From contig NZ_RHNN01000003.1 in NCBI RefSeq assembly GCF_003946245.1, positions 86,933 through 150,932 on the forward strand: DNA of 64,000 nt, read 5' to 3'. Positions 1-64,000 of this stretch are shown here, in pieces; the first letter of the stretch is position 1; each line of letters begins with the position of its first letter. This DNA is from Levilactobacillus cerevisiae (GTDB lineage Bacteria > Bacillota > Bacilli > Lactobacillales > Lactobacillaceae). The notes under the pieces were generated by a model. The model worked only from the letters and a program-made list of their open reading frames with translations. It was not told the DNA's origin and did not search any database. Position numbers and translations under genes: made by a program.

Positions 1-267
1 ATCCGGGCGTTACGGGAACAGGCGCTGAGCGTTGAGGCGACGTCCTATGACGGTCTCTTGCGGCAGCTGCCTGATCTGGACGCGCACCAACGCAAGGTGA
101 TCAGCAAGCACATGAAGGGGGTCATTAACCAAATGATTAAGGATCCCATCAAAGAAATCAAAGAATTATCGGTAGATTCAACAGCTGATGCCGACATTAA
201 TTTCTTTTGCCGGATATTCGGACTACATAATCTAAGTGCGGGGGCGCAACACGTTCATGAAGAATAA
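1..267 (+). CDS. hemA: Glutamyl-tRNA reductase, C-terminal part (cut by window edge)
   Basis: The open frame is already running at base 1 and ends at TAA 265-267, so only about the last 88 residues are present. The piece is the helical C-terminal dimerisation region of glutamyl-tRNA reductase, with the family-typical HMKGVINQMIKDPIKEIKE helix. The enzyme reduces glutamyl-tRNA to glutamate-1-semialdehyde, the first committed step to tetrapyrroles. The tail ends in FCRIFGL. The call rests on this helix and on the directly following hemC, hemB and hemL, which supply the next steps. The stop overlaps the hemC start by 11 bases, indicating translational coupling. Confidence 0.85.
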   Translation: MRALREQALSVEATSYDGLLRQLPDLDAHQRKVISKHMKGVINQMIKDPIKEIKELSVDSTADADINFFCRIFGLHNLSAGAQHVHEE

Positions 268-1180
268 AATTATTATTGGCAGTCGACGCAGTCTGTTGGC
301 GATGACCCAAACGCAAATGGTGGCGGACGACTTGCACGCCAGATTTCCGCAGGTCACCTTTGAAATCAAGCAAATTGTCACCACGGGCGACGTGAACCTG
401 AAGGATAGCCTCCAGAAGATTGGCGGCAAGGGCGTCTTCGTGGAGGAACTGGAAAATGAATTGAAATCCGGCGAGATTGATTTTGCCGTCCACAGCCTCA
501 AGGACGTGATGCCCGTGCTGCCAGCCGGTCTGATGATTGGCTCGGTGCCGCAGCGAAATTCACCGTATGACTGTTTGATCAGTCGGCGGCCGATTAGTAG
601 TCTGGCGGACTTGCCACAGCATGCTCGCATTGGGACGAACAGCTCGCGGCGTCAGGGGCAACTGCTGCACCTGCGGCCGGATTTGGAAATTATCCCGACC
701 CGCGGCAACGTGGATACCCGGGTGAAGAAGCTGGATACTGAGAATTTGGACGCGGTAGTCTTGGCTGAGGCCGGGTTGAACCGCTTAGGCATTGATCTGA
801 CGGGCCGTTACCGCTGGTCGTTAAAGGACGTGCTCTTACCCGCCATGGGGCAGGGCGCCATGGCCATTGAGTGTCGCGAAGACGATGCCGACGTGCGGCA
901 GATTCTGGCGACGATTAACGATCCCCATACCGCAACTTGCGTGGGTATTGAGCGGGAGTATTTACGAGAAGTTGGGGGCACGTGTACCTTCCCCATCGGC
1001 GGCTTTGCGGTCGTTGACGGCGATCACGTGACCTTTGAAGGGTTGATTGCCTCGACGGATGGGCAGCATGTCTTACGCGAAACACAACGGGGACAGGTCA
1101 CCGACCACTTGGGCAAATTGGTTGCACAGCATCTATTGGCACAAGATAAATTTGGCATTATGAAAGGGAGTCAGAATTAA
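257..1180 (+). CDS. hemC: Hydroxymethylbilane synthase (porphobilinogen deaminase)
   Basis: This 307-residue protein polymerises four porphobilinogens into hydroxymethylbilane in the cytoplasm. The N-terminus [16 protein letters not shown] and the [16 protein letters not shown] segment are hallmark substrate-binding stretches. [14 protein letters not shown] is the domain-2 signature. Cys243 in [10 protein letters not shown] is the expected dipyrromethane cofactor attachment residue. A GTG seven codons upstream (236) is possible, but ATG 257 gives the usual family N-terminus. It lies in the hemA-C-B-L operon; lactobacilli use this route for uroporphyrinogen III towards cobalamin rather than for heme, which is an inference from cobU downstream. 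Confidence 0.95.
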
Positions 1181-1182
1181 TT

Positions 1183-2151
1183 ATGGTTACATTTGATCGT
1201 CATCGTCGTTTACGGAGCAGCAAAGCTATGCGGGATTTGGTACGGGAGACCCATCTCAACAAGTCAGACCTGATCATGCCCGTCTTTATCGACGCTAACA
1301 TTACCGGCAAGCAAGAGATCAAGTCGATGCCCGGCGTCTACCAATTTGGGATGGACAGTATTTTAGATGAAATTAAAGACATCGTGGACCGTGGCATTCA
1401 AGCCATCATTCTGTTTGGCTTGCCAGATCACAAGGATGAGGTCGGCACGAGCGCCTGGGAAGAAAATGGCATCGTGCAAGAGGCGACCCGCAAGATTAAG
1501 GCGGCCTACCCGGACCTGATTGTCATTGCGGACACCTGCTTGTGTGAATACACTAGTACCGGCCACTGTGGCCTGGTCAAGGACGGTCGCGTGTTAAACG
1601 ACGAGTCCCTGGTGTACATCGTCAAGACGGCCGTGAGCCAAGTCGCTACGGGGGCCGATATCATTGCGCCATCGAACGCAATGGACGGCTACGTGGCAGC
1701 CATCCGTGCTGGGCTGGACGAGGCGGGCTTCCAGGAAACGCCAATCATGTCGTACGCGGTCAAGTACGCGTCCTCATTCTACGGGCCATTCCGGGATGCG
1801 GCCAACAGCGCGCCGGAATTTGGCGATCGCAAGGGCTATCAAATGGACCCGGCTAACCGCTTGGATGCAATGCGCGAAGTCGTCAGCGATGAAAAGGAAG
1901 GCGCCGACTTCGTCATGGTCAAGCCGTCACTGGCATTTCTCGATGTGATGCGCGAGATTCGCGACCACACCATTTTGCCACTGGTCGCCTACAACGTTTC
2001 CGGTGAGTACGCGATGGTCAAAGCCGCCGCGCAGAACGGCTGGATCGACGAGGATAAGATTGTGGACGAGATGTTGGTGGGCATGAAGCGTGCCGGCGCG
2101 GACCTGATCATTACCTATTTCGCCAAGGACGTTGCCGCCCGGTTAAACTAA
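1183..2151 (+). CDS. hemB: Delta-aminolevulinic acid dehydratase (porphobilinogen synthase)
   Basis: This 322-residue cytoplasmic enzyme condenses two 5-aminolevulinates into porphobilinogen. The cysteine-rich [14 protein letters not shown] loop is the zinc-binding active-site type. The two Schiff-base lysines are visible in [17 protein letters not shown] and [13 protein letters not shown]. Length is normal for the family. The start is ATG 1183, with AAAGGGAG about 12 bases upstream inside the end of hemC and only two bases after the hemC stop, so the genes are co-transcribed. Confidence 0.96.
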
Positions 2152-2172
2152 GCTGAGAAGGAAGTTAATCTG

Positions 2173-3465
2173 ATGAATATTGAAAAATCACGCCGCGCCT
2201 TTGCCGAGGCCAGCAAAATCATGCCGGGTGGGGTCAACAGCCCCGTCCGTGCGTTCAAGAACGTTGGCGGGGATCCGCTGTTTATTAAAAAGGGAAAGGG
2301 CCAGTACATCACCGACATTGATGACAACACCTACATTGATTACGTGATGTCGTGGGGCCCACTGATTCTCGGCCATGCCGATGACCACGTGATTCACGCG
2401 CTACAAACGGCGGCCGAACGCGGTACCAGCTACGGCGCACCAACCGAACTAGAAACGCAACTGGCCGAACTCGTCCAAAAGATTGTGCCATCCATGGAAA
2501 TGATGCGGATGGTGTCGTCCGGGACCGAGGCCACGATGAGCGCCATTCGGTTGGCCCGGGGCTTCACCCACAGAGATAAAATTGTGAAATTTATTGGGAA
2601 CTACCACGGCCACAGTGACTCACTGCTGGTCGACGCTGGGTCGGGGATGGCCACCTTTGGCATCAACACGTCACCGGGGGTCCCTGCCGAGTTCGCGTAC
2701 GACACGTATACGGTGCCGTATAACGACGTGGCAGCCATCAGTGAGCTGTTTGCCAATCATGGGGATGAGATTGCCTGTATCATTGTGGAACCCGTAGCCG
2801 GCAACATGGGCGTCATTCCGGGGACACTTGAATTTCTAAAGACACTGCGGCAACTGACGACGGACAACGGGGCACTCTTGATCTTTGATGAAGTGATGTC
2901 TGGGTTCCGCGCAGGTTACCACGGTGTCCAAGGACTGACTGGCATTACGCCTGACCTGACGACGTTGGGTAAGGTCATTGGTGGCGGTCTGCCTGTCGGT
3001 TCCTTTGGTGGTCGGCAAGACATTATGGAACAGATTACGCCGTCCGGGCGGATTTACCATGCCGGGACGCTATCCGGGAATCCGTTGGCCATGACGGCGG
3101 GGATTACCACGATTGATCAGTTGGACCCCGAACAGTACGTGGCGATGGATCGTAAAGTGACGCGGCTGGTTGACGGTATCAAGGCCATGGCCGACAAGCA
3201 TCACGTGCCCGTTACCGTGCACCACGTAGGGACGATGTGGAGTTACTTCTTTAACGCGGGCCCGGTGAACAATTTCGCGGACGTGCAGCAGAGTGACGTG
3301 GCGTTCTTTGCCAAATTTTACTGGCAACTGTTGGCGCAAGGCATTTACACGGCGCCATCACAGTACGAAACGAATTTCTTATCGACCAAGCACACAGATT
3401 ATGACATTGACCGGACGATTGCGGGCTTCGACGCAGCGTTTGACGCGACCTTAGCTGAAGACTAA
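2173..3465 (+). CDS. hemL: Glutamate-1-semialdehyde 2,1-aminomutase
   Basis: This 430-residue PLP enzyme of the class III aminotransferase fold isomerises glutamate-1-semialdehyde to 5-aminolevulinate. It has the opening [12 protein letters not shown], the cofactor aspartate in [12 protein letters not shown] and the PLP lysine in [18 protein letters not shown]. The start ATG 2173 has AAGGAAG a suitable distance upstream. Gene order hemA-hemC-hemB-hemL places it in the C5 tetrapyrrole operon. It follows hemB by 21 bases. Confidence 0.96.
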
Positions 3466-3486
3466 GCGGATGGAGGCGAGAACGTT

Positions 3487-4080
3487 ATGGGAAGGTTAAC
3501 ACTCATTACGGGCGGCGCCAAAAGCGGCAAGTCGGCGTTTGCTGAGAGCCAGTGTCCGGCAGATCAATCGGTCTGCTACGTGGCGACGGGGGTGGTCAAA
3601 CATCCTGATGCGGAAATGCAGCTGCGGATCAAACGCCATCAACAGCGGCGACCGGCACAGTGGGTGACGGCCGAACGCTATCGCCAGGTGGATGACCTGT
3701 TAGCGACCGATCCCTACCGTGATTATCTGGTGGACGACGCGACGATGCTGACGACGAATTTGTTTTATGATTTGGTGGCTGACCTCGCGACGGCACAGCA
3801 GGACCCGGATTTCGATCACGTGTTGGCGCAGGCCAGTCGTGAAGATTTGGCGCACATTCGCAAGCAAATTTTGGACGAATGGCAACGGATCATTCAGGTT
3901 GTGGCGACCCACGACATTCACGTGATCGTGGTGACCAACGAAGTGGGTTTAGGCATTGTGCCGGCGACGTTGCAGACGCGGTTGCTGCGCGATTTGTATG
4001 GCGAAGTGAATCAACGCTTAGCACGAGCAGCGACGGCGGTGACCTTCGTCGTGAGCGGGTTGCCACAGCGGCTCAAGTAG
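3487..4080 (+). CDS. cobU: Bifunctional adenosylcobinamide kinase/guanylyltransferase
   Basis: This 197-residue protein has the family's N-terminal P-loop GGAKSGKSAFAE. The RIKRHQQRRPAQWVTAE region follows, then the VTNEVGLGIVPAT segment typical of CobU/CobP. It phosphorylates adenosylcobinamide and transfers GMP to make the activated intermediate for nucleotide loop assembly. GGAGG lies just before ATG 3487. Its presence behind hemABCL indicates that the tetrapyrrole genes feed cobalamin synthesis. No cobS is seen here; if present it must lie outside the window. Confidence 0.93.
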   Translation: MGRLTLITGGAKSGKSAFAESQCPADQSVCYVATGVVKHPDAEMQLRIKRHQQRRPAQWVTAERYRQVDDLLATDPYRDYLVDDATMLTTNLFYDLVADLATAQQDPDFDHVLAQASREDLAHIRKQILDEWQRIIQVVATHDIHVIVVTNEVGLGIVPATLQTRLLRDLYGEVNQRLARAATAVTFVVSGLPQRLK

Positions 4081-4092
4081 GGAGGGATGGCG

Positions 4093-4791
4093 TTGGCATG
4101 GTTGTTAACGTATCCGCAGGAACGGGTCGCGCGACCGTTGCAGGAGCAATTGGCCGCGCACACAACGATTGTGTATGCCCCGCTGCGAGAGTTGGTGCCA
4201 ACAGAGCTAACGGCGGCGCAACGAACACAGATTGCGGCGAGCACGGCGTTGGTGCTGACCAGTCACTTTGGGGTCACCACGTATTTAGCAAAATGGGCCC
4301 GCGTAAATACGACCGCGACGATCTACGTGCTGAGCACCAAGATGGCCGAGATGTTGCGGGCGGTGCCCAATCCAATAGTCGTGGCGGCAACGGAGAGTCA
4401 ACGGGGGTTGATTGCGCCGCTCAGTCACTTGCCAGCGACGGCTAGACTGACGTGGTTGTTGGGCGATCACGCCCAGCGCCTGCCAGAATTGCGGCTGGGA
4501 ATACCAGTGGTAATCTACCGCAATCGGTGGTCCCCGGCGGATGAAGCGGCGATTGTGAAGCGACTGCGACCGGAGACGTTTGACAAGGTGCTGGTGACCA
4601 GTCCAAGTAATTGGCAACGGCTACGTACGTTGCAAGCACAATTGCCGGCGGCGGGCTGGCAGCAAGCGACGTACTACGTGCTGGGTGACACCACGGCGGC
4701 AGCGTTGCGAGCGGACGGCATTTCGGCAGTGAAACCACGGACGAAGCAAGACGTCTTGGCGCAGGTGATTGCGGAGATGTGTGGGTATTAG
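4093..4791 (+). CDS. hemD: Uroporphyrinogen-III synthase
   Basis: About 232 residues with the loosely conserved two-domain HemD pattern: LLTYPQERVARPLQEQL at the start, LVLTSHFGVTTYL in the middle and VLVTSPSNWQRLRTL in the second half. It cyclises hydroxymethylbilane to uroporphyrinogen III, the branch point to cobalamin. Start choice: ATG 4087 directly abuts GGAGGG (4081-4086), which leaves no spacing, whereas TTG 4093 sits six bases downstream of it, so TTG 4093 is preferred. It is the last gene of the operon and a perfect hairpin follows at 4811. Confidence 0.85.
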   Translation: MAWLLTYPQERVARPLQEQLAAHTTIVYAPLRELVPTELTAAQRTQIAASTALVLTSHFGVTTYLAKWARVNTTATIYVLSTKMAEMLRAVPNPIVVAATESQRGLIAPLSHLPATARLTWLLGDHAQRLPELRLGIPVVIYRNRWSPADEAAIVKRLRPETFDKVLVTSPSNWQRLRTLQAQLPAAGWQQATYYVLGDTTAAALRADGISAVKPRTKQDVLAQVIAEMCGY

Positions 4792-4810
4792 CAGTATATT
4801 TGGACGACAT

Positions 4811-4842
4811 AAAGGGCCTGGGACAGATGCCCCAGGCCCTTT
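4811..4842 (+). terminator. Hairpin terminator after hemD
   Basis: The 12-bp arms AAAGGGCCTGGG and CCCAGGCCCTTT are exact complements around an 8-base loop, 20 bases after the hemD stop. The T-run is short, so termination strength is uncertain. Confidence 0.6.
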
Positions 4843-4899
4843 ACGATATATGATTGTTTAAGTTGGATATAAGACTTGTTTAAGTAGGCCGGCTTACCG

Positions 4900-5104
4900 T
4901 TCGCCAAATTTTAGGCTGGAACGCTGTGGGTAAGAGTGTGGCAGATGGCGGTTAGCTGGTGAGCATTAACGGTGATAACCGAATAATCCTGGGCTTGGAT
5001 TGTTTGGTTATCAGTGTTAAGCGGAGCCAGTTGCCATCTGACACACGTTTCGACAATGAAAAGTTGGCGAACCAAATCCCACGGCTGAGCCTAAATTTGG
5101 CGAA
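4900..5104 (+). repeat. Structured repeat family A, copy A1
   Basis: The closing stem TTCGCCAAATTTTAGGCT (4900-4917) pairs with AGCCTAAATTTGGCGAA (5088-5104). It is followed inward by the family-conserved loop GGAAC and by GCTGTGGG pairing with CCCACGGC. The interior differs from other copies: CAGATGGC pairs with GCCATCTG, enclosing a further ATAACC/GGTTAT hairpin. Flanking GTAGGC (4884) and GCCTAC (5111 region) can extend the base. Not recognised as a named family; see the findings. Confidence 0.75.
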
Positions 5105-5205
5105 CGCACGCCTACGTTGTTGCAATGCCGCTAAACGACAAATGTCGAATGGTAAATGTAGCGTGGCAGAGATGGACACCGACAAAATGGTAAAATACCA
5201 TGCTA

Positions 5206-5391
5206 GCCGGAGGAGGCTGGAGGTGGAGGTAGCTGTGACAACGGCGTTAGCTGAGTGATTTACTCAGGTTACGCCGTGGGACGAGTTTGGAGACTGATGG
5301 TTTTTATCAGTCTTCAAACCGAGCCGGAGGACCGTTCCTTAGGCCGCAGGCGGTCCCCATAGCAACCGGAACCTCCAGCAGCCGCAGGCGA
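5206..5391 (+). repeat. Structured repeat family B, copy B1
   Basis: Closing stem GCTGGAGGT (5216) pairs with ACCTCCAGC (5371). Inside are three hairpins: ACGGCGT/ACGCCGT with an inner CTGAGT/ACTCAG, GTTTGGAGACTGAT/ATCAGTCTTCAAAC, and GGACCG/CGGTCC. It lies about 100 bases after A1 in the same intergenic gap (4792-5405), which holds no credible gene. Confidence 0.7.
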
Positions 5392-5405
5392 ATGGTTAGG
5401 TAGGA

Positions 5406-6461
5406 TTAGTAAATGTTGTCGGTGTAGATCCACTGGACCACGGAGCAGGTGTCGGCCAGAATTTCGCTGGCCGGCGTTGGTGGCTGCACGCAGTCGACCA
5501 GGTAGATCCAACCACTTTGGTGCGGCAGATTCATCAGGTTGCCGATGGCGCCGATGAACGGATAGCCGTTGGCCAGCTGGGTCATGAATTTAATCTGATG
5601 GTCGTCGAAAAATTGCTTGGTGATGTCATAGATTGTGGCATGGGGATCACAAGTGGCAGGCCGGGGGACCGTGTAAACCTGTTGCACGCCGCTCTTTTCT
5701 TTACGATAAGTGGACGGCGTGACCTGCGTGATCCGCTTGAAAGCGCGGGTAAAGTAACTGGTTTGTGAAAAGCCAAGATTGCTGGCAATCTGCTGAACAT
5801 CGGCGTCTGTCAGGCAGAGTTCTGCCTGGGCTTGCGCAATTTTCCGATACAGAACGTAGTCACCGAAGTTCACGTGGAGGGTCTGCTTAAAGCGCCGGCT
5901 GAGGTAGGAGCTGGATAGATAGACCTGATTGGCTGCCTGATCGAGTGAAATGGGCTCGTCTAAGTGTTCGCCGACAAAATTGATGGTCTGGGTGATGATG
6001 TCTTTGGTTGGTGAGGGACGGGAAACAGCCGGGGCGACGGGCGTCGTGAGCGTATCGGGAAAATAGTGATGGCTCACCTGGGTCAACAGTTGCGTCAGGG
6101 AAAGTGTTTGGTTGGGTGGTAGAGACGCCCAGACGGACACGCTAGCCGCGGTGGGGAGGGCCTGGGTCATCGTTTGCTCAAGGTAACTCCGGCAAAGGTC
6201 TAGGCGTGCGGCCGTGACGTGGGTGGTGTCACAAATGGCAAACCCGAATAGGTGATAGTTTAGTGCAGCTGGGAATAGTGTGACTTGTTTGAATTTGATA
6301 TCTGTAATGGCTTCTTGGAAGGATGAATAAATCGTTTGATCCTTAATAAGGGTGCCATCCAGGCTGAAGAAAGCCGTTGGAATTTGTGTTAATTTAACAA
6401 ATCCATCAATGGCAATGGCGATATCGCTGAGATTTTCGCGTTTAAAAAGTGGCGTTAACAT
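5406..6461 (-). CDS. AraC-family transcriptional regulator, PocR-like
   Basis: This 351-residue protein has three parts. An N-terminal sensory region (about 1-130) contains IPTAFFSLDGTLIKDQTIYSSFQ. An AraC/XylS double helix-turn-helix at about 165-260 reads ISLDQAANQVYLSSSYLSRRFK, then IASNLGFSQTSYFTRAFKRITQVTPSTYR. A C-terminal extension of about 90 residues follows. The sensory domain plus AraC HTH next to cobalamin genes resembles PocR, the propanediol/cobalamin regulator; that is inference from layout and location. GGAGG precedes the start on the minus strand. It runs convergently towards the hem-cob operon, with repeats A1 and B1 between. Confidence 0.8.
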   Translation of the reverse strand: MLTPLFKRENLSDIAIAIDGFVKLTQIPTAFFSLDGTLIKDQTIYSSFQEAITDIKFKQVTLFPAALNYHLFGFAICDTTHVTAARLDLCRSYLEQTMTQALPTAASVSVWASLPPNQTLSLTQLLTQVSHHYFPDTLTTPVAPAVSRPSPTKDIITQTINFVGEHLDEPISLDQAANQVYLSSSYLSRRFKQTLHVNFGDYVLYRKIAQAQAELCLTDADVQQIASNLGFSQTSYFTRAFKRITQVTPSTYRKEKSGVQQVYTVPRPATCDPHATIYDITKQFFDDHQIKFMTQLANGYPFIGAIGNLMNLPHQSGWIYLVDCVQPPTPASEILADTCSVVQWIYTDNIY

Positions 6462-6574
6462 TGGTGCCTCCGATCGTGATAATCCCTAAGTAGATTATAC
6501 ATCCTAGCATAACATGGATTTTGGCTGAGTTATATTCCCAATTTAATATAGGAGTCGAACGTAGAGGTGAGTAC

Positions 6575-7201
6575 ATGACAACGTTTTACGTCGTTCGTCA
6601 CGGCCAAACGTGGGCGAACCAAGCAGGAAAAAAACAGGGAATTCTGGATACGGCGGAAACTATGCTGACACCACAGGGAATGTTGCAGGCGCGGCAGTTG
6701 CGTGCAGCTTTTCCAGTGGCGGAGATGGCTGGAATTATTTGTAGTCCGTTGCAACGAGCACGTCAAACAGCCAAAATTTTAAATGAATTCGCCCAGTGTC
6801 CAGTAGAAATTTCACCGGAGATTGTGGAACTTTCATACGGGGCATGGAATGGCTGTATGACGCGTGATTTGATGGCAAGGTATCCGGCGGCCTTTGACGC
6901 CAGAACGCAAGAGGTGACGGCGACATACACGCACACGGTGGCCGGAGAAAGCATGGCGGCTGTCCGCCAACGCATTCAACACTTTGTCAGGGAGACTGTG
7001 ACGGCTAGGCCAAACGACAAGCTGTTAATTGTGGGCCACGGTTGGACGGTTAAAATGCTGCTATTGTTGGCATTGAACGGCGATAACGGCGCAGGGATGG
7101 TCGACCCGGTGAACGCGAGTGTGACGCGAATTGAGGTGGACCCGGCGACGTTGCGGTGTTATTTGGATTATTATAACCGGGGGTTGGAGACGGAGTTCTA
7201 A
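6575..7201 (+). CDS. cobC: Histidine phosphatase family protein, likely alpha-ribazole phosphatase
   Basis: This 208-residue protein of the phosphoglycerate mutase-like fold has the catalytic motif VVRHGQTWANQ at its N-terminus and the second histidine in LIVGHGWTVKMLL. A conserved ICSPLQRARQTAKIL segment lies between them. It sits beside the cobalamin cluster, so the CobC role (removing phosphate from alpha-ribazole phosphate in lower-ligand assembly) is the favoured inference; a general sugar phosphatase is the alternative. ATG 6575 has AGAGGTG upstream and is preferred over a start at 6521 that lacks a ribosome site. Confidence 0.8.
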   Translation: MTTFYVVRHGQTWANQAGKKQGILDTAETMLTPQGMLQARQLRAAFPVAEMAGIICSPLQRARQTAKILNEFAQCPVEISPEIVELSYGAWNGCMTRDLMARYPAAFDARTQEVTATYTHTVAGESMAAVRQRIQHFVRETVTARPNDKLLIVGHGWTVKMLLLLALNGDNGAGMVDPVNASVTRIEVDPATLRCYLDYYNRGLETEF

Positions 7202-7228
7202 GGGCCGATAGTTAATTTTAGGCGGGTT

Positions 7229-7274
7229 AAAAGGACAGGCACCATTACCAAGTGGTATGGCATCTGTCCTTTTT
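7229..7274 (+). terminator. Intrinsic terminator after the CobC-like gene
   Basis: AAAAGGACAG and CTGTCCTTTTT pair, with an inner ACCATTACC/GGTATGG stem, followed by T-rich sequence. It can serve both this gene and the convergent IclR gene. Confidence 0.8.
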
Positions 7275-7351
7275 GATTCGAACGTAGTCGACTGCGAATC
7301 CCAGACATAAGGAAGTAAATAGATTTTTTCCTTTGTGTGTTGGCGAATCCA

Positions 7352-8110
7352 TTATAGAAATTTGAGGATATCCTTTTGAGCCCGCTTGGCAAAGTTAATA
7401 AAGGAACCTTGTCTGTCAATTGACATGCGGTACTTTGGCGTTGTAATTGAGAAGGCGCCGTATAGGCGATTGTTTTTCTTCAATGAAAACCCAATGCAGT
7501 AGACGTCTGGTTCATTTTCCTCATTATCAATCGAGTAACCGCGTTCGCGAACTAGGGCAAGGTCTTCTTTCAACTTCTCTTGATCCGTAATTGTGTTCGG
7601 ACCAACTTGTTTTAAGGGACCAACGTGGGAAAAGTAATCATTTAGTTCCTGAGCATCGAGGGTGGCTAACATCGCCTTGCCCATTGAGGAGGAGTAAAGA
7701 TTCATCTGGCCACCAATTTGAGACTTCAAATTGACACTCTGTGTACTTTCATATTTTTCTATTAGGGAGACACGATGATTGGCGATGACTCCAAGGTTGA
7801 TGGTTTCAGAAGTTTCGTCCCTTAATTTTGAAAGCGGAATTTTAGTCATTGCACGAATATCAAAACTGGCGGCAACCCTTTGTCCATAACGAAAGAGTTC
7901 CATTCCTAATTTGTAACTTTTATCGTCCTCAGTCCGACTCACCAGGCCTAAAACATCAAGCGTCGTCAATATTTTGGATGCTGTTGAGCTAGTCATATTT
8001 GTGCCATCGCTTATTTCTTTTAACGTCGGATTAGAGTCTGTTTGGGCAATGAAGTCCATAATTTCCTTTGCACGTACTAAAACCGTGCCATATAATTTAT
8101 CAGCTGACAT
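7352..8110 (-). CDS. IclR-family transcriptional regulator (KdgR-like)
   Basis: This 252-residue protein has a winged HTH at the N-terminus (PTLKEISDGTNMTSSTASKILTTL) and the IclR effector domain from about residue 80. The family's DNA-binding and GAF-like parts are complete. ATG 8110 with GGGGTG seven bases upstream is chosen; the 22 extra residues possible upstream lack a ribosome site. Its position next to kduI, kduD, kdgT, kdgK and kdgA suggests that it controls 2-keto-3-deoxygluconate use, like KdgR; this is inferred from context. Confidence 0.88.
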   Translation of the reverse strand: MSADKLYGTVLVRAKEIMDFIAQTDSNPTLKEISDGTNMTSSTASKILTTLDVLGLVSRTEDDKSYKLGMELFRYGQRVAASFDIRAMTKIPLSKLRDETSETINLGVIANHRVSLIEKYESTQSVNLKSQIGGQMNLYSSSMGKAMLATLDAQELNDYFSHVGPLKQVGPNTITDQEKLKEDLALVRERGYSIDNEENEPDVYCIGFSLKKNNRLYGAFSITTPKYRMSIDRQGSFINFAKRAQKDILKFL

Positions 8111-8233
8111 TCTTTTCACCCCGTTAGCATCTCTACAAGCAGATGCCACTTTTGAATTCATAATACCTAATTTCAAGATAAATGTAAATGAATGTTAACT
8201 ATTATCGCGTCGGGCATTTGAAAATAAAAACCA

Positions 8234-8268
8234 AAAAGGCCAAAAATTAACTGAATTTTTGGCCTTTT
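8234..8268 (-). terminator. Minus-strand terminator of the isomerase gene
   Basis: The 15-bp arms AAAAGGCCAAAAATT and AATTTTTGGCCTTTT are exact complements around AACTG. The minus strand then runs into a T-rich tract. It lies 32 bases past the stop of the 8300-9040 gene. Confidence 0.85.
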
Positions 8269-8299
8269 AAATGATTATTAAAGAGTTGATAATTAGGCT

Positions 8300-9040
8300 T
8301 TAATTATTAATAAGTAAATCAATCCCGTGATTAATTTCATCGTCACTTGCTGGGTATTCTAAGGCAACTGGTAAATTTTTGGGTAAAATTTCCAGAGCCG
8401 AATGCCAATCAATTACACCAGTATCCAAAGAGACAACCTGTGGTTTTTTGCCACCTAAAACATCATTTTTCACATGAATGTAGCGTGTATATGGGCTGAG
8501 AGATTTTGCGGCGTCGAGTTCATTCTCATTAACGAAGCGCCAGTTGCCAAGATCAAAAACAAACTTAATGTCGAGATCACTGTCCTTAGCGGCATTCAAG
8601 AATTTCAGAATGTTTTTGGTACTCCCGTTAGCAATTGATTGATCATTTTCAACATTGAATTCAATGTCAGATTCTGCGTACTCACGGAGTGCTGAATGCA
8701 AGTCACCACTGAATTTGTCAAAACCACCAATGTTCATTTTGAGTGAACTAACACCCATAGATTTTGCCTCGGCAAAGTATGTAGATAGTTCCGGATTCAG
8801 ATCGCCATTATCTGTGAAAATGGTTTCTGGCACACTGTAGAACAGTTTTAATTGGTGTTCAGAAACAAAATTCTTGATGTCATTAGCTTCTTTTGCTGGG
8901 TCGTCAAAGAACTCTCGCCGAACCTCAGCCTGTTGAATACCAAAATTAACAACCCGCTTCAGCATGTTGAGTTGTGATTCACCGTTATCGTGTTGCTGAT
9001 TGAAAACCAATGTGTTTAATACAATGTTTTTCTTGTCCAT
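8300..9040 (-). CDS. Sugar phosphate isomerase/epimerase (xylose isomerase-like TIM barrel)
   Basis: This 246-residue protein has the AP-endonuclease-2/xylose-isomerase-like barrel pattern: AEVRREFF early, IEFNVENDQ, IKFVFDLGNWRF, TRYIHVKN, and the final PVALEYP strand. Acidic and histidine residues at strand ends would bind a divalent metal. The substrate is unknown; proximity to the kdu/kdg genes points to a uronate-derived sugar. GGAGG precedes ATG 9040, and a consensus cre site lies 38 bases further upstream, suggesting CcpA control. Confidence 0.75.
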   Translation of the reverse strand: MDKKNIVLNTLVFNQQHDNGESQLNMLKRVVNFGIQQAEVRREFFDDPAKEANDIKNFVSEHQLKLFYSVPETIFTDNGDLNPELSTYFAEAKSMGVSSLKMNIGGFDKFSGDLHSALREYAESDIEFNVENDQSIANGSTKNILKFLNAAKDSDLDIKFVFDLGNWRFVNENELDAAKSLSPYTRYIHVKNDVLGGKKPQVVSLDTGVIDWHSALEILPKNLPVALEYPASDDEINHGIDLLINN

Positions 9041-9077
9041 GATAGGGCCTCCAAATTTATTATTAAAGCATGCCTAT

Positions 9078-9092
9078 AGTAATCGCTTACAA
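9078..9092 (-). promoter_or_regulatory. cre (CcpA) site upstream of the isomerase gene
   Basis: On the minus strand TTGTAAGCGATTACT fits the catabolite-responsive element pattern WTGNAANCGNWNNCW at every position. It lies just upstream of the isomerase start. Confidence 0.7.
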
Positions 9093-9108
9093 AACAATAT
9101 GTCAAATA

Positions 9109-9168
9109 AAAAAATACTGATTAATAATCAGATTCCTGCTAGAATCGTGATTAAATCAGTATTTTTTG
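9109..9168 (-). terminator. Minus-strand terminator of the 91-residue hypothetical gene
   Basis: AAAAATACTGAT pairs with ATCAGTATTTTTT around an inner GATTC/GAATC hairpin. It begins just after the stop at 9180 and has a T-run on the minus strand. Confidence 0.75.
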
Positions 9169-9179
9169 ACTCGAGAAAA

Positions 9180-9455
9180 TTATTTTTTCAAGGGGCTGAA
9201 GTCAGATCTCTGAGAAATTAGTTTGAGAAATTCAGTCATTGACAAGTCCTCAACCTTTTTTTGAGTGCCATCCAGAAACTCACTGGCCTCGGAAGAGTTA
9301 AATTGCTCGATCAGCACGTATGCCGTTAGATAAGCGAAAAGCTGTTCTTTTGCCTTATCCTGGGTGTTTGCTTTAGAGATGTCATCTTTGGCAATGGAGT
9401 CAACAAAGTGATAGGCAAATTCTTTGGGATCGATATGAATCTTTTGTGTACGCAT
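9180..9455 (-). CDS. Hypothetical protein (91 residues)
   Basis: A real small gene: AGGAGG sits about nine bases before ATG 9455 and a terminator follows it. The protein is soluble and predicted helical (KEFAYHFVDSIAKDD, QLFAYLTAYVLIEQFN), with no signal peptide, cysteine or recognised motif. It sits between the isomerase and kduI genes and may be co-regulated with the ketodeoxygluconate locus. I do not recognise the family. Confidence 0.6.
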   Translation of the reverse strand: MRTQKIHIDPKEFAYHFVDSIAKDDISKANTQDKAKEQLFAYLTAYVLIEQFNSSEASEFLDGTQKKVEDLSMTEFLKLISQRSDFSPLKK

Positions 9456-9623
9456 GTTTTAAAGCCTCCTAATCTCTTAACAGTATTAATCTTACAGCTT
9501 TGAAATGTCAGGTCAAGATTGACAGTTTGTGCACAATGAAAATGTGGAAATAACTTCCGGATTGACGGGGAACAGGATATTTCCAATCAGGAAATCGTTA
9601 ATGATTGTCAAGAAATGAACTAG

Positions 9624-9653
9624 TTGACAGAAGTGGACGGCTACTCACATAAA
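9624..9653 (+). promoter_or_regulatory. Candidate promoter for kduI
   Basis: TTGACA (9624-9629) and CATAAA (9648-9653) are separated by 18 bases. This lies in the 375-base gap between the hypothetical gene and kduI and faces kduI. Confidence 0.45.
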
Positions 9654-9701
9654 TTTTAAAAAATATTTTTTTGCCTGTAAACAGCGTCTTCTCGGCTTTT
9701 G

Positions 9702-9716
9702 TTGAAAGCGTTTTCT
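9702..9716 (+). promoter_or_regulatory. cre (CcpA) site upstream of kduI
   Basis: TTGAAAGCGTTTTCT matches WTGNAANCGNWNNCW at every position. It lies downstream of the candidate promoter, where bound CcpA could block elongation. This implies carbon catabolite repression of the kduI-kdgA genes. Confidence 0.75.
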
Positions 9717-9830
9717 TACTTTAGCGAAAAGCATCCAGAAAAAAGCTTGCTTTTTAACGCGTTAGGATATATGCTGATTTTGTCAAAAAGGAAACGCGAT
9801 TTCCAAATAAGAAAATTGGAGGAAACAAAC

Positions 9831-10676
9831 ATGGCATTTAGCATGGTAACGAAGTACGCACACAGTCCTAAGGATATTGACCATTACAACACGGATGAAT
9901 TACGTGATCAATTCTTAATGGAAAAGATTTTCAACCCAGGCGACGTTTTGTTGACTTATACATACAACGACCGGATGATCTTCGGTGGTGTTACACCAGT
10001 TGACAAGCCTCTTTCAATTGCATTGAGTAATGAATTGGGCGTGGAATACTTCTTACAACGTCGTGAACTTGGTTTCATCAACATCGGTGGCGAAGGTAAA
10101 GTTACGATTGATGGTAAAGAAGAAGCAATTGCACCTCATGATGGCTATTACATCAGCATGGGTACTAAGGATGTTCAATTCGAATCTGTAGATCCTAAGA
10201 AGCCAGCTAAGTTCTACGTTGTTTCTACGCCAGCTCACCGTGCATATCCATCCAAGAAGTTGTCTTACAAAGACGCTATCGCAATGCCTATTGGTGACCA
10301 AGAGCACATGAACAAGCGGACTATCCACAAGTACATTGATGCTTCTATCATGGATACCTGCCAATTACAAATGGGTTACACCGTTCTTGAACCAGGTAAT
10401 TCATGGAACACAATGCCAGCGCATACCCATGCACGTCGGATGGAAACTTACCTTTACACTGAATTCGGCTCAAAGGATACTCGTGTTGCTCACTTCATGG
10501 GAACTCCAGAAAACACGAAGCATATCTGGTTGGAACCTGACCAAGCCGTTGTAAACCCAAGTTACTCTATCCACTGTGGCTTTGGTACAACGAACTACTC
10601 ATTCATCTGGGCTATGTGTGGCGAAAACCAAACTTACGATGACATGGATCCAGTTGAAATGCATCAATTACGGTAA
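9831..10676 (+). CDS. kduI: 5-dehydro-4-deoxy-D-glucuronate isomerase
   Basis: This 281-residue cupin-type isomerase converts 5-keto-4-deoxyuronate to 2,5-diketo-3-deoxygluconate during breakdown of unsaturated uronates. The zinc-site stretch MPAHTHARRMETYLY with its His-x-His and Glu is intact, and SIHCGFGTTNYSFIWAMCGEN is the conserved C-terminal part. ATG 9831 follows GGAGG by eight bases; the frame is open upstream to 9699 but without a ribosome site. It is the first gene of the plus-strand kduI-kduD-kdgT-kdgK-kdgA series. Confidence 0.95.
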   Translation: MAFSMVTKYAHSPKDIDHYNTDELRDQFLMEKIFNPGDVLLTYTYNDRMIFGGVTPVDKPLSIALSNELGVEYFLQRRELGFINIGGEGKVTIDGKEEAIAPHDGYYISMGTKDVQFESVDPKKPAKFYVVSTPAHRAYPSKKLSYKDAIAMPIGDQEHMNKRTIHKYIDASIMDTCQLQMGYTVLEPGNSWNTMPAHTHARRMETYLYTEFGSKDTRVAHFMGTPENTKHIWLEPDQAVVNPSYSIHCGFGTTNYSFIWAMCGENQTYDDMDPVEMHQLR

Positions 10677-10705
10677 TCACTTAATTTTTCGGAGGTAAAT
10701 TTAAT

Positions 10706-11521
10706 ATGGCACAATCCAGAGAAGAGATTGAACACAACCAAGAATCACTGAACAAGTTCAAGTTGGACTGGTTCAGCTTGGCTGGTAAAGTTGCAATCAT
10801 CACCGGTGGTAACACCGGGCTGGGCCAAGGCTACGCTGTAGCCATGGCTGAAGCGGGCGCAGACATTTTCATTCCAACATTTGGGACTGAAGGTTGGGAC
10901 GACACCCGTGCATTGATCGAAAAGCGTGGCCGTAAGGTTGAATTCATGGATGTGGATTTAACTGAAGATGGTATCGCTGACAAAGTTGTTACTAAGGCAA
11001 TGGCAACCTTTGGACACATTGATATCTTGGTAAACAATGCCGGGATGATCAAACGGAACCCTATTCTTGAATCAAAGGATAAGGATTGGAATCAAGTTAT
11101 CGCGATTAATTTGTCCGCCGTTTATCACATGTCCTTGGCTGTATCCAAAGAATTTGCTAAGCAAAAGTCGGGGAAAATCATCAACATTGGTTCAATGTTG
11201 TCCTTCCAAGGTGGGAAGTTTATCCCATCTTACACCGCTGCTAAGCATGGTGTTGCCGGCTTAACTAAGGCCTTTGCAAGTGAAATGGCTGCTTACAACG
11301 TTCAGGTTAACGCAATTGCACCGGGTTACATCAAGACGGCTAACACAGCACCTATTCGCTCTGACAAGTCACGAAATGATGAAATCCTCGGCCGGATTGC
11401 TGCCGGACACTGGGGCGAGCCTTATGAATTGATGGGTATCTCAGTATACTTGGCAAGCAACGCTGCTAACTACATCAACGGTGCGATCATTCCGGTTGAT
11501 GGTGGTTACTTGGTTCGTTAA
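10706..11521 (+). CDS. kduD: 2-dehydro-3-deoxy-D-gluconate 5-dehydrogenase (SDR)
   Basis: This 271-residue short-chain dehydrogenase reduces 2,5-diketo-3-deoxygluconate to 2-keto-3-deoxygluconate. The Rossmann glycine motif TGGNTGLGQGYA, the NNAG motif and the catalytic YTAAK with its upstream serine (NIGSMLSFQGG) are all present. GGAGG lies just upstream of ATG 10706, 29 bases after kduI. Pairing with KduI makes the assignment firm. A terminator follows before kdgT. Confidence 0.94.
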   Translation: MAQSREEIEHNQESLNKFKLDWFSLAGKVAIITGGNTGLGQGYAVAMAEAGADIFIPTFGTEGWDDTRALIEKRGRKVEFMDVDLTEDGIADKVVTKAMATFGHIDILVNNAGMIKRNPILESKDKDWNQVIAINLSAVYHMSLAVSKEFAKQKSGKIINIGSMLSFQGGKFIPSYTAAKHGVAGLTKAFASEMAAYNVQVNAIAPGYIKTANTAPIRSDKSRNDEILGRIAAGHWGEPYELMGISVYLASNAANYINGAIIPVDGGYLVR

Positions 11522-11533
11522 TTATGTGAAGAG

Positions 11534-11566
11534 TAAATACAGAGTTTATCTCTGTATTTATTTTTT
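11534..11566 (+). terminator. Terminator after kduD
   Basis: TAAATACAGAG and CTCTGTATTTA pair around TTTAT and are followed by six T. It may be partial, so that the kdgTKA genes are expressed at a different level from kduID. Confidence 0.85.
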
Positions 11567-11616
11567 GGAAATTTTGTGAAAATGTTTCAAAAATTCGAAA
11601 TGTGCAGGTAGATATT

Positions 11617-12636
11617 ATGAAAATTAAAAAGAATATTGAAAAAATACCTGGTGGAATGATGGTTGTTCCTTTAGTTTTGGGAGCGATTATTCATACCATT
11701 TGGCCAAAAGCTGATCTGGCGTTAACTGGGGTTACAGGTTCTTATATGGTAGGTACTTCAGTTATCCTGTTTATTTTCTTCTTTGCCGTTGGTACGAACA
11801 TTAATTTGAAGTCTTCCGGGAAGATTGCAGCAAAAGGTGTCACTCTATTATTGGGGAAAGTTCTGTTAGCAGCTCTTATTGCAATTGTTCTTAACATGTT
11901 TATTCCCAAACAAGGGATAACCACAGGTGTTTTCACCGGACTTTCCGTCTTAGCTGTTCTTGCTGCTTTCAATGCTTCAAACGGTGGCTTATATGTTGCA
12001 TTAATGACGACGATTCCTAACCGAGATGTTGATGTCGCTGCATACCCATTCTTCAGTATTCAATCGGGACCATTCTTTACGATGATTACTTTAGGACTTG
12101 CGGGTATTGGTGCATTCCCTTGGCCAGCACTTGTTTCAACCTTAGTACCTTTCATCTTAGGGATGATTGTTGGTGGTTTAGACCACGAAATGCGTGATAT
12201 GTTTAGTCCGTTACAAGGTGGATTAGTGCCGTTCTTTGCCTTCACTATTGGTTATAGCCTGAACTTAGACATGATTTTACAATCTGGTTTGGTTGGTATC
12301 ATGATCGGTGTTCTGGTTGTCTTCGTTTCTGGTTACGTTCTGTACTTGCTGGATCGCTACTTAGTTCGGTCAGATGGTTTAGCGGGTTGGGCAGCTTCTT
12401 CAACTGCTGGTGCAGCAGTTTCCGTTCCTATTGTTATTGCACAGATGAATCCTGCATTTAAGTCAACTGCCGGTTCAGCAACAGCGATTGTGGCAACGAG
12501 TGTTTTAGTTTCTGCTATCTTGACACCAATTGTTACGATGTGGTATTACCGTCGATTGGTTAAGCAAGGTAAAGTGACGCCGGTTGAAAATTCAGAAACG
12601 AATACTTCAACGGACGTGAAAACGAAAGAGGCTTAG
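11617..12636 (+). CDS. kdgT: 2-keto-3-deoxygluconate permease
   Basis: This integral membrane protein of about 339 residues has around ten hydrophobic segments. The KdgT family pattern includes IPGGMMVVPLVLGA at the start and AFNASNGGLYVALM in the middle. It imports 2-keto-3-deoxygluconate by proton symport. ATG 11617 is preferred over GTG 11602; the ribosome site (AGGTAGAT) is weak. It is followed by the kinase and aldolase that process its substrate. Confidence 0.93.
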   Translation: MKIKKNIEKIPGGMMVVPLVLGAIIHTIWPKADLALTGVTGSYMVGTSVILFIFFFAVGTNINLKSSGKIAAKGVTLLLGKVLLAALIAIVLNMFIPKQGITTGVFTGLSVLAVLAAFNASNGGLYVALMTTIPNRDVDVAAYPFFSIQSGPFFTMITLGLAGIGAFPWPALVSTLVPFILGMIVGGLDHEMRDMFSPLQGGLVPFFAFTIGYSLNLDMILQSGLVGIMIGVLVVFVSGYVLYLLDRYLVRSDGLAGWAASSTAGAAVSVPIVIAQMNPAFKSTAGSATAIVATSVLVSAILTPIVTMWYYRRLVKQGKVTPVENSETNTSTDVKTKEA

Positions 12637-12671
12637 ATAATTTCTAAGTGTAGTTAGGATAGTGATGAACA

Positions 12672-13634
12672 GTGGCTGAATTTTTAACAATTGGAGAACC
12701 TATGGCTGTATTTGCAGCGGAAAACACAGACGTTTCCTTAGTTGACGCGTCAGATTTCCAAAAATATTTGGCTGGTGCCGAACTGAATGTTGCCATTGGA
12801 ATCTCCAGACTGGAACATACCACAGAGTATATTTCATCCGTGGGTACAGATCCGTTTGGGCAATACATTATGAAAGCCGTTGCTAACTCTGGTGTGGGAA
12901 CACATTATTTGGATAGTAATCCTGACTTTTGGACAGGTTTTTACTTAAAACAACGTGTAAGTCATGGTGACCCATCAACGTATTACTTCCGTAAAAACTC
13001 AGCGGCGGCTAACTTTAATCGTCATAGATTAGATGACATTGATTTTAGCAATATCAAGATTGCACATCTTTCAGGTATTTTTGCAGCTTTGTCACAGAAT
13101 GATTTGGAAGTTTTAAATGATTTGAGTGCACAGCTCGTTGAGCACAAGATAACAGTAACCTTTGATCCTAACTTGCGACCAGCACTCTGGTCTAGTCAGG
13201 AACGAATGATTGAGGTGACTAATGAGCTCGCAAAGCAGGCTACCATTGTGATGCCAGGTATTAACGAAGGTGAAATTCTAATGGGTTCTCGTAACCCAGA
13301 AGACATTGCCGACTTTTACTTGAATCAGAGTGCTTTGACTGAAACTGTTATTGTGAAATTAGGACCGGATGGCGCATTGATTAAGCAAAGAGATGGTTCG
13401 CAAGAATTAGTTTCAGGCTTTAGAGTTGAAAAAGTTGTGGATACAGTTGGCGCCGGTGATGGATTTGCAGTTGGCTTTATTTCTGGACTTCTTGAAGATA
13501 AAACGTTACGCGAATCCGTGAAGCGTGGATGTGCGATTGGGGCGTTGGCCGTTATGTCACCGGGTGATAATGATGGCTATCCGACACCAGATCGGCTGCA
13601 TGAGTTTTATAAGCAGCAAGCAGCACTAAGTTAG
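12672..13634 (+). CDS. kdgK: 2-dehydro-3-deoxygluconokinase (PfkB family)
   Basis: This 320-residue ribokinase-fold enzyme phosphorylates 2-keto-3-deoxygluconate to the 6-phosphate. It has the GAELNVAIGISRL substrate-side motif and the C-terminal PfkB signature DTVGAGDGFAVGF with the catalytic Asp. The start is GTG 12672, with an AGGA-type ribosome site at modest strength. It lies between permease and aldolase in the kdg operon. Confidence 0.93.
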   Translation: MAEFLTIGEPMAVFAAENTDVSLVDASDFQKYLAGAELNVAIGISRLEHTTEYISSVGTDPFGQYIMKAVANSGVGTHYLDSNPDFWTGFYLKQRVSHGDPSTYYFRKNSAAANFNRHRLDDIDFSNIKIAHLSGIFAALSQNDLEVLNDLSAQLVEHKITVTFDPNLRPALWSSQERMIEVTNELAKQATIVMPGINEGEILMGSRNPEDIADFYLNQSALTETVIVKLGPDGALIKQRDGSQELVSGFRVEKVVDTVGAGDGFAVGFISGLLEDKTLRESVKRGCAIGALAVMSPGDNDGYPTPDRLHEFYKQQAALS

Positions 13635-13656
13635 ATTGATAAGGGGCTAATTGATT

Positions 13657-14310
13657 ATGAAGAGAGCAGATTTATTAACAAATATGATTAATACCGGTGT
13701 GATCGCCGTTATTCGAGCAGAAACGCCAGACAAGGCTGTTAAAGTAGCTGATGCTGTGATTGCAGGTGGCGTTACAGGGCTAGAATTAACTTACAGTGTT
13801 CCACACGCTGACACAGTAATCAGTGAGCTTGTTAGCAAGTATGCTGATACCAGTGTCGTTGTTGGGGCCGGAACGGTACTAGATGCGACGTCTGCACGGC
13901 TAGCTATTGTTGCAGGTGCACAGTTCATTGTCAGCCCAACGTTTGACAAAGAGGTTGCATTGATGTGTAACTTGTATCAAGTACCATATGTTCCAGGAAC
14001 TTATACAATTACAGAGGCCCAAACAGCTTTGAAGTTTGGCTCCGAAGTGGTTAAATTGTTCCCTGGTGCAATGGCTGGAACTATTGCGATTAAAGAATAC
14101 CATGGTCCATTCCCATATCTTAATGTGATGCCTTCAGGTGGCGTTAATGTTGAGAATATGAGTGAGTGGTTTGAAGCAGGTGCCGTTGTTGTTGGTGCGG
14201 GTGGCGGTTTAACCGCTCCAGCAGCAGACAACGACTTTGCCGGGGTAACTCGGAACGCCAAAGAATACATGGACGAATATAATCGCATTAAGGACGTTCA
14301 GTTAGCTTAA
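13657..14310 (+). CDS. kdgA: 2-dehydro-3-deoxy-phosphogluconate aldolase
   Basis: This 217-residue class I aldolase cleaves KDPG to pyruvate and glyceraldehyde 3-phosphate, ending the pathway. GVIAVIRAE, the catalytic glutamate in GLELTYSV, and the Schiff-base lysine in EVVKLFPGAMAG are present. The PSGGVNVEN phosphate-binding loop follows. ATG 13657 is chosen over TTG 13651; AAGGGG lies upstream. A strong terminator follows. Confidence 0.95.
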   Translation: MKRADLLTNMINTGVIAVIRAETPDKAVKVADAVIAGGVTGLELTYSVPHADTVISELVSKYADTSVVVGAGTVLDATSARLAIVAGAQFIVSPTFDKEVALMCNLYQVPYVPGTYTITEAQTALKFGSEVVKLFPGAMAGTIAIKEYHGPFPYLNVMPSGGVNVENMSEWFEAGAVVVGAGGGLTAPAADNDFAGVTRNAKEYMDEYNRIKDVQLA

Positions 14311-14323
14311 TCTAGATTTTCAG

Positions 14324-14354
14324 AAAGCCACCGCGCACTCCTGGTGGCTTTTTT
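14324..14354 (+). terminator. Terminator after kdgA
   Basis: AAAGCCACC pairs with GGTGGCTTT, followed by a T-run. It closes the kdu/kdg operon. Confidence 0.9.
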
Positions 14355-14509
14355 AGTTCCTAAAGGTTATGTGGGTAAAATTTTACAGTGGATACGGTGC
14401 TGACATAAGTAGAAGAAAAGAAACGGTAAAGCCTCCCCAAAATAATTTCTATTCTCAACCCTCATGTGATACGATGAACGAGAATAAAAATTTGAAAGGG
14501 TGAATCTCT

Positions 14510-15259
<750 letters not shown>

Positions 15260-15287
15260 GCTGTTAAGCCTATCAATAAGTTGAAAC

Positions 15288-15319
15288 GAAAAAACGCCTG
15301 AAAATTCAGACGTTTTTTT
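15288..15319. terminator. Bidirectional terminator between SDR and acetyltransferase
   Basis: AAAAAACGCCTGA pairs with a TCAGACGTTTTTT arm, with A- and T-runs on both sides. It can serve both convergent genes. Confidence 0.85.
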
Positions 15320-15836
15320 GATACTCACTTTTCAATTTTGAATATACGACCGCATCAGTGTATCCATTAAGAGCGGGGATATGCTGGCGTAAGATGCCGT
15401 CTTGATGATAGTGATTCCGTACCGCAACTTGGCGGCTGGCGTCATTCTTTAAAGCCGCTAACAGGCTGATTTTGACCAAATCCAGCTGTTCAAAGCCAAC
15501 CTGTTCCGTGAGCGCTAAACTCCGGGACATGATACCCTGACCCCGAAATTCGCGGCCTAACCAATAGCCGACGTCCGCATGATGATCCTTGAACTCGTGC
15601 AGGTCAATCATCCCCGCCGGCTGGCCCGCAACCCAAATGACCGACAGCCAGAGCTGCTTGTCCGCAATCCGCCCCTGGCAGTAGCGCAGAAAAATGCGTT
15701 CATCTGCTATGGTCAGGGTCGTTGCAGCCCAGGGCAGCCAATGCGCTAAATTCGTTCTATCCTGATCGATCAGGGTAAAGAGGGGCCCAGCGTCCGTGGT
15801 CAGCGGACTTTTCAGTTCAATTTTCTGTGCGTCCAT
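15306..15836 (-). CDS. GNAT-family N-acetyltransferase (RimJ/RimL type)
   Basis: This 176-residue protein follows the ribosomal-protein acetyltransferase pattern: LTTDAGPLFTLIDQDRTNLAHWLPW, then GYWLGREFRGQGIMSRSLALTEQVGF, which holds the acetyl-CoA loop (RGQG) and following helix, then VAVRNHYHQDGILR. It would transfer acetyl groups from acetyl-CoA to a protein N-terminus or a small amine; the substrate cannot be read. ATG 15836 has AAAGTGAG about ten bases upstream and is preferred over GTG 15851. Confidence 0.85.
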   Translation of the reverse strand: MDAQKIELKSPLTTDAGPLFTLIDQDRTNLAHWLPWAATTLTIADERIFLRYCQGRIADKQLWLSVIWVAGQPAGMIDLHEFKDHHADVGYWLGREFRGQGIMSRSLALTEQVGFEQLDLVKISLLAALKNDASRQVAVRNHYHQDGILRQHIPALNGYTDAVVYSKLKSEYQKNV

Positions 15837-15898
15837 GAGGGAACATCTCACTTTACTTTTTCTCGAGTTTACGCGCTTGCCTGGTGAAAGTCAAAACG

Positions 15899-15948
15899 AA
15901 AAAATCCCAGTCGACCGTTGGCTTTAACCAACCGTTGACTGGGATTTT
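15899..15948 (-). terminator. Terminator of mntH
   Basis: AAAATCCCAGTC and GACTGGGATTTT pair with an inner GTTGG/CCAAC stem. The minus strand continues into T, just after the mntH stop. Confidence 0.85.
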
Positions 15949-15955
15949 GAGGTGG

Positions 15956-17332
15956 CTACTTCACTAAGCCCACCGTATTTAAAATCAGGTAAATGTTTAA
16001 AATAATTAAGATGACTGCAATGATCCAACCGAGAATTCGGCTCCAAGTTCGGTTAGCGAACTCGCCCATCAGGGTCTTGCTACTGGTGAAGATTACCAGT
16101 GGAATCATGGCAAATGGTAACGCGATACTCAGGAAGACTTGCGAGAGCGTCAGTAGGTTTTCAATCTTTGCTTCGTTACCGTGGTAGATAATGGCGAAAA
16201 TAATCACTGGTGTCACGGAGAGTAGCCGAGTAATCAACCGTTGTGCCCAGAGCGGCATCTTCAAGTTGATGAACCCTTCCATGATGATCTGCCCAGCCAA
16301 CGTCCCAGTAATGGTGGAGCTTTGCCCGGAAGATAACAGGGCTAAGGCAAACAGCATACTTAGAATTGGGCTGGCAATCGCCCCAACAATTTGGCTATCT
16401 GATAGAGCGTTGAACAGGTCCACGAAGCGACCGAGGTCACTGTTGGTCCCAAAGAACAGGGCAGCTCCCAAAATCAGCAGCAGACTGTTAACCACGAAAG
16501 CCAAAGTTAATTGAATGTTCGAATCGATCGTGGTGAACTTGATGGCTTGGGCCACACTCTTGCGGTCCTTGCGATCAAAACTCCGGGTTTGTGAAATGGA
16601 TGACCCCAGGTACAAATCATGAGGCATCACGGTGGCCCCGACAATCCCTAAGGACAGGTAGAGCATGCCGTGATTTGAAATGATCGTGCTGGAAGGAATG
16701 TACCCTTCCAAGACTTCGGTCATGTGGGGCTGTGCCAGAATCACTTCGTACAGGAAGACGAAGAGGATGACGGCCACCAACGTTGCCACGATGGCCTCAA
16801 TTTTCCGGAAGCCTAACTTCATTAAGACCAACAGGACCAGAACGTCCATGGCGGTGATGATGATCCCGACAATCAACGGGAAGCCAAACAACAACTTCAG
16901 GGCAATGGCGGATCCAATAATTTCGGCAATATCGGTTGCCATAATAGCTAATTCAGTAACGATCCATAGGAAGAAACCGGTGCGCTTCCCCGTATGTTCA
17001 CGGGTCAACTGGGCCAAATCCTTCCCGGTGACAATCCCTAGCCGAGCCGACATGGCTTGTAAGAGCATGGCGACTAAGCTGGACAGCAGAACCACAGTTA
17101 GCAAAGTGTACTTGTACTGGGCACCACCGGCGATCGACGTGATCCAGTTCCCGGGGTCCATATACCCCACGGCAATTAAGGCGCCGGGGCCGGTATAGGC
17201 GATTAGGGTCCGCCAGAAGCCCGCGTTTTGTGGTACTTCCACCGTCCCATTGACTTCATCCAGGCTCTTCTGGTCGTTCCCGGTTGACTGAATCATATGG
17301 TGCTTCTTTTCGTCGGTTTCATGATTCTTCAT
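15956..17332 (-). CDS. mntH: Nramp-family Mn(2+)/Fe(2+) transporter
   Basis: This 458-residue proton-coupled metal importer has about 11 membrane segments. The two metal-site motifs are intact: DPGN in [12 protein letters not shown] (TM1) and MPH in [11 protein letters not shown] (TM6). The N-terminal about 35 residues are polar and cytoplasmic. ATG 17332 follows GAGGG by about seven bases. A near-consensus promoter lies at 17490-17517, giving a leader of roughly 150 bases. No MntR box was confidently seen. Confidence 0.95.
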
Positions 17333-17489
17333 AAAATCCCTCTTTTCTATTGGCTTAGAAATTCAGGTAGTCGATTGACTTCTGCCTTTCCTGGTGAACG
17401 CGAGTCAGCGTCAGCGTGGCGTAAATGGTGCGAATAATGGCAAAATTTAACGAAGCTAACTCTTGTGACGCGCTTCAATTCCATTCGTA

Positions 17490-17517
17490 AGTATAGGCTA
17501 TTTGGCCGTAATGTCAA
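17490..17517 (-). promoter_or_regulatory. Promoter of mntH
   Basis: On the minus strand TTGACA (17512-17517) and TATACT (17490-17495) are 16 bases apart. The 611-base gap to degV contains this promoter and otherwise no credible gene; a 109-codon frame through the leader has no ribosome site. Confidence 0.7.
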
Positions 17518-17890
17518 CCTCATTGGAGATAATTTTTGGCGACCCAAAAAAAGTTTTTTATATTCGGATAATTGATATTTTATATTTGGGAGCAAGTAAT
17601 AGTGAGCCGTAAAAAACAGTGTGGTGACGGTTTCATGGTTGGTCTGACAAAACGTGTGAAAAAAGGGGCAATTCATTTGCGTTTAACGGTTGACCTACCG
17701 GACTATGGATACGACTTATTTCAAGATTAGAACCTGCTTACCCTTAATGGGAGAAAATATTTTTTGATCAAAGAATTACGGGCCTGTTCTAGTGGTGATC
17801 GAAAGCTGGGAAAGGCAAAGAAAACGGTTCGTTGCGTTAGATTAAAAACAAAGTACAGATGAGCTAGTTCCCAAAACTAGATGATTGCGT

Positions 17891-17896
17891 TATAAT
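17891..17896 (+). promoter_or_regulatory. -10 element upstream of degV
   Basis: TATAAT at 17891 lies about 48 bases before the degV start, with a weak TTCCCA 17 bases upstream. Confidence 0.4.
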
Positions 17897-17943
17897 CATA
17901 ATTAATATCCAAGCGTGAAACTAGCAGAAACGAGGTAACACCC

Positions 17944-18798
17944 ATGCAATCAGAGAAAATTGCGATTTTAGTTGATTCTTGTTCGGATGTTCCGGAGGAA
18001 GTATTAGAGGCTGCCGACATGGCGTTGATGCCGATGAACGTAGTCTTTCGGGACCGCGTCTACGAAGACCGATTAACGATTACGCCAACCGAATTTTACC
18101 GCCGCCAGGCTACAGAAAAGGCCACCACGGCAAGTCCCACGGGTAAGCGGATTTTGGATGCCCTGGAACGTATTCAAGCGTCAGGGTATACCCAGGTGAT
18201 TGCCGTCTGCATTTCGGCGGCATTGTCTGGAACCTTTCAGGAGACGCAATTGTTGGCGGCTGATTCGCCGCTGAAGGTCCACGTGATTAACACGCATAGC
18301 GTTGGTATCGGTAGTGGCTTTGCGGCCATCTATGCGGCTAAATTACGCGATCAGGGTCTGGGCTTTGATGAGATTGTGGCGGAAGTAGAACGCGTCACGA
18401 ATCAGACGAAAGTGTTCTTTTATGTACCCAGTTTAAAATATCTACAAGCCGGCGGACGGATCGGCAAGGTCGCTGGTATGGCTGGCACTTTATTAAATGT
18501 GAAGCCGATTATTTCTTGTGATCCGGAGGGTGTCTATTATCCCATTGCCAAGGTCCGCGGCGCCAAACGGACGATTGGTAAACTGTTGGATTTGGTGAGT
18601 GACGCCATTGGTGACGCAACTCGAGTCAACGTTGCGGTATGTGATGGCGCCGACCCAGACTTGCGCCAACGGGTGTTGGACCAATTAAAAGTAGCACATC
18701 CGAACGTAACGGATTGGTATGCCGGCGACGTGTCACCAGCGTTAGGCGTGCACACGGGACCAGGGTTGATTGGTGTGGGCGTCCAGGTGTTGGACTGA
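17944..18798 (+). CDS. DegV family fatty-acid-binding protein
   Basis: This 284-residue protein has the DegV-family elements IAILVDSCSDVPEE at the N-terminus, TASPTGKRILDALE, the SGTFQ loop and the GIGSGFAAIYAAKL helix. These form the lipid head-group site in the family (FakB type), which presents fatty acids to FakA kinase for phospholipid synthesis. No fakA is nearby. GAGGTAA precedes ATG 17944. It is monocistronic. Confidence 0.9.
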   Translation: MQSEKIAILVDSCSDVPEEVLEAADMALMPMNVVFRDRVYEDRLTITPTEFYRRQATEKATTASPTGKRILDALERIQASGYTQVIAVCISAALSGTFQETQLLAADSPLKVHVINTHSVGIGSGFAAIYAAKLRDQGLGFDEIVAEVERVTNQTKVFFYVPSLKYLQAGGRIGKVAGMAGTLLNVKPIISCDPEGVYYPIAKVRGAKRTIGKLLDLVSDAIGDATRVNVAVCDGADPDLRQRVLDQLKVAHPNVTDWYAGDVSPALGVHTGPGLIGVGVQVLD

Positions 18799-19064
18799 TT
18801 AGTTGGCTGGAAAATGCGGTTGGCTTTGCCTGTAGGCGGTTTTTTAGGGCTGACAGGCATGTGGACCAATTGTGTATTTAAATCGCTGTGAAGCTATGTG
18901 ATGGCCGATGGGATGATGCACAAGAGATTGCCTTAGACTTTTAAGCTTGCTCTCGTCGATATATTTCGGAGGCCAATTGAGGGCTGAAATGACCAAGACG
19001 AATGTGGCCATTTGCTGGACCGTGTTAGTGGAGTCGGAGGTAGTCAAGCACGACACCTGTGTCG

Positions 19065-19280
19065 GTGCTGTTAGCTGGTGGTTTTCCAGCTTTACAGCAC
19101 GGAATTGTTTTAGACCGTTAGTCTTGCTCTCGCCACTAAATTCCGAGCCTGGCAGCCTCCGAAATGTGCTACGAGAGGCAACTGGTTCCGCTTAACGGCA
19201 TAGCGGAAACGCCCCAGACCCGGGGTCATTCCCGTTATGCCGTTAATGCTCGCCAGTTAAGCGCCTCTCTCCGCACTCTT
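19065..19280 (+). repeat. Structured repeat family C, copy C1, with leading hairpin
   Basis: A hairpin GTGCTGT-AGCTGG/CCAGCT-ACAGCAC (19065-19100) is followed by TTTTAGACCGTT. The main element then runs GTGC (19166), GAGAGGC, AACTGG, loop TTCCGC and TTAACGGCATAGCGG, and returns CCGTTATGCCGTTAA, loop TGCTCG, CCAGTT, AAGC, GCCTCTC and GCAC (to 19276). It shares loops and flanks with copies near 46.1 and 59.6-59.9 kb. The rest of the 18799-20057 gap holds the candidate small RNA and promoters below. Confidence 0.65.
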
Positions 19281-19284
19281 ATAC

Positions 19285-19312
19285 AAAAAAGCCACGATTC
19301 GCGTCGTGGCTT
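19285..19312 (-). terminator. Strong minus-strand terminator of the candidate small RNA
   Basis: A perfect 9-bp stem AAGCCACGA/TCGTGGCTT (loop TTCGCG on the plus strand) is followed on the minus strand by TTTTTT. There is no protein gene on that strand upstream of it for over a kilobase. Confidence 0.85.
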
Positions 19313-19422
19313 GAGGGGGGATACGAGCAGGGTTAGATACTTTGGGGGAGTGCTAATTACTGCTCGTAAAGAGTATTAAGATTTGGTACGACTTCGTTAG
19401 CAACAGTCATTGTTACTAACTT
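19285..19422 (-). ncRNA. Candidate C-rich small regulatory RNA
   Basis: The unit is complete on the minus strand. A promoter TTGCAC (19452-19457) and TACACT (19429-19434) with 17-base spacing comes first. TACGAGCAG then pairs with CTGCTCGTA around a loop containing ACTCCCCCAAAG. A second unpaired tract TCCCCCCTC follows, and then a terminator AAGCCACGA/TCGTGGCTT with six T. Two CCCC-rich single strands could pair with GGGGG/GGAGG ribosome sites, as in UCCC-motif sRNAs of Firmicutes. A 17-codon frame (19357-19410) lacks a ribosome site. Inferred, not a recognised family. Confidence 0.5.
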
Positions 19423-19428
19423 GATTGT

Positions 19429-19457
19429 AGTGTAACCCCTAATTGGATTAGGTGCAA
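19429..19457 (-). promoter_or_regulatory. Promoter of the candidate small RNA
   Basis: TTGCAC and TACACT (minus strand) have ideal 17-base spacing and lie about 140 bases upstream of the terminator. Confidence 0.5.
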
Positions 19458-19662
19458 TTGATTGGTTTCATAAATTTACTAATAACGGGGTTGGCCGTCA
19501 ATCGTTGGTAAACTTAATGGCTGTTTCCACCTGATAAGGGTAATTTGAAAGCGTTGGTTGCGAAAAATAACTGGTAGTCTTAATTGGTAGCTCATTCCCG
19601 GCATAGTAGGGATTTGAGCTACCTTTCTTACGCAGCCAGCATGTCAATCGCGGCAAGAGTTA

Positions 19663-19690
19663 CTGACAAACGCACGATTAAACGTATAAT
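19663..19690 (+). promoter_or_regulatory. Promoter far upstream of the DedA gene
   Basis: CTGACA (19663-19668) and a consensus TATAAT (19685-19690) are separated by 16 bases. They would start a transcript about 360 bases before the DedA start. A second TATAAT lies at 19972-19977, closer to the gene, with a poor -35. Confidence 0.55.
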
Positions 19691-20057
19691 GGAGAGCAGA
19701 TATATAGTAGAGACATGTGGTAACGACAGCTTGGACTAGGTGGGAGACTGGCAATGATTTTTGTCACGGGCTGCCGCGGTAAAAATCTTGTTGAAGAATC
19801 TGATATTCGGTTAATTACCTGTTAACCATTTATAGTGATCCTTTCGATGAAAGCTTAGTTTTGATGGGGTTTGGTGAGCTGGCTGATTGTGAGCGCCCAG
19901 TGTAGCTAGTCAGCGATGGTAATGGTAGACATTTAGCCCAATCCGTGGGGGCCGTTTTCGTAAGGATGGCTTATAATCAAAATAGGATGAATTCACTTTT
20001 AATATAAGCTTTATTATAAGAGAGCCGTAACTATGGTTGTGGCAGAGGGAGATTTTT

Positions 20058-20711
20058 ATGAGTTTAATCACGTTGATTTGGGAGGTCGTGTGGCACCCCT
20101 TAACGGTTCTGGTGCCACTGACAAATCAGCTGGGCACCGGCATCTATCCCATTTTATTCTTTTTAATCTTTTTGGAGTCGGGTATGCTGATCTTTTCCTT
20201 CATCCCCGGCCAATCCCTCCTCTTCATGGTGGGGTCGATTGCGGCCAATCCCAGTTCCCGGCTCAATATCTGGCTACTTGTCTTGATGTTTACGATTGCG
20301 GCGACAGCTGGCTCGGCAGTCAAGTATTTGACGACCCTAAAGTGGGGCGACCATCAGGAAAAATTAATTGCGCGCCTCCCGGATCAAAAGGTGGAACAGG
20401 CGACGGCGGTCTTTACCCGAAATCAGGATCAGACGCTGTTGATTGGCCGTTTTATTCCGTTTGTCGGATTGTTTGTGCCCATCATTGCCGGAACGACGGA
20501 CATGAACTGGCGCCAATTTCGCTTCTATAATTTACTAGGAAGTTTCATCTGGGTCTTTAGTTGCTCGGCGGTCGGCTACTTCTTTGGCAACACGCCGTTT
20601 ATTCGGCAAAACTTCACCTGGTTGTTCATTGGCCTGCTGGCGATTCCGTTCTTGGCACGGCAAGGGTGGCAGCATTATCGGACGATTAAAATGGCTAAGA
20701 GCCATAACTAG
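20058..20711 (+). CDS. DedA/SNARE-associated family membrane protein
   Basis: This 217-residue protein has about five hydrophobic segments. The DedA pattern is clear: FLESGMLIFSFIPGQSLLFMVGSIAA and the GRFIPFVGLFVPIIAGTTDM segment, which holds the conserved Arg and the F-x-P re-entrant motif. Family members are thought to flip lipids such as undecaprenyl phosphate or phosphatidylethanolamine. ATG 20058 follows GAGGGAGA. Monocistronic; a terminator hairpin follows at 20741. Confidence 0.88.
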   Translation: MSLITLIWEVVWHPLTVLVPLTNQLGTGIYPILFFLIFLESGMLIFSFIPGQSLLFMVGSIAANPSSRLNIWLLVLMFTIAATAGSAVKYLTTLKWGDHQEKLIARLPDQKVEQATAVFTRNQDQTLLIGRFIPFVGLFVPIIAGTTDMNWRQFRFYNLLGSFIWVFSCSAVGYFFGNTPFIRQNFTWLFIGLLAIPFLARQGWQHYRTIKMAKSHN

Positions 20712-20740
20712 GCGGGCCTACTAATTGCATAGAATACAGA

Positions 20741-20779
20741 AAAATGGGTGCCGTGACGGATTGTCAGGACGCCCATTTT
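20741..20779 (+). terminator. Terminator after the DedA gene
   Basis: AAAATGGG pairs with CCCATTTT around a long loop, then ATTT. A second stem CCTGAGTAA/TTACTCAGG lies at about 20818-20843 without a T-run. Confidence 0.65.
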
Positions 20780-20849
20780 ATTTGGCTAATTATAAAAAGG
20801 CTATAGAAAGGGCCCTGAGTAACATGCGGATTACTCAGGACCTCTATTT

Positions 20850-21440
20850 AGGAATCTGTTAATAAATCACTTGTTTTGGGGGGAGTGCATCTATAGACAG
20901 TGATTCCTATCATCTATCACAGTGCTTAAGGTCAGAACGTATCACGAACTAACTACGAGTATGATACCGATTCGGCGATTGATGCGCAAGTGAATTGTAA
21001 CTGTTCGGAATATCTGGCTAAAAATGTTGTTGGCGGGTAAATCAGCAGTACAGGTTCAGGTTAATCAGTGATCAAAGTAAGTTGAATACCGCGCTGATTG
21101 CTTTGGAATCGATTTCAAAATCAGCTATCAAAGTCCCGTAAAATAAACTGATTTGCCAGCAGAGTATACGGGTTACGGTGTCGACGGTCATTTCGTCAGC
21201 CACCTCAGCGACCGACGTTGACGAGACCGCTCGCAATGATAAATTTCGTTATTTTCACGAGTCTAATTAGCCTGGATACTTATATAATTATAATAATTAT
21301 CAAGATTTTTATAGTGCACAACGCACATTCTTTCACCATTTTTCTTGAAGTGTGAGTTTTTAGACCGGTTTGACGGGTTTTCCGAGACGAAGTCATTTAT
21401 CTTTCGCTAACTTTCAAGTAGACTAGTTTTAGAATCGTTT
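20850..21440. other. Intergenic stretch without recognisable gene
   Basis: About 590 bases before nox contain no frame with a start and ribosome site and no family A, B or C copy. Several short frames interrupted by stops could be decayed coding sequence, but I cannot name a source. The last 100 bases should hold the nox promoter; no strong -35/-10 pair stands out. Confidence 0.4.
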
Positions 21441-21459
21441 TTCATGTAGGAGGGTAAAC

Positions 21460-22866
21460 ATGAAAGTCATCATTGTTGGTAGTACACACGCTGGTACTAA
21501 TGCAGCGCTACAAATTTTGCGTGATCATCCAGATACAGATGTGACCATTTACGAACGGCATACGAACGTCTCATTCCTTTCTTGTGGGATCTCTTTGTTC
21601 CTTGATGGACAAGTCAAACATCTTGAGGACATGTTCTATTCTTCACCTGAACAACTTGCGGAAGCCGGGGCCAAAGTTTTGACCCGCCACAACGTGATTA
21701 AGATCGATGCAGCAACGAAGTCGGTCGAAGTCGTCGATATGGAGTCTGGGGATGTTTCCACGGACACTTACGATAAGCTGATCATGGCGACGGGGTCAAC
21801 CGTGACGGTACCGCCTATTTTTGGTATCGATGAAGATAAGGTCATGCTTTGCAAGAATTACGAACAGGCCGTAGCCATTGACGCTGCAGCTAAGGGTAAC
21901 AAACGAATTGCGATTATCGGTGCTGGTTACATCGGGACCGAATTAGCTGAAAGTTACGCGCGGACTGGCCACGACGTTCAACTGCTGCAATCGCGAGACA
22001 TCATTTTGAACCACTACGTTGATAAGGGCATGTCTGATCACATCGTCAGTTTGCTAAAGGAACAGGGCGTCGAAGTGCTGTTAAATCGGCGGGTCACTTC
22101 CTTTACAGGTAACGAAAATGGTGAGCTAGTCATCGAAACGACGAATGGCGACTTCACAGCCGACCTAGCCGTTGTCTGCACGGGCTTTGTGCCCAACACA
22201 GAATTGTTGCGGGGTCAAGTTGAAATGGACCGGCACGGCGCCATCATCATCAACGACTACGTTCAAACGTCAGACCCAGACATCTTTGCCTGCGGGGATG
22301 CCAGTGTGGTTAACTTTAACCCAACCGGCAAGCCAGCTTACACACCACTGGCTACTAATGCCGTTCGGCAAGGGATGCTTGCGGGGATTAACGTCTTTGG
22401 CAATATCCAAAAGTACATGGGAACGCAAGCCACTTCGGCTATGCAGATCTTTGGCCGGACGTTGGCATCAACTGGACTGACCATCGACCACGCGTTAAAC
22501 GCTGGCTTCGATGCAGACCAGGTCACGTTCGAAGGTACTTGGCGGCCAAAATACATGCCATCTACGGATGATTTGACCATCAACCTGGTTTACAACCGGG
22601 AGAACCGGCGCATCCTGGGTGCCCAGTTCTTTAGTAAGCATGAAGTTGCTCAATCCGCCAACGCCATCTCGATTGCGATTCAAAACCGCAACACGATTGA
22701 CGACTTGGCCTTTGTGGACATGCTGTTCAACCCGAACTTCGACGACCCATTCAACTACCTCAACTTGGTAGCCCAACAGGCCGTGGAAAAGGAAACCAAG
22801 CGCGGCCACAACAACCCACGCTTGACCGCTGGGATGGACGAAGATCCAGAACTCACTCAAGACTAA
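21460..22866 (+). CDS. nox: NADH oxidase, water-forming type (flavoprotein)
   Basis: This 468-residue protein belongs to the pyridine nucleotide-disulfide oxidoreductase family. It has the N-terminal FAD fold (MKVIIVGSTHAG, with active-site His10) and the redox Cys42 in SFLSCGISLF, which cycles through a sulfenic acid in four-electron Nox enzymes. The NADH-binding motif IAIIGAGYIGTELAE is followed by a second FAD motif (DIFACGDAS) and a C-terminal dimer domain. It regenerates NAD+ with oxygen. AGGAGG precedes ATG 21460. The related CoA-disulfide reductase is the alternative. Confidence 0.9.
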   Translation: MKVIIVGSTHAGTNAALQILRDHPDTDVTIYERHTNVSFLSCGISLFLDGQVKHLEDMFYSSPEQLAEAGAKVLTRHNVIKIDAATKSVEVVDMESGDVSTDTYDKLIMATGSTVTVPPIFGIDEDKVMLCKNYEQAVAIDAAAKGNKRIAIIGAGYIGTELAESYARTGHDVQLLQSRDIILNHYVDKGMSDHIVSLLKEQGVEVLLNRRVTSFTGNENGELVIETTNGDFTADLAVVCTGFVPNTELLRGQVEMDRHGAIIINDYVQTSDPDIFACGDASVVNFNPTGKPAYTPLATNAVRQGMLAGINVFGNIQKYMGTQATSAMQIFGRTLASTGLTIDHALNAGFDADQVTFEGTWRPKYMPSTDDLTINLVYNRENRRILGAQFFSKHEVAQSANAISIAIQNRNTIDDLAFVDMLFNPNFDDPFNYLNLVAQQAVEKETKRGHNNPRLTAGMDEDPELTQD

Positions 22867-22882
22867 GCAGTTTAATGACAGG

Positions 22883-22909
22883 CACGGGCTGAATAAGTCC
22901 GTGTTTTTT
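22883..22909 (+). terminator. Terminator after nox
   Basis: CACGGGCT pairs with AGTCCGTG (G-U allowed) and is followed by TTTTTT. Confidence 0.8.
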
Positions 22910-22975
22910 GTCGTCGTAGAAAACGTAAAATCTGAAATGCTGGCAGCATTGTGCAATCCCGTCGGCTTACCGTTC

Positions 22976-23066
22976 GCCAAATTTAGGCTGGAACGCTGTG
23001 GGCATGACAACCGTGTGGCAATATAAAGTTAAAGAACCAAATCCCACGGCTGAGCCTAAATTTGCC
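22976..23066 (+). repeat. Structured repeat family A, copy A2 (short form)
   Basis: The closing stem GCAAATTTAGGC/GCCTAAATTTGC and the conserved GGAAC and GCTGTGGG/CCCACGGC core are intact. The three inner hairpins are replaced by about 35 unrelated bases, so this is a deletion form of A. Confidence 0.7.
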
Positions 23067-23158
23067 TCACTCATGCCTACATAGAGTTGTCAACGACTTC
23101 GGTGAGTTGGATTGCCACGGTAATGTTCAGCACTGTAGTGGCTAAAACCCAGTCTTAA

Positions 23159-23340
23159 CCGGAGGATGACAGAGATGGAGGCAGCTGTGTCGACGACGTT
23201 AGCTGAGCGATTTTCTCAGGTTACGTCGTGGGACGCGTTTGGAGACTGGCGGTTTTGGACAGGCTTCAAACCGAGCCGGAGGACCGCCTCTCAGGCCGCA
23301 GGCGGTCCCCATAGCAGCCGGAATCTTTGGCAGCCGCAGG
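23159..23340 (+). repeat. Structured repeat family B, copy B2
   Basis: The closing stem CAGAGAT pairs with ATCTTTG, different in sequence from B1 but complementary. Hairpins: CGACGT/ACGTCG with an inner CTGAG/CTCAG, GTTTGGAG.../CTTCAAAC, and GGACCGCC/GGCGGTCC. It lies about 95 bases after A2, the same A-then-B order as at 4.9-5.4 kb. Confidence 0.7.
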
Positions 23341-23390
23341 TGACTGGTTTCACCTAATTTAGCCTTGCTGAGCAAAGGGGTGGCGTATCC

Positions 23391-23406
23391 ATACCCCTTG
23401 GGGTAT
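23391..23406 (+). promoter_or_regulatory. CstR/CsoR-type operator overlapping the trxA promoter
   Basis: ATACCCC TT GGGGTAT is a palindrome of the CsoR/CstR operator type. It overlaps the -10 TATAAT at 23404-23409, so a bound repressor would block RNA polymerase. The CstR homologue encoded just downstream is the obvious ligand, giving autoregulation. Confidence 0.8.
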
Positions 23407-23446
23407 AATGGCAACATTGACGATTAACTTCGAGGAGGAACAACCC

Positions 23447-23773
23447 ATGCAAGCTATTACGAGTAAGGATTTTGAACACATTGGTGATGACACGGCGGTG
23501 ACCGTGGTGGATTTTTGGGCGGACTGGTGTGGTCCCTGCAAGATGCAGACGCCGGTCTTAGAAAGCTTAGACGAGGCCTACGGTGATCAAGTGAAGTTTG
23601 CGTCATTGGATGTCGACCAGAACCAAGAGTTGGCGCAGTCGTTAGGCATCATGAGCATTCCGTCCCTGGTTATTTTCAAGAATGGCATGCCCACGGAAAA
23701 AGTTGTCGGTTTCCATCCCAAGGCGGCCCTGAAGAAATATATCGACGAAAAATTAACTGAGGTGACAGCTTAA
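23447..23773 (+). CDS. trxA: Thioredoxin
   Basis: This 108-residue single-domain thioredoxin has the redox motif WCGPCK (Cys28, Cys31), the cis-proline segment MSIPSLVIFKNG and normal length. It reduces protein disulfides and, in the CstR context, may reduce persulfides. ATG 23447 follows GAGGAGGAA; an in-frame ATG at 23408 overlaps the -10 box and is rejected. Its stop overlaps the next start (TAATG), so it forms an operon with cstR. Confidence 0.95.
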   Translation: MQAITSKDFEHIGDDTAVTVVDFWADWCGPCKMQTPVLESLDEAYGDQVKFASLDVDQNQELAQSLGIMSIPSLVIFKNGMPTEKVVGFHPKAALKKYIDEKLTEVTA

Positions 23774-24036
23774 TGGTCCAAACGACTTCTAACCAATTGA
23801 AGAACCGGTTGCGACGGGCAGACGGCCAGTTACAGGGGATTTTGAAAATGGTAGATGACGGCCGCGAATGCCAGGATATTTTGACGCAATTGGCAGCCGT
23901 CCGGGCCGGTGTTGAGCGGATGATGGGGGTCGTTGTGGCGGAAAATGTGAAGCAATGCGTCGCCGAAGACCAGCTAACAGACGACCAACAGGTGGCGTTA
24001 CAAAATGCTTTGGACTTAGTGGTGAAGACCCACTAA
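23773..24036 (+). CDS. cstR: CstR-like persulfide-sensing repressor (CsoR/RcnR family)
   Basis: This 87-residue all-helical DUF156 protein has two cysteines, Cys33 (GRECQDILTQL) and Cys62 (AENVKQCV), spaced as in Staphylococcus CstR. It lacks the metal-binding His of copper sensors (Asn occupies that position). CstR repressors sense reactive sulfur by forming interprotein disulfide or polysulfide links. Coupling to thioredoxin and the ATACCCC/GGGGTAT operator upstream support this over a copper sensor. The ligand remains inference. Confidence 0.85.
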   Translation: MVQTTSNQLKNRLRRADGQLQGILKMVDDGRECQDILTQLAAVRAGVERMMGVVVAENVKQCVAEDQLTDDQQVALQNALDLVVKTH

Positions 24037-24083
24037 GTCGTACGTCAGATTCAGACTGATCATAAACCGTAATCACAAACGAA

Positions 24084-24106
24084 GTCGCCATTGTGGCGGC
24101 TTTTTT
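24084..24106 (+). terminator. Terminator after trxA-cstR
   Basis: GTCGCCA pairs with TGGCGGC (one G-U) around TTG and is followed by six T. Confidence 0.85.
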
Positions 24107-24143
24107 GGTACAATGAAAAGATACTCTTCAAGGAGACCTGAAA

Positions 24144-24536
24144 ATGGCAAACGTATTCACAATTATTGTTTTTGCTTTTATTGGTGGCGGTGGCCGTTAC
24201 CTGATTGGTCAGACCTTGCCCGTGGTGGCGGGCTTTCCCTGGGTAACAATTCTGATTAATTTACTCGGCAGTGGTGTCTTAGCCTGGCTGTCCCACGCCA
24301 AGCGGTTGACGGCGCACTGGCCGGAAGCACTCACGGTTGGCCTAGGGGTCGGCGGCGTGGGGGCGTTCACCACCTTTTCGACATTTAGCGTGGAGGCCGT
24401 CCGCTTGTTGCTGCACCAACAGTGGTTGCTGGCTCTGAGCTACGTCTTGTTAACGGTGATTGGCGGCGCTTTGTGTAGTCTATTGGGTGTCTGGATTGCA
24501 CGGCGTTGGTGGACTTTCCGCGTGACAGAGCAATGA
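24144..24536 (+). CDS. crcB: CrcB/Fluc fluoride channel, subunit 1
   Basis: This 130-residue protein has four hydrophobic helices. It carries the Fluc signatures GGGGRYLIGQ in helix 1 and TFSTFSVEAV in helix 3, which holds the Phe-box and Na+ site. Fluc channels export fluoride. In lactobacilli two homologous subunits often form a heterodimer, which fits the second crcB overlapping by four bases. No fluoride riboswitch was found in the 100 bases upstream. Confidence 0.92.
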   Translation: MANVFTIIVFAFIGGGGRYLIGQTLPVVAGFPWVTILINLLGSGVLAWLSHAKRLTAHWPEALTVGLGVGGVGAFTTFSTFSVEAVRLLLHQQWLLALSYVLLTVIGGALCSLLGVWIARRWWTFRVTEQ

Positions 24537-24892
24537 TGGCCGCGATTGCCGGTCTGGGCGCAACGGTCGGCGCCTTGGGCCGTTACGAAATGACGCGTTG
24601 GGTGCAGGCGCGGCGGGGGAACCGGTGGCCACTAGCCACGCTGTTGATTAACTGGTTGGGCAGCCTGTTGTTAGGCCTCCTAACCGGTTGGCAATTAAAT
24701 CATGTGACGCTGGTGCTATTGGGCACGGGGATGCTGGGTGGATTTACTACCTATTCCACGTTCAGCCACGAAGTCGTCATGTTGGCCGATCAGCGGCGGT
24801 ATGGCGCTATGGCAGGGTATTTGGCATTGAGTGTGCTCGGTGGCTTGTTACTCGCAGCGGCTGGCCTGTGGTTGGGCTGGTTGCTGCGGTGA
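24533..24892 (+). CDS. crcB: CrcB/Fluc fluoride channel, subunit 2
   Basis: This 119-residue protein has four hydrophobic helices, GALGRYEMTRW in helix 1 and GGFTTYSTFSHEVV in helix 3. ATG 24533 overlaps the previous stop in an ATGA arrangement, showing translational coupling and favouring an obligate heterodimer with the first subunit. The frame is open further upstream to 24506, but that would extend into crcB1 without a ribosome site. Confidence 0.92.
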   Translation: MMAAIAGLGATVGALGRYEMTRWVQARRGNRWPLATLLINWLGSLLLGLLTGWQLNHVTLVLLGTGMLGGFTTYSTFSHEVVMLADQRRYGAMAGYLALSVLGGLLLAAAGLWLGWLLR

Positions 24893-25033
24893 GACTGTGG
24901 GTCACAAGTTGTCGTAGAGGCCTTCTAGCCTATTTTTGACGACTTGCGTGATTGTGCATAAATAAATCAGTGGTATTTCACCTGCAAGTTCCCTATCATG
25001 GGGGTATTGATTGAAACGAGAGGAGTGGCAATT

Positions 25034-25858
25034 TTGGCAGAACGCTTAACGATTGCGGAACAAAATCAGGCGTTGCGGGAACAACTTTCGCCAGAAAATC
25101 AGGCCTATTGGGACGACCTGGTGGCCGCGTTACGGCAACAGCCTAAGTTCAGTGATGAGGATAAATTACAGCGACAATTACGGGAACTTTTACCGAATTT
25201 ATTAGTCGCGCAATCGTCACAAAAATCCGCGCAACAGTTCTACGGCGCGGACCCAGCGACCGTTGCGGCACAAATCGGTGCCCCAGCCAAGGCCAAAGCG
25301 ACCTGGTTGAGCTGGGATTTGTTGGTCCCAGTGCTCATCTTTATCCTGGGCGTGATTCTCCCCGCAGCCATTCTACCGGCCGTACCGCTGCAAGGACTTT
25401 TGATCACGGTTCAGTTTGGCCTATTCATCGTTGCAATGGCCCTTGGAATTTGGGTGGCACAACGGGTGACGGCCCAAGCCCAATTGATTGGCTGGCTCGT
25501 CGTCATTGTGGCGTTAATCATTGCCATGTGGGTGGCCGCCAGAATCGTGCCAGCACAAGGCTTGATCTACCTGACGCGCGTCGGTGGGAGCATCACGCTA
25601 CTCGTGTTCGCGTTGGTCGTGACCGGTCTAACTTGGTGGCATCATCGTCGACACGCGGATTCTTGGTTCCCGGCAATTTTGGGTAGCCTGTGGATTACGA
25701 CGTTGTTGGCTTTGCTCGCGCGCTTCCCGTTAACTTCGGGGTTAATGGTGACGTCGGCGGGCAACCTGCTGATCGCGTTGGGCACGATTTTAGCCGATGC
25801 CAGCATCTTGATTATTGGCTGGCACATTTGGCAAGTGCGGCAGAATCAGGAAAAATAG
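25034..25858 (+). CDS. DUF1129 family membrane protein
   Basis: This 274-residue protein has a soluble N-terminal half (LSPENQAYWDDLVAALRQQPKFSDE, helical, with LLPNLLVAQSSQKSAQQFYG, typical of DUF1129). About six hydrophobic segments follow from residue 85. The function of the family is unknown. The start is TTG 25034 with GAGAGGAG about 11 bases upstream; an ATG at 24998 lacks a ribosome site. It ends at a shared terminator opposite the LCP gene. Confidence 0.8.
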   Translation: MAERLTIAEQNQALREQLSPENQAYWDDLVAALRQQPKFSDEDKLQRQLRELLPNLLVAQSSQKSAQQFYGADPATVAAQIGAPAKAKATWLSWDLLVPVLIFILGVILPAAILPAVPLQGLLITVQFGLFIVAMALGIWVAQRVTAQAQLIGWLVVIVALIIAMWVAARIVPAQGLIYLTRVGGSITLLVFALVVTGLTWWHHRRHADSWFPAILGSLWITTLLALLARFPLTSGLMVTSAGNLLIALGTILADASILIIGWHIWQVRQNQEK

Positions 25859-25869
25859 ATGATCATCGT

Positions 25870-25918
25870 AAAAACTGATTGCTTACCCTCGATATCCGGG
25901 CGAGCAATCAGTTTTTTT
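25870..25918. terminator. Bidirectional terminator
   Basis: AAAAACTGATTGCT pairs with AGCAATCAGTTTTTTT, with an inner CCC/GGG. It separates the convergent DUF1129 and LCP genes. Confidence 0.9.
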
Positions 25919-26912
25919 AGAAGCCTACTGGATCCAACGCATCTGTTTGAAACGTACTCTGCGTTGCCAGTCCGAGTGCTTGACGAAGCCCAGTGGACAC
26001 CTTCGTAATTTCACTCTGCGGCGTGACTTGATAGTCGATGCCGTTGATGGTGGCCGGTTGTCCCTGCAGCGTCTGCGACTCGATGTGCCGGCTGGTGTGG
26101 CCGTCTTTGGTCCGCAGCCACATCAGGTCGTCAAAGGTCAAATTGGTTTGCAGGTTGCTATTGAGCGACTTGAGAACGGTTTGGTAACGTAGGATGGAGC
26201 TGAGACTCGCTTCCTTTAACACCAGGGCCTTGATAATTTGACGTTGGCGGGCTTGACGGCCGTAATCGCCCAACGGATCCTGGTCACGCATCCGCGAATA
26301 GGCTAAGGCGCTGGCCCCGTTCAAATGAATCTTGACGCCCTTGGTAACGTTGGCCTGTTCGTAGTGGAACGTCAATAGCGGATTGACCGTGACGCCCCCG
26401 ACCGCGTTGATCATTTTTTCCAGGCCACCCATGTTCAACAGGACATAGTAGTGAATGGGGATGTTGACCAGGTGCTCGACGGTCTGAATCGTGGTCTTGG
26501 CGCCGTAAAGTGGGTAGGCCGCGTTGATTTTTTCCTCGTCATTTTGACTCCCATAAATATTGACCAGGGTGTCCCGCGGAATGCTGGTTAGTTTCGCCGT
26601 TTGTTTCTGCGGGTTGATGGTCGCGACAATCATGGTATCGGTGCGGCCAACCTGCGTGCGGCCCAGGGCACCGGTATCCGTCCCCAGTAAGAGAATCGCA
26701 AATGGCTTGCCACTGGTGATGGTGGTGTCGCTAGGCTTGCCAACGGCGTGGTAGGTCTGTGAAAATGTCTGTTTTGCGGTGTGCCAAGCGTGCCAGCCGT
26801 AAAGGCCGCCGCCCACCAACAAGAGGGCGAGCAGGGCTAAGACGAGGTGGTGGCGACGATGATGACGCCCAATGAAGTGCCGTCCCCGTGGCGGCAATGG
26901 TGCATTTTGCAT
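25917..26912 (-). CDS. LytR-CpsA-Psr (LCP) family cell-wall ligase
   Basis: This 331-residue protein has a basic cytoplasmic N-terminus and one membrane helix (VLALLALLLVGGGLYGWHAW). The extracellular LCP domain carries LLLGTDTGALGRTQVGRTDTM, SIPRDTLVNIYG and YSRMRDQDPLGDYGRQARQRQ, including the arginines and aspartates that bind polyprenyl pyrophosphate. LCP enzymes attach teichoic acid or other glycopolymers to peptidoglycan. It is a single gene. The ribosome site is GGGGAGGAA before ATG 26912. Confidence 0.93.
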   Translation of the reverse strand: MQNAPLPPRGRHFIGRHHRRHHLVLALLALLLVGGGLYGWHAWHTAKQTFSQTYHAVGKPSDTTITSGKPFAILLLGTDTGALGRTQVGRTDTMIVATINPQKQTAKLTSIPRDTLVNIYGSQNDEEKINAAYPLYGAKTTIQTVEHLVNIPIHYYVLLNMGGLEKMINAVGGVTVNPLLTFHYEQANVTKGVKIHLNGASALAYSRMRDQDPLGDYGRQARQRQIIKALVLKEASLSSILRYQTVLKSLNSNLQTNLTFDDLMWLRTKDGHTSRHIESQTLQGQPATINGIDYQVTPQSEITKVSTGLRQALGLATQSTFQTDALDPVGF

Positions 26913-27013
26913 GATAATTCCTCCCCTAATACGCTCACTAGTATAGTCACTTACGCGGCAAAAGGTGGGGAACTTTACCTAATTAGGTAGGAACGTTACC
27001 AAATCTTAGCAGA

Positions 27014-27051
27014 GTGTGAAGAAGGGCGGAACCAGTTGCCCTTTTTCACAC
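27014..27051 (+). terminator. Long perfect hairpin containing the family C loop sequence
   Basis: GTGTGAAGAAGGGC pairs with GCCCTTTTTCACAC (one G-U) around GGAACCAGTT. On the minus strand it includes GGCAACTGGTTCCGC, the signature of repeat family C, so this may be a collapsed C copy. The rest of the 26913-27400 gap shows a GGTTTGG/CCAAACC hairpin near 27240-27261 and nothing else recognised. Confidence 0.5.
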
Positions 27052-27400
27052 GTTTCAGCAATGTCGCGGTTAACAGCCTGCTCACTCACGCCTGCTTTGT
27101 GGAGGCCAGCTACCTGGGCATTAAAATTTGGCACAGTAGTGAATAGTACCGACCTGATTGAGGGACAAATTTTAACCAAAGTTGGCTACAGAACGTTCCA
27201 TAGACGACAGAATTTCTAGCAGCTAAAAGTAGTCATTGTCCGGTTTGGCAGGAACCAAACCAGCCATCGTCAGAAAGAACTGAAAATTAGTGGCCGTTAG
27301 CGGTTACTTTGGTGTACAGTAAGGGAGTACGTACGTTTGATGATGACGATTCAATCACAGGCGTGGGACATATTAATAGTTAAAAGGGAGTTGGCAAATA

Positions 27401-27874
27401 ATGGCAAAAGTTGAAAGTTTTACTTTGGATCATACAGCTGTTAAAGCACCTTACGTTCGGTTGATTACACGGGAAACGGGTGCCAAGGGTGACGTGATCT
27501 CGAACTTTGATTTACGGTTGGTTCAACCTAACGAAAACGCTATTCCAACGGCCGGGTTACATACGATTGAACACTTGTTGGCTGGCTACCTGCGTGACGA
27601 AATGAGCGGTGTCATTGATTGCTCACCATTTGGTTGCCGGACCGGTTTCCATTTGATCACCTGGGGCGAACAGTCTACTGAAGAAGTTGCCAAGGCTTTG
27701 AAGGCAGCCCTTCACCGTATTGCATTTGATACGGAATGGAAAGACGTCCAAGGAACTGACAAATACAGTTGTGGGAACTACCGCGACCACAGTCTGTTCT
27801 CTGCTAAGGAATGGAGCAAGGATATTCTGGACAAGGGAATTTCCAAAGACCCATTCAAGCGTGAAGTTATCTAG
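27401..27874 (+). CDS. luxS: S-ribosylhomocysteine lyase (autoinducer-2 synthesis)
   Basis: This 157-residue enzyme cleaves S-ribosylhomocysteine to homocysteine and the AI-2 precursor DPD. The metal ligands are HTIEH (His54, His58) and Cys124 in [11 protein letters not shown], and the catalytic Cys79 lies in [10 protein letters not shown]. Length is normal. AAGGGAG precedes ATG 27401. No pfs or methionine-cycle gene is adjacent, and the gene is monocistronic with its own terminator. Confidence 0.97.
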
Positions 27875-27907
27875 CTTCAGGTACCGTTTCAGTAAGTTAA
27901 GCGGACT

Positions 27908-27957
27908 TAAAAGGTGAGGATAAACCTGTCGAAATGACGGGTAGTCCTTGCCTTTTT
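27908..27957 (+). terminator. Terminator after luxS
   Basis: AAAAGG, AGGA, ACC and GTC pair back with GAC, GGT, TCCT and CCTTTT in a long stepped stem, ending in five T. Confidence 0.75.
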
Positions 27958-28016
27958 ACGTGTGGGTAAAAGCTGAAGCGCTGGCAACTTTGGCTAAAAC
28001 TGCCGGCGGACCGTTC

Positions 28017-28165
28017 GCCAAATTTAGGCTGGAACGCTGTGGGTGGGACGGCCCAAGCCGAAAGGCGGTCTTGGGCCTCGCTTTGAACCGCCCAACCCGC
28101 GTTTCAAAGTCGCCATTTTCCAAGAGGACCACATGGAAAATCCCACGGCTGAGCCTAAATTTGGC
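28017..28165 (+). repeat. Structured repeat family A, copy A3
   Basis: Closing stem GCCAAATTTAGGCT/AGCCTAAATTTGGC, loop GGAAC, core GCTGTGGG/CCCACGGC. Three hairpins: GGCCCAAG/CTTGGGCC with loop CCGAAAGGCGGT, CTTTGAA/TTTCAAAG, and ATTTTCCA/TGGAAAAT. It is followed by a degenerate B remnant around 28240-28290 (AGCCGGAG... GCCGCCGG), so the A-then-B order is kept. Confidence 0.8.
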
Positions 28166-28556
28166 TCGCTCACGCCTACATAGAGTGAGGTAACGACTAA
28201 GCGTCGACTGTCACCTCAAACCAGAATTGTGTACTGACTAAAAACTAGTCTTAGCCGGAGAACTGTACCTTAGTCCCGTAGCCGCCGGTATTGACTTTCG
28301 ACTAATTTGATGGCGACAATCCCTACTAGTTAGCTTGATGAGGTCCTTTCAACGCCAGCTAAAGCCTGTGAACATTTGTCACTAGTTGGTAATGCTGGAT
28401 AAGTTACATCGCCGGAATCATTGTTAGGCGGTAGGTCCTGCGATATACTTAATACGTTGAATATATGTCTCAACCAAAAATGACTATATCGAAAATTTGG
28501 TTGGCTAAAAGCGTTAATTTCATTTAGAAATGTCTAATACTGTTTTGGGGGAACTA

Positions 28557-29648
28557 ATGATGAGTAAAATAAATTGGTGCTTAACGTTCGTTGCGGCGTT
28601 GAGCCTAGGTGTTAGCGGGACGACAACCGCGCAGGCCTATAGTACGTACCATCAAAAATCGTCGGCCTTGAGCGTCGGCAAATTGCGGTCCTTGAATAAT
28701 TCTCGTGTTCACTATGTCAAGGCACCCAAGAACTACCGCCACGCCAAGAATACGCATGGCATCAACACGATTAAGCATAGTCGGGGTACGGCGGTCACGT
28801 TTAAAACGAAATATTTATTACCGCTCCCCGGGTACCACAATCAGGCCTGGGGCAATCCGCAGAGCGTTGCCACCAACGGCCGTTACCTGTATGTGCTCTA
28901 TTGCCCGACCGCTTGGCACAACCGCGGGCGCATCGTGCGGTATGACATGCAGAAATTAAATAAATTGGGCTTAACCCCGCGGCAATTACAAACGGCCTAC
29001 ACCAGCAACGCTGCAGCTCAGTTGGCCAGTCACGCGGCCGTCAAAATTGGCGCGCCTTTTGAGACCGGCCACGGCCAGTCGTTGGCGTACAACTGGAAGA
29101 ATCGTCACCTCTACATGTGGTGTGACAAGGAAAAGTCTGCCGCAACGCCCGTCAATCAGTACGGCTACATCAAGCAGATCAAGGCGGAGACATTAACGCC
29201 GCGCTACCAAATTCGCTTCCGGTTGAAACACAAGCGGTTCTCCGTCCCGGGCGGCCACGTGCTTACATTTGACACGCAGGGCCGGGCCTACTTCTGGAGT
29301 CGACCGACTACCCACCGGGTCTACATTTACCGTGGCACCATTTCTAAGCACCACGTCAAATTCAGCCTCACCCATCAGGTCCTGTCGCACGGGCCGGGAA
29401 CCCACGTTCAGAGTATGGGGTACAATCCGCACACGAAGCGCGTTTACCTGGTCGCTGACGATTCGATTGCCAGTCTGCCCGTCAGTAAGTTGGCTGGCAA
29501 GGGGCACCTCAGTAAATCGAGTGTCCGCTGGACCAAGTTTGGGTCCAAACGGGAATTTGAGGGGCTGACGTTTACCAAGAGTGGGCATGCCTATCTATTG
29601 AGTAATCACAACCCGGAAATCCTCATCAGTAACCGGACGAGTTGGTAA
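28557..29648 (+). CDS. Secreted protein of unknown function, propeller-like, paralogue 1
   Basis: About 363 residues with an N-terminal signal peptide (KINWCLTFVAALSLGVSG, cleavage near AQAYS). The mature part has repeating strand-rich motifs such as YLYVLYCPTAW, GHGQSLAYNWKNRHLYMWCD, GHVLTFDTQGRAYFW and QSMGYNPHTKRVYLVADDS. This spacing suggests a beta-propeller; that is inference. No catalytic motif is recognised. GGGGGAA precedes ATG 28557 (28560 also possible). The neighbouring gene is a close paralogue with the same order of motifs. Confidence 0.75.
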   Translation: MMSKINWCLTFVAALSLGVSGTTTAQAYSTYHQKSSALSVGKLRSLNNSRVHYVKAPKNYRHAKNTHGINTIKHSRGTAVTFKTKYLLPLPGYHNQAWGNPQSVATNGRYLYVLYCPTAWHNRGRIVRYDMQKLNKLGLTPRQLQTAYTSNAAAQLASHAAVKIGAPFETGHGQSLAYNWKNRHLYMWCDKEKSAATPVNQYGYIKQIKAETLTPRYQIRFRLKHKRFSVPGGHVLTFDTQGRAYFWSRPTTHRVYIYRGTISKHHVKFSLTHQVLSHGPGTHVQSMGYNPHTKRVYLVADDSIASLPVSKLAGKGHLSKSSVRWTKFGSKREFEGLTFTKSGHAYLLSNHNPEILISNRTSW

Positions 29649-29734
29649 GTTTAGCAAGTTGAAAAAGCCTTTTCTCACCACCCATTGACCGCCAACGCGA
29701 TATACTGGCTGAAAACATTGGGGGGTGAGGGATT

Positions 29735-30832
29735 ATGCGAAGAAGTTATTTACTTTGGGCACTAATCCTTAGTTTGGGGTTGCTGGGGATTGCCACACCG
29801 GCGCGGGCTGACATCCAAGTGAATCAGTCGGTGGCGGCGTTGGCAGAGCCCAAGAACCTCACGGCGTTAGACGATTCGCTGGTTCATTTCGTACCCGTGC
29901 CGAGCACCTATGCCAACGCAGCGAATCCGCACGGCATCAATACGATTGCCAGCAATCAGGGGAGCGCGGTGACCTTTACCACGAAATACCTGTTGCCAGT
30001 ACCGGGCTATCAGCATCAGGCCTGGGGTGATCCCCAGAGCTCAGCGGTGGTGGGTCAGTACCTGTATGTGGTCTATTGCCCGACCGCTTGGCAGAACCGA
30101 GGCCGCATCGTGCGGTTTGACATGGCGGTCTTGACGTCGTTGCGGGCAACTCCGCAGCAGGTCCAAACGGTGTATGCCAAGTCGCCCAATCAATCCGCGC
30201 GGGAAAAGAAAATTCAGGCGGCCATCAAAGTAGGACCCGCCTTCACCACCGGACACGGTCAATCGTTGGCTTACGATTGGGCGACGCAGAAATTTTACAT
30301 GTGGTGTGACCGTGAATCCGCACCGCGCATCAACATGAGTCAGTATGGCGTGCTCAAAGAAATCAGTGCGAACACCCTGGCGCCGGTGCATCAGATTCGC
30401 TTCCGGCTAAGGGCTAAATCATTTGCGGTGCCTGGTGGTCACGTGTTAGCGTTTGATCAAACGGGGCACGCTTATTTCTGGACGCGGCCTAATTCGGCAG
30501 ACGTCTACATTTACCAGGGAACCATTCGGAACAATCGCGTCAGTTTCCGGTTGACCAAGCAAATTTTGGAAAATGGGCCGGGAACCTGTGTCCAGAGTAT
30601 GGCGTACAATCCCAATAATGATCGGCTGTACTTAGTGGCGGACGATTCAATTGTCAGTCTGCCAGCGGCGAAGTTGGCGGGCAGTGGCCATCTGACCAGT
30701 GCAGATGTGAAATGGACCGGTTTCGCGTCAACCCGTGAGTTTGAAGGGTTGACGTTTGGCAGTGATGGTCAGGCTTATCTGATGAGCAATCACGAGCCGG
30801 AAATTTTGGTCGGGAATTCATTAAATTGGTAA
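29735..30832 (+). CDS. Secreted protein of unknown function, propeller-like, paralogue 2
   Basis: This 365-residue protein has a signal peptide (LLWALILSLGLLGIATPARA). It aligns with the upstream gene along its whole length, for example HGINTIASNQGSAVTFTTKY, YCPTAWQNRGRIVRFDM and EFEGLTFGSDGQAYLMSNHEPEIL. It arose by tandem duplication, with clear divergence (ALAEPKNL versus ALSVGKLRS). The conserved C-terminal REFEGLTF and NPEIL/EPEIL motifs mark family constraints. GGGGTGAGGG precedes ATG 29735. Function unknown; extracellular carbohydrate or wall binding is only a guess. Confidence 0.75.
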   Translation: MRRSYLLWALILSLGLLGIATPARADIQVNQSVAALAEPKNLTALDDSLVHFVPVPSTYANAANPHGINTIASNQGSAVTFTTKYLLPVPGYQHQAWGDPQSSAVVGQYLYVVYCPTAWQNRGRIVRFDMAVLTSLRATPQQVQTVYAKSPNQSAREKKIQAAIKVGPAFTTGHGQSLAYDWATQKFYMWCDRESAPRINMSQYGVLKEISANTLAPVHQIRFRLRAKSFAVPGGHVLAFDQTGHAYFWTRPNSADVYIYQGTIRNNRVSFRLTKQILENGPGTCVQSMAYNPNNDRLYLVADDSIVSLPAAKLAGSGHLTSADVKWTGFASTREFEGLTFGSDGQAYLMSNHEPEILVGNSLNW

Positions 30833-30842
30833 TAGAACGGTT

Positions 30843-30876
30843 GGGAGCTAGTCCGCTTGGGCTGGCTCCTTTTGCG
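30843..30876 (+). terminator. Terminator after secreted paralogue 2
   Basis: GGAGCTAG pairs with CTGGCTCC (G-U allowed) and is followed by TTTT. Confidence 0.6.
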
Positions 30877-31024
30877 CTGCACGCGTTGCGGCGGTGGTCC
30901 AGCGAACTGGCTTGCCGTTTCAAGAAAAAGTTTACGTACTTGTGAAAATAATTGAACACACTAGCCCCAGAATAGTTTAGACTGTAGGTAGCACAAAAAT
31001 GATGAAGAAGGTAGGCGGACACAA

Positions 31025-31267
31025 ATGGATAAAGAAGATTGGCAGGCAATTTATCAGGAATTAGCAGAACTGATTGGCGAAGAAAATACACTGAAGATAT
31101 TTAAAGATTTCCGGGGAAGTACAGTGAATTTCCCGATGCGATTGGTGCGCCGAGAAGTGATTTTGAATCACATTCAAAGCGACCATTCAGCGGGAGCGTC
31201 AGTCCATGAACTGAGTGCGCAATACGACTTGGCCGAGCGGACGGTTCGCAAATACTTACAGAAATAA
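31025..31267 (+). CDS. Small Mor-like HTH protein, paralogue 1
   Basis: This 80-residue protein resembles the Mor/middle-operon regulator domain: LAELIGEENTLKIFKDFRGSTVNFP (dimerisation part), then RREVILNHIQ and the C-terminal HTH VHELSAQYDLAERTVRKYLQK. Such regulators are best known from phage Mu, yet no phage genes are nearby. AAGGTAGG lies upstream of ATG 31025. A second copy follows 165 bases later. The target is unknown. Confidence 0.7.
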   Translation: MDKEDWQAIYQELAELIGEENTLKIFKDFRGSTVNFPMRLVRREVILNHIQSDHSAGASVHELSAQYDLAERTVRKYLQK

Positions 31268-31432
31268 GGTCCACTAATTGCTGGTTTGTGTGGAAATTTG
31301 TTGTGCAATTTCACGTGTAACTCTGCAAGCAATTCAGCATGCAGAGTAGTTGGCGAGGGTGATTACAATTGGCCAGCAAAGTTTGCTAATCTTTGCTTAA
31401 GGAAAACTTAAACATTGAAAGGCCTGAAAGTG

Positions 31433-31690
31433 ATGGAAATTGATACGGATGCGTTACAGGGCGTCTATAAAAGACTTGATGATCTGCTGGGAACCGAAGA
31501 TATGCTTAAGGTCTATCAGGAATTTCGGGGAACCCAGTTGAATTTGCCGATGAAACTCTATGACCGGGACGAAACGATGGCGGCCATTCAAAAGAACTTT
31601 CCGCAAATGTCGGAGAAGGTGTTGGCAGATAAGTATGGTTATTCACAACGCTGGGTCAAGCGGGTCATCAATGAGCAGGGTAAGGATTAG
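31433..31690 (+). CDS. Small Mor-like HTH protein, paralogue 2
   Basis: This 85-residue protein parallels the upstream gene: LDDLLGTEDMLKVYQEFRGTQLNLPMKL, then the HTH EKVLADKYGYSQRWVKRVIN. The conserved EFRGTQLNLP/DFRGSTVNFP strand shows common origin. ATG 31433 has AAAGG ten bases upstream; the frame could begin at 31415 without a ribosome site. The pair may be regulators kept after loss of a mobile element, or resident bacterial regulators. Confidence 0.7.
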   Translation: MEIDTDALQGVYKRLDDLLGTEDMLKVYQEFRGTQLNLPMKLYDRDETMAAIQKNFPQMSEKVLADKYGYSQRWVKRVINEQGKD

Positions 31691-31748
31691 TACATAGTTG
31701 GTGAGTGATACGGAGAAGCACTGGTAGGCGCGTTACCAGATTAGTGGT

Positions 31749-31889
31749 ATGTGTGATGAAAACCACAAGCAATTTTACTGGTTGCATCCGGTTGCCAACG
31801 TTGCTCGCTTGGGTGTTAAGTCCCGGTGGGGTGGCAACACGGTTGACGAAACCTGGTTAAATTTGATGACCCGGCTGGAATCTTGCTGA
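31749..31889 (+). pseudogene. Possible remnant of a decayed gene (46-codon tail)
   Basis: The frame MCDENHKQFYWLHPVANV continues to VDETWLNLMTRLESC and a stop at 31887. It reads like genuine protein (aromatic and polar mix), but an in-frame TAG lies shortly upstream and no ribosome site precedes the ATG. It is probably the 3-prime end of a broken gene. I cannot name the family. Confidence 0.3.
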
Positions 31890-31912
31890 GTCATACATAG
31901 GAGTAATTCGTG

Positions 31913-32740
31913 ATGACAGTGAAACAATGGCTAAAGGTAGGCGTCCTGAGCGCAATGATCATGGGTGGACTGTTGATCCCCGCGGTCACGGGACAAGCAA
32001 GTACGAAATCGCAGGAAACAAAGACGATTCGAAAAATTGTCAAACGGGACATGGCGCCCGTCCATGGCCGCTGGTCGGTGAAGGTCACGCGCCTAGGTAA
32101 CCGTTCGTTAAGCGTGACCACGGGCAATCGGCGAGTGCGGGCACAACGCTCCGCCAGTACGATTAAGGTTTACGTGATGCTAACCATTTTCAAACGGGCG
32201 CAGAACCACCAGCTGAAGCTGACCAATGCGGTGAAAACAAACCTGAAGCGCATGATATATTATTCTGATAATACGGCGACGAACGCCTTAATTCATCGGC
32301 TCGGCGGGTTTAAAAAGGTCAATCAGACGGCCAAGGCGTACGGTTTCAAGCAGACTCATTTGGCCCGCTACATGCTGGATACCCAAGCGTTGCGGCGTGG
32401 CCACGACAACTACACGTCGGTCAACGACCTGACCCGCTTTTTAACGCTAACGGCGCAGCATCAGCTGTTGGGCAAGACGTACGATCGGAAGATGATGACG
32501 CTGCTTCATCACTGTCGCAACCACAGCAAGCTGCCGAAACTGGTGACCCATGCGGCCGTTTACAACAAGACGGGTGAGTTCCCAACCAAGGGCGTCCAGA
32601 ATGATGCCAGTCTGTTCAAGACGACTCACGGCACGTACACGATTGTGGTGATGAGCCAGCAAGGAAACCAAGCCCAACAGTATCGGGCAATGAATCGCCT
32701 GGGGCGGGATACGGTGAAGGCTCTTAATGCGCAAAAATAG
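31913..32740 (+). CDS. Secreted class A beta-lactamase-fold serine hydrolase
   Basis: This protein of about 275 residues has a signal peptide (WLKVGVLSAMIMGGLLIPAV). The three class A motifs are intact: SxxK as Ser82-Thr-Ile-Lys85, SDN at 118-120 (YYSDNTATN) and KTG at 219-221 (YNKTGEF). A class A Glu166-type omega-loop signature is not obvious, so a wall-acting peptidase role is more likely than antibiotic hydrolysis; this is inference. AGGAG precedes the start, with GTG 31910 as alternative. A terminator follows. Confidence 0.85.
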   Translation: MTVKQWLKVGVLSAMIMGGLLIPAVTGQASTKSQETKTIRKIVKRDMAPVHGRWSVKVTRLGNRSLSVTTGNRRVRAQRSASTIKVYVMLTIFKRAQNHQLKLTNAVKTNLKRMIYYSDNTATNALIHRLGGFKKVNQTAKAYGFKQTHLARYMLDTQALRRGHDNYTSVNDLTRFLTLTAQHQLLGKTYDRKMMTLLHHCRNHSKLPKLVTHAAVYNKTGEFPTKGVQNDASLFKTTHGTYTIVVMSQQGNQAQQYRAMNRLGRDTVKALNAQK

Positions 32741-32745
32741 CTGGG

Positions 32746-32775
32746 AGTTCAGACGAGGTTGTCTGGACTTTTTTT
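32746..32775 (+). terminator. Terminator after the serine hydrolase
   Basis: AGTTCAGAC pairs with GTCTGGACT and is followed by seven T. Confidence 0.9.
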
Positions 32776-32918
32776 CTTGTTAAAACCGCTGAATTATAAG
32801 TATTTCTATGCTTTCATTATTACAAAATTTTTATGTAAATGTTCTGTAAATGGCCTATACGCCAGCCAATTTATCCGTTAACATTGGGGTAATCAAGTAG
32901 TGAGGGGGCGGGTTAATT

Positions 32919-33269
32919 TTGGATGGAAGTCTCAGTAACGTGATTTTTTCACCTTGGCCAATTCTGCTGTCGTATAAATTAATGTTGTTCCTGCTGCTGA
33001 TAGGTCACTGGCAGTCAGCGTGGACCCAAGTCATCATGTTAATGATTGGTGGATTCAGTATGATTGCAATGGTCGTCTGTGGGTGGTGGCGTCTTTGGAC
33101 GACCGCCGACCATGAGTTTTGGGTGCTATATCAATCACTGTACGGGACTTTAGCGGTTTTCAGCATCTTCTTTTGGATGCTACGAGAAGCGAGCTTTGTG
33201 ACGTTAATCGTCTGGTGGTTGGGCATCCTAGTATTTTCTGGATTAGTCTACGTGAACAAAACACAATGA
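32919..33269 (+). CDS. Small integral membrane protein (four helices)
   Basis: This 116-residue protein is almost entirely hydrophobic, with four predicted helices (about 12-27, 36-58, 70-88, 92-110) and rich in Trp. There is no recognised motif. The start is TTG 32919 behind GAGGGGGCGGG. It is followed 18 bases later by the YefM-like gene, so the two are probably co-transcribed. Function unknown. Confidence 0.6.
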   Translation: MDGSLSNVIFSPWPILLSYKLMLFLLLIGHWQSAWTQVIMLMIGGFSMIAMVVCGWWRLWTTADHEFWVLYQSLYGTLAVFSIFFWMLREASFVTLIVWWLGILVFSGLVYVNKTQ

Positions 33270-33287
33270 ACCTGGGGAGGGCACACG

Positions 33288-33563
33288 ATGGATGCAACGA
33301 GCTATGCATTTTTCCGCAAGAAACTTAAGCACTACATGAAACGGGTCACGAACAACCAGGAACCCTTGATGATTACCCGCAAAAATAAGCACAACGTCGT
33401 CCTGATTTCTGTGGAAGAATACAGCAATCTACTGGAAAATCAGTTCATTTTAAGTCACCTAGAAAGTCGTGCCTGGCTACAAGCGACCGCGGAACAAAAG
33501 GAAGCCGCCGCAGTCGTCAGCCAAGAACTGGTGACGGAGCCAGCCGAAGTCGATCCTTCTTAA
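33288..33563 (+). CDS. YefM/Phd-type antitoxin, apparently without toxin
   Basis: This 91-residue protein follows the YefM pattern: SYAFFRKKLKHYMKRVTNNQEPLMITRKNKHNVVLISVEEYSNLLE, the DNA-binding and dimer part. A C-terminal helix of the kind that neutralises a toxin follows. No YoeB/RelE-like toxin frame follows within the next gene or the 70-base gap. It may act as a plain regulator, or the toxin has been lost. GGGGAGG precedes ATG 33288. Confidence 0.8.
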   Translation: MDATSYAFFRKKLKHYMKRVTNNQEPLMITRKNKHNVVLISVEEYSNLLENQFILSHLESRAWLQATAEQKEAAAVVSQELVTEPAEVDPS

Positions 33564-33654
33564 GTTTAAGTAGTGCCATCTTGACCAAGTAATTGTGTGA
33601 GGATGGCACTATTTTTCTTAACCGGCCAAGGCGTCAGTGAAACGGGGGATGGAA

Positions 33655-34923
33655 ATGAATGCCAACATCGTATATTTGGAACAAAATATTCCGGAAAACA
33701 CGACGACCCAACAGCATAATTTATTCATGTTGGACTACCCAGTTTATCAAGTCGAAGCTAACGGCACGTTAACCCCAGTCCTAAATAGCTGGGGGAAAGT
33801 CCTATCGATTATGGTGGATAAGAAGGAACGGTTTAAAATATTTTTCACATCTGGCCGAACGTTTGTCCTCGGCAGTAAGAAAATTATGGCCTACGATACC
33901 GATTTGGATGGCATGGACCCCGTTTCACGGTTACGGAGCCATGGCTACGTCTTTGCCCCGGAACAACGGGCAGTGGCCACTCAGTCAGCCAACAAGCACT
34001 CCCGTTCCGTGTTCCCGAATATCCGGGTGTTACAAGAGATTCCCCGGGAATACGTGGTGATTGACTGTGAATTTGGCGTCCTGTTTCAAACCCAACGAAC
34101 GGGGGACCACATCACGATGGATCGGGCCGTGATCAATGGTGAGAAGGCCGGTATTTTTCAGCTGGCCGCACTGGGTTATCGCGGGAGCCAACCGCTAGAT
34201 ATTTATTTCAATCGGTATTTTGACGACCCAGCCTTTTCGCCGGAGAGAAAGCTGCGGGGGTTGAAGGAAACGGGGAGCACGCTAGCCGCGTATGAGCAGG
34301 AATCCCGACCGGTAACGGTACTGAAAGATTTCATTCACCAGGTCTTGCGGCGGCAATTGCCCTTGGTCTTCTGGGATCAAGGCAATGATCTTCGGTTATT
34401 GCAGCACACATTGGCGGTCAATCTGCCTTACTTGGCGGTGGAGGAACGCTTGGCTTTGACCGCGCCCCTCTGCGTTTTCGATGGCAGTCTGTATACCAAT
34501 CAGGTCATCAACCGGAGCAATCATCAGAAGGATACCCATCACTTCCTCCCCCTCAATGGTATAGCGGGGCTTCTCAACATCTTCAATCCCAAGCAGCACA
34601 ACGCCGTGTGGGATGCCCAAACGACCCAATGTGTGATAAATGAATTGGCCAAAATTAAGCAGACCAAGCCCCTGGTCATCCAGGAGCCACGGCCAGTTGT
34701 GACGCCAATTCTTCAGTTACCCAAAGTCACTTCGGCAACGCCAATCGTACCCGTTAAATCAATTGAACCAATTGAGCCGACCGAGCCCCAGCTCCCGGCC
34801 GTTGCGACCCTCCAACGCTTACGAGCGGCTGGACGGACCTATCGCGAAATTGCCAATCAATTTGGGCTAAGCACCAGTACCGTTTGGCGGGCCGTTAAGC
34901 GGCGTGAAGGAGTCAGCTACTGA
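33655..34923 (+). CDS. DEDDh 3-5 exonuclease domain fused to a C-terminal HTH
   Basis: This 422-residue protein has an N-terminal about 110 residues including KVLSIMVDKKERFKIFFTSGRTF. A DnaQ-like exonuclease core follows: ExoI Asp137 and Glu139 in VIDCEF, ExoII Asp in VFWDQGNDLRLLQ (241/245), and ExoIII His315 and Asp320 in HNAVWDAQTT. A Pro-rich linker then leads to a resolvase-like HTH at about 388-416 (RTYREIANQFGLSTSTVWRAVKR). All catalytic positions appear intact. I do not know this architecture as a named family. ATG 33655 is preferred to 33637 and 33649. Confidence 0.75.
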   Translation: MNANIVYLEQNIPENTTTQQHNLFMLDYPVYQVEANGTLTPVLNSWGKVLSIMVDKKERFKIFFTSGRTFVLGSKKIMAYDTDLDGMDPVSRLRSHGYVFAPEQRAVATQSANKHSRSVFPNIRVLQEIPREYVVIDCEFGVLFQTQRTGDHITMDRAVINGEKAGIFQLAALGYRGSQPLDIYFNRYFDDPAFSPERKLRGLKETGSTLAAYEQESRPVTVLKDFIHQVLRRQLPLVFWDQGNDLRLLQHTLAVNLPYLAVEERLALTAPLCVFDGSLYTNQVINRSNHQKDTHHFLPLNGIAGLLNIFNPKQHNAVWDAQTTQCVINELAKIKQTKPLVIQEPRPVVTPILQLPKVTSATPIVPVKSIEPIEPTEPQLPAVATLQRLRAAGRTYREIANQFGLSTSTVWRAVKRREGVSY

Positions 34924-35004
34924 CCGTTTCCGGCCCAGTCTGCCTATTTCCTTATAATTAACTAATTTGTAAGACGTTCAGCATCGTTTTTAGGGTGAAG
35001 GACG

Positions 35005-35010
35005 TATAAT
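35005..35010 (+). promoter_or_regulatory. -10 element for the EIIC-hydrolase unit
   Basis: A consensus TATAAT lies 34 bases before the EIIC start. The -35 is weak. Confidence 0.4.
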
Positions 35011-35043
35011 GAGAATTAGTTTAGGGAATAAGGGGGTCAGCAA

Positions 35044-36363
35044 ATGATGGGGAATTGGAAACCGCTACGTAGATTATGGCGGCTTAATCAGCGAATGGAA
35101 CAGTGGCGAGCAATGCGGGCAATTAAAGAAGCCTTGCGGATCGCATACCCTTTTATTTTGGTGATGACGTTAGTAGATGTGGTTGGTCAAAGCTTTTTGG
35201 CCAGCAGTGGGTTCTTTTTTCAAATTTATCACGTGGGTAGTTGGTTACCCGGTATAGATTTGTGGCAACAATTTTTTCAAGTGATTAGTTTGGTGATCAA
35301 CGGGGTCGTCGCGGTGATTGTGGCGTTTACAACGGGGCATTATTTGGCGCGCACCTATCGGGGTGACGCACTAGCCGTGGGCGTCATGAGTGCTTTAGCC
35401 TTCCTGACGCTGAATGTGAATTACGACGCCTTGTACGAGACAAATCACGTGACCGGTGAAGGTGTCCCACAATTCATGGAAAATAATTTAGGCCCTCAAG
35501 GGATTTTCCTGGCGATTGTCGTGGGCCTCACGGTGGGCTGGTTCGGTAGCCATCTGATGAGCTGGTTGGCCAAATGGCAACTGCGCCATCCCCGGTTCGG
35601 CCAATTATCCTGGACTGGCCGGGTAGCTTGGCCCTTAGGAATTATTCTGGTGATCACTGTGGGCATTGGCTATGGTCTGAGTTGGTTGACGGACGGTGGC
35701 ATCAATGGTTTGGTTTATTCAGCCTTGAGTGCTTCCGTTGCCAATCCCGGTCATCGGGGTCTGGTTATTTTAGGCGTGACGGCCTTGAGCAACGTTTTGT
35801 GGTGGCTGGGACTGATTGGCCCCGTTTCATTGGCTGGCAATAGTTCAGTCACCTCGCTACAGAACTTAGCTTACGCTGTGCAACACGGTTCTGGGTGGAA
35901 CGCACCCAATCCAATTACGTTACATACTTTAGGGGATGCTTATGCCAACTATGGTGGTGCGGGGATGACCTTGTCTCTAATCATTGCCATTTGGTTGGTT
36001 TCCAAGCAGGCGAGCTACCGGCGCGTGGCCAATCAAACGTTTTTGCCCAACCTGGTCAACCTGAATGAGCCAACTTTATTGGGCTTGCCGCTACTATATA
36101 ATCCCATTTTACTAATTCCATTTGTCGTGGCACCAGCAATCAATATTGGTCTGGCTTGGTGCGCAATCACTTGGAAACTGGTACCGCCAATTGTCTATCC
36201 AGTGCCGCGGACGACACCCGGGCCGTTGATTGCTTTTCTGGGAACGGGTGGTGATTGGCGTGCCTTACTGTTAAGTTTAATTTGCCTGACATTGTCGGTC
36301 GTGATTTACATCCCATTCATTCGGTTACTGAATCATGAAGGGGGCGACGACCATGCGGCATAA
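35044..36363 (+). CDS. PTS sugar transporter subunit IIC (cellobiose/lactose class)
   Basis: This 439-residue membrane permease has about ten hydrophobic segments and the EIIC signature NLNEPTLLGLPLLYNPIL near residue 340, where the Glu contacts substrate. It belongs to the lactose/cellobiose EIIC family and needs separate EIIA and EIIB proteins; none is encoded nearby. Substrate unknown. AAGGGGG precedes ATG 35044. Its end overlaps the next gene by 11 bases, which links it to a membrane-anchored hydrolase. Confidence 0.88.
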   Translation: MMGNWKPLRRLWRLNQRMEQWRAMRAIKEALRIAYPFILVMTLVDVVGQSFLASSGFFFQIYHVGSWLPGIDLWQQFFQVISLVINGVVAVIVAFTTGHYLARTYRGDALAVGVMSALAFLTLNVNYDALYETNHVTGEGVPQFMENNLGPQGIFLAIVVGLTVGWFGSHLMSWLAKWQLRHPRFGQLSWTGRVAWPLGIILVITVGIGYGLSWLTDGGINGLVYSALSASVANPGHRGLVILGVTALSNVLWWLGLIGPVSLAGNSSVTSLQNLAYAVQHGSGWNAPNPITLHTLGDAYANYGGAGMTLSLIIAIWLVSKQASYRRVANQTFLPNLVNLNEPTLLGLPLLYNPILLIPFVVAPAINIGLAWCAITWKLVPPIVYPVPRTTPGPLIAFLGTGGDWRALLLSLICLTLSVVIYIPFIRLLNHEGGDDHAA

Positions 36364-37246
36364 TTGGTGGCGATGGTTGTTAGGCGTTGTGATTGTGTTG
36401 GGCATCTTCTTGCCAAGCACAGTCTGGATGCACCAACGCATTTCAAAATATAAGACGAACTATAAGACGCCACTGAATCCGACCATTATGGTACCGGGAT
36501 CCAGTGCCAGTCAGAACCGATTCGACGCGTTAATTAAGCAATTGCGTAGTGAAACAAAGTCGGCGCACAGTGTCTTAAAGGTCAAAGTGGCGGAGAACGG
36601 TCAGCTGTCCTACACGGGATCGATTAGACAGGGCGACAACCAGCCCTTCATCGTGATTGCATTTGAGAATAATCACGACGGCTATGAGAATATCAATAAG
36701 CAGGCGAAATGGCTGTCGATTGCTTTTAAGGATCTCGTCAAGACGTATCATTTTAACCATTTTTCGGCGATGGGCCACTCTAATGGTGGCTTGATTCTCA
36801 GCGTCTTTCTCGAAAAGTACTTCGGTGAGACCAAGCACGTGGCCATTGATAAATTGATGACGATTGCGACACCGTACAACATGGAGTCGGATAGTACGAC
36901 GCAGCAGACGGCAATTCTTAAGGAACTGATCGCTGGCCGAAGTAACCTGCCGAAGAAGCTCACGGTCTATTCGGTTGCGGGTACCGAGAATTATTCCAGT
37001 GATGGGACGGTACCAGCCAATAGCGTGAACCAAGGGAAGTACGTCTTCCAGAATCAGGTTGCCCACTACACGCAGGTTACCGTGACGGGAAGCAATACGA
37101 CCCATTCAGATCTACCGCAGAACAAGCAGATTGTCTTGTTGATTCGGCAATACCTGTTGAAGGAAAAGTTGCCCGCTAAGGATCGGTATAAACGGCAAAA
37201 GGCTAATGCCTCAAGTTCCATTACCGGGGAAACCGGACTACCCTAA
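36353..37246 (+). CDS. DUF915-type alpha/beta hydrolase, membrane-anchored
   Basis: This 297-residue protein has an N-terminal hydrophobic helix (WWRWLLGVVIVLGIFLPSTVW) acting as signal anchor. An alpha/beta-hydrolase domain follows, with the oxyanion region IMVPGSSASQNRF and the nucleophile elbow GHSNGG at about 140. DUF915 proteins are lipase-like enzymes facing outward in lactobacilli; the substrate is unknown. ATG 36353 overlaps the EIIC gene, so they are translationally coupled. Confidence 0.85.
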   Translation: MRHNWWRWLLGVVIVLGIFLPSTVWMHQRISKYKTNYKTPLNPTIMVPGSSASQNRFDALIKQLRSETKSAHSVLKVKVAENGQLSYTGSIRQGDNQPFIVIAFENNHDGYENINKQAKWLSIAFKDLVKTYHFNHFSAMGHSNGGLILSVFLEKYFGETKHVAIDKLMTIATPYNMESDSTTQQTAILKELIAGRSNLPKKLTVYSVAGTENYSSDGTVPANSVNQGKYVFQNQVAHYTQVTVTGSNTTHSDLPQNKQIVLLIRQYLLKEKLPAKDRYKRQKANASSSITGETGLP

Positions 37247-37254
37247 ATTTTTGG

Positions 37255-37260
37255 TATAAT
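37255..37260 (+). promoter_or_regulatory. -10 element of the LysR gene
   Basis: TATAAT at 37255 lies 27 bases before the GTG start at 37287. Confidence 0.45.
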
Positions 37261-37286
37261 GGATAAAAACGGTGGGGGTCCTCTCA

Positions 37287-38144
37287 GTGAATTTTCGACA
37301 ACTAGAATACTTTTTGGCAGTGGCCAACGCGGGTCAAATTACGGCCGCAGCCCAACAATTACACATGGCCCAACCACCACTGAGCTATCAGCTCAAACAG
37401 CTGGAGGCTGAAATGGGGGTCACGCTGTTGAATCGTTCGGCCAGTGGCACCACACTGACGCCAGCGGGACAACTGCTACGGGACTATGCACAACAGTTGG
37501 TCGATCTCCGGGAACGGGCGGACAGTCAGGTGCGGTCGCTGGGTCAGGGCCTGGCCGGCGTTCTATCAGTGGGGGTGATTTCTTCTTCCATTGGTGCGAC
37601 GCCCAACGCCAAGCTACGGACACTGACCCGGCACTATCCCAAGGTCCAAATTCGTTTATTTGAGGACAACACCTATGGCCTGATTGACCGGTTAGAAAAA
37701 CGGTTGATTGACGTGGCAATCGTCCGCACGCCGTTCACGGCGCCGGGACTTGCCAGCAAGGAGCTCGCGACCGAATCAATGGTGGCGGTCGTACCGAAGA
37801 AGTATGATCACTTTCCAGCGGCAACGTTAAAGGTGGAAGATTTGGCTACAGTTCCGTTAATTATTTATCGGCGGTTTGAGCGATTATTCCAGGCGACCTT
37901 CACGGAGAAGCAGATGTCGCCGTTCATTGCCTGTACCTGTGACGATGCTCGGACGGCCGTGCAATGGGCCGAAGCCCGGATGGGCGTTGCCATTGTGCCA
38001 CAGTCGGTGGCGGAACAGACGAGTGGGGTCCAGACCAGCATCCGGCAGATTCGCTACCAACCGTGGCGGACGACGCTCAAACTAGTTTGGCCGGAGCAAA
38101 TCACGCCTAGCCCCTTGTTACAACGGTTTATCGACAGCTATTAG
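37287..38144 (+). CDS. LysR-family transcriptional regulator
   Basis: This 285-residue protein has the LysR winged HTH at 1-60 (MNFRQLEYFLAVANAGQITAAAQQLHMAQPP in two overlapping parts, then LLNRSASGTTLTPAG). The periplasmic-binding-like effector domain follows from about residue 90. GTG 37287 with GGGGG upstream gives the standard MNFRQLEYF start. The target is unknown; the TauE-type exporter 330 bases downstream is one possibility. A strong terminator follows. Confidence 0.92.
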   Translation: MNFRQLEYFLAVANAGQITAAAQQLHMAQPPLSYQLKQLEAEMGVTLLNRSASGTTLTPAGQLLRDYAQQLVDLRERADSQVRSLGQGLAGVLSVGVISSSIGATPNAKLRTLTRHYPKVQIRLFEDNTYGLIDRLEKRLIDVAIVRTPFTAPGLASKELATESMVAVVPKKYDHFPAATLKVEDLATVPLIIYRRFERLFQATFTEKQMSPFIACTCDDARTAVQWAEARMGVAIVPQSVAEQTSGVQTSIRQIRYQPWRTTLKLVWPEQITPSPLLQRFIDSY

Positions 38145-38169
38145 GCATATGATAAATACAAAATTGGCG

Positions 38170-38205
38170 AGGTATCCATACTTTTATTGTATGGATACCT
38201 TTTTT
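38170..38205 (+). terminator. Terminator after the LysR gene
   Basis: The 12-bp arms AGGTATCCATAC and GTATGGATACCT are perfect complements, followed by TTTTT. Confidence 0.92.
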
Positions 38206-38469
38206 AGTTCTGAAAGCGATTGTAATGCCGGTCACTTCTCGTTTGCTGGGAGTGAAAAAGATATGAAAAAAATTTGGCTTAGAGAAATGATTATATTCAA
38301 TGGTGAACAATCGTAATGGGATGAAAGCGTGAATGCTTTTAATTCAGCGTTTAGCACTGTGAATTCATTAACAATTGGCTTGACTTTTTCTCCCTGGCAA
38401 ACTTGCCGCCATCCCCGCAAAGGTTGATAATCGGTTAAGTAAATTAGTTGAAGGAGGCATTAGCCACTT

Positions 38470-39315
38470 ATGATTCATACAGCCATTATTATGTTGGCCG
38501 TGGGTATCTTCGCCGGAATCGCCGGGTCCATCTTGGGCATCGGTGGTGGGATGATCATCACGCCAATCTTGACCCTTGGGATGGGGTTAAACATTAAATA
38601 TGCCATTGGGGCCAGTATCATTGCCGTTATCGCCACCAGCTCGGGGTCAACGATCGCTTATCTGCGAGATAACGTGTTGAACTTGCGGGTTGCCATGTTC
38701 CTCGAAATTGCGACGACCATCGGGGCAATCGTCGGGGCCCTGTTGACTGGGGTGCTGGATCCCAAATACCTGTACCTGTTATTCGGGTGCTTGTTAGTCT
38801 TTTCCGGGTGGAACATGTACCGCAAGCTACGGCGGGGTTCCGAAGTGCTCCAACGGGTCGAACCCGACAAGATTGCTGCTAAGCTCAAGTTGAATGGCAC
38901 CTACTTTGATAAAGCCGAAATGAAAGACATTGACTATCAAGTTGAAAATGTTCCCGCCGGCTTCTCCGTCATGTTTGGTGCTGGGGTGGCGAGTGGGCTG
39001 CTAGGGATTGGTTCCGGTGCGTTCAAAGTTATGGCACTGGATACCTTTATGAAGATGCCCCTCAAGCCATCAAGTTCAACGTCGAACCTGATGATGGGGG
39101 TTACGGCTGCGGCTAGTGCGACCGTTTACTTCTTCAACGGGGCCATTTTACCGGGAATCGCCGTTCCGATGGCGTTAGGTATCCTGGTGGGTGCCGTGAT
39201 TGGTTCGCGGATCATGCAAGTCTTGCCTGCCCGTTGGATCCGAATTGTCTTTATTCCAATTATTCTCTACATTGGTTTTGAAATGTTATTTAAAGGATTG
39301 GGGGTTCACTTCTAA
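38470..39315 (+). CDS. TauE/SafE-family sulfite/anion exporter
   Basis: This 281-residue membrane protein has about eight helices. Two TauE-type repeats are seen: GIFAGIAGSILGIGGGMIITPILTLGMG near the start and GAGVASGLLGIGSGAFKVMALDTFM near 175. Family members move sulfonates, sulfite or other organic anions; substrate not known. AAGGAGG lies upstream of ATG 38470. Its stop overlaps the following DUF1634 start (TAATG), a pairing common in Firmicutes. Confidence 0.88.
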   Translation: MIHTAIIMLAVGIFAGIAGSILGIGGGMIITPILTLGMGLNIKYAIGASIIAVIATSSGSTIAYLRDNVLNLRVAMFLEIATTIGAIVGALLTGVLDPKYLYLLFGCLLVFSGWNMYRKLRRGSEVLQRVEPDKIAAKLKLNGTYFDKAEMKDIDYQVENVPAGFSVMFGAGVASGLLGIGSGAFKVMALDTFMKMPLKPSSSTSNLMMGVTAAASATVYFFNGAILPGIAVPMALGILVGAVIGSRIMQVLPARWIRIVFIPIILYIGFEMLFKGLGVHF

Positions 39316-39692
39316 TGGCACAAAAACCAGCAACGACCGCCAAAGAAATGGCACAGGTTGAGACCATTATTGGCCGAATTCTCCAAGTGGGGGTCGTCAT
39401 TTCCGCAATTATCATGTTAATCGGCCTCGCAATGTTTCTGATTACCGGTTACTCCGGTTACGAAGGCAGCTTTGTTCCTCGGCACATGGGGATGATTCTT
39501 GCCGGCACTTGGCAACTACGGCCCTACGCCATCATGATGCTTGGGGTTTACTGCTTGATTTTGACGCCCGTCTTACGGGTGGTCGTCTCAATCTACGCAT
39601 TTTATAAAGAAAAAGATCATTTGTACGTGGCCATCACCACGTTGGTTTTAATTATCCTACTCATCGCATTAGTGATTGGGGTTAAAGGGTAA
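39315..39692 (+). CDS. DUF1634 family membrane protein
   Basis: This 125-residue protein has three hydrophobic helices (VVISAIIMLIGLAMFLI, YAIMMLGVYCLILTPVLRVV, LVLIILLIALVIGV) and the DUF1634 pattern ending AFYKEKDHLYVAIT. It is coupled to the TauE gene by a one-base overlap and is presumably an accessory subunit. Function unknown. Confidence 0.85.
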   Translation: MAQKPATTAKEMAQVETIIGRILQVGVVISAIIMLIGLAMFLITGYSGYEGSFVPRHMGMILAGTWQLRPYAIMMLGVYCLILTPVLRVVVSIYAFYKEKDHLYVAITTLVLIILLIALVIGVKG

Positions 39693-39713
39693 GCAGCAGA
39701 ATAGAGATGTGAC

Positions 39714-39743
39714 GAGCCCGGGTGAAATGCATCCGGGCTCTTT
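39714..39743 (+). terminator. Terminator after the TauE-DUF1634 unit
   Basis: GAGCCCGG pairs with CCGGGCTC around an 11-base loop and is followed by a short T-run. Confidence 0.75.
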
Positions 39744-39816
39744 GTGTTTGCCAATCCTAACAGTGTTCCACCACCAGAACGACGACGAAAAATTTTGGAT
39801 TCAGGGACACCTTAAC

Positions 39817-39844
39817 GTGACAGTGGGAGGCAATATGCTACACT
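39817..39844 (+). promoter_or_regulatory. Promoter of the MFS-alarmone synthetase unit
   Basis: GTGACA and TACACT are 16 bases apart and lie 40 bases before the MFS start. Confidence 0.55.
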
Positions 39845-39883
39845 AAGAAGTAATAAGTTTTTTAGAACGAGAGGCGACTCACC

Positions 39884-41116
39884 GTGGGAACACGTCAACC
39901 AGAGCAGTGGCGGCGTAATTTGGCCGTTTTGTGGTTAGGGACATTTATTGCTGGCATGGGTTTTAGTGAAATTATGCCGTTCATATCGTTATACGTTGAT
40001 GACTTGGGGACCTTTACCAAGGGTCAATTGACCATCTACAGTGGGCTGACCTACGCGGCAACTTTTTTAGTGATCGCAGTGGTGTCACCTTTGTGGGGGA
40101 AATTGGCCGATCGCAAAGGGCGGAAACTCATGTTACTGCGGTCCTCCCTGGGGATGGCGGTTGTGATTGGGCTCATGGGTTTTGTTACCAACATTTGGCA
40201 ACTGATTGGCCTGCGGTTTTTGCAAGGGTTCTTTGCCGGGTACATTCCCAACGCCAGCGCGTTGATTGCGTCCGAAACGCCGAAAGCCAAAAGTGGCAAC
40301 GCTCTTGGCATCTTAACGACTGGTTATGTCAGCGGCAACCTCATTGGACCGGTTCTCGGTGGGATTCTGGCGCAGGTCTTTTCCATTCGGTGGACGTTTA
40401 TCCTGACCGGGTTCTTCTTAATTATCGTCTTCTTCCTTAGCGCGACATTAGTTCACGAACATTTCACACCCGTCAGCAAGGAGAAACAGGCCCAGGCCGG
40501 CTTTTGGCTGAAACAGGTGAAAAATCCAACGCTCATCGTGGTCCTATTAGTGTCGACGATGTTTATTCAAATGGGTAACAACTCCATCACGCCAATTATT
40601 AGCCTTTACGTGCGTCAGCTGATGCACCATACCGGACCCATTACCTTGGTTGCCGGAATTATTGCGGCCTTGCCAGGGATTTCCACGCTACTGGCTGCCC
40701 CCAAGTTGGGCGAATATGGTGATCGGCGCGGTACACAACGGGTGTTGATTTTTGGCTACGTCTTTGCCGTCCTGATGTACTTCCCGCAAGGCTTCGTCAC
40801 CAGCATTTGGTTATTAGGTGTCTTTCGTTTCATGATTGGGATTTCAGACGGCGCGTTGTTCCCAGCCGTACAAACGATGTTAACTAAGAACGCCCCCCAG
40901 TCCTTGACGGGGACCGTATTCAGTTGGAACCAATCCTTCCAAGCCCTTGGCAGTATGCTGGGCGCGATGTTAGGTGGTTTAGTGGCCAACTGGTTCAACT
41001 ACAACGGCGTCTTCATGTTCACGGCAATGACGCTGTTAGTGAATTTCTTATTATTATGGTGGTTGGTTCCGGAAATCCGGCAGTGGCACAGCAAGCCAAC
41101 CAAGAGGAGCGTGTAA
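39884..41116 (+). CDS. MFS transporter (DHA1 drug-efflux type)
   Basis: This 410-residue protein has 12 predicted helices. It carries the MFS loop-2/3 motif GKLADRKGRKLML and the antiporter motif C-like GYVSGNLIGPVLGGILA in helix 5, typical of drug:proton antiporters such as NorA or TetA relatives. The start is GTG 39884 behind GAGAGGCGA. It is one base from the alarmone synthetase gene downstream, so the two share a transcript. Substrate unknown. Confidence 0.88.
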   Translation: MGTRQPEQWRRNLAVLWLGTFIAGMGFSEIMPFISLYVDDLGTFTKGQLTIYSGLTYAATFLVIAVVSPLWGKLADRKGRKLMLLRSSLGMAVVIGLMGFVTNIWQLIGLRFLQGFFAGYIPNASALIASETPKAKSGNALGILTTGYVSGNLIGPVLGGILAQVFSIRWTFILTGFFLIIVFFLSATLVHEHFTPVSKEKQAQAGFWLKQVKNPTLIVVLLVSTMFIQMGNNSITPIISLYVRQLMHHTGPITLVAGIIAALPGISTLLAAPKLGEYGDRRGTQRVLIFGYVFAVLMYFPQGFVTSIWLLGVFRFMIGISDGALFPAVQTMLTKNAPQSLTGTVFSWNQSFQALGSMLGAMLGGLVANWFNYNGVFMFTAMTLLVNFLLLWWLVPEIRQWHSKPTKRSV

Positions 41117-41117
41117 A

Positions 41118-41792
41118 ATGGCTAACGAAAATATTTCCCAGAATTTACCGGCTCAGTTTCCGAATGACCCGACTTCGTTAAAGGCCATCGATCAGTTTCG
41201 AGCGTTGATGTTGAATTATCGGAGTGCCGTGCAGGTGGTGGAGACCAAGATTCATTACCTGGATCAGGAGTATCAGATTCAAAATGGCCACACCCTAGTG
41301 GACAGCCTCCAGTCGCGGATCAAATCGCCCGAGAGTATTTTAGAAAAGGTGCAACGGAAGCAGTTGGATTTTAATTTCGAGACTTTACCTGGGCAAATGC
41401 ACGATATCGCCGGGATCCGCATCATTGTGCGCTTCGAAGATGATATTCTCTCCATGGAACGCCGGTTGGAGAAGCAGCCCGACATCCGCGTCTTGAAACG
41501 CAAGGACTACGTGGCCAATCCCAAGCCCAATGGCTACCGGAGCCTCCATCTGATTTTGGCCGTGCCGGTGTTTTTGGCGGCCGGCATGAAAGAAGTCACG
41601 GTTGAAGTGCAGATTCGGACGATTGCCATGAATTTTTGGGCGTCCCTGGAACATGAATTGAGTTATAAGAAAAATGTGAAACACCAAGACGAATTACGCC
41701 GTGAGTTAGTGGCGAAGGCCGAACTGGTCCGCCAGTTGGACGAGGACATGAACGGGATTAAGAACCAGATTCGGGCGGAAGAAAACATTTGA
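41118..41792 (+). CDS. Small alarmone synthetase, (p)ppGpp synthetase (RelP/RelQ type)
   Basis: This 224-residue protein contains only the RelA/SpoT synthetase domain, without the hydrolase HD or TGS parts. Motifs seen are DIAGIRIIVRFEDDI, KPNGYRSLHLIL (GTP-binding Tyr loop), EVQIRTIAMNFWASLEHEL (with the catalytic Glu) and a final helix. It makes (p)ppGpp or pGpp from ATP and guanine nucleotides. RelP and RelQ cannot be separated by eye. GAGGAG in the MFS tail precedes ATG 41118. Confidence 0.92.
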   Translation: MANENISQNLPAQFPNDPTSLKAIDQFRALMLNYRSAVQVVETKIHYLDQEYQIQNGHTLVDSLQSRIKSPESILEKVQRKQLDFNFETLPGQMHDIAGIRIIVRFEDDILSMERRLEKQPDIRVLKRKDYVANPKPNGYRSLHLILAVPVFLAAGMKEVTVEVQIRTIAMNFWASLEHELSYKKNVKHQDELRRELVAKAELVRQLDEDMNGIKNQIRAEENI

Positions 41793-41877
41793 AATGGCAA
41801 GGGTGGTTAGCTGGCTTAAGTGGCGTCAGTTGCACTTGGTCGCGCGCTTCAACAACATACATGTCGAGAGACTAACG

Positions 41878-41906
41878 AGTCTGGTATTTTGTTCCAGACT
41901 TTTTTT
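41878..41906 (+). terminator. Terminator after the alarmone synthetase
   Basis: AGTCTGG pairs with CCAGACT around TATTTTGTT, followed by seven T. Confidence 0.88.
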
Positions 41907-42001
41907 CGGCATATTTTCGGTTGCATGGTTAAATGCTTGGGCATTAATTACTGAGAAGCCACCAGTTAGTGATAATATTAACGATGAAGGGAGCGGATAA
42001 T

Positions 42002-42397
42002 ATGTTACGCCATAAAGTGATTACCATTTTAGCCGTTAGTGCATTGGGACTCGGCTTTGAGGGACTCGTTCAGCCTGCGCAACCAGCTGCTGCACAGAGT
42101 GTGTACCAGAAGATTCCGAAGCGTTACCGGGGAACTTGGCACCTGAAACACGCCACCTGGAAAGTGAAAAAGGGCGGTACCATCAAAATTAAGGCGCGGT
42201 CATTTGAGAGTGCCTTCGGTTCCTACAAGGGCAAGCAACTCGGCGTTCACGTGGCTAAGAAACACGTCTCACTTTTTCAGATTGCTGGGGGCCAGCAAGT
42301 GGGCGAGTTCAATAATCTCCAGCGGACGCGTTACAAGAACAAAGCAGCGTTGAAGTGGACATTTGATGCCCAAACAGCCTACTATGTTAAAGGCTAG
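42002..42397 (+). CDS. Small secreted protein, paralogue 1
   Basis: This 131-residue protein has a signal peptide (VITILAVSALGLGFEGLV, cleavage around AAAQS). The basic mature domain reads YQKIPKRYRGTWHLKHATWK, then IKARSFESAFGSYKGKQLGV and LFQIAGGQQVGEFNNLQRTRY. This looks like a small beta-rich domain. AAGGGAGCGG precedes ATG 42002. Its tandem neighbour shares every block. Family not recognised. Confidence 0.75.
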   Translation: MLRHKVITILAVSALGLGFEGLVQPAQPAAAQSVYQKIPKRYRGTWHLKHATWKVKKGGTIKIKARSFESAFGSYKGKQLGVHVAKKHVSLFQIAGGQQVGEFNNLQRTRYKNKAALKWTFDAQTAYYVKG

Positions 42398-42485
42398 TCT
42401 CGTTAGGTATGTTTGCTAATTAACGGTTGCACACCCGTGAAAATCATCGTTCGTGATAGGATAAACGATGAGGGGAGTGGATAGC

Positions 42486-42884
42486 ATGTTAAAGCAAATG
42501 TTCATGACGACAATCGCTGTGGCTGCTTTAGGTTTGGGGGCAAACACAGTTGTCCAGGCACCAGCAACAGTCGCGGCCCAGGGCGTCTATCAGGAAATCC
42601 CACAAGCCTACCGGGGAACCTGGCAGCTCAAGCACGCGACTTGGTCAGCTAAGAAGAATAGTCAGATAACCATCACAGCGCGGTCCTTTAAAAGTCAGTT
42701 TGGCTCATACGCGGGCCAGAACTTAGGCGTCAGTCACACCAAGAATGCCATTTCGGTCTTTCAGATTGCTGGGGGCATGCAGGTGGGGGCGTTCAACCAT
42801 CTACAACGCACCAGTTATCAACAACATGCTGCGTTGACCTGGTCTTTTAATGGGCAGTCGATGACCTATGTACGGACACATTAA
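42486..42884 (+). CDS. Small secreted protein, paralogue 2
   Basis: This 132-residue protein has a signal peptide (MFMTTIAVAALGLGANTVV, cleavage near VAAQG). The mature part parallels the gene upstream: QEIPQAYRGTWQLKHATW, ITARSFKSQFGSYAGQNLGV and VFQIAGGMQVGAFNHLQRTSY. Lysines are partly replaced by neutral residues, so charge differs from paralogue 1. GAGGGGAG precedes ATG 42486. Function unknown. Confidence 0.75.
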   Translation: MLKQMFMTTIAVAALGLGANTVVQAPATVAAQGVYQEIPQAYRGTWQLKHATWSAKKNSQITITARSFKSQFGSYAGQNLGVSHTKNAISVFQIAGGMQVGAFNHLQRTSYQQHAALTWSFNGQSMTYVRTH

Positions 42885-42897
42885 TACTTAGAGATAA

Positions 42898-42934
42898 CAA
42901 AAGCGCCTGGAAGTCTATCCCAGGCGCTTTTGAC
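42898..42934. terminator. Terminator after the secreted pair
   Basis: CAAAAGCGCCTGG pairs with CCAGGCGCTTTTG, symmetric A/T flanks. Confidence 0.88.
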
Positions 42935-42940
42935 AACTGA

Positions 42941-42968
42941 AAAAAGCCTTAGCATTTGCCAAGGCTCA
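42941..42968 (-). terminator. Terminator of the DUF2929-like gene
   Basis: AAGCCTT pairs with CAAGGCT-type arm, with AAAAAA on the plus side giving a T-run on the minus strand. Confidence 0.7.
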
Positions 42969-42993
42969 GTTAATCGATCATGCTTAACGTGAA

Positions 42994-43194
42994 CTATTTC
43001 TCACTGGAAGCTTGGTCGTCACGGCTAAGTAGCGCAATCCCGTTGACCGCGATCACAGCGATAATTGCCATCCAAATCCCAATTTTCATGGGTTCCCAGG
43101 TCATTTGTTTCAGCGTACCGCCGATATAACCAATAACTTCGCCAAAGATAACGGACCAAAAGATCACGACTAAATTAGATTCAAGCCACTTCAC
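42994..43194 (-). CDS. Small membrane protein, DUF2929-like
   Basis: This 66-residue protein has two helices (LVVIFWSVIFGEVIGYIGG and IGIWMAIIAVIAVNGIALL), as in YjzD/DUF2929 proteins of Firmicutes. The start GTG 43194 has GAGGTG seven bases upstream; GTG 43203 overlaps that site and is rejected. Single gene flanked by its own terminator. Function unknown; the family call is tentative. Confidence 0.65.
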   Translation of the reverse strand: MKWLESNLVVIFWSVIFGEVIGYIGGTLKQMTWEPMKIGIWMAIIAVIAVNGIALLSRDDQASSEK

Positions 43195-43452
43195 ACGTGT
43201 CACCTCACAATCGTTATTAGTTTACCACGATTGACCCTTAAATGGGTAATTAAGTTTGTATTTTTTTCAGCCGGCTAGAACGTGGGTACGGGTTGGCAAG
43301 CGTCTGTGTTGCGGATGAGGCGGTTTTCTAGTATACTGTATGAAATATGAATGTGAGATGGTTGAAGCGACTGCTTTCAAGAACGGCGTCCTCCTTGGGT
43401 TGGGGGGGCCATTTTGAAGCGGCCGTTTTTTTCGTGCAAAGGGAGGAAACTT

Positions 43453-44649
43453 GTGGAACTATTAAAAGATTTAACGCTAATTTTACTGGCAACGACGGTG
43501 GTCGGCCATTACTGTACGCGTATTGGAATCCCCGCCGTTATTGGCCAATTGTTGGTCGGTGTCTTGGTGGGACCGGCTTTACTCGGTTGGATTTCGTTGT
43601 CGCATTCGCTGGAAAGTTTTGCTGATATCGGTGTCATTATTTTAATGTTTATTGCCGGTCTTGAAAGTGATTTGCAATTGTTAAAACGCTACCTGAAACC
43701 TAGTGTGTTGGTGGCCCTGATGGGGGTGTTGATTCCCGTCATCGGAACCTACGCGGTGGGAATGGCCTACAACTTGGGTACCACGGAGAGTTTGTTTATC
43801 AGTGTGATCTTTGCGGCAACGTCGGTGTCCATTTCCGTTGAAGTTCTGAAGGAAATGAACGCGCTGAACAGTCGTGAAGGAACCACCATCCTGGGAGCGG
43901 CCGTCGTTGACGACGTGTTGGCGGTGGTGATCTTAAGTGTGCTGGTCAGCACGACCGGGACCGCTGTTGGCGAAAGCGCTGCGCAATCCAGCAGTCTTTT
44001 ACTAACGACGATTGAACAGATTATTTATTTCGCCGCAATCTACTTCGTCGTTCGGTGGCTGGCACCTTACATGGCCAAGATTGGCGAACGGCTGATGATT
44101 CCGATGGGACCCACGCTGATGGCCATCATTTTGTGTTTCGGAATGGCCTATCTGGCTGAATTAGTTGGCTTGAGCGACGTTGTCGGGGCCTTCTTCGCTG
44201 GAATCGCCATTTCGCAAACCACGGCGCGTTCTACGGTCGATCGGCACATTGAACCAGTGGGCTACGCGTTGTTTATTCCCGTCTTCTTCGTCAGCATCGG
44301 TCTGAACATGGACTTTAACGGGTTGGGCAAGCAGCTAGGTTTCATCGTCGTCCTGACTATCGTTGCCGTGCTTTCCAAATTAATTGGCGCTGGTAGTGGG
44401 GCTAAAATGGCTGGCTTTTCTTGGGCCAGCGCCAATGCCGTGGGCGCCGGGATGGTCTCGCGGGGTGAAATGGCGTTGATCATCGCGCAGATTGGGTACA
44501 CGGCTAAATTGATGTCGCCCGTTCGGTATTCGGCGATTGTGGCGGCAATTATTGTGGCTACGCTGTTGGCACCGTTCCTGTTGCGGTGGACGATGAACAA
44601 GGTGCACCACGCGGACGTCGACCGCTCCAAAGTCCGCCAGGCTGAATAA
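43453..44649 (+). CDS. Monovalent cation:proton antiporter (CPA2 family)
   Basis: This 398-residue membrane protein has about 12 helices. CPA2 features are IGIPAVIGQLLVGVLVGPALLGW near the start, SFADIGVIILMFIAGLESDLQLL, and the ion-binding Asp pair in GAAVVDDVLAVVILS. It exchanges Na+ or K+ for protons. No C-terminal TrkA-N domain is attached. The start is GTG 43453 behind GGGAGGAAA; the open frame to 43414 lacks a ribosome site. Two copies of repeat A follow directly. Confidence 0.9.
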   Translation: MELLKDLTLILLATTVVGHYCTRIGIPAVIGQLLVGVLVGPALLGWISLSHSLESFADIGVIILMFIAGLESDLQLLKRYLKPSVLVALMGVLIPVIGTYAVGMAYNLGTTESLFISVIFAATSVSISVEVLKEMNALNSREGTTILGAAVVDDVLAVVILSVLVSTTGTAVGESAAQSSSLLLTTIEQIIYFAAIYFVVRWLAPYMAKIGERLMIPMGPTLMAIILCFGMAYLAELVGLSDVVGAFFAGIAISQTTARSTVDRHIEPVGYALFIPVFFVSIGLNMDFNGLGKQLGFIVVLTIVAVLSKLIGAGSGAKMAGFSWASANAVGAGMVSRGEMALIIAQIGYTAKLMSPVRYSAIVAAIIVATLLAPFLLRWTMNKVHHADVDRSKVRQAE

Positions 44650-44671
44650 CACTCAGCTGTCTTTCGCCTCC

Positions 44672-44832
44672 GGGCGATTGAAAATTGGGCTGGAACGCTG
44701 GGGGAGGACGCCACGAGCCGTAGTGCGGTCTCCTGGCTTGCTTTGAGCCGCTGGAAAACGCGTCTCAAAGTCACCATTTTCCTGAGGAAAGCGCTCATGA
44801 AAATCCCCGGCTGAGCCCATTTTCAATCGCCC
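44672..44832 (+). repeat. Structured repeat family A, copy A4
   Basis: The closing stem GGGCGATTGAAAATTGGGCT pairs with AGCCCATTTTCAATCGCCC, unlike the A1-A3 stem yet fully complementary. Loop GGAAC; core GCTGGGG/CCCCGGC (changed on both sides relative to GCTGTGGG/CCCACGGC). Hairpins: GCCACGAG/CTCCTGGC, CTTTGAG/CTCAAAG and ATTTTC/GAAAAT. Confidence 0.8.
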
Positions 44833-44921
44833 TGCGGCTGACACTGGCGTAGTTCAGCTGGTCTTGGATGTTTCCCTGGTTTTTAATGGCTCATTTGGCT
44901 TATTAGTCAATTTGCGTTTCC

Positions 44922-45082
44922 GGGCGATTGAAAATTGGGCTGGAACGCTGGGGGAGGACGCCACGAGCCATAGTGCGGTCTCCTGGCTTGCTTTGAGCCG
45001 CTGGAAAACGCGTCTCAAAGTCACCATTTTCCTGAGGAAAGCGCTCATGAAAATCCCCGGCTGAGCCCATTTTCAATCGCCC
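44922..45082 (+). repeat. Structured repeat family A, copy A5 (tandem duplicate of A4)
   Basis: Nearly identical to A4 at a period of 250 bases (unit 44671-44920 repeated at 44921-45170, with only a few differences). The duplicated unit includes about 88 bases after the element (GGCTGACACTGG... TTTGCGTTTC). A third unit is begun at 45171 (CGGGTGACACTGG) and stops. Confidence 0.85.
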
Positions 45083-45227
45083 TGCGGCTGACACTGGCGT
45101 AGTTCAGCTGGTCTTGGATGCTTCTCTGGTTTTTAATGGCTCATTTGGCTTATTAGTCAATTTGCGTTTCCGGGTGACACTGGTTTCGTTCAGCTTCTCT
45201 GACTTCGATTCTTAATAACGTGATAAA

Positions 45228-45286
45228 AAATAATCGTGCGGAACCACGACCCGATTTGGGTGAAGGTGGTTGCTCACGATTTTTTC
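45228..45286. terminator. Terminator hairpin before cadD
   Basis: AATCGTG pairs with CACGATT, with an inner ACCAC/GTGGT, flanked by A and T runs on both sides. It isolates the cadD-like gene from the repeats. Confidence 0.75.
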
Positions 45287-45374
45287 GTGCTTCCTGATAT
45301 TGAGACATCGCCCACAATCACTGCAATCCCGCCAACTACCCACTGATTTTCGACTAGCTTAGGGAATTGCCTAC

Positions 45375-45402
45375 TTGTCGCCACTCCAAAATATGATACA
45401 CT
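45375..45402 (+). promoter_or_regulatory. Promoter of the CadD-like gene
   Basis: TTGTCG and TACACT are 16 bases apart and lie about 40 bases before the start. No clear CadC-type operator was seen. Confidence 0.5.
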
Positions 45403-45442
45403 GCAAATGTAAGAGCTTTCACTACAGATTGGAGTGCCCGTC

Positions 45443-46054
45443 ATGTTCCAGACCATCCTCACCGCCATTTTGCTGTACACCGCCACGGCTGTCGACCTGC
45501 TCGTCATCCTCCTGATTTACTTCGCCCACGTCAAGGACAAGCGCCAATACTTTGACATCTACCTGGGCCAGTACATCGGGTCGGTCGCGTTGATTTTGAT
45601 GAGTTTGTTTTTTGCCTTCGTGCTACATTATGTGCCCGAAAAATGGCTGCTAGGCTTGCTGGGACTGATTCCGATTTACTTTGGGATTCGGGTATGGTTC
45701 GTCGCGGACAGCGGAGAGGACCGGGCCAAAGAACGACTCAACACAAAGGGCCTCAGCAAGCTGACCGAAACCGTGGCAATTGTCACGCTGGGAAGCTGTG
45801 GAGCGGATAACATCGGCTTGTTTGTGCCGTACTTCGTGACGCTGAATCTGCGCGAACTCACGGTGACATTGATCGTCTTTCTTATCATGATCTACCTGCT
45901 GGTCTTCACGGCGCAGAAAATTTCCTGCCTACCCGGAGTGGGCGATTTCATTGAGCGTTACAATCGCTGGGTCATCTCCGTGATTTACATCGGGTTAGGG
46001 GCGTTTATCATTTTAGAAAATGGCACGATTCATTACTTATTAGCTTTGTTATAA
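45443..46054 (+). CDS. CadD-family cadmium resistance transporter
   Basis: This 203-residue membrane protein has about five or six helices and the CadD/Cad family pattern: ILLYTATAVDLLVILLIYFAH, YLGQYIGSVALILMS, and the Cys-containing TLGSCGADNIGLFVPYF with its conserved Asp. It is thought to export Cd2+ or related cations. ATG 45443 is preferred to GTG 45434 because GGAG lies eight bases before it. No regulator gene is adjacent. Confidence 0.85.
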   Translation: MFQTILTAILLYTATAVDLLVILLIYFAHVKDKRQYFDIYLGQYIGSVALILMSLFFAFVLHYVPEKWLLGLLGLIPIYFGIRVWFVADSGEDRAKERLNTKGLSKLTETVAIVTLGSCGADNIGLFVPYFVTLNLRELTVTLIVFLIMIYLLVFTAQKISCLPGVGDFIERYNRWVISVIYIGLGAFIILENGTIHYLLALL

Positions 46055-46063
46055 AACGACAAA

Positions 46064-46099
46064 AAGGGCGTCTGGGACAAAAGTCCCAGACGCCCTTTG
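46064..46099. terminator. Terminator after the CadD-like gene
   Basis: AAAGGGCGTCTGGGAC and GTCCCAGACGCCCTTT are exact 16-bp complements around AAAA. It can work in both directions. Confidence 0.9.
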
Positions 46100-46123
46100 C
46101 ATCTCTAAGTCTATACTGCTGAA

Positions 46124-46205
46124 ACGCGCGACAGAAGGCAACTGGCTCCGCTTAAAACTGACAGCCAAATGTTCACCAGCTAAGTGCCCTCTGTCCCACT
46201 CTGTT
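46124..46205 (+). repeat. Structured repeat family C, copy C2
   Basis: GACAGAAGGC pairs with GCCCTCTGTC, then CTGG pairs with CCAG. The 5-prime loop is CTCCGC and the 3-prime side has TGTTCA in place of TGCTCG. GAAACGCGCGAC upstream matches the GAAATGTGCTAC flank of C1. It sits between the cadD and yfhO genes. Confidence 0.6.
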
Positions 46206-48930
46206 AAAAATGACGTTCCTCTTTCAAATCTCGTTCACGTTTTCTCAATGGTCGTTGCCATTCCACGGTAAACCACAGGAGGATGAAGACGGCGAAACTG
46301 GCCAGACTGATGACCATGCCAAGCTTCAATCCCGGCGTCGTGTACGACAAGACCACGTGGTTCTTTCCCTGTTGCAACGGCACACCAATCATACCCTTGT
46401 AGTTCTGGCGAACTGGAATCAGGGATTGCGCGTGCATCGCCGACTTGATGGCGACCGGCTTGCCGTTGACCGTTGCTGTCCATCCCGGTGTATCGGGAAT
46501 CGACAGGTAGAGGAGTGACCGCTGCTTCGTACCAGTCACGTCACCGGACAACCAGGTCACACCGCTGTTGGCCCGTAGCTTGAGGCGTTGCTGTTTCAAA
46601 CTGTCGACCAACTTGATGTAGCGTTTCTGATTCAATGACGCAAACTGGTTGGTGTAGCCACCCAATGGCTGCTGGGTGAGATAGCTCACCTTGATGACGT
46701 CGCCCTTGGTAAATTGTCCCAGCTTGATCAAATAACGATAGCCGTCTGCCTTAATCATGGGCTTAACCGAGCGACCGTTGACTGCCAGACTGGAGTACAC
46801 GATTGCGTTGGCCGGTGAGTAGGCGTGCAATAGGCCGGTCGCCGTGACCCGAATCTTAAAGGTCTGAACGAAACGTTGGCCCGGAATCTCGGTGGACTTG
46901 GATACCCGTTTCATATCCTTTTCCGTCGCCCGGTGCGTCGTGACTTTCAAAACGTCGACGGGTGACAGCGTGTTCTTCTTAGCTCCTAAAGCGGCTAAGA
47001 TGCGTTGTTGATTAATCATTGCCGCTTGGTCGTCTAGCTGGAGTTTGCCCAGCTTCTTCGGTACCGCAAACCCAATACCCGCGTACGAATCCAATAAATT
47101 AACGGGTTCGGCATTCGATGCGTTCAGCCGGTATTTGACACCCATCAAGGTATCCGTTAAGTGCGAATAGCCCTGGGAACTGATCCGGCGGACGTTCGGA
47201 CTGAAGTAGCCCAGGTCGTGTTGGAAGACCCGCGCCTGCTCAACCAGCGTGGAACTATAGGAGCTGATGCCCGCGTAGTTGTACATAACCGGGTCGTTGT
47301 AGTGATTATAAACGCCGTCATAGGCTTCCCCAATCGCCGAATGACTATAGTCAATTCGGTGCAGGTTCGGCTTCGATTTGCTTGCGGTAATCTTGTCTAA
47401 AATCTTCGTATCCTTATCAAAGGCCTTTTCAAATTTCGGCTGGTTGCCCCATTCCATCCCGCGGGTTGCCAGGAGGAAGTTGCCACCCAATTCAACCGAA
47501 ATCAGCAGGCCCAGCAGGCCTAACCGTACCGGTCGCCATTCACTAATGAAGACCAACATGGTGTTGAGTAGCAACAGACCCAGTGCTGGCCACAGCAAGT
47601 GGAAATTAGGTTGACTCATGATGTATAGATCATGGTTGTAGCTGGGTAGCAGGTGATCCCAAACGACGGGGATGACTTGCGCACTCAGAAAACCGATAAT
47701 CAACAGGCCAGCGCCCCACACGAAGGCAAGCACCTTTTGCGGATCGTTCATGGACTGAGACGGGTGCGTTTGCCAAGCGCGGTAGGCCGTGGTTAATGCC
47801 AAGAACGTGAAAAAGTAGACGTTACGGTACGGGAAGCCGGCTGGTTGTTGGAACATGTGCCAAGCCGTGTTGAACAGTGTGATGAACAGGCCGAGGCCCA
47901 TGACAATTAGGAGCCACATTGTCCGCTTCTTTTCCACCGCATGAATTTGGGGCGAAACGAAGTAAACGATGAGCAACAGAAACATCAGCGTGCCCATGAA
48001 AAGGGACGGCGCGTGGTACAGGTGCGACATGTAATTACTGGTGCCGGGGCCGAATTGGGCCAAAACTTCCGGACCGAACATTGGTGTCGGCAGGTAGTTG
48101 TTGAGGAAGAAGTTACTCTTTCCCGTCAACAGCATGCCCTTAGCCGTTGGAATCAGAACGATCATCGACATCCCGCCAGCCAGCAGCGACCCAATCGTAA
48201 ATTGGCGAATCGCTGGCCAATGCATGTGCCAGACAGTCTTGAATGGCGTGGCGGTTGGTTGATGTTCAACGATTAAATAGATGAAGTACATTACTGAGAA
48301 CAGGCAAGTCATATAACCCATGTAGTAATTGCTGATAATCGTCGCCGTCAAGCTGACCGTGTATAAGCCGTAGCGGTGAAGGCTGACCAGTCGATGCAGT
48401 CCCAAGGCGACCAAGGGTAACCAGATCAGTGAGTCGAGCCACATCATGTCGTAGAAATACATGCTGACGAAGCCACAGAGACTAAACGCCGTGGTGAACA
48501 GCAGCATTGACCAGCCACTCTTCAAGAAGGCGTGACGCATGAAAATAGCCATGGTCAGCCCAATCGTACTAATTTTTAAAATGATAATCCAGGTAATCGC
48601 AATCGGCAGTTTTGTCGCAGAAAACAGGAAGATCAAAAGGTTAAACGGACTGATCACGTAGTACGTTAGTAGGGGAATAATTCCGCTACCAGAACCCAGT
48701 GAAAATGAAAATAAGTGAAATTGACCGTGTAAAATCGTGGCACGTAAATTTTCTAGGATTGGCGCGTATTGCGTCCCCATATCGCTAAATAATAGGTTCC
48801 GGGGCCCAAACGGTGTAATCTTAAGGTGCCAAAAGATTAAGCACAGAATGATAAAAGGAATGAAAAATGCTCCCCCGTACACCCAGCGGCTAACTCTCAA
48901 GGCCGCAAGGGTGTGTCGTTGCTGCTTCAT
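46204..48930 (-). CDS. yfhO: YfhO family membrane protein (glycosyltransferase-like)
   Basis: This 908-residue protein has about 12-14 membrane helices in the first 500 residues, with LLFSDMGTQYAPILENLRA near the start. A large extracellular region follows, then a final helix (VISLASFAVFILLWF). The pattern fits YfhO, a GT-C-like protein that adds sugars to lipoteichoic acid or similar polymers in Firmicutes; the exact sugar is unknown. ATG 48930 follows GGAGGGG; the frame to 48957 is not needed. Confidence 0.88.
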   Translation of the reverse strand: MKQQRHTLAALRVSRWVYGGAFFIPFIILCLIFWHLKITPFGPRNLLFSDMGTQYAPILENLRATILHGQFHLFSFSLGSGSGIIPLLTYYVISPFNLLIFLFSATKLPIAITWIIILKISTIGLTMAIFMRHAFLKSGWSMLLFTTAFSLCGFVSMYFYDMMWLDSLIWLPLVALGLHRLVSLHRYGLYTVSLTATIISNYYMGYMTCLFSVMYFIYLIVEHQPTATPFKTVWHMHWPAIRQFTIGSLLAGGMSMIVLIPTAKGMLLTGKSNFFLNNYLPTPMFGPEVLAQFGPGTSNYMSHLYHAPSLFMGTLMFLLLIVYFVSPQIHAVEKKRTMWLLIVMGLGLFITLFNTAWHMFQQPAGFPYRNVYFFTFLALTTAYRAWQTHPSQSMNDPQKVLAFVWGAGLLIIGFLSAQVIPVVWDHLLPSYNHDLYIMSQPNFHLLWPALGLLLLNTMLVFISEWRPVRLGLLGLLISVELGGNFLLATRGMEWGNQPKFEKAFDKDTKILDKITASKSKPNLHRIDYSHSAIGEAYDGVYNHYNDPVMYNYAGISSYSSTLVEQARVFQHDLGYFSPNVRRISSQGYSHLTDTLMGVKYRLNASNAEPVNLLDSYAGIGFAVPKKLGKLQLDDQAAMINQQRILAALGAKKNTLSPVDVLKVTTHRATEKDMKRVSKSTEIPGQRFVQTFKIRVTATGLLHAYSPANAIVYSSLAVNGRSVKPMIKADGYRYLIKLGQFTKGDVIKVSYLTQQPLGGYTNQFASLNQKRYIKLVDSLKQQRLKLRANSGVTWLSGDVTGTKQRSLLYLSIPDTPGWTATVNGKPVAIKSAMHAQSLIPVRQNYKGMIGVPLQQGKNHVVLSYTTPGLKLGMVISLASFAVFILLWFTVEWQRPLRKRERDLKEERHF

Positions 48931-49120
48931 GAATACCCCTCCGTTGATGACGAACAAATGTCTAACATTAATAGAATAACATGCAGACTACTTTGAGGAA
49001 AGTTTACCGCAAAATTTACGGCTCGCCGCAAAGAACGTGCCAAACTTGGCAAAAACTTACCGTTTAGTAAGGAAACCAACTCAAGTCATTGGGGTTAAAC
49101 TGGTTTTGGACAGCGCCTCC

Positions 49121-49292
49121 GGGCTGGTGAAAATGAGACCGGATCGCTGTGGGCGGGCGCCCGGAGCCAAAGGGTGGTCTCCGGGCTTACTTTGAGCCGC
49201 TTAGGGGCGCGTCTCAAAGATACCAATTGCCTAAGCGGCCAAGCTCCCGCCGCTAAGGCAATTCCCACGGCTTGGCTCATTTTCACCAGCCC
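49121..49292 (+). repeat. Structured repeat family A, copy A6
   Basis: Closing stem GGGCTGGTGAAAATGAG/CTCATTTTCACCAGCCC (17 bp), then CC/GG, loop GGATC opposite TT, core GCTGTGGG/CCCACGGC. Hairpins: GCCCGGAG/CTCCGGGC, CTTTGAG/CTCAAAG, and AATTGCCT/AGGCAATT with inner GCGG/CCGC. Confidence 0.8.
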
Positions 49293-49424
49293 TGCGGCTG
49301 ACGCTGGTTTAGCCCGCAGACTTGATTTGTCCTTACTGGGTGTTTTTTGTGTTTTCAGGCGGGTATTTGGATTTCTGTAGGTGGAGGCTTAGAACTTAGA
49401 CTGTGGACGACTTCCGTTCCCGCC

Positions 49425-49593
49425 GGCGAGTTCAAGTTGTCCTGCTGTGGGGCCCGGTTCCGGCCTGAGGAGCGGTCCTGCACCTCGACTTGAAACCTCG
49501 CAAGACCCGCGAGTTTCCAAGGTCGTCCCATGGCCTAAGCTGAGGAAATCGCTCAGCTAATGCCATCGACACAGCTGGGCACCTTGACTCGCC
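49425..49593 (-). repeat. Structured repeat family B, copy B4
   Basis: In minus orientation. Plus-strand arms GGCGAGTTCAAG and CTTGACTCGCC pair with one bulge. GCTGTGGGG, GGAGCGGTCC, CTCGCAAGACCCGCGAG and CTGAGGAAATCGCTCAG motifs match B1-B3 position by position, while stem sequences differ. Confidence 0.65.
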
Positions 49594-50076
49594 TGTGGTC
49601 ACTGACATAGGTGTACTAAATTTATTGGTGCTGATTCATTCCACGAGTCCCGTGGCTGACACTGGTTTAGTCGACCGACGGCAGGACTCTAGGTGATCGT
49701 CCATCCGGATGGGGACTTGCCAATTCGGACTAGCTTAAACAAACTGTCCCATCAAAGAACTTAAGGTTGCGTTATTGTTAATGGTGTAGGGTATAAGCTT
49801 AATTGGCCTCAAAGCAACCAGCAAGGCGAGCCAACGACTTTACGCTGGCAACATTTTTTCAAAATAGCCGTTGCCAGCTATAGCACCTGCTTAAGAAGTG
49901 TTAGCGCTCTGGCAGAAAGCTCGGGCCTGACCACCAGATGTGGTAAAATTTAGCCAGGCAGCTGAGTTGGCCTGACAGCTAACCCAGGAAAGAAAAAATA
50001 GGATACCCCAAGGAAGAGTGACGGGGAGTACACCTAAATTTTCCGACTTGGTGTTCACCCGCTATGTCAGCCGATA
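49594..50076. other. Intergenic region upstream of the two-component system
   Basis: No credible coding frame. A repeat-flank motif GTGGCTGACACTGGTTTAG recurs near 49670 without a full element. A TAAAAT -10-like box lies near 49950. A hairpin ACACC/GGTGT lies near 50030-50054. Confidence 0.4.
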
Positions 50077-50235
50077 GGGCGGTAAAAATGTACTCAGCCG
50101 TGGGATTTTCTGAGTGGTCTACTCAGAAAATGGTGCCTTTGAGACTCGTTCCTCAGAGGCTCAAAGCAAGTTCAGAGACCGCTTTTCAGGCTCTGGACGT
50201 CCTCCCCACAGCGTTCCAGTACATTTTTACCGCCC
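50077..50235 (-). repeat. Structured repeat family A, copy A7
   Basis: On the minus strand: closing stem GGGCGGTAAAAATGTACT/AGTACATTTTTACCGCCC (18 bp perfect), loop GGAAC, core GCTGTGGG/CCCACGGC. Hairpins: CAGAG/CTCTG, CTTTGAG/CTCAAAG, and ATTTTCTGAGT/ACTCAGAAAAT (11 bp perfect). It points away from the response regulator gene downstream. Confidence 0.8.
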
Positions 50236-50307
50236 GGCAAGGCGCTGGTTATATCAATCTCGTTTTAAAACAAACAACAAAAAGAAAAATATTAGGAGGA
50301 ATGCCCG

Positions 50308-51000
50308 TTGAGTACTACTGCGAAGGTATTGGTTGTCGAAGATGAAAAGGAATTATCCGCGGACATTGTTGAATTAATCTCACCAATCTGTGAAACCACC
50401 ACCGCGTTTGACGGTGAACAGGGTGAGTTCTTGGCCAGTCAGGGTGTCTTTGATGCCATCATTTTGGATCTGATGCTTCCTGGCGAAAGCGGGTTGGATC
50501 TCCTGTTGCACATTCGGAACAAGGGCGTGAAGACGCCAGTGTTGATTCTGACCGCGAAGGATACGATTGCCGATAAGTTGCGGGGCTTCAATGATGGGGC
50601 TGATGACTATGTGACCAAGCCGTTTCACCGTGAGGAATTACTGGCACGCATGAAGGCCCTATTGAAACGCACAGGCCATTTAAACAGCTCCGACGTCATT
50701 ACCCTCGGCCAGTTGGAAATTAACACAGGCAAGCATTTAGCGACCTTTAACGGCGATCCTTTGACATTGAAGGGCCGTGAGTTTGATCTGTTAGCTTATT
50801 TGGTGGCCAATCCCGGCACGATTATCACCAAGGAACAGATTTTTAATCGGTTGTGGGGCTTTGATTCCGAGACCAGCCTGTCCGTGGTCGAAGTCTATAT
50901 GAGCAACCTGCGGAAAGAATTGAAGAATGCCGGCAGTGACCTGTCGTTGCGGACCATCCGGAATGCGGGGTACATCGTGGAGGCCCCCGATGAGCAATAA
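50308..51000 (+). CDS. OmpR/PhoB-family response regulator
   Basis: This 230-residue protein has a receiver domain with phospho-acceptor Asp54 (AIILDLMLPGESG), a Lys in YVTKPF and the TAKD switch. A C-terminal winged helix follows (LTLKGREFDLLAYLVANPG... TIRNAGYIVEAP). The start is TTG 50308, seven bases after AGGAGGA; an ATG at 50301 abuts that site and is out of frame. It overlaps the histidine kinase by 11 bases. Signal unknown. Confidence 0.94.
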   Translation: MSTTAKVLVVEDEKELSADIVELISPICETTTAFDGEQGEFLASQGVFDAIILDLMLPGESGLDLLLHIRNKGVKTPVLILTAKDTIADKLRGFNDGADDYVTKPFHREELLARMKALLKRTGHLNSSDVITLGQLEINTGKHLATFNGDPLTLKGREFDLLAYLVANPGTIITKEQIFNRLWGFDSETSLSVVEVYMSNLRKELKNAGSDLSLRTIRNAGYIVEAPDEQ

Positions 51001-52345
51001 AGTTAATCGCGCCCAACAGTGGCGCTTGTTTTGGAGCAGTTTTATTGGGTTCACGCTCATTTTCGTTTTGCTGGGAGTCATTGTCTTTGTTCTGTTTCGG
51101 CGGACAATTCTGACCAGTACCGATCAGACACTCCGGGTGGAACGGAGCGCACGCTTAGCGGGACCCCCGCGGCAAACGACGCAACCCTTTGGTCAGACCC
51201 AGAGCAACCAGCAGGCGCAGCACCGCGCGTCGATTCATCCATTTATGACGACAACGGTTATCTTTAGTCCGGCCGGTAAAATTTTAAATAAGGCCCAACT
51301 GGGGTCGCGGTATTCCACGTTGAAAAATATTGTGTTGGACACTTCGCAACGTGGTGAACTCCGAACTATTTCGGTCAGTGGCAAATACAATTTCCGAACA
51401 TTGTTGGTTAAGGTCCCCGCTAGCAATGCCGATCAGAGCGTGGCCGGCAAGTACCTGTTGATCATGGAAAATATTGATCCGCAAAAGGCAGCGATGAGTA
51501 CGTTTACCCGGGTCATGTTGATTACGATGGGTGTGTTCTGGCTCCTGTCAATCTTGATGAGTATGTGGATGTCACGCTTGACCATGCGACCAATCTTGCG
51601 GTCGTGGGGGCGGCAGACGGAGTTCGTCGGCAACGCTGCCCATGAGTTGCGGACGCCGTTAACGATTATTCAAAATAAATTGGAATTACTCCTGACGAAA
51701 CCGAACGATAAAATTATTGATCAAGCAGAAAACATTGCGATTGCCAGTAGCGAAAGTCAACGTCTACAGAAGCTTACCCAGGACTTGTTAGCGTTGGCTC
51801 GCTCAGATTCCAATACCCTGCAAACGAACTTTGAAACCACCCACGTGGCCGGCTTCCTGGAACACACGGTGGAACCCTACACGGAAATCGCCGCTAGCCA
51901 GGGTAAGAAGCTGGAATTACTGCCAGTCACGGACTTTAAGGCGATTCTCGATCAAAATCTGATTCACCAATTGATGAATATTCTGATTGATAACGCCATG
52001 AAGTATTCGCCCAAGGGTAGTACGATTACGGTGTCAGCCAAACTGGTGAACCGCAAGTGGCAGTTGATTGTGGGCGACCAGGGGATTGGTATCAAAGAGG
52101 CCGACCGCAAACGGATTTTCGATCGCTTTTACCGTGTCGACACGTCTCGTAGCCGGCAAACTGGCGGAAACGGCTTAGGTTTGTCAATTGCGCAATGGAT
52201 TGTCAGCCTGCACCACGGTACGATTACGGTCAAGGACAACTTGCCGCAAGGAAGTCAGTTCGTGGCGACGCTGCCACTCAATCCCGAGAACGGGTTAACG
52301 CCAGTTGGCGGCCGGAAAAAGACGAAGAAAAAGAAAGTCGACTAA
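50990..52345 (+). CDS. Sensor histidine kinase
   Basis: This 451-residue protein has TM1 at about 14-36 and a long extracytoplasmic loop rich in Gln (FGQTQSNQQAQHRAS). TM2 lies near 180, with a short HAMP-like link. The dimerisation box FVGNAAHELRTPLTIIQNKLE holds the phospho-His. The ATP-binding domain has N box DNAMKYSP, G1 VGDQGIGI and G2 GGNGLGLSIAQWI. The C-terminus is Lys-rich. GGAGG inside the regulator gene precedes ATG 50990. Confidence 0.94.
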   Translation: MSNKVNRAQQWRLFWSSFIGFTLIFVLLGVIVFVLFRRTILTSTDQTLRVERSARLAGPPRQTTQPFGQTQSNQQAQHRASIHPFMTTTVIFSPAGKILNKAQLGSRYSTLKNIVLDTSQRGELRTISVSGKYNFRTLLVKVPASNADQSVAGKYLLIMENIDPQKAAMSTFTRVMLITMGVFWLLSILMSMWMSRLTMRPILRSWGRQTEFVGNAAHELRTPLTIIQNKLELLLTKPNDKIIDQAENIAIASSESQRLQKLTQDLLALARSDSNTLQTNFETTHVAGFLEHTVEPYTEIAASQGKKLELLPVTDFKAILDQNLIHQLMNILIDNAMKYSPKGSTITVSAKLVNRKWQLIVGDQGIGIKEADRKRIFDRFYRVDTSRSRQTGGNGLGLSIAQWIVSLHHGTITVKDNLPQGSQFVATLPLNPENGLTPVGGRKKTKKKKVD

Positions 52346-52364
52346 CAAAATACCGAATTAGTTA

Positions 52365-52398
52365 AGTCCCAGCACAAACTTCTGAGCTGGAACTTTTT
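52365..52398 (+). terminator. Terminator after the two-component system
   Basis: CCCAGC pairs with GCTGG and flanking AGT with ACT, followed by five T. Confidence 0.75.
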
Positions 52399-52412
52399 GT
52401 GTGATTACCAAG

Positions 52413-52444
52413 GGTTTAACCGTTAAGCCACAAACGGTTAAACC
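52413..52444. promoter_or_regulatory. Inverted repeat of two MalR-like operator halves
   Basis: GGTTTAACCGTT and AACGGTTAAACC are exact 12-bp complements around AAGCCACA. Each arm carries the AACGGTT core also seen before malT and the phosphorylase gene. There is no T-run, so regulation is more likely than termination. Confidence 0.45.
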
Positions 52445-52711
52445 TGGAAAAAGTTTCAATGCCGTCGTTTCTATGGTAAGGTGGTTTCATTAAGACATTC
52501 GTCTGCCCGGACATAGCTTCGTATCGACCGAGTTGCTGGTTTACAAGTGCTGGTGTTCTCGATGATTGATGAATGCTATTTTCTCACAGTCTTTAGTCGC
52601 ATTTATTTTTGGATACGTCGGTTCAACGCTACTGTTGTTGGTTTAGCGCTTGGTGGCATGGTTAGAGTGAGGACCAGCTTTTATAACAGCGAACGACGGT
52701 GTGAGCCGTGA

Positions 52712-52874
52712 GGGCGGTAAAAATAGATTCAGCCGTGGGATTCTTGAGTCGGCAGAATGCCGACCCAAGAATGGTGACTTTGAAACGCGGGCTTGGCGGT
52801 TCAAAGCAAGGCCGAAGACCGCACTTTGGCTTCGGCCGTCCTGCCCACAGCGTTCCAATCTATTTTTACCGCCC
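52712..52874 (-). repeat. Structured repeat family A, copy A8
   Basis: On the minus strand: closing stem GGGCGGTAAAAATAGATT/AATCTATTTTTACCGCCC, loop GGAAC, core GCTGTGGG/CCCACGGC. Hairpins: GGCCGAAG/CTTCGGCC, CTTTGAA/TTTCAAAG, and ATTCTTG/CAAGAAT with inner GTCGGCA/TGCCGAC. It lies just upstream of malR in opposite orientation. Confidence 0.8.
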
Positions 52875-52938
52875 GGTAAGGCGCTGATAACAACCAGTCC
52901 AATGAGTAAGTGTAAAAGCATAAGGAGTCTATGAAAAG

Positions 52939-53904
52939 ATGTTAACTATCCGTGATATAGCTGCGAAGGCTGGTGTGTCTGTCTCAACCGCCTCGCGGGC
53001 ATTAAACAACAATCCGCGCATCAGCCAGGCGACCCGGGAACGCATCCAGGCGCTAGCTGAAGCGGAGGGGTACCTCCCCAATTACAATGCCAAAAATTTA
53101 ACGGCGGGCGAGGCCAATGCCGTGGGGGTCGTTTTCCCCACGTCTGACCACAGCCAAACCGAAAATCCCTTCTACATTGACCTGCTACGGGGAATCAACG
53201 GCCAGCTGCTTCAGCGCCATTATGTGCTGTCAGTCGCCATCAGTAAGACCGCCGATGAGCTGTTGGAAAATGTGAAATCAATGGTCGTCCAAGGAAAAAT
53301 CAAGCGGTTCGTCCTGTTTTACGCGCACCGCGATGATCCAATCGCAGCCTTTCTCCGCCAACACCATCTGCGATTCGTCACGATTGGCCAGCCGGCCGAC
53401 AACGCCAACGATTACTTTGTCGACAACGATAATCTGCAGGCCGGCATCGGTGGCGCTAATTTCCTGTTAAACGAGCTGAAGGTGAAGCACCCGGTCTTCG
53501 TGGAGTCCACGCACGATTGGGCCTTCGAGCAACAGCGGCGTCAGGGATACGAGCGGGTGGCTGCCAGCTTCAACGTGGAGCCACTGACCTGCAAGTTGGG
53601 CGAAATTAACCGCGCACGGTTGTTCATCAAACAACATCCAGAAATCGATGGGATTATGGCAACCGATGATTACAACGCCATCGAATTTTATCGTTTGTTG
53701 CGCGAACAATACCACATCACTAACTTTCCAGTCGTCAGCTTCAACCACACGCTACCAGTGGGATTGACGGATGCTGACTTGCATTCGATTAACTTGTTCC
53801 CGGAAAAAATGGGTTCCGCGACGGTCGCCTTATTGTTTAGCGACCGGGAACCATTGGACACACCGACGCCTGGTCAAATTAGAATTCCCTACGAAATCAA
53901 ATAG
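52939..53904 (+). CDS. malR: LacI-family regulator of maltose genes
   Basis: This 321-residue protein has the LacI HTH MLTIRDIAAKAGVSVSTASRALNNN and hinge NAKNLTAGEANAVGVVFP. The periplasmic-binding-type core follows. It precedes a maltose transporter and maltose phosphorylase, so the MalR role is inferred from context. Operator-like sequences with core AAACGGTT lie before malT and the phosphorylase gene. AGGAG precedes the start at modest spacing. A terminator follows. Confidence 0.88.
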   Translation: MLTIRDIAAKAGVSVSTASRALNNNPRISQATRERIQALAEAEGYLPNYNAKNLTAGEANAVGVVFPTSDHSQTENPFYIDLLRGINGQLLQRHYVLSVAISKTADELLENVKSMVVQGKIKRFVLFYAHRDDPIAAFLRQHHLRFVTIGQPADNANDYFVDNDNLQAGIGGANFLLNELKVKHPVFVESTHDWAFEQQRRQGYERVAASFNVEPLTCKLGEINRARLFIKQHPEIDGIMATDDYNAIEFYRLLREQYHITNFPVVSFNHTLPVGLTDADLHSINLFPEKMGSATVALLFSDREPLDTPTPGQIRIPYEIK

Positions 53905-53913
53905 AATTTTCAG

Positions 53914-53960
53914 ACTCACTTAACTGGCGCTAAAGTCAGTGAGCGAGCCTTTTTTGATTG
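53914..53960 (+). terminator. Terminator after malR
   Basis: CTCACT and ACT pair with AGT and AGTGAG, followed by GCCTTTTTT. Confidence 0.75.
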
Positions 53961-54015
53961 TCACGCACACCAATTTAAAACTGGAACGGTCCAAAAAAGT
54001 TGCAAAAAGTTTTGC

Positions 54016-54027
54016 GCAAACGGTTGC
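54016..54027 (+). promoter_or_regulatory. MalR-type operator overlapping the malT promoter
   Basis: GCAAACGGTTGC is a LacI-family operator (GCAA-NCGN-TTGC). Its end overlaps the -35 TTGCAT (54024-54029), which is 17 bases from CATAAT (54047-54052). Confidence 0.65.
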
Positions 54028-54057
54028 ATAAAGATAAAAGCGGTGCCATAATGATTC

Positions 54058-54072
54058 ATGTAATCGTTTTCA
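54058..54072 (+). promoter_or_regulatory. cre (CcpA) site at the malT transcription start
   Basis: ATGTAATCGTTTTCA matches WTGNAANCGNWNNCW at every position and lies just after the -10 box. Confidence 0.7.
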
Positions 54073-54110
54073 GCAATTATTTAAAAGCAGATTTTGAGGA
54101 GGTTTTTTAT

Positions 54111-55484
54111 ATGTCAGATGTTGCGTCTGAAGATACATCGGCGGAAGCCGCAAGTAAGAAAAATGGCTTGCCAAAACTCCCTGCCAGCACAATTTGGATG
54201 ATCAACTTTGGTTTCTTGGGGGTTCAAACGGCCTTCACGTTACAAAGTTCTCAAATGAGTCGAATCTTCCAAACTATTGGGGCTGACCCGAACAGTTTAG
54301 GGTGGTTCTTCATTTTGCCACCATTGGCTGGTTTAATCGTTCAACCAATCGTTGGGTACTATTCCGACAGAACTTGGGCACCAAAATGGGGTGGCCGGCG
54401 GTTGCCTTACCTGTTACTCGGGACAATCGTTGCCGTCATTGTTATGTGTCTGTTGCCTAACTCAGGGAGTATGGGCTTCGGGTATGCGTCGCTAGCAGCT
54501 TTGCTGTTCGGTGCCATCACCGTTGCCTTCCTGGACTTGTCTTCTAACATTGCGATGCAACCATTCAAGATGATGGTTGGGGACATGGTTAACGATGACC
54601 AAAAGAGTTACGCTTACGGGATTCAAAGTTTCTTATCCAACACGGGTGCCGTTTTAGCTGCCATCCTGCCATTCCTGTTCGCCGCAATTGGTATCGCTAA
54701 CACGGCCTCCAAGGGTGTTGTGCCTTCAACAGTTAAGGTTGCTTTCTATGTTGGGGCTGTCCTGTTAGTCATCACGAGTCTCTTCACTATCTTCCGGGTC
54801 CATGAATACGATCCAGATACCTATGCGAAATACCATGGGATCACCAAGGAAGATAACGCTGAAGGTGGGAACTGGTGGACGTTACTGAAGTCAGCACCAA
54901 AGGTTTTCTGGACCGTTACCTTAGTTCAATTCTTCTGCTGGGTTGCCTTCCAATACCTGTGGACTTATTCCGCTGGTGCCATTGCTTCTAATGTTTGGCA
55001 CACGACCAACGCCGCATCCGCTGGCTACCAGGCTGCTGGTAACTGGTACGGGGTCTTAGCCGCCGTTCAATCTATCGCTGCTGTTATTTGGTCATACGTT
55101 TTGGCTAAATTGCCTAACAGTGTTCACAAATTGGGTTACGCTGGTAGTTTAGGCTTAGGTGCCGTTGGGTTCATCTCCGTCTTCTTCGTTCACAACCAAT
55201 ACGCTTTGATCATTTCATTCATCTTAGTTGGGATTGCTTGGGCTGCGATGAACACTTACCCATTGACCATGGTTACCAACGCCTTATCCGGTGCCCACAT
55301 GGGGACTTACCTGGGCCTGTTCAACGGTTCAATTTGCTTACCACAAATCGTTGCTTCCCTGGCTAGTTTCGCTTTGTTCCCACTGCTCGGTGGTGCTCAA
55401 GCCAACATGTTCTTGTTAGCTGGGATTATCATGGCCATCGGTGCCTTATCCGTCGGCACCATCAAGGAAACTTACAAGGCTTAG
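54111..55484 (+). CDS. malT: Maltose transporter, MFS/GPH type
   Basis: This 457-residue protein has 12 helices and the SLC45/MalT-like sugar:proton symporter pattern: INFGFLGVQTAFTLQSSQMSRIFQ, then QPIVGYYSDRTW and GGRRLPYLLLG after helix 2. LDLSSNIAMQPFKMMVGDM follows. It imports maltose for the phosphorylase downstream. GAGGAGG precedes ATG 54111; 37 more codons are open upstream but overlap the promoter and cre. Confidence 0.9.
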   Translation: MSDVASEDTSAEAASKKNGLPKLPASTIWMINFGFLGVQTAFTLQSSQMSRIFQTIGADPNSLGWFFILPPLAGLIVQPIVGYYSDRTWAPKWGGRRLPYLLLGTIVAVIVMCLLPNSGSMGFGYASLAALLFGAITVAFLDLSSNIAMQPFKMMVGDMVNDDQKSYAYGIQSFLSNTGAVLAAILPFLFAAIGIANTASKGVVPSTVKVAFYVGAVLLVITSLFTIFRVHEYDPDTYAKYHGITKEDNAEGGNWWTLLKSAPKVFWTVTLVQFFCWVAFQYLWTYSAGAIASNVWHTTNAASAGYQAAGNWYGVLAAVQSIAAVIWSYVLAKLPNSVHKLGYAGSLGLGAVGFISVFFVHNQYALIISFILVGIAWAAMNTYPLTMVTNALSGAHMGTYLGLFNGSICLPQIVASLASFALFPLLGGAQANMFLLAGIIMAIGALSVGTIKETYKA

Positions 55485-55515
55485 GGTTTTAAACGGATGT
55501 TGGCAGCGCCTTAGC

Positions 55516-55675
55516 GGGTGCTGAAAATGGGACCGGAACGCTGTGGGCAGGACGCCCGGAGCCAAAAGGCGGTCTCCGAGCTCGCTTTGAACCACGAAAT
55601 TCACGTGTTTCAAAGGCGCCAGTTACTCCGCTGACCGCGCAGTAACTCCCACGGCTTGGCCCATTTACAGCACCC
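55516..55675 (+). repeat. Structured repeat family A, copy A9
   Basis: Closing stem GGGTGCTGAAAATGGG/CCCATTTACAGCACCC (one internal mismatch), then CC/GG, loop GGAAC opposite TT, core GCTGTGGG/CCCACGGC. Hairpins: CGGAG/CTCCG, CTTTGAA/TTTCAAAG, AGTTACT/AGTAACT. It lies between malT and the phosphorylase gene. Confidence 0.78.
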
Positions 55676-55682
55676 ACACGGC

Positions 55683-55848
55683 TAACATTAGTTTAAACCA
55701 GCTTGTAACCTTTCTTGATTGCTTGTTGGGCTTAACTTTGTGAGAGCTTCACGGCTGTTGGGTTGCCGTAACAGGTGACATCAGTTTAAACCAGCTGGCA
55801 AGGCTTCTTGATTGCTTGTTGGGCTTCACTTTCGTAGGCACTCAGTGG
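55683..55848 (+). repeat. Direct repeat (about 60 bp, period about 100) downstream of A9
   Basis: CATTAGTTTAAACCAGCTTG...TTGATTGCTTGTTGGGCTT at 55688 recurs as CATCAGTTTAAACCAGCTGG...TTGATTGCTTGTTGGGCTT near 55788, with about 85 percent identity by eye. The first half matches the GACACTGG...TTCAGCTGG flank that follows A4 and A5. Confidence 0.65.
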
Positions 55849-55946
55849 ATGCCATGATTGTATCTGCTGGGGTTCCCTGCTAATAAATCTTATAATGTAC
55901 GTACAACCGGTTGGGCAACTTCAACCGGGAGGCAGCCCTGGGGCTT

Positions 55947-55954
55947 AACCGTTT
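55947..55954 (-). promoter_or_regulatory. Candidate MalR half-operator before the phosphorylase gene
   Basis: AACCGTTT (AAACGGTT on the minus strand) within CTTAACCGTTTCGG matches the core of the malT operator, about 80 bases before the start. Confidence 0.35.
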
Positions 55955-56035
55955 CGGCTGACCACTTCGCTGCCTTTTATTTAAACGATGATGTGTTTTT
56001 TACCGCAAACATTTTGAAAAGGAGACATGTTTAGC

Positions 56036-58306
56036 ATGAAACGTATTTTTGAGGTACAACCTTGGAACGTCATTACCCATACTTTTGACCCCCAAGACAA
56101 GCGGCTTCAGGAATCCATGACTAGCTTAGGTAACGGCTACATGGGTATGCGGGGCGACTTTGAAGAAGGCTACTCCGGCGACTCCCTCCAAGGCATTTAC
56201 TTGGGTGGTGTCTGGTATCCTGACAAAACGCGTGTCGGCTGGTGGAAGAACGGTTATCCGAAGTACTTCGGTAAGGTTGTCAATGCCGTTAACTTTATCA
56301 AATTACCCATCGAAATCAATGGCCAAGCCGTTGATTTAGCCAAGGATACATTTAGCGACTTCACCTTGGATCTCGACATGCAAAAGGGCATCTTGAACCG
56401 GGCCTTCACGGTGACGCGCGGTGACGTTAAGGTTGCCTTGACCTTCCAACGTTTCTTGAGTGTTGCACAACAAGAACTCTCCGTTCAAAAGGTCACGGTT
56501 AAGAACTTGAGCGACGTCAGTGTTGACGTGACCATCAAGCCAAGCATTGACGCCGATGTTAAAAATGAAGAAGCCAACTATGACGAACGGTTCTGGGACG
56601 TGTTAGCTGCAGAACAAGGCCAAGATAGTGGGAGCGTCGTTGCCAAGACGACACCAAACCCATTTGGTACGCCACAGTTTACTTCTGGCATGGAAATGCG
56701 GACGGTCACTGACCTGAAGAACGTGGCCGTTACCCAACCCAACGACAAAGAAGTGGTCACTGCTTACGCGGGTAGTTTAGCCCCTCAAGCAACCACTGAA
56801 TTGGAAAAGCGGGTTATCGTGGTGACTTCACGGGATTACGACACCCAAGACAAGCTGACCAGTGCGATGCACGAACTCAGTGACAAGGTTGCCAAGTCTG
56901 CCTATGAAGACCTCCTGAACGCGCATACGGCCATTTGGGGCCAACGTTGGGCTAAGTCCGACGTGGTCATCAACGGTGACGATGAGTCGCAACAGGGGAT
57001 TCGTTTCAACCTGTTCCAACTGTTCTCCACTTACTACGGTGAAGATTCACGGTTGAACATTGGTCCTAAAGGGTTCACCGGTGAGAAATATGGTGGTGCG
57101 ACCTACTGGGATACTGAAGCCTTCGCCGTTCCCGTTTACCTGGGGATTACGGATCCAGAAGTTACCCGCAACCTGTTGATGTACCGTTACAAGCAATTGG
57201 ACGGTGCCTACGTCAACGCCAAGGAACAAGGCTTAGACGGTGCCCTCTTCCCAATGGTGACCTTCGACGGGATCGAATGCCATAACGAATGGGAAATCAC
57301 CTTCGAAGAAATTCACCGGAACGGTGACATTGCCTTCGCCATTTACAATTACACCCGTTACACGGGCGACACCAGTTACGTCTTGCACGAAGGTGCCAAG
57401 GTCTTGACCGAAATTTCTAAATTCTGGGCTGACCGGGTACACTTTAGCAAGCGGAACAACCAGTACATGATCCACGGGGTCACTGGTCCTGACGAATACG
57501 AAAACAACGTTGACAACAACTGGTACACCAACATCCTGGCACAATGGACGTTGAAGTACACGTTGGAAATCTTGGGTCAAGTCGACAAAGACACGGCCAA
57601 GAAGCTCAACATTTCCGCTGACCAAAAGGCCAAGTGGCAAGATATCGTTGACCGGATGTACCTGCCTTACGACAAGGACCTAAACATCTTCGTGCAACAC
57701 GATGGCTTCCTGGACAAGGACGTCGAACCCGTCAGTGCCATTCCAGACGGGCAACGCCCAATCAACCAAAACTGGTCGTGGGACAAGATTCTGCGTTCGC
57801 CTTACATCAAGCAAGGGGACGTGCTTCAAGGTATCTGGGACTTCATCGACGACTTTACGCCAGAACAAAAGAAGTCGAACTTTGACTTCTACGAACCACT
57901 GACGGTCCATGAATCCAGCTTGTCACCAGCCATTCACTCTGTCTTGGCTGCCGACTTGCACTACGAAGACAAGGCGGTTGAACTGTACAACCGGACGGCG
58001 CGGTTGGACTTGGACAACTACAACAACGATACGGTTGATGGCTTGCACATCACGGCCATGACCGGTGGTTGGATTGCTGTTGTTCAAGGGTTCGCTGGCA
58101 TGCGGGTTCGCGATAACGAACTGCATTTCGCCCCATTCCTGCCTAAGCAATGGAAGAGCTACAGCTTCCGGCAAGTCTTCCGCGGTCGCCTGATTGAAGT
58201 CAGTGTTCACGCTGACGGCCCACACTTCAAGCTGATCAGTGGGGAACCATTGACGATTGACGTGGCTGGCGAAAAGGTTAACCTTAGCACTGAAGTTACG
58301 GAATAG
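56036..58306 (+). CDS. malP: Maltose phosphorylase (GH65)
   Basis: This 756-residue protein converts maltose plus phosphate into beta-glucose-1-phosphate and glucose. The N-terminus MKRIFEVQPWNVITHTFDP and NGYMGMRGDFEEGYSGDSL match lactobacillar enzymes. The catalytic acid lies in GIECHNEWEITFEEIHR, in the position of Glu487 of the L. brevis enzyme, and SSLSPAIHSVLAADL follows. ATG 56036 is 11 bases after AAAAGGAG; ATG 56027 is too close. No beta-phosphoglucomutase gene is next to it. Confidence 0.95.
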   Translation: MKRIFEVQPWNVITHTFDPQDKRLQESMTSLGNGYMGMRGDFEEGYSGDSLQGIYLGGVWYPDKTRVGWWKNGYPKYFGKVVNAVNFIKLPIEINGQAVDLAKDTFSDFTLDLDMQKGILNRAFTVTRGDVKVALTFQRFLSVAQQELSVQKVTVKNLSDVSVDVTIKPSIDADVKNEEANYDERFWDVLAAEQGQDSGSVVAKTTPNPFGTPQFTSGMEMRTVTDLKNVAVTQPNDKEVVTAYAGSLAPQATTELEKRVIVVTSRDYDTQDKLTSAMHELSDKVAKSAYEDLLNAHTAIWGQRWAKSDVVINGDDESQQGIRFNLFQLFSTYYGEDSRLNIGPKGFTGEKYGGATYWDTEAFAVPVYLGITDPEVTRNLLMYRYKQLDGAYVNAKEQGLDGALFPMVTFDGIECHNEWEITFEEIHRNGDIAFAIYNYTRYTGDTSYVLHEGAKVLTEISKFWADRVHFSKRNNQYMIHGVTGPDEYENNVDNNWYTNILAQWTLKYTLEILGQVDKDTAKKLNISADQKAKWQDIVDRMYLPYDKDLNIFVQHDGFLDKDVEPVSAIPDGQRPINQNWSWDKILRSPYIKQGDVLQGIWDFIDDFTPEQKKSNFDFYEPLTVHESSLSPAIHSVLAADLHYEDKAVELYNRTARLDLDNYNNDTVDGLHITAMTGGWIAVVQGFAGMRVRDNELHFAPFLPKQWKSYSFRQVFRGRLIEVSVHADGPHFKLISGEPLTIDVAGEKVNLSTEVTE

Positions 58307-58325
58307 AATTTTAAATTGCTATGCC

Positions 58326-58363
58326 AAACAGCTCTCACCTTTTGTTGGTGGGGGCTGTTTTTG
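58326..58363 (+). terminator. Terminator after malP
   Basis: AAACAGC and CACC pair with GGTG and GCTGTTT and are followed by T. Confidence 0.8.
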
Positions 58364-58433
58364 TATCCAAAGCAAGTTCAAAGCGAAGACCAGCTAACGA
58401 AGATTCTGTCCACAAAATTTGTTGGAAATTACC

Positions 58434-58616
58434 ACCTGCGGCTGCCAGAAATTCCGTCTGCTGTGGGGACCGCCTGCGGCCTGGGGAGCGGTCCTCCGGC
58501 TCGGCTTGAAGCCTGTCAAAAGCCGCCAGTCTCCAAACGCGTCCCACGACGTAACCTGAGAAAATCGCTCAGCTAACGTCGTCGACACAGCTGCCTGCAT
58601 CTCTGTCCTCCTCCGG
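58434..58616 (-). repeat. Structured repeat family B, copy B3
   Basis: In minus orientation. CAGAAAT/ATCTCTG closing stem (one mismatch), GCTGTGGGGACC, GGACCGCC...GGAGCGGTCC hairpin, GGCTTGAAGCC...CTCCAAAC hairpin and ACGACGT/ACGTCGT hairpin with inner CTGAG/CTCAG. It is very close to B2. The rest of the gap to 58945 shows no gene. Confidence 0.7.
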
Positions 58617-58945
58617 TTGTGATTGTTCTTCAACATAACATGGATGTCACTATCGCTGGGCTGGCAACGTTTGCTAATGATAATTTGCTGCCGCCAATGT
58701 AGGTGTGAGTGAGCCATACGTACTGTCGCATACAGTGTTGCGGCTTGAATTTTGCAATCGGTAAGCTGTCAGAGGTAGACAACGCTGTTGATCGGTAATT
58801 GTTGTATTGTTAATCCCGACATTTCGGTCTTTTTTGGTGCTGGCCAGTTAGCGAATGGTCTGGGTCAGCCGGCCAGCTAGAAAGGCGGTTAGTCCCTGAA
58901 TCTCAGGTGCGGCGGTCGTCAAGCAGATGATGGAATAGGGAAATT

Positions 58946-58982
58946 AAAAACGTCTACCAACATTTACGCTGGTAGGCGTTTT
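58946..58982 (-). terminator. Terminator of the 147-residue gene
   Basis: AAAACGTCTACC pairs with GGTAGGCGTTTT (one G-U) around ACATTTACGCT, immediately past the stop at 58989. Confidence 0.85.
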
Positions 58983-58988
58983 GTGCGC

Positions 58989-59432
58989 TTAGAAGTCTTG
59001 TGGCAAATTATCTTGTTGCAGTTCCTTAGCTTTGACCAATGAGGCGTCTTCGTCCCAATAGGTCAGCCATTCGCCGTTCGTCGTCAGGCTTTCAAGTTCT
59101 AATTGGTCCTTCACAAGGAAGTCGGTTTCGAGTTGTTCTTTGAATGCCGTGATCAGGCGTTGCATCGTTTGTAAATTAGCGGCCAGGTCGTTTCCGCCCA
59201 TATTAGCGATGGCGTCTTCGAATTGGGTGCGAACAGCCGTCTCAATTTTACGAAGTTGGCGTTCCTTATCGCGGGCAAGCTTGGGCTGGTTGTGAACGTC
59301 AAAAGCCATGGCTGGACTGACGCCGACGAATTGCACGCTGATTTTGGGCAGGTCTAAGCCGTAGGGAGCTTGCGCGTCGTCGCTATTGCCGTAGACGGTG
59401 AAGTCGCGGATGACTGTTAAGATTTCTGACAT
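58989..59432 (-). CDS. Hypothetical cytoplasmic protein (147 residues)
   Basis: An acidic soluble protein with a beta-rich start (MSEILTVIRDFTVYG... ISVQFVGVSPAMAFD). A long helical middle follows (KERQLRKIETAVRTQFEDAIANMG and QRLITAFKEQLETDFL), then an acidic tail. AAAGGAG precedes ATG 59432 and a terminator follows it, so it is a real single gene. I do not recognise a family and there is no signal peptide or membrane segment. Confidence 0.65.
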   Translation of the reverse strand: MSEILTVIRDFTVYGNSDDAQAPYGLDLPKISVQFVGVSPAMAFDVHNQPKLARDKERQLRKIETAVRTQFEDAIANMGGNDLAANLQTMQRLITAFKEQLETDFLVKDQLELESLTTNGEWLTYWDEDASLVKAKELQQDNLPQDF

Positions 59433-59574
59433 GGGGTTTCTCCTTTGGTGACTAGAATACGTTTAGTTTACGGCAGGGAAAAACCCACGTCAAACGAAGC
59501 CGCGGGCAGGGGTTGGTGTGGGTTGTTTTTGGGTTGTGAATTTTAGTGGTACTTGCCTTTGAGCTTATCTTGCT

Positions 59575-59675
59575 TTGGCCCGTTTGGCTGGTTCTTCACG
59601 GAATAGTTCGGAAATATGCGGCCTCTGAAACGTGCTACACGGGGCAGACTCCTGCGCTTAACCCAGCTAAGAAAA
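59575..59675 (+). repeat. Structured repeat family C, copy C3 (truncated)
   Basis: Shares the leader CCGTTTGGCTGGTTCT and GCCTCTGAAACGTGCTACAC with the next copy at a period of about 130 bases, then GGGG...CTTA/TAAG...CCCC. The main hairpin is incomplete. Confidence 0.5.
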
Positions 59676-59702
59676 TACCCCATCGTTTCTGTGTACCTTA
59701 TT

Positions 59703-59880
59703 TTAGACCGTTTGACTGGTTCTACATGGATACTAACCTCGGTCCTGGCAGCCTCTGAAACGTGCTACACGAGCCAGACTCCTCCGCTTAGAAAGTCCCA
59801 GAACTCCTGCCCGGCGAGGCCGAACAGAAGCCCTGGGGCTCCCTAATGCTCAGAGTCTAAGCGGCTCATTCCGCACTCTA
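59703..59880 (+). repeat. Structured repeat family C, copy C4
   Basis: GTGC, GAGCC and AGACTC (5-prime) pair with GAGTCT, GGCTC and GCAC (3-prime). The 5-prime loop is CTCCGC and the 3-prime loop TGCTCA, with an extra AAGC on the 3-prime side, exactly where C1 has TTCCGC, TGCTCG and AAGC. Stem sequences differ from C1. Confidence 0.65.
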
Positions 59881-60147
59881 CCAACTAGCCTTCCGTACCC
59901 CAGGGATCTGTCCCTGATGGGCCAACTGGCGGAAGTTTAGGCGGGATAGGCCGAACTTGCGCATGTAGGCGTGTGGGCGGCCATCTAAGTGGTCCCGGTG
60001 GTGCATCCGGGTTGGGGAGGCGTCACGGGGTAACAGTGCCAAGGCTTCGTAATCGCCTGCTGCCTTTAGTTCTGCGCGGCGTTCCGCGTACTTTTCAACG
60101 GTTGCTTCAATCCGTTTTGCTTTTGCAATCTTAGACTTTTTTGCCAT
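59878..60147 (-). CDS. rpsN: 30S ribosomal protein S14, zinc-independent form
   Basis: This 89-residue S14 lacks the CxxC...CxxC zinc ribbon of the 61-residue form and carries the long form's [37 protein letters not shown]. It replaces the zinc-containing S14 when zinc is scarce. A Zur-box palindrome lies about 30 bases upstream, which supports this. The gene stands alone, outside any ribosomal operon. A GGAG ribosome site precedes ATG 60147. Confidence 0.95.
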
Positions 60148-60175
60148 GAATAAATAATGCTCCTTCTATATTTAG

Positions 60176-60194
60176 ATAGTAATAATTACGTTTT
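60176..60194 (-). promoter_or_regulatory. Zur box upstream of rpsN
   Basis: On the minus strand AAAACGTAATTATTACTAT contains the palindrome GTAAT-T-ATTAC and resembles the Firmicute Zur consensus (AAATCGTAATNATTACGATTT). A TTGACA lies upstream on the minus strand (60222-60227), so the box falls at the start of transcription. Confidence 0.7.
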
Positions 60195-60264
60195 ACAAAT
60201 GTATCATAGGTGCAGATTTGCTGTCAATCAAAGCGACTTGTCGTTTCTTCAGAGAAGAGATCAC

Positions 60265-60302
60265 AAAAAGCAGGCTCCAGCAATCGTCGGAGCCTGCTTT
60301 GC
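60265..60302 (-). terminator. Terminator of galM
   Basis: AAAGCAGGCTCC and GGAGCCTGCTTT are exact complements; the minus strand continues with TT. It is about 40 bases past the galM stop. Confidence 0.88.
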
Positions 60303-60340
60303 TAAACAACACGCGCTGTCACCAGCTCGCCCGTTAGTTT

Positions 60341-61372
60341 TTAGTAAGTGATGTCATAAATAATTTCATCGTGGGCCGTCTCGCCAGGGGCCAATTTCAC
60401 GTCGCCGAATGCTGGGAAGTTCTGTGAGTCGGGGAGACCTTGGGCTTCTAGCGCAATCCCCATGTAAGGCTGGCCAGCACCGACCGTCAGCTTCATGTCG
60501 GACGTGAAGGAGTTGGCGGTGAAGACCACCAATCCATTCCGCTTGGACTTGATGGTTACAGCGCGGTTAGATTGCGGGTCAGACAACTTCGCGATGGTAT
60601 CGTCGGTACCGGGCACCACATGGTACACGTCGTCGAAGCCTTTTTCGGGGATGTCTTGGAGTCCACGGATGGCCTTACCCAAGTTCTGGCCGTCTGCGAA
60701 GTCGTACGGGGTCCCCACGTTAGCAACCATCTTACCGGTTGGTAATTTCTCGCCATCGAGATCGAGGTGTTCCTGACTGTTGATCTGCAACGTTTGGCCG
60801 GCAATCAACTGGTCGTCGCCAACGTTGAAGTAAACGTGCAGCGTTGGGTTGAATAGGGTCAGCGCCGTACTGGTGGCTTCAAACGTCAAGGTCACGCGGT
60901 CGTGGTTGTCCAGACTGTAGATCATCTTGGCCGTCAGATCACCAGGGAAGGAATCGTCCGTGCTCTTAAAGGTATGCGTCAAAATGATACGTGCTTTTTC
61001 GGGATCCGTCGTGTCGAGGTCACCGACCCAGTTGACTGTGTTGAAACCGTGAGGCCCACCATGCAAGGTGTTTTGCCCTTCGTTGGCATCAACGTGGACC
61101 GTTTCACCGCCTAAATCAAAGGTGCCCCGGGTAATTCGACCACCCGTCCGGCCAATACCCATGCAAACGTAGAACGGATTATCTAGATAATCGGCCATCT
61201 TATGGTAAGATAGCACCAGATTCTTGTCACCCTTATCAGTCGGTACCATTAACTTGTGTAGCGTGGCGCCCCAGCTAAGAATGGCGAGTTTCACCCCATT
61301 GTCATTTTCGATCGTGTATTCAGTGACGGCTTCGTCCTGGTAGGTGTCCCAATGTTTCGTAGCAGTTTGCAT
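60341..61372 (-). CDS. galM: Aldose 1-epimerase (galactose/maltose mutarotase)
   Basis: This 343-residue beta-sandwich enzyme interconverts alpha and beta anomers of aldoses. Motifs seen are YVCMGIGRTGGRI, NEGQNTLHGGPHGFNTVNW (with a catalytic His) and LFNPTLHVYFNVGD (second His). The catalytic Glu lies in PYMGIALEAQGLPD. In maltose-phosphorylase lactobacilli the epimerase often sits with the mal genes, and it lies 2 kb from malP here. AGGA precedes ATG 61372. A near-cre (ATGAAAACGCTTCAT, one mismatch) lies upstream. Confidence 0.93.
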   Translation of the reverse strand: MQTATKHWDTYQDEAVTEYTIENDNGVKLAILSWGATLHKLMVPTDKGDKNLVLSYHKMADYLDNPFYVCMGIGRTGGRITRGTFDLGGETVHVDANEGQNTLHGGPHGFNTVNWVGDLDTTDPEKARIILTHTFKSTDDSFPGDLTAKMIYSLDNHDRVTLTFEATSTALTLFNPTLHVYFNVGDDQLIAGQTLQINSQEHLDLDGEKLPTGKMVANVGTPYDFADGQNLGKAIRGLQDIPEKGFDDVYHVVPGTDDTIAKLSDPQSNRAVTIKSKRNGLVVFTANSFTSDMKLTVGAGQPYMGIALEAQGLPDSQNFPAFGDVKLAPGETAHDEIIYDITY

Positions 61373-61398
61373 AGCAAGTCCTCGATTTCTATTTTGTT

Positions 61399-61413
61399 AT
61401 GAAGCGTTTTCAT
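61399..61413 (-). promoter_or_regulatory. Near-consensus cre upstream of galM
   Basis: ATGAAAACGCTTCAT on the minus strand has one mismatch to WTGNAANCGNWNNCW. Confidence 0.45.
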
Positions 61414-61602
61414 TTTCTCTATCATATATTTTTATCCGGACAATTGTCAAATGAATTTCGGATAAAAAGCAACAATTGGTGCGGCTAATCACAAGACGGG
61501 CCGCAGAGACTGTTTCTTTCGCTGAGAGACGGTGAACTTATGCGGATGAATTTTCGGCCACAATGATTCAACGTTATAAATGTTCGCTGAACAAAATTTC
61601 AC

Positions 61603-61631
61603 TTGTACGCAATTGAGAGAACTGGCATAAT
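61603..61631 (+). promoter_or_regulatory. Promoter of the DUF915 hydrolase gene
   Basis: TTGTAC and CATAAT are 17 bases apart, 26 bases before the start. Confidence 0.55.
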
Positions 61632-61656
61632 GGATTAGTTTAAGGAGGAATGCGGT

Positions 61657-62469
61657 ATGCACCGTAAATTACGTTGGTTACCAGTTGTTTTGGGTGCGAG
61701 CTGGTTCGGGTATCGCTGGGCCAGTCGCCAGGCGACCCCGCCGGAACCGTTGCGGCAACGCAGGACCGACGTGGCTTACACGACCACACCGACCCTCTTT
61801 ATCCCCGGCTGGGGTGGCAACGCGTGGACGTATAATGGTCTGTTGCGTTGGCTTGCTCGGGCTGGTTTTGGTCACAAGGTGTTAACGGTGACGGTCGATC
61901 GCCGGGGGGGACTCCATTTTGCTGGTCAATGGGATCAGGTAGCTGACAACCCGCTGATTCAGGTGTTGTTTGAGCATTCGTTCACGCCAGATTACCAGGA
62001 ACAGATCGACTGGATCACCGCGATTTTGCGGCATTTAAAAAGCCACGACCACGTGGCCGCCTATAATCTGGTGGCGCACTCGTGGGGTGGCAGTGCTGCA
62101 GTTAGTAGTTTACTGTTGTACGGGGCGGCCGGGGATGTTCCTCGGCTCAACCGGCTAGTTTTGTTGGGCGCACCAGTCGATGAACGTGACGCAACTCATC
62201 CCGTTGACGTGGCTTTTCAGCGCCTTCAAGCGGCGGAAACGGATTTGCGTGAACTGGGTCCAGGGGTGATCCACAACGTCTACGGGACGCTCTCAGGCCG
62301 TTTAACGGACGGTTCAGTTCCCGTGACCCAGATTACCCCCTTACGCCAAGTGGTGGCTGACAGCTCGCTGTCGTATCACGAACACCACGTTCCCGGTATT
62401 GGGCACGGTCGGTTACACGCCTCACCCGAGATGTGGCGCTTGATTGCCCGCTTGTTGTGGCAAGACTAA
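61657..62469 (+). CDS. DUF915-type alpha/beta hydrolase, secreted or anchored
   Basis: This 270-residue protein has an N-terminal short hydrophobic stretch (RWLPVVLGASWFGY). The hydrolase fold follows: TLFIPGWGGNAWTYNG (oxyanion side), the nucleophile elbow VAHSWGGSAAV, and a terminal GIGHGRLH catalytic His. It is related in type to the 36353 gene but not a close copy. AAGGAGG precedes ATG 61657. Substrate unknown; lipase/esterase-like activity is inferred. Confidence 0.85.
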   Translation: MHRKLRWLPVVLGASWFGYRWASRQATPPEPLRQRRTDVAYTTTPTLFIPGWGGNAWTYNGLLRWLARAGFGHKVLTVTVDRRGGLHFAGQWDQVADNPLIQVLFEHSFTPDYQEQIDWITAILRHLKSHDHVAAYNLVAHSWGGSAAVSSLLLYGAAGDVPRLNRLVLLGAPVDERDATHPVDVAFQRLQAAETDLRELGPGVIHNVYGTLSGRLTDGSVPVTQITPLRQVVADSSLSYHEHHVPGIGHGRLHASPEMWRLIARLLWQD

Positions 62470-62515
62470 TCGCCCAGCCCCCGACTAAATGATGTGTTGA
62501 ATGGTTTAGCTAGTT

Positions 62516-63334
62516 TTAAACTTCGTCAGCTAAAATAGCATCAATGACGTCGAGCACACCGTCGTGATTATTGTCGGCGGGGGTGATCAGGTTGGCGACA
62601 TCCTTGACGGAAGCTGTGCCATTCTGCATGGCAACGCCGAGGCCAACGTGAGCCAACATGTCGCGGTCGTTATCGTTGTCGCCAAAGGCCGCAATTTCAG
62701 CGGGAGCGATGTCCCAGGTCTTGGCCAATTCGGTCAGGCCGATGGCTTTGTTCATGTGGGCGGCCACGATGTCGATACTGCCGAAGCCGCTGGCCATGGC
62801 GTTGATTTGACCCGGGAAACGAGCATTCAGGCGCTTGGCGACGTGCTGGATACTGTCGTTGGGCCATTCGCCGTTGATCTTGTAAATGGTGTCGTGGACC
62901 TGCGTCAGGTCGTCAACGCGGACGAGATTGTTGAAGAAATAATCTTGGGTGGCCGTGTCCGCGGGTTCGTCGGTCCGATTCATGTAGGTCCCGTGGCTGC
63001 CAGATAGGCGGAGCACCGGTGGCCGTAACGTGTCGTCGGCTAAGATGGTGGTTACCACTTGCGTCACAATCGTGGCGGGGATGGCCGTTTCCAAGAGTTT
63101 CTGGCCGTGGTCAACGATCAGGCTGCCGTTTTCAGCAACGAAGGTCTGAACGCGGGGACTCGGCGCAAAAACTTTTTCCAAATGGCCCAGGTGATTGCCG
63201 CTGGCCACGACGAAATGAATGTTGGCCGCTGCCAGGCGGGTGAGTTGCTGGTCGAAGCGGGTGTGGTTGAATTGGCGTTGGGTGTTCAAGAAAGTGCCGT
63301 CAACGTCGGTCGCAATCAATTTAATACGTGTCAT
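62516..63334 (-). CDS. Cof-type HAD-IIB family phosphatase
   Basis: This 272-residue haloacid dehalogenase-fold phosphatase has motif I IATDVDGTFLN, motif II VVASGN, and motif III/IV IAAFGDNDNDRDMLAHVG, with a C2 cap between. Such enzymes hydrolyse sugar phosphates or pyridoxal and flavin phosphates; the substrate cannot be read. It is not a beta-phosphoglucomutase (wrong cap class), so it does not fill the gap in the maltose pathway. GAGGAG precedes ATG 63334. Confidence 0.9.
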   Translation of the reverse strand: MTRIKLIATDVDGTFLNTQRQFNHTRFDQQLTRLAAANIHFVVASGNHLGHLEKVFAPSPRVQTFVAENGSLIVDHGQKLLETAIPATIVTQVVTTILADDTLRPPVLRLSGSHGTYMNRTDEPADTATQDYFFNNLVRVDDLTQVHDTIYKINGEWPNDSIQHVAKRLNARFPGQINAMASGFGSIDIVAAHMNKAIGLTELAKTWDIAPAEIAAFGDNDNDRDMLAHVGLGVAMQNGTASVKDVANLITPADNNHDGVLDVIDAILADEV

Positions 63335-63409
63335 GTTAGTCTCCTCATGTTTTAAGAATTTCTAACATTCATGATAAAGGCTTCTGCCTGGATTATTCAC
63401 CGTAAGCTA

Positions 63410-63487
63410 GAAAGTCTCAACCAGCCCTTTGTGGCTCTGAGGTTTTCTAGCTTTTTTGGTCTCACCCATCGGGTGTGACCAAAAAAA
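63410..63487. repeat. Hairpins at the left side of the insertion sequence
   Basis: TAGAAA, CTCA and CC pair with GG, TGAG and TTTCTA (63408-63455), followed by TTTTTT. Then TTTTTTGGTC and CACCC pair with GGGTG and GACCAAAAAA (63455-63487). They may stop outside transcription from entering the transposase gene. The exact IS end cannot be set without the right end. Confidence 0.5.
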
Positions 63488-63557
63488 GGTTAAAAAAGAA
63501 CCCCACAATGGTATTGTGAAGTTACCACACAAAACAATATTCAAAGGGGAGTTCCTA

Positions 63558-64000
63558 ATGACTAATATACTAGACCATGGTTTAGACTTCAATTCAAAAA
63601 TCTCTTTTTGTGATGATGGTACCCAACTTACCAATGATGCCGGTCTATTTTTGACGACCGAATTTCTTCAAAAAATAGATTTTGATAAAATGATCAAATC
63701 CTTCTTACCCCAAATAGACAGTCGTTGTCGACCTAAACATGGTTTTTCTGAGTTGCTAACGCAGCTCTTACTTCAAAAGATTGCCGGTTACCAAAATGAT
63801 TCGATGATTACGGCACTTACCAAAGATGTAGCGTTGAAGCTGTGCTTAGGAACCGATCAGTTAGCTTCTCAGCCAACCATTTCTCGTTTTATTAATCGTT
63901 TGGATCAGACTGCCACGGATGGCTTCAGTAGGCTTAATCTTGCCCTCAATCGGCGGTTGATAGCCCAAAGCAACCAGTCTGATATGGTTCTTGATGTTGA
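63558..64000 (+). mobile_element. IS1380-type transposase, N-terminal part (cut by window edge)
   Basis: ATG 63558 follows AAGGGGAG. The first 147 residues fit the IS1380 family: ISFCDDGTQLTNDAGLFLTTEFLQ, GFSELLTQLLLQKIAGYQND, ASQPTISRFINRL, and the start of the first catalytic-Asp strand MVLDV at the edge. The frame is intact as far as seen and has lower GC than its neighbours, consistent with a mobile gene. DDE catalytic completeness cannot be judged. Confidence 0.85.

Follow-up and report, generated by a model that had tools for sequence, protein, structure and literature searches.

A branched intergenic repeat family of Levilactobacillus as a possible 3′-UTR RNA element

A stretch of 64,000 nucleotides from the genome of Levilactobacillus cerevisiae, referred to throughout as the window, carries in its intergenic regions nine copies of a multi-branched repeat, family A, in which the sequence of several helices changes from copy to copy while pairing is kept. 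The question raised by this locus is whether such a family is a functional RNA, a folded DNA or a mobile repeat. Our preferred answer, to which we give a probability somewhat under one half (about 0.45), is that family A may be an RNA element of 3′-UTRs that has spread as a repeat. We favour a function as RNA because its conserved columns barely diverge between species at a given locus and because copies are placed behind stop codons in a strand-specific manner. The original prediction had argued for a functional RNA, or else a folded DNA, from conserved structure; the RNA reading is still the one that we think most likely, although covariation by itself is no proof of it. The reason is that single-sided changes show no preference for G-T and that paired changes cluster in blocks, as template switching in DNA would give. 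If this answer is right, Levilactobacillus possesses a large family of RNA or DNA elements, missing from Rfam, that prefers sites behind genes.

Copies in the window and their fold

All nine predicted copies were found in place when the sequence was re-examined (Table 1). Seven of them (A3 to A9) are full copies, and the covariance model derived from their MAFFT alignment, made blind to structure (R1), scores them at 150–167 bits; A1 and A2 are altered. A4 and A5 together form a 250-nt tandem duplication, 98% identical, at window positions 44662–45161. Inside A1 (window ~4935–5060) lies a third repeat (GCGGARCCAGTTGCC...CACGTTTC), with similar stretches at 27026 and 41820, and a copy related to it occurs in genome G020 where its relative G043 has a different hairpin.

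Table 1. Family A and family B features in the window. Positions are counted from its first letter; scores are in bits with the covariance model R1.
Feature	Position	Strand	Score (bits)	Remarks
A1	4899..5106	+	54.2	5′ and 3′ cores intact; crown swapped for another repeat
A2	22972..23071	+	44.3	three hairpins missing
A3	28013..28170	+	151.7	full copy
A4	44673..44832	+	157.5	full copy; 24 nt past stop codon of ORF 43414–44649
A5	44923..45082	+	158.0	full copy; tandem duplicate of A4
A6	49122..49292	+	150.3	full copy
A7	50076..50235	-	166.5	full copy; opposite strand, 73 nt before start of ORF 50308–51000
A8	52711..52874	-	157.7	full copy; opposite strand, 65 nt before start of ORF 52939–53904
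A9	55516..55676	+	163.9	full copy; 32 nt past stop codon of ORF 54000–55484
Family B copy	49425..49594	+	36.3	from fold
Family B copy	5211..5383	-	31.0	from fold; repeat with 23163..23335
Family B copy	23163..23335	-	26.2	from fold; repeat with 5211..5383
Family B copy	58440..58600	+		from fold and repeat; absent from R1 matches at E 0.01
End of ORF 54000–55484	55461..55478	+		ATCAAGGAAACTTACAAG, compared with ATCAAGAAAGGTTACAAG on the other strand
A9 outer 3′ arm, putative decayed inverted gene end	55702..55719	-		CTTGTAACCTTTCTTGAT, mirrors ATCAAGGAAACTTACAAG

The closing stems, the GGAAC internal loop, the 8-bp stem and the three hairpins are as first described, apart from A4 and A5, which carry GCTGGGGG/CCCCGGC. 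Overlooked in that description was that the pairing runs further outward than the closing stem, by way of a conserved loop with GCCTCC or GCCTTACC as its 5′ strand and TGCG or TCAC as its 3′ strand. Counted in 54 of 55 copies, the outer 5′ motif (GCCT/GCTT) was present in 48, against 16 in a distant window, and the outer 3′ motif (CGGC/ACGCC) in 47, against 2. The element therefore has a core of ~160 nt and reaches about 240–250 nt with its outer arms. Its crown is formed by helices P2–P5, and the parts conserved in sequence are the GGAAC loop, P2 with a U-G pair (retained in 102 of 124 copies), the tip of P3 (AGCC..GCGGUCU) and P4 (CUUUGARCC..GUYUCAAAG). The proposal that structure is kept rather than sequence is borne out in the variable helices.

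Covariation was assessed at two depths. With the structure-blind alignment of the seven full window copies, RNAalifold predicted 57 pairs, 25 of them changed on both sides. In a larger alignment, for which several species supplied 124 copies, the paired cells amounted to 94.9%, compared with 79.2% after shuffling and at most 48.4% with slid structures; 44 of its 56 pairs had changed on both sides, the both-side-changed cells numbered 1125 against 310 in shuffled data (0 of 500 shuffles reached 1125), and every measure exceeded all 500 shuffles. Because the larger alignment had itself been fitted to the model, the seven-copy result is the independent one. The predicted covariation was further upheld by our own implementation of an R-scape-like test with a tree-based null (100 rows of less than 93% identity, 152 columns), in which 22 of the 23 column pairs that reached significance lay within the fold. 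The sole pair outside it, columns 39/111, lies between the P2–P3 and P4–P5 linkers and could be due to a tertiary contact or to differences between subfamilies.

A related family B is represented by four copies in the window. Folding indicates that it has the P3 and P4 hairpins in common with family A and that its outer loop strands are swapped, a modelled layout suggestive of an inversion of the core between its arms.

Abundance, distribution and known repeat families

Family A is abundant in the window's own genome (G000, 3.38 Mb in 82 contigs). Of 833 candidates, 150 were scored with R1 and all 150 matched (E 5.6e-34 to 3.1e-18), so that a model built from the window alone recovers at least 150 copies. 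Within 443 kb of this genome, 55 copies scored above 100 bits, from which the total would be about 420 by extrapolation; a second group at 24–75 bits consists partly of antisense matches to the same copies and includes family B.

Beyond this genome, R1 matched 24 of a set of 40 genomes, G000 included, at E 0.001. Nearly all of the sampled Levilactobacillus were among them (23 of 24, the best E being below 1e-20 in 13), and there was a single match outside the genus, at E 9.1e-4. In a wider search of 301 Lactobacillaceae genomes, of the kind suggested in the original prediction, in which at most nine candidates were scored per genome under stricter filters, 57 genomes from 10 of 40 genera had matches at 1e-6. 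Judged by the best match per genome, only Levilactobacillus and G336 (genus g52) exceeded 100 bits. Twenty stretches and 17 folds from weak matches in other genera were inspected, and they showed the same kind of fold, with a P3 hairpin of AGCC..GCGGTCT or near variants. At least three loci of Lactiplantibacillus mudanjiangensis also match an exact family A pattern at the sequence level, among chance places elsewhere.

The P3 signature is a convenient measure of how uneven this distribution is. G000 has it at 216 places (the reversed pattern at 3) and G253 at 195; it is found 185 times in G160 (genus g33) and 0–1 times in four congeners of G160, 52 times in G270 (genus g18) and 0–6 times in sampled g18 congeners, and within Levilactobacillus it drops to 4–8 in G042, G016 and G005. 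In 172 genomes from outside Lactobacillaceae it reached at most 6 per genome, near the control level. One family A copy (231 nt) used as a blastn query found no match in the plasmid and phage collections. Since elements sharing P3 are so patchily distributed across Lactobacillaceae, the family was probably spread horizontally and then amplified, which we take as the simplest reading of the sequences.

It had been argued that a simple MITE would keep its terminal repeats and that the conservation of structure therefore speaks against a mobile repeat. This argument fails, given the conserved outer motifs, the at least 150 copies and the patchy distribution. The outer ends of the element pair and have the loop motif in common (48 and 47 of 54), but the arm sequence is not the same from copy to copy.

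Family A has no match in Rfam 15. At gathering threshold there were no matches in the 64-kb window, and at E≤1 positions 44600–56000 gave two weak miRNA matches, both at 46059–46100 and outside the copies. Nor did we find the family in open-licence papers on intergenic, stem-loop or palindromic repeats of Lactobacillus or Levilactobacillus, as far as their titles and the first lines of their abstracts go; PMC2267715 has an entry for a repeat family of L. johnsonii, Lac-1.

Several known repeat families resemble it in part. REP palindromes are linked to RAYT transposases, and REP and BIME are, like family A, extragenic palindromes in high copy number. A REP measures 20–40 bp and bears a GTAG or CGTC tag in the account of PMC3733652, compared with 160–250 nt for family A. 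Membership of REP/RAYT was rejected on account of the 160-nt core and of the Y1 transposase domain PF01797, which is absent from 12 of 35 Levilactobacillus genomes, namely copy-rich G012 and 11 others. The repeats bcr1–bcr18 of the Bacillus cereus group are intergenic and structured as well; bcr1–bcr3 are described as MITE-like, with about half of the bcr copies transcribed, in UTRs or operons (PMC3446304). A table in PMC2267715 gives bcr1 as 147 or 167 nt with 31 copies, against at least 150 for family A, and the portions of these descriptions available to us contain no branched P3/P4 crown. In kind, the element that we propose resembles bcr1 or ERIC/IRU. The latter is a stem-loop repeat that is co-transcribed with genes and affects mRNA stability according to its orientation (PMC2229807). 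In enterobacteria it measures 127 bp and has terminal repeats of 7 bp, whereas family A is ~250 nt long and branched, and differs in arm sequence among its copies.

Three candidates for the machinery that moves the family were likewise rejected, since for each of them, Y1 transposase, reverse transcriptase and integron integrase, there are copy-rich genomes without it. Reverse transcriptase (PF00078) was present in 7 of 16 genomes and in neither G000 nor G043, despite their many copies, and we therefore discarded a retroelement such as a group II intron or retron.

Placement behind genes and turnover between species

Positions relative to genes were taken for 155 copies drawn from four genomes (eight stretches), without collapsing orthologs; greedily picked ORFs of 80 aa or more stood in for called genes. 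Sixty-two of the 83 copies with a same-strand upstream gene begin within 60 nt past its stop codon, while the mirror arrangement, a 3′ end no more than 60 nt from the stop codon of an opposing gene, is seen in only 4 of 64. Among 72 copies with a divergent upstream gene, the start of that gene is at most 60 nt away in 12 and 61–120 nt away in 24. By orientation, 57 of the 155 copies are in sense between same-strand genes and 26 lie between convergent genes; the stop-codon arrangement holds for 62 of the 155 overall, and this share, together with the 34 copies between divergent genes and the 38 antisense to both neighbours, counts against a 3′-UTR element.

One explanation for sites behind stop codons would be that the element is itself the transcription terminator of the upstream gene. 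In keeping with this, no intrinsic terminator lay within 120 nt in any of 49 near-stop genes, and of the 22 with one within 400 nt, seven have it at 151–209 nt, inside the element. Against it stand the remaining 15, whose terminators lie at least 237 nt past the stop codon, the 3′ side of the outer arm, where no steady T-run was seen by eye, and the frequency of terminators within 400 nt, about the same in genes without the element (151 of 317). We consider termination by the element very improbable. The similar frequency of terminators counts against the 3′-UTR reading too, as do the seven that fall inside the element.

Integron attC sites also lie behind stop codons in a set orientation and keep structure over sequence. 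On this analogy the element would act as a folded single strand with the stop codon in its outer arm, gene and site being mobile together. Place, orientation and structure agree with such a site, yet no integron integrase (TIGR02249) rose above cut-off in any of 16 genomes and the gene neighbours of copies stay in place between species, so that this idea, already disfavoured, has next to no chance of being correct.

To see how copies fare where they sit, we compared G020, G043 and G012, which are ~91–92% identical to one another. At 29 loci, each taken from one species pair, with conserved and variable columns defined from other copies, 28 of 1746 conserved positions differed (1.6%) and 216 of 1488 variable ones (14.5%), with 103 of 1147 in the intermediate columns. 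When conservation was defined in G000 instead (28 pairs), the counts were 33 of 1539 and 214 of 1700. Differences in conserved columns were 17 of 844 near stop codons and 11 of 902 far from them. Such a contrast within one locus indicates that copies are under selection where they sit. Codons provide a yardstick, with differences of 14.4–18.8% at third and 1.7–2.1% at second positions; the conserved part of the core is therefore kept much like protein sequence, and the remainder drifts. The core taken together has diverged by 5.8–8.8%, about like the other alignable intergenic DNA nearby (8.7–9.8%) and thus not much more conserved, and the outer arms by 11.1–14.0%. The divergence of the whole core is a further point against the 3′-UTR reading.

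Copies are also lost. At shared flanks, full copies of G020 were present in G043 at 25 loci and absent at 14, those of G020 were present at 15 and absent at 9 in G012, and those of G043 were present at 14 and absent at 8 in G012. At least 14 of 23 present/absent comparisons among these genomes, some loci being compared twice, retain a piece of the element. Many absences are therefore deletions and not fresh gains, and recent movement in G020, G043 and G012 is unsupported. One clean empty site, with TAATTA repeated at the junctions, was found on comparing G020 145799 with G043; other candidate empty sites had no target duplication or were deletion remnants. The loss of full copies, 14 of 39 between G020 and G043, is another observation that counts against a 3′-UTR function.

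These data bear directly on the possibility that family A is a selfish MITE-like hairpin with no host function, whose copies behind stop codons are those at harmless sites and whose arms covary only as a side effect of template switching from one to the other. Its copy number, its tandem duplicates and its scattered occurrence, in several genera confined to single species, are what one would expect of such an element, as are the conserved outer motifs, the lack of a G-T preference in the stems (see below) and the clean TAATTA site. Neutral survival leaves unexplained why the 5′ end is found at stop codons in 62 of 83 cases and the 3′ end in 4 of 64; moreover, in old copies the columns conserved across the family have changed about as slowly as second codon positions, and the remnants in at least 14 of 23 comparisons mark many absences as losses. 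We regard a purely selfish repeat as possible, though rather doubtful.

Under the preferred 3′-UTR reading, the transcript of the upstream gene would run through the element, as suggested by the 15 of 49 genes whose first terminator lies beyond the core, and would fold into the crown P2–P5. The conserved parts (GGAAC loop, P2, P3 tip and P4) would then bind a putative protein or shield the 3′ end, which would set the stability of the mRNA. The long arms would stay complementary partly through template switching during replication, one arm being copied onto the other, and the family would probably have spread through the genome by a mobile process.

Changes in the stems and copied gene ends

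Across the 29 loci we counted 53 paired Watson-Crick changes, against 2.7 expected if the two sides changed independently. Another 77 pairs were Watson-Crick in one species only, and in the second species they were G-T in 24 cases, A-C in 31 and other combinations in 22; 10 further changed pairs fit neither class. Variable paired columns change as fast as variable unpaired ones (14.51% and 14.53%). If selection for pairing acted alone, paired columns would be expected to evolve more slowly and G-U to be preferred. Single-sided changes with no preference for G-T, unlike those of RNA helices, count against the RNA reading.

Paired changes were also clustered. Adjacent double changes numbered 13 in P1 against 2.6 ± 1.4 under the null, 5 in P5 against 0.6, and 2 in P3 against 0.3 (p 0.03), the test for P1 resting on 7 loci. 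After loci more than 12% diverged had been dropped, 22 loci with 14 doubles were left, and the signal persisted in P1 only (2 adjacent, p 0.002, 3 loci). The clearest case is the locus G020 71809/G043 114585/G012 101756, where both P1 arms of G043 differ as a block and P3 and P4 show no difference. Exchange between copies could explain part of the paired changes, especially at the most diverged loci.

The overall pattern is what template switching predicts. Multi-base compensatory changes and reverse-complement copies have been attributed to it by Monttinen and Loytynoja 2022 (PMC8794818), and the block changes and inverted copies of family A are of the same kind. The system treated in that source is rRNA genes, in which 78.5% of two-step changes touch G-U pairs; in the dispersed repeats of family A, 24 of the 77 single-sided changes are G-T, a measure not identical to theirs. 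Where both strands of a helix have changed as a block, errors of DNA copying could, besides selection, have rewritten the hairpin, and covariation by itself need not imply a functional RNA.

Near-perfect Watson-Crick pairing, with A-C intermediates as many as G-T, would also suit the folded DNA originally offered as an alternative, i.e. a cruciform or single-stranded hairpin recognised by a protein or recombinase and serving chromosome organisation or its own movement. The swapped outer loop strands of family B point the same way, being what an inversion between the arms would give. Such a reading has difficulty with the marked preference of copies for one orientation with respect to the upstream gene and with the conserved T-G pair, a mismatch in DNA; in addition, Y1 (HUH) transposase is missing in copy-rich G012 and reverse transcriptase in G000 and G043. 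We consider a DNA-level function improbable.

Inverted copies of gene ends were a second sign of copying. For 38 distinct gene ends, the 3′ flank of the element contained an inverted copy of the gene end above the 99% null level in 9, where 0.4 were expected (Mann-Whitney p 5e-9), and none above that level in the other 29; an earlier test across all copies had given 11 of 96. The likely source would be a polymerase that primed itself or switched template at the hairpin and copied the gene end into the outer 3′ arm. At A9 (Table 1) the mirror score is 21, the 99% level of shuffles. At the orthologous sites with the element in G020, G043 and G012 it is 13–14, in the same place and below the null, and in G003, element-free at this gene, a score of 13 falls in a different place. 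The low scores of the three relatives that carry the element, like the 29 gene ends without a copy above the null, count against the preferred reading.

A bolder version of the 3′-UTR reading, which we hold unlikely, is that the several hundred copies make up one genome-wide 3′-UTR system served by a single factor, with helices rewritten in blocks by template switching and gene ends copied. Were it true, perfect covariation would arise almost as fast as synonymous change and with no wobble intermediates, and hundreds of mRNAs would bear the same fold. With dozens of orthologous copies per species pair, family A would also offer a natural experiment on whether compensatory changes come from selection or from template switching during replication, to which arms that are block-changed at some loci and inverted gene ends of traceable source are well suited.

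Duplicated stretches were also noted. Window positions 55771–55832 are a second copy (84%) of the 3′ flank of A9, which may be what is left of a tandem copy since lost, and close pairs of family A occur elsewhere in G000 at L150 8967/9243, L143 6674/6987 and L147 14344/14564. The neighbouring ORFs 28530–29648 and 29735–30832 (372 and 365 aa) have stretches of 70–92% DNA identity in common and are, on that account, probably a tandem gene duplication.
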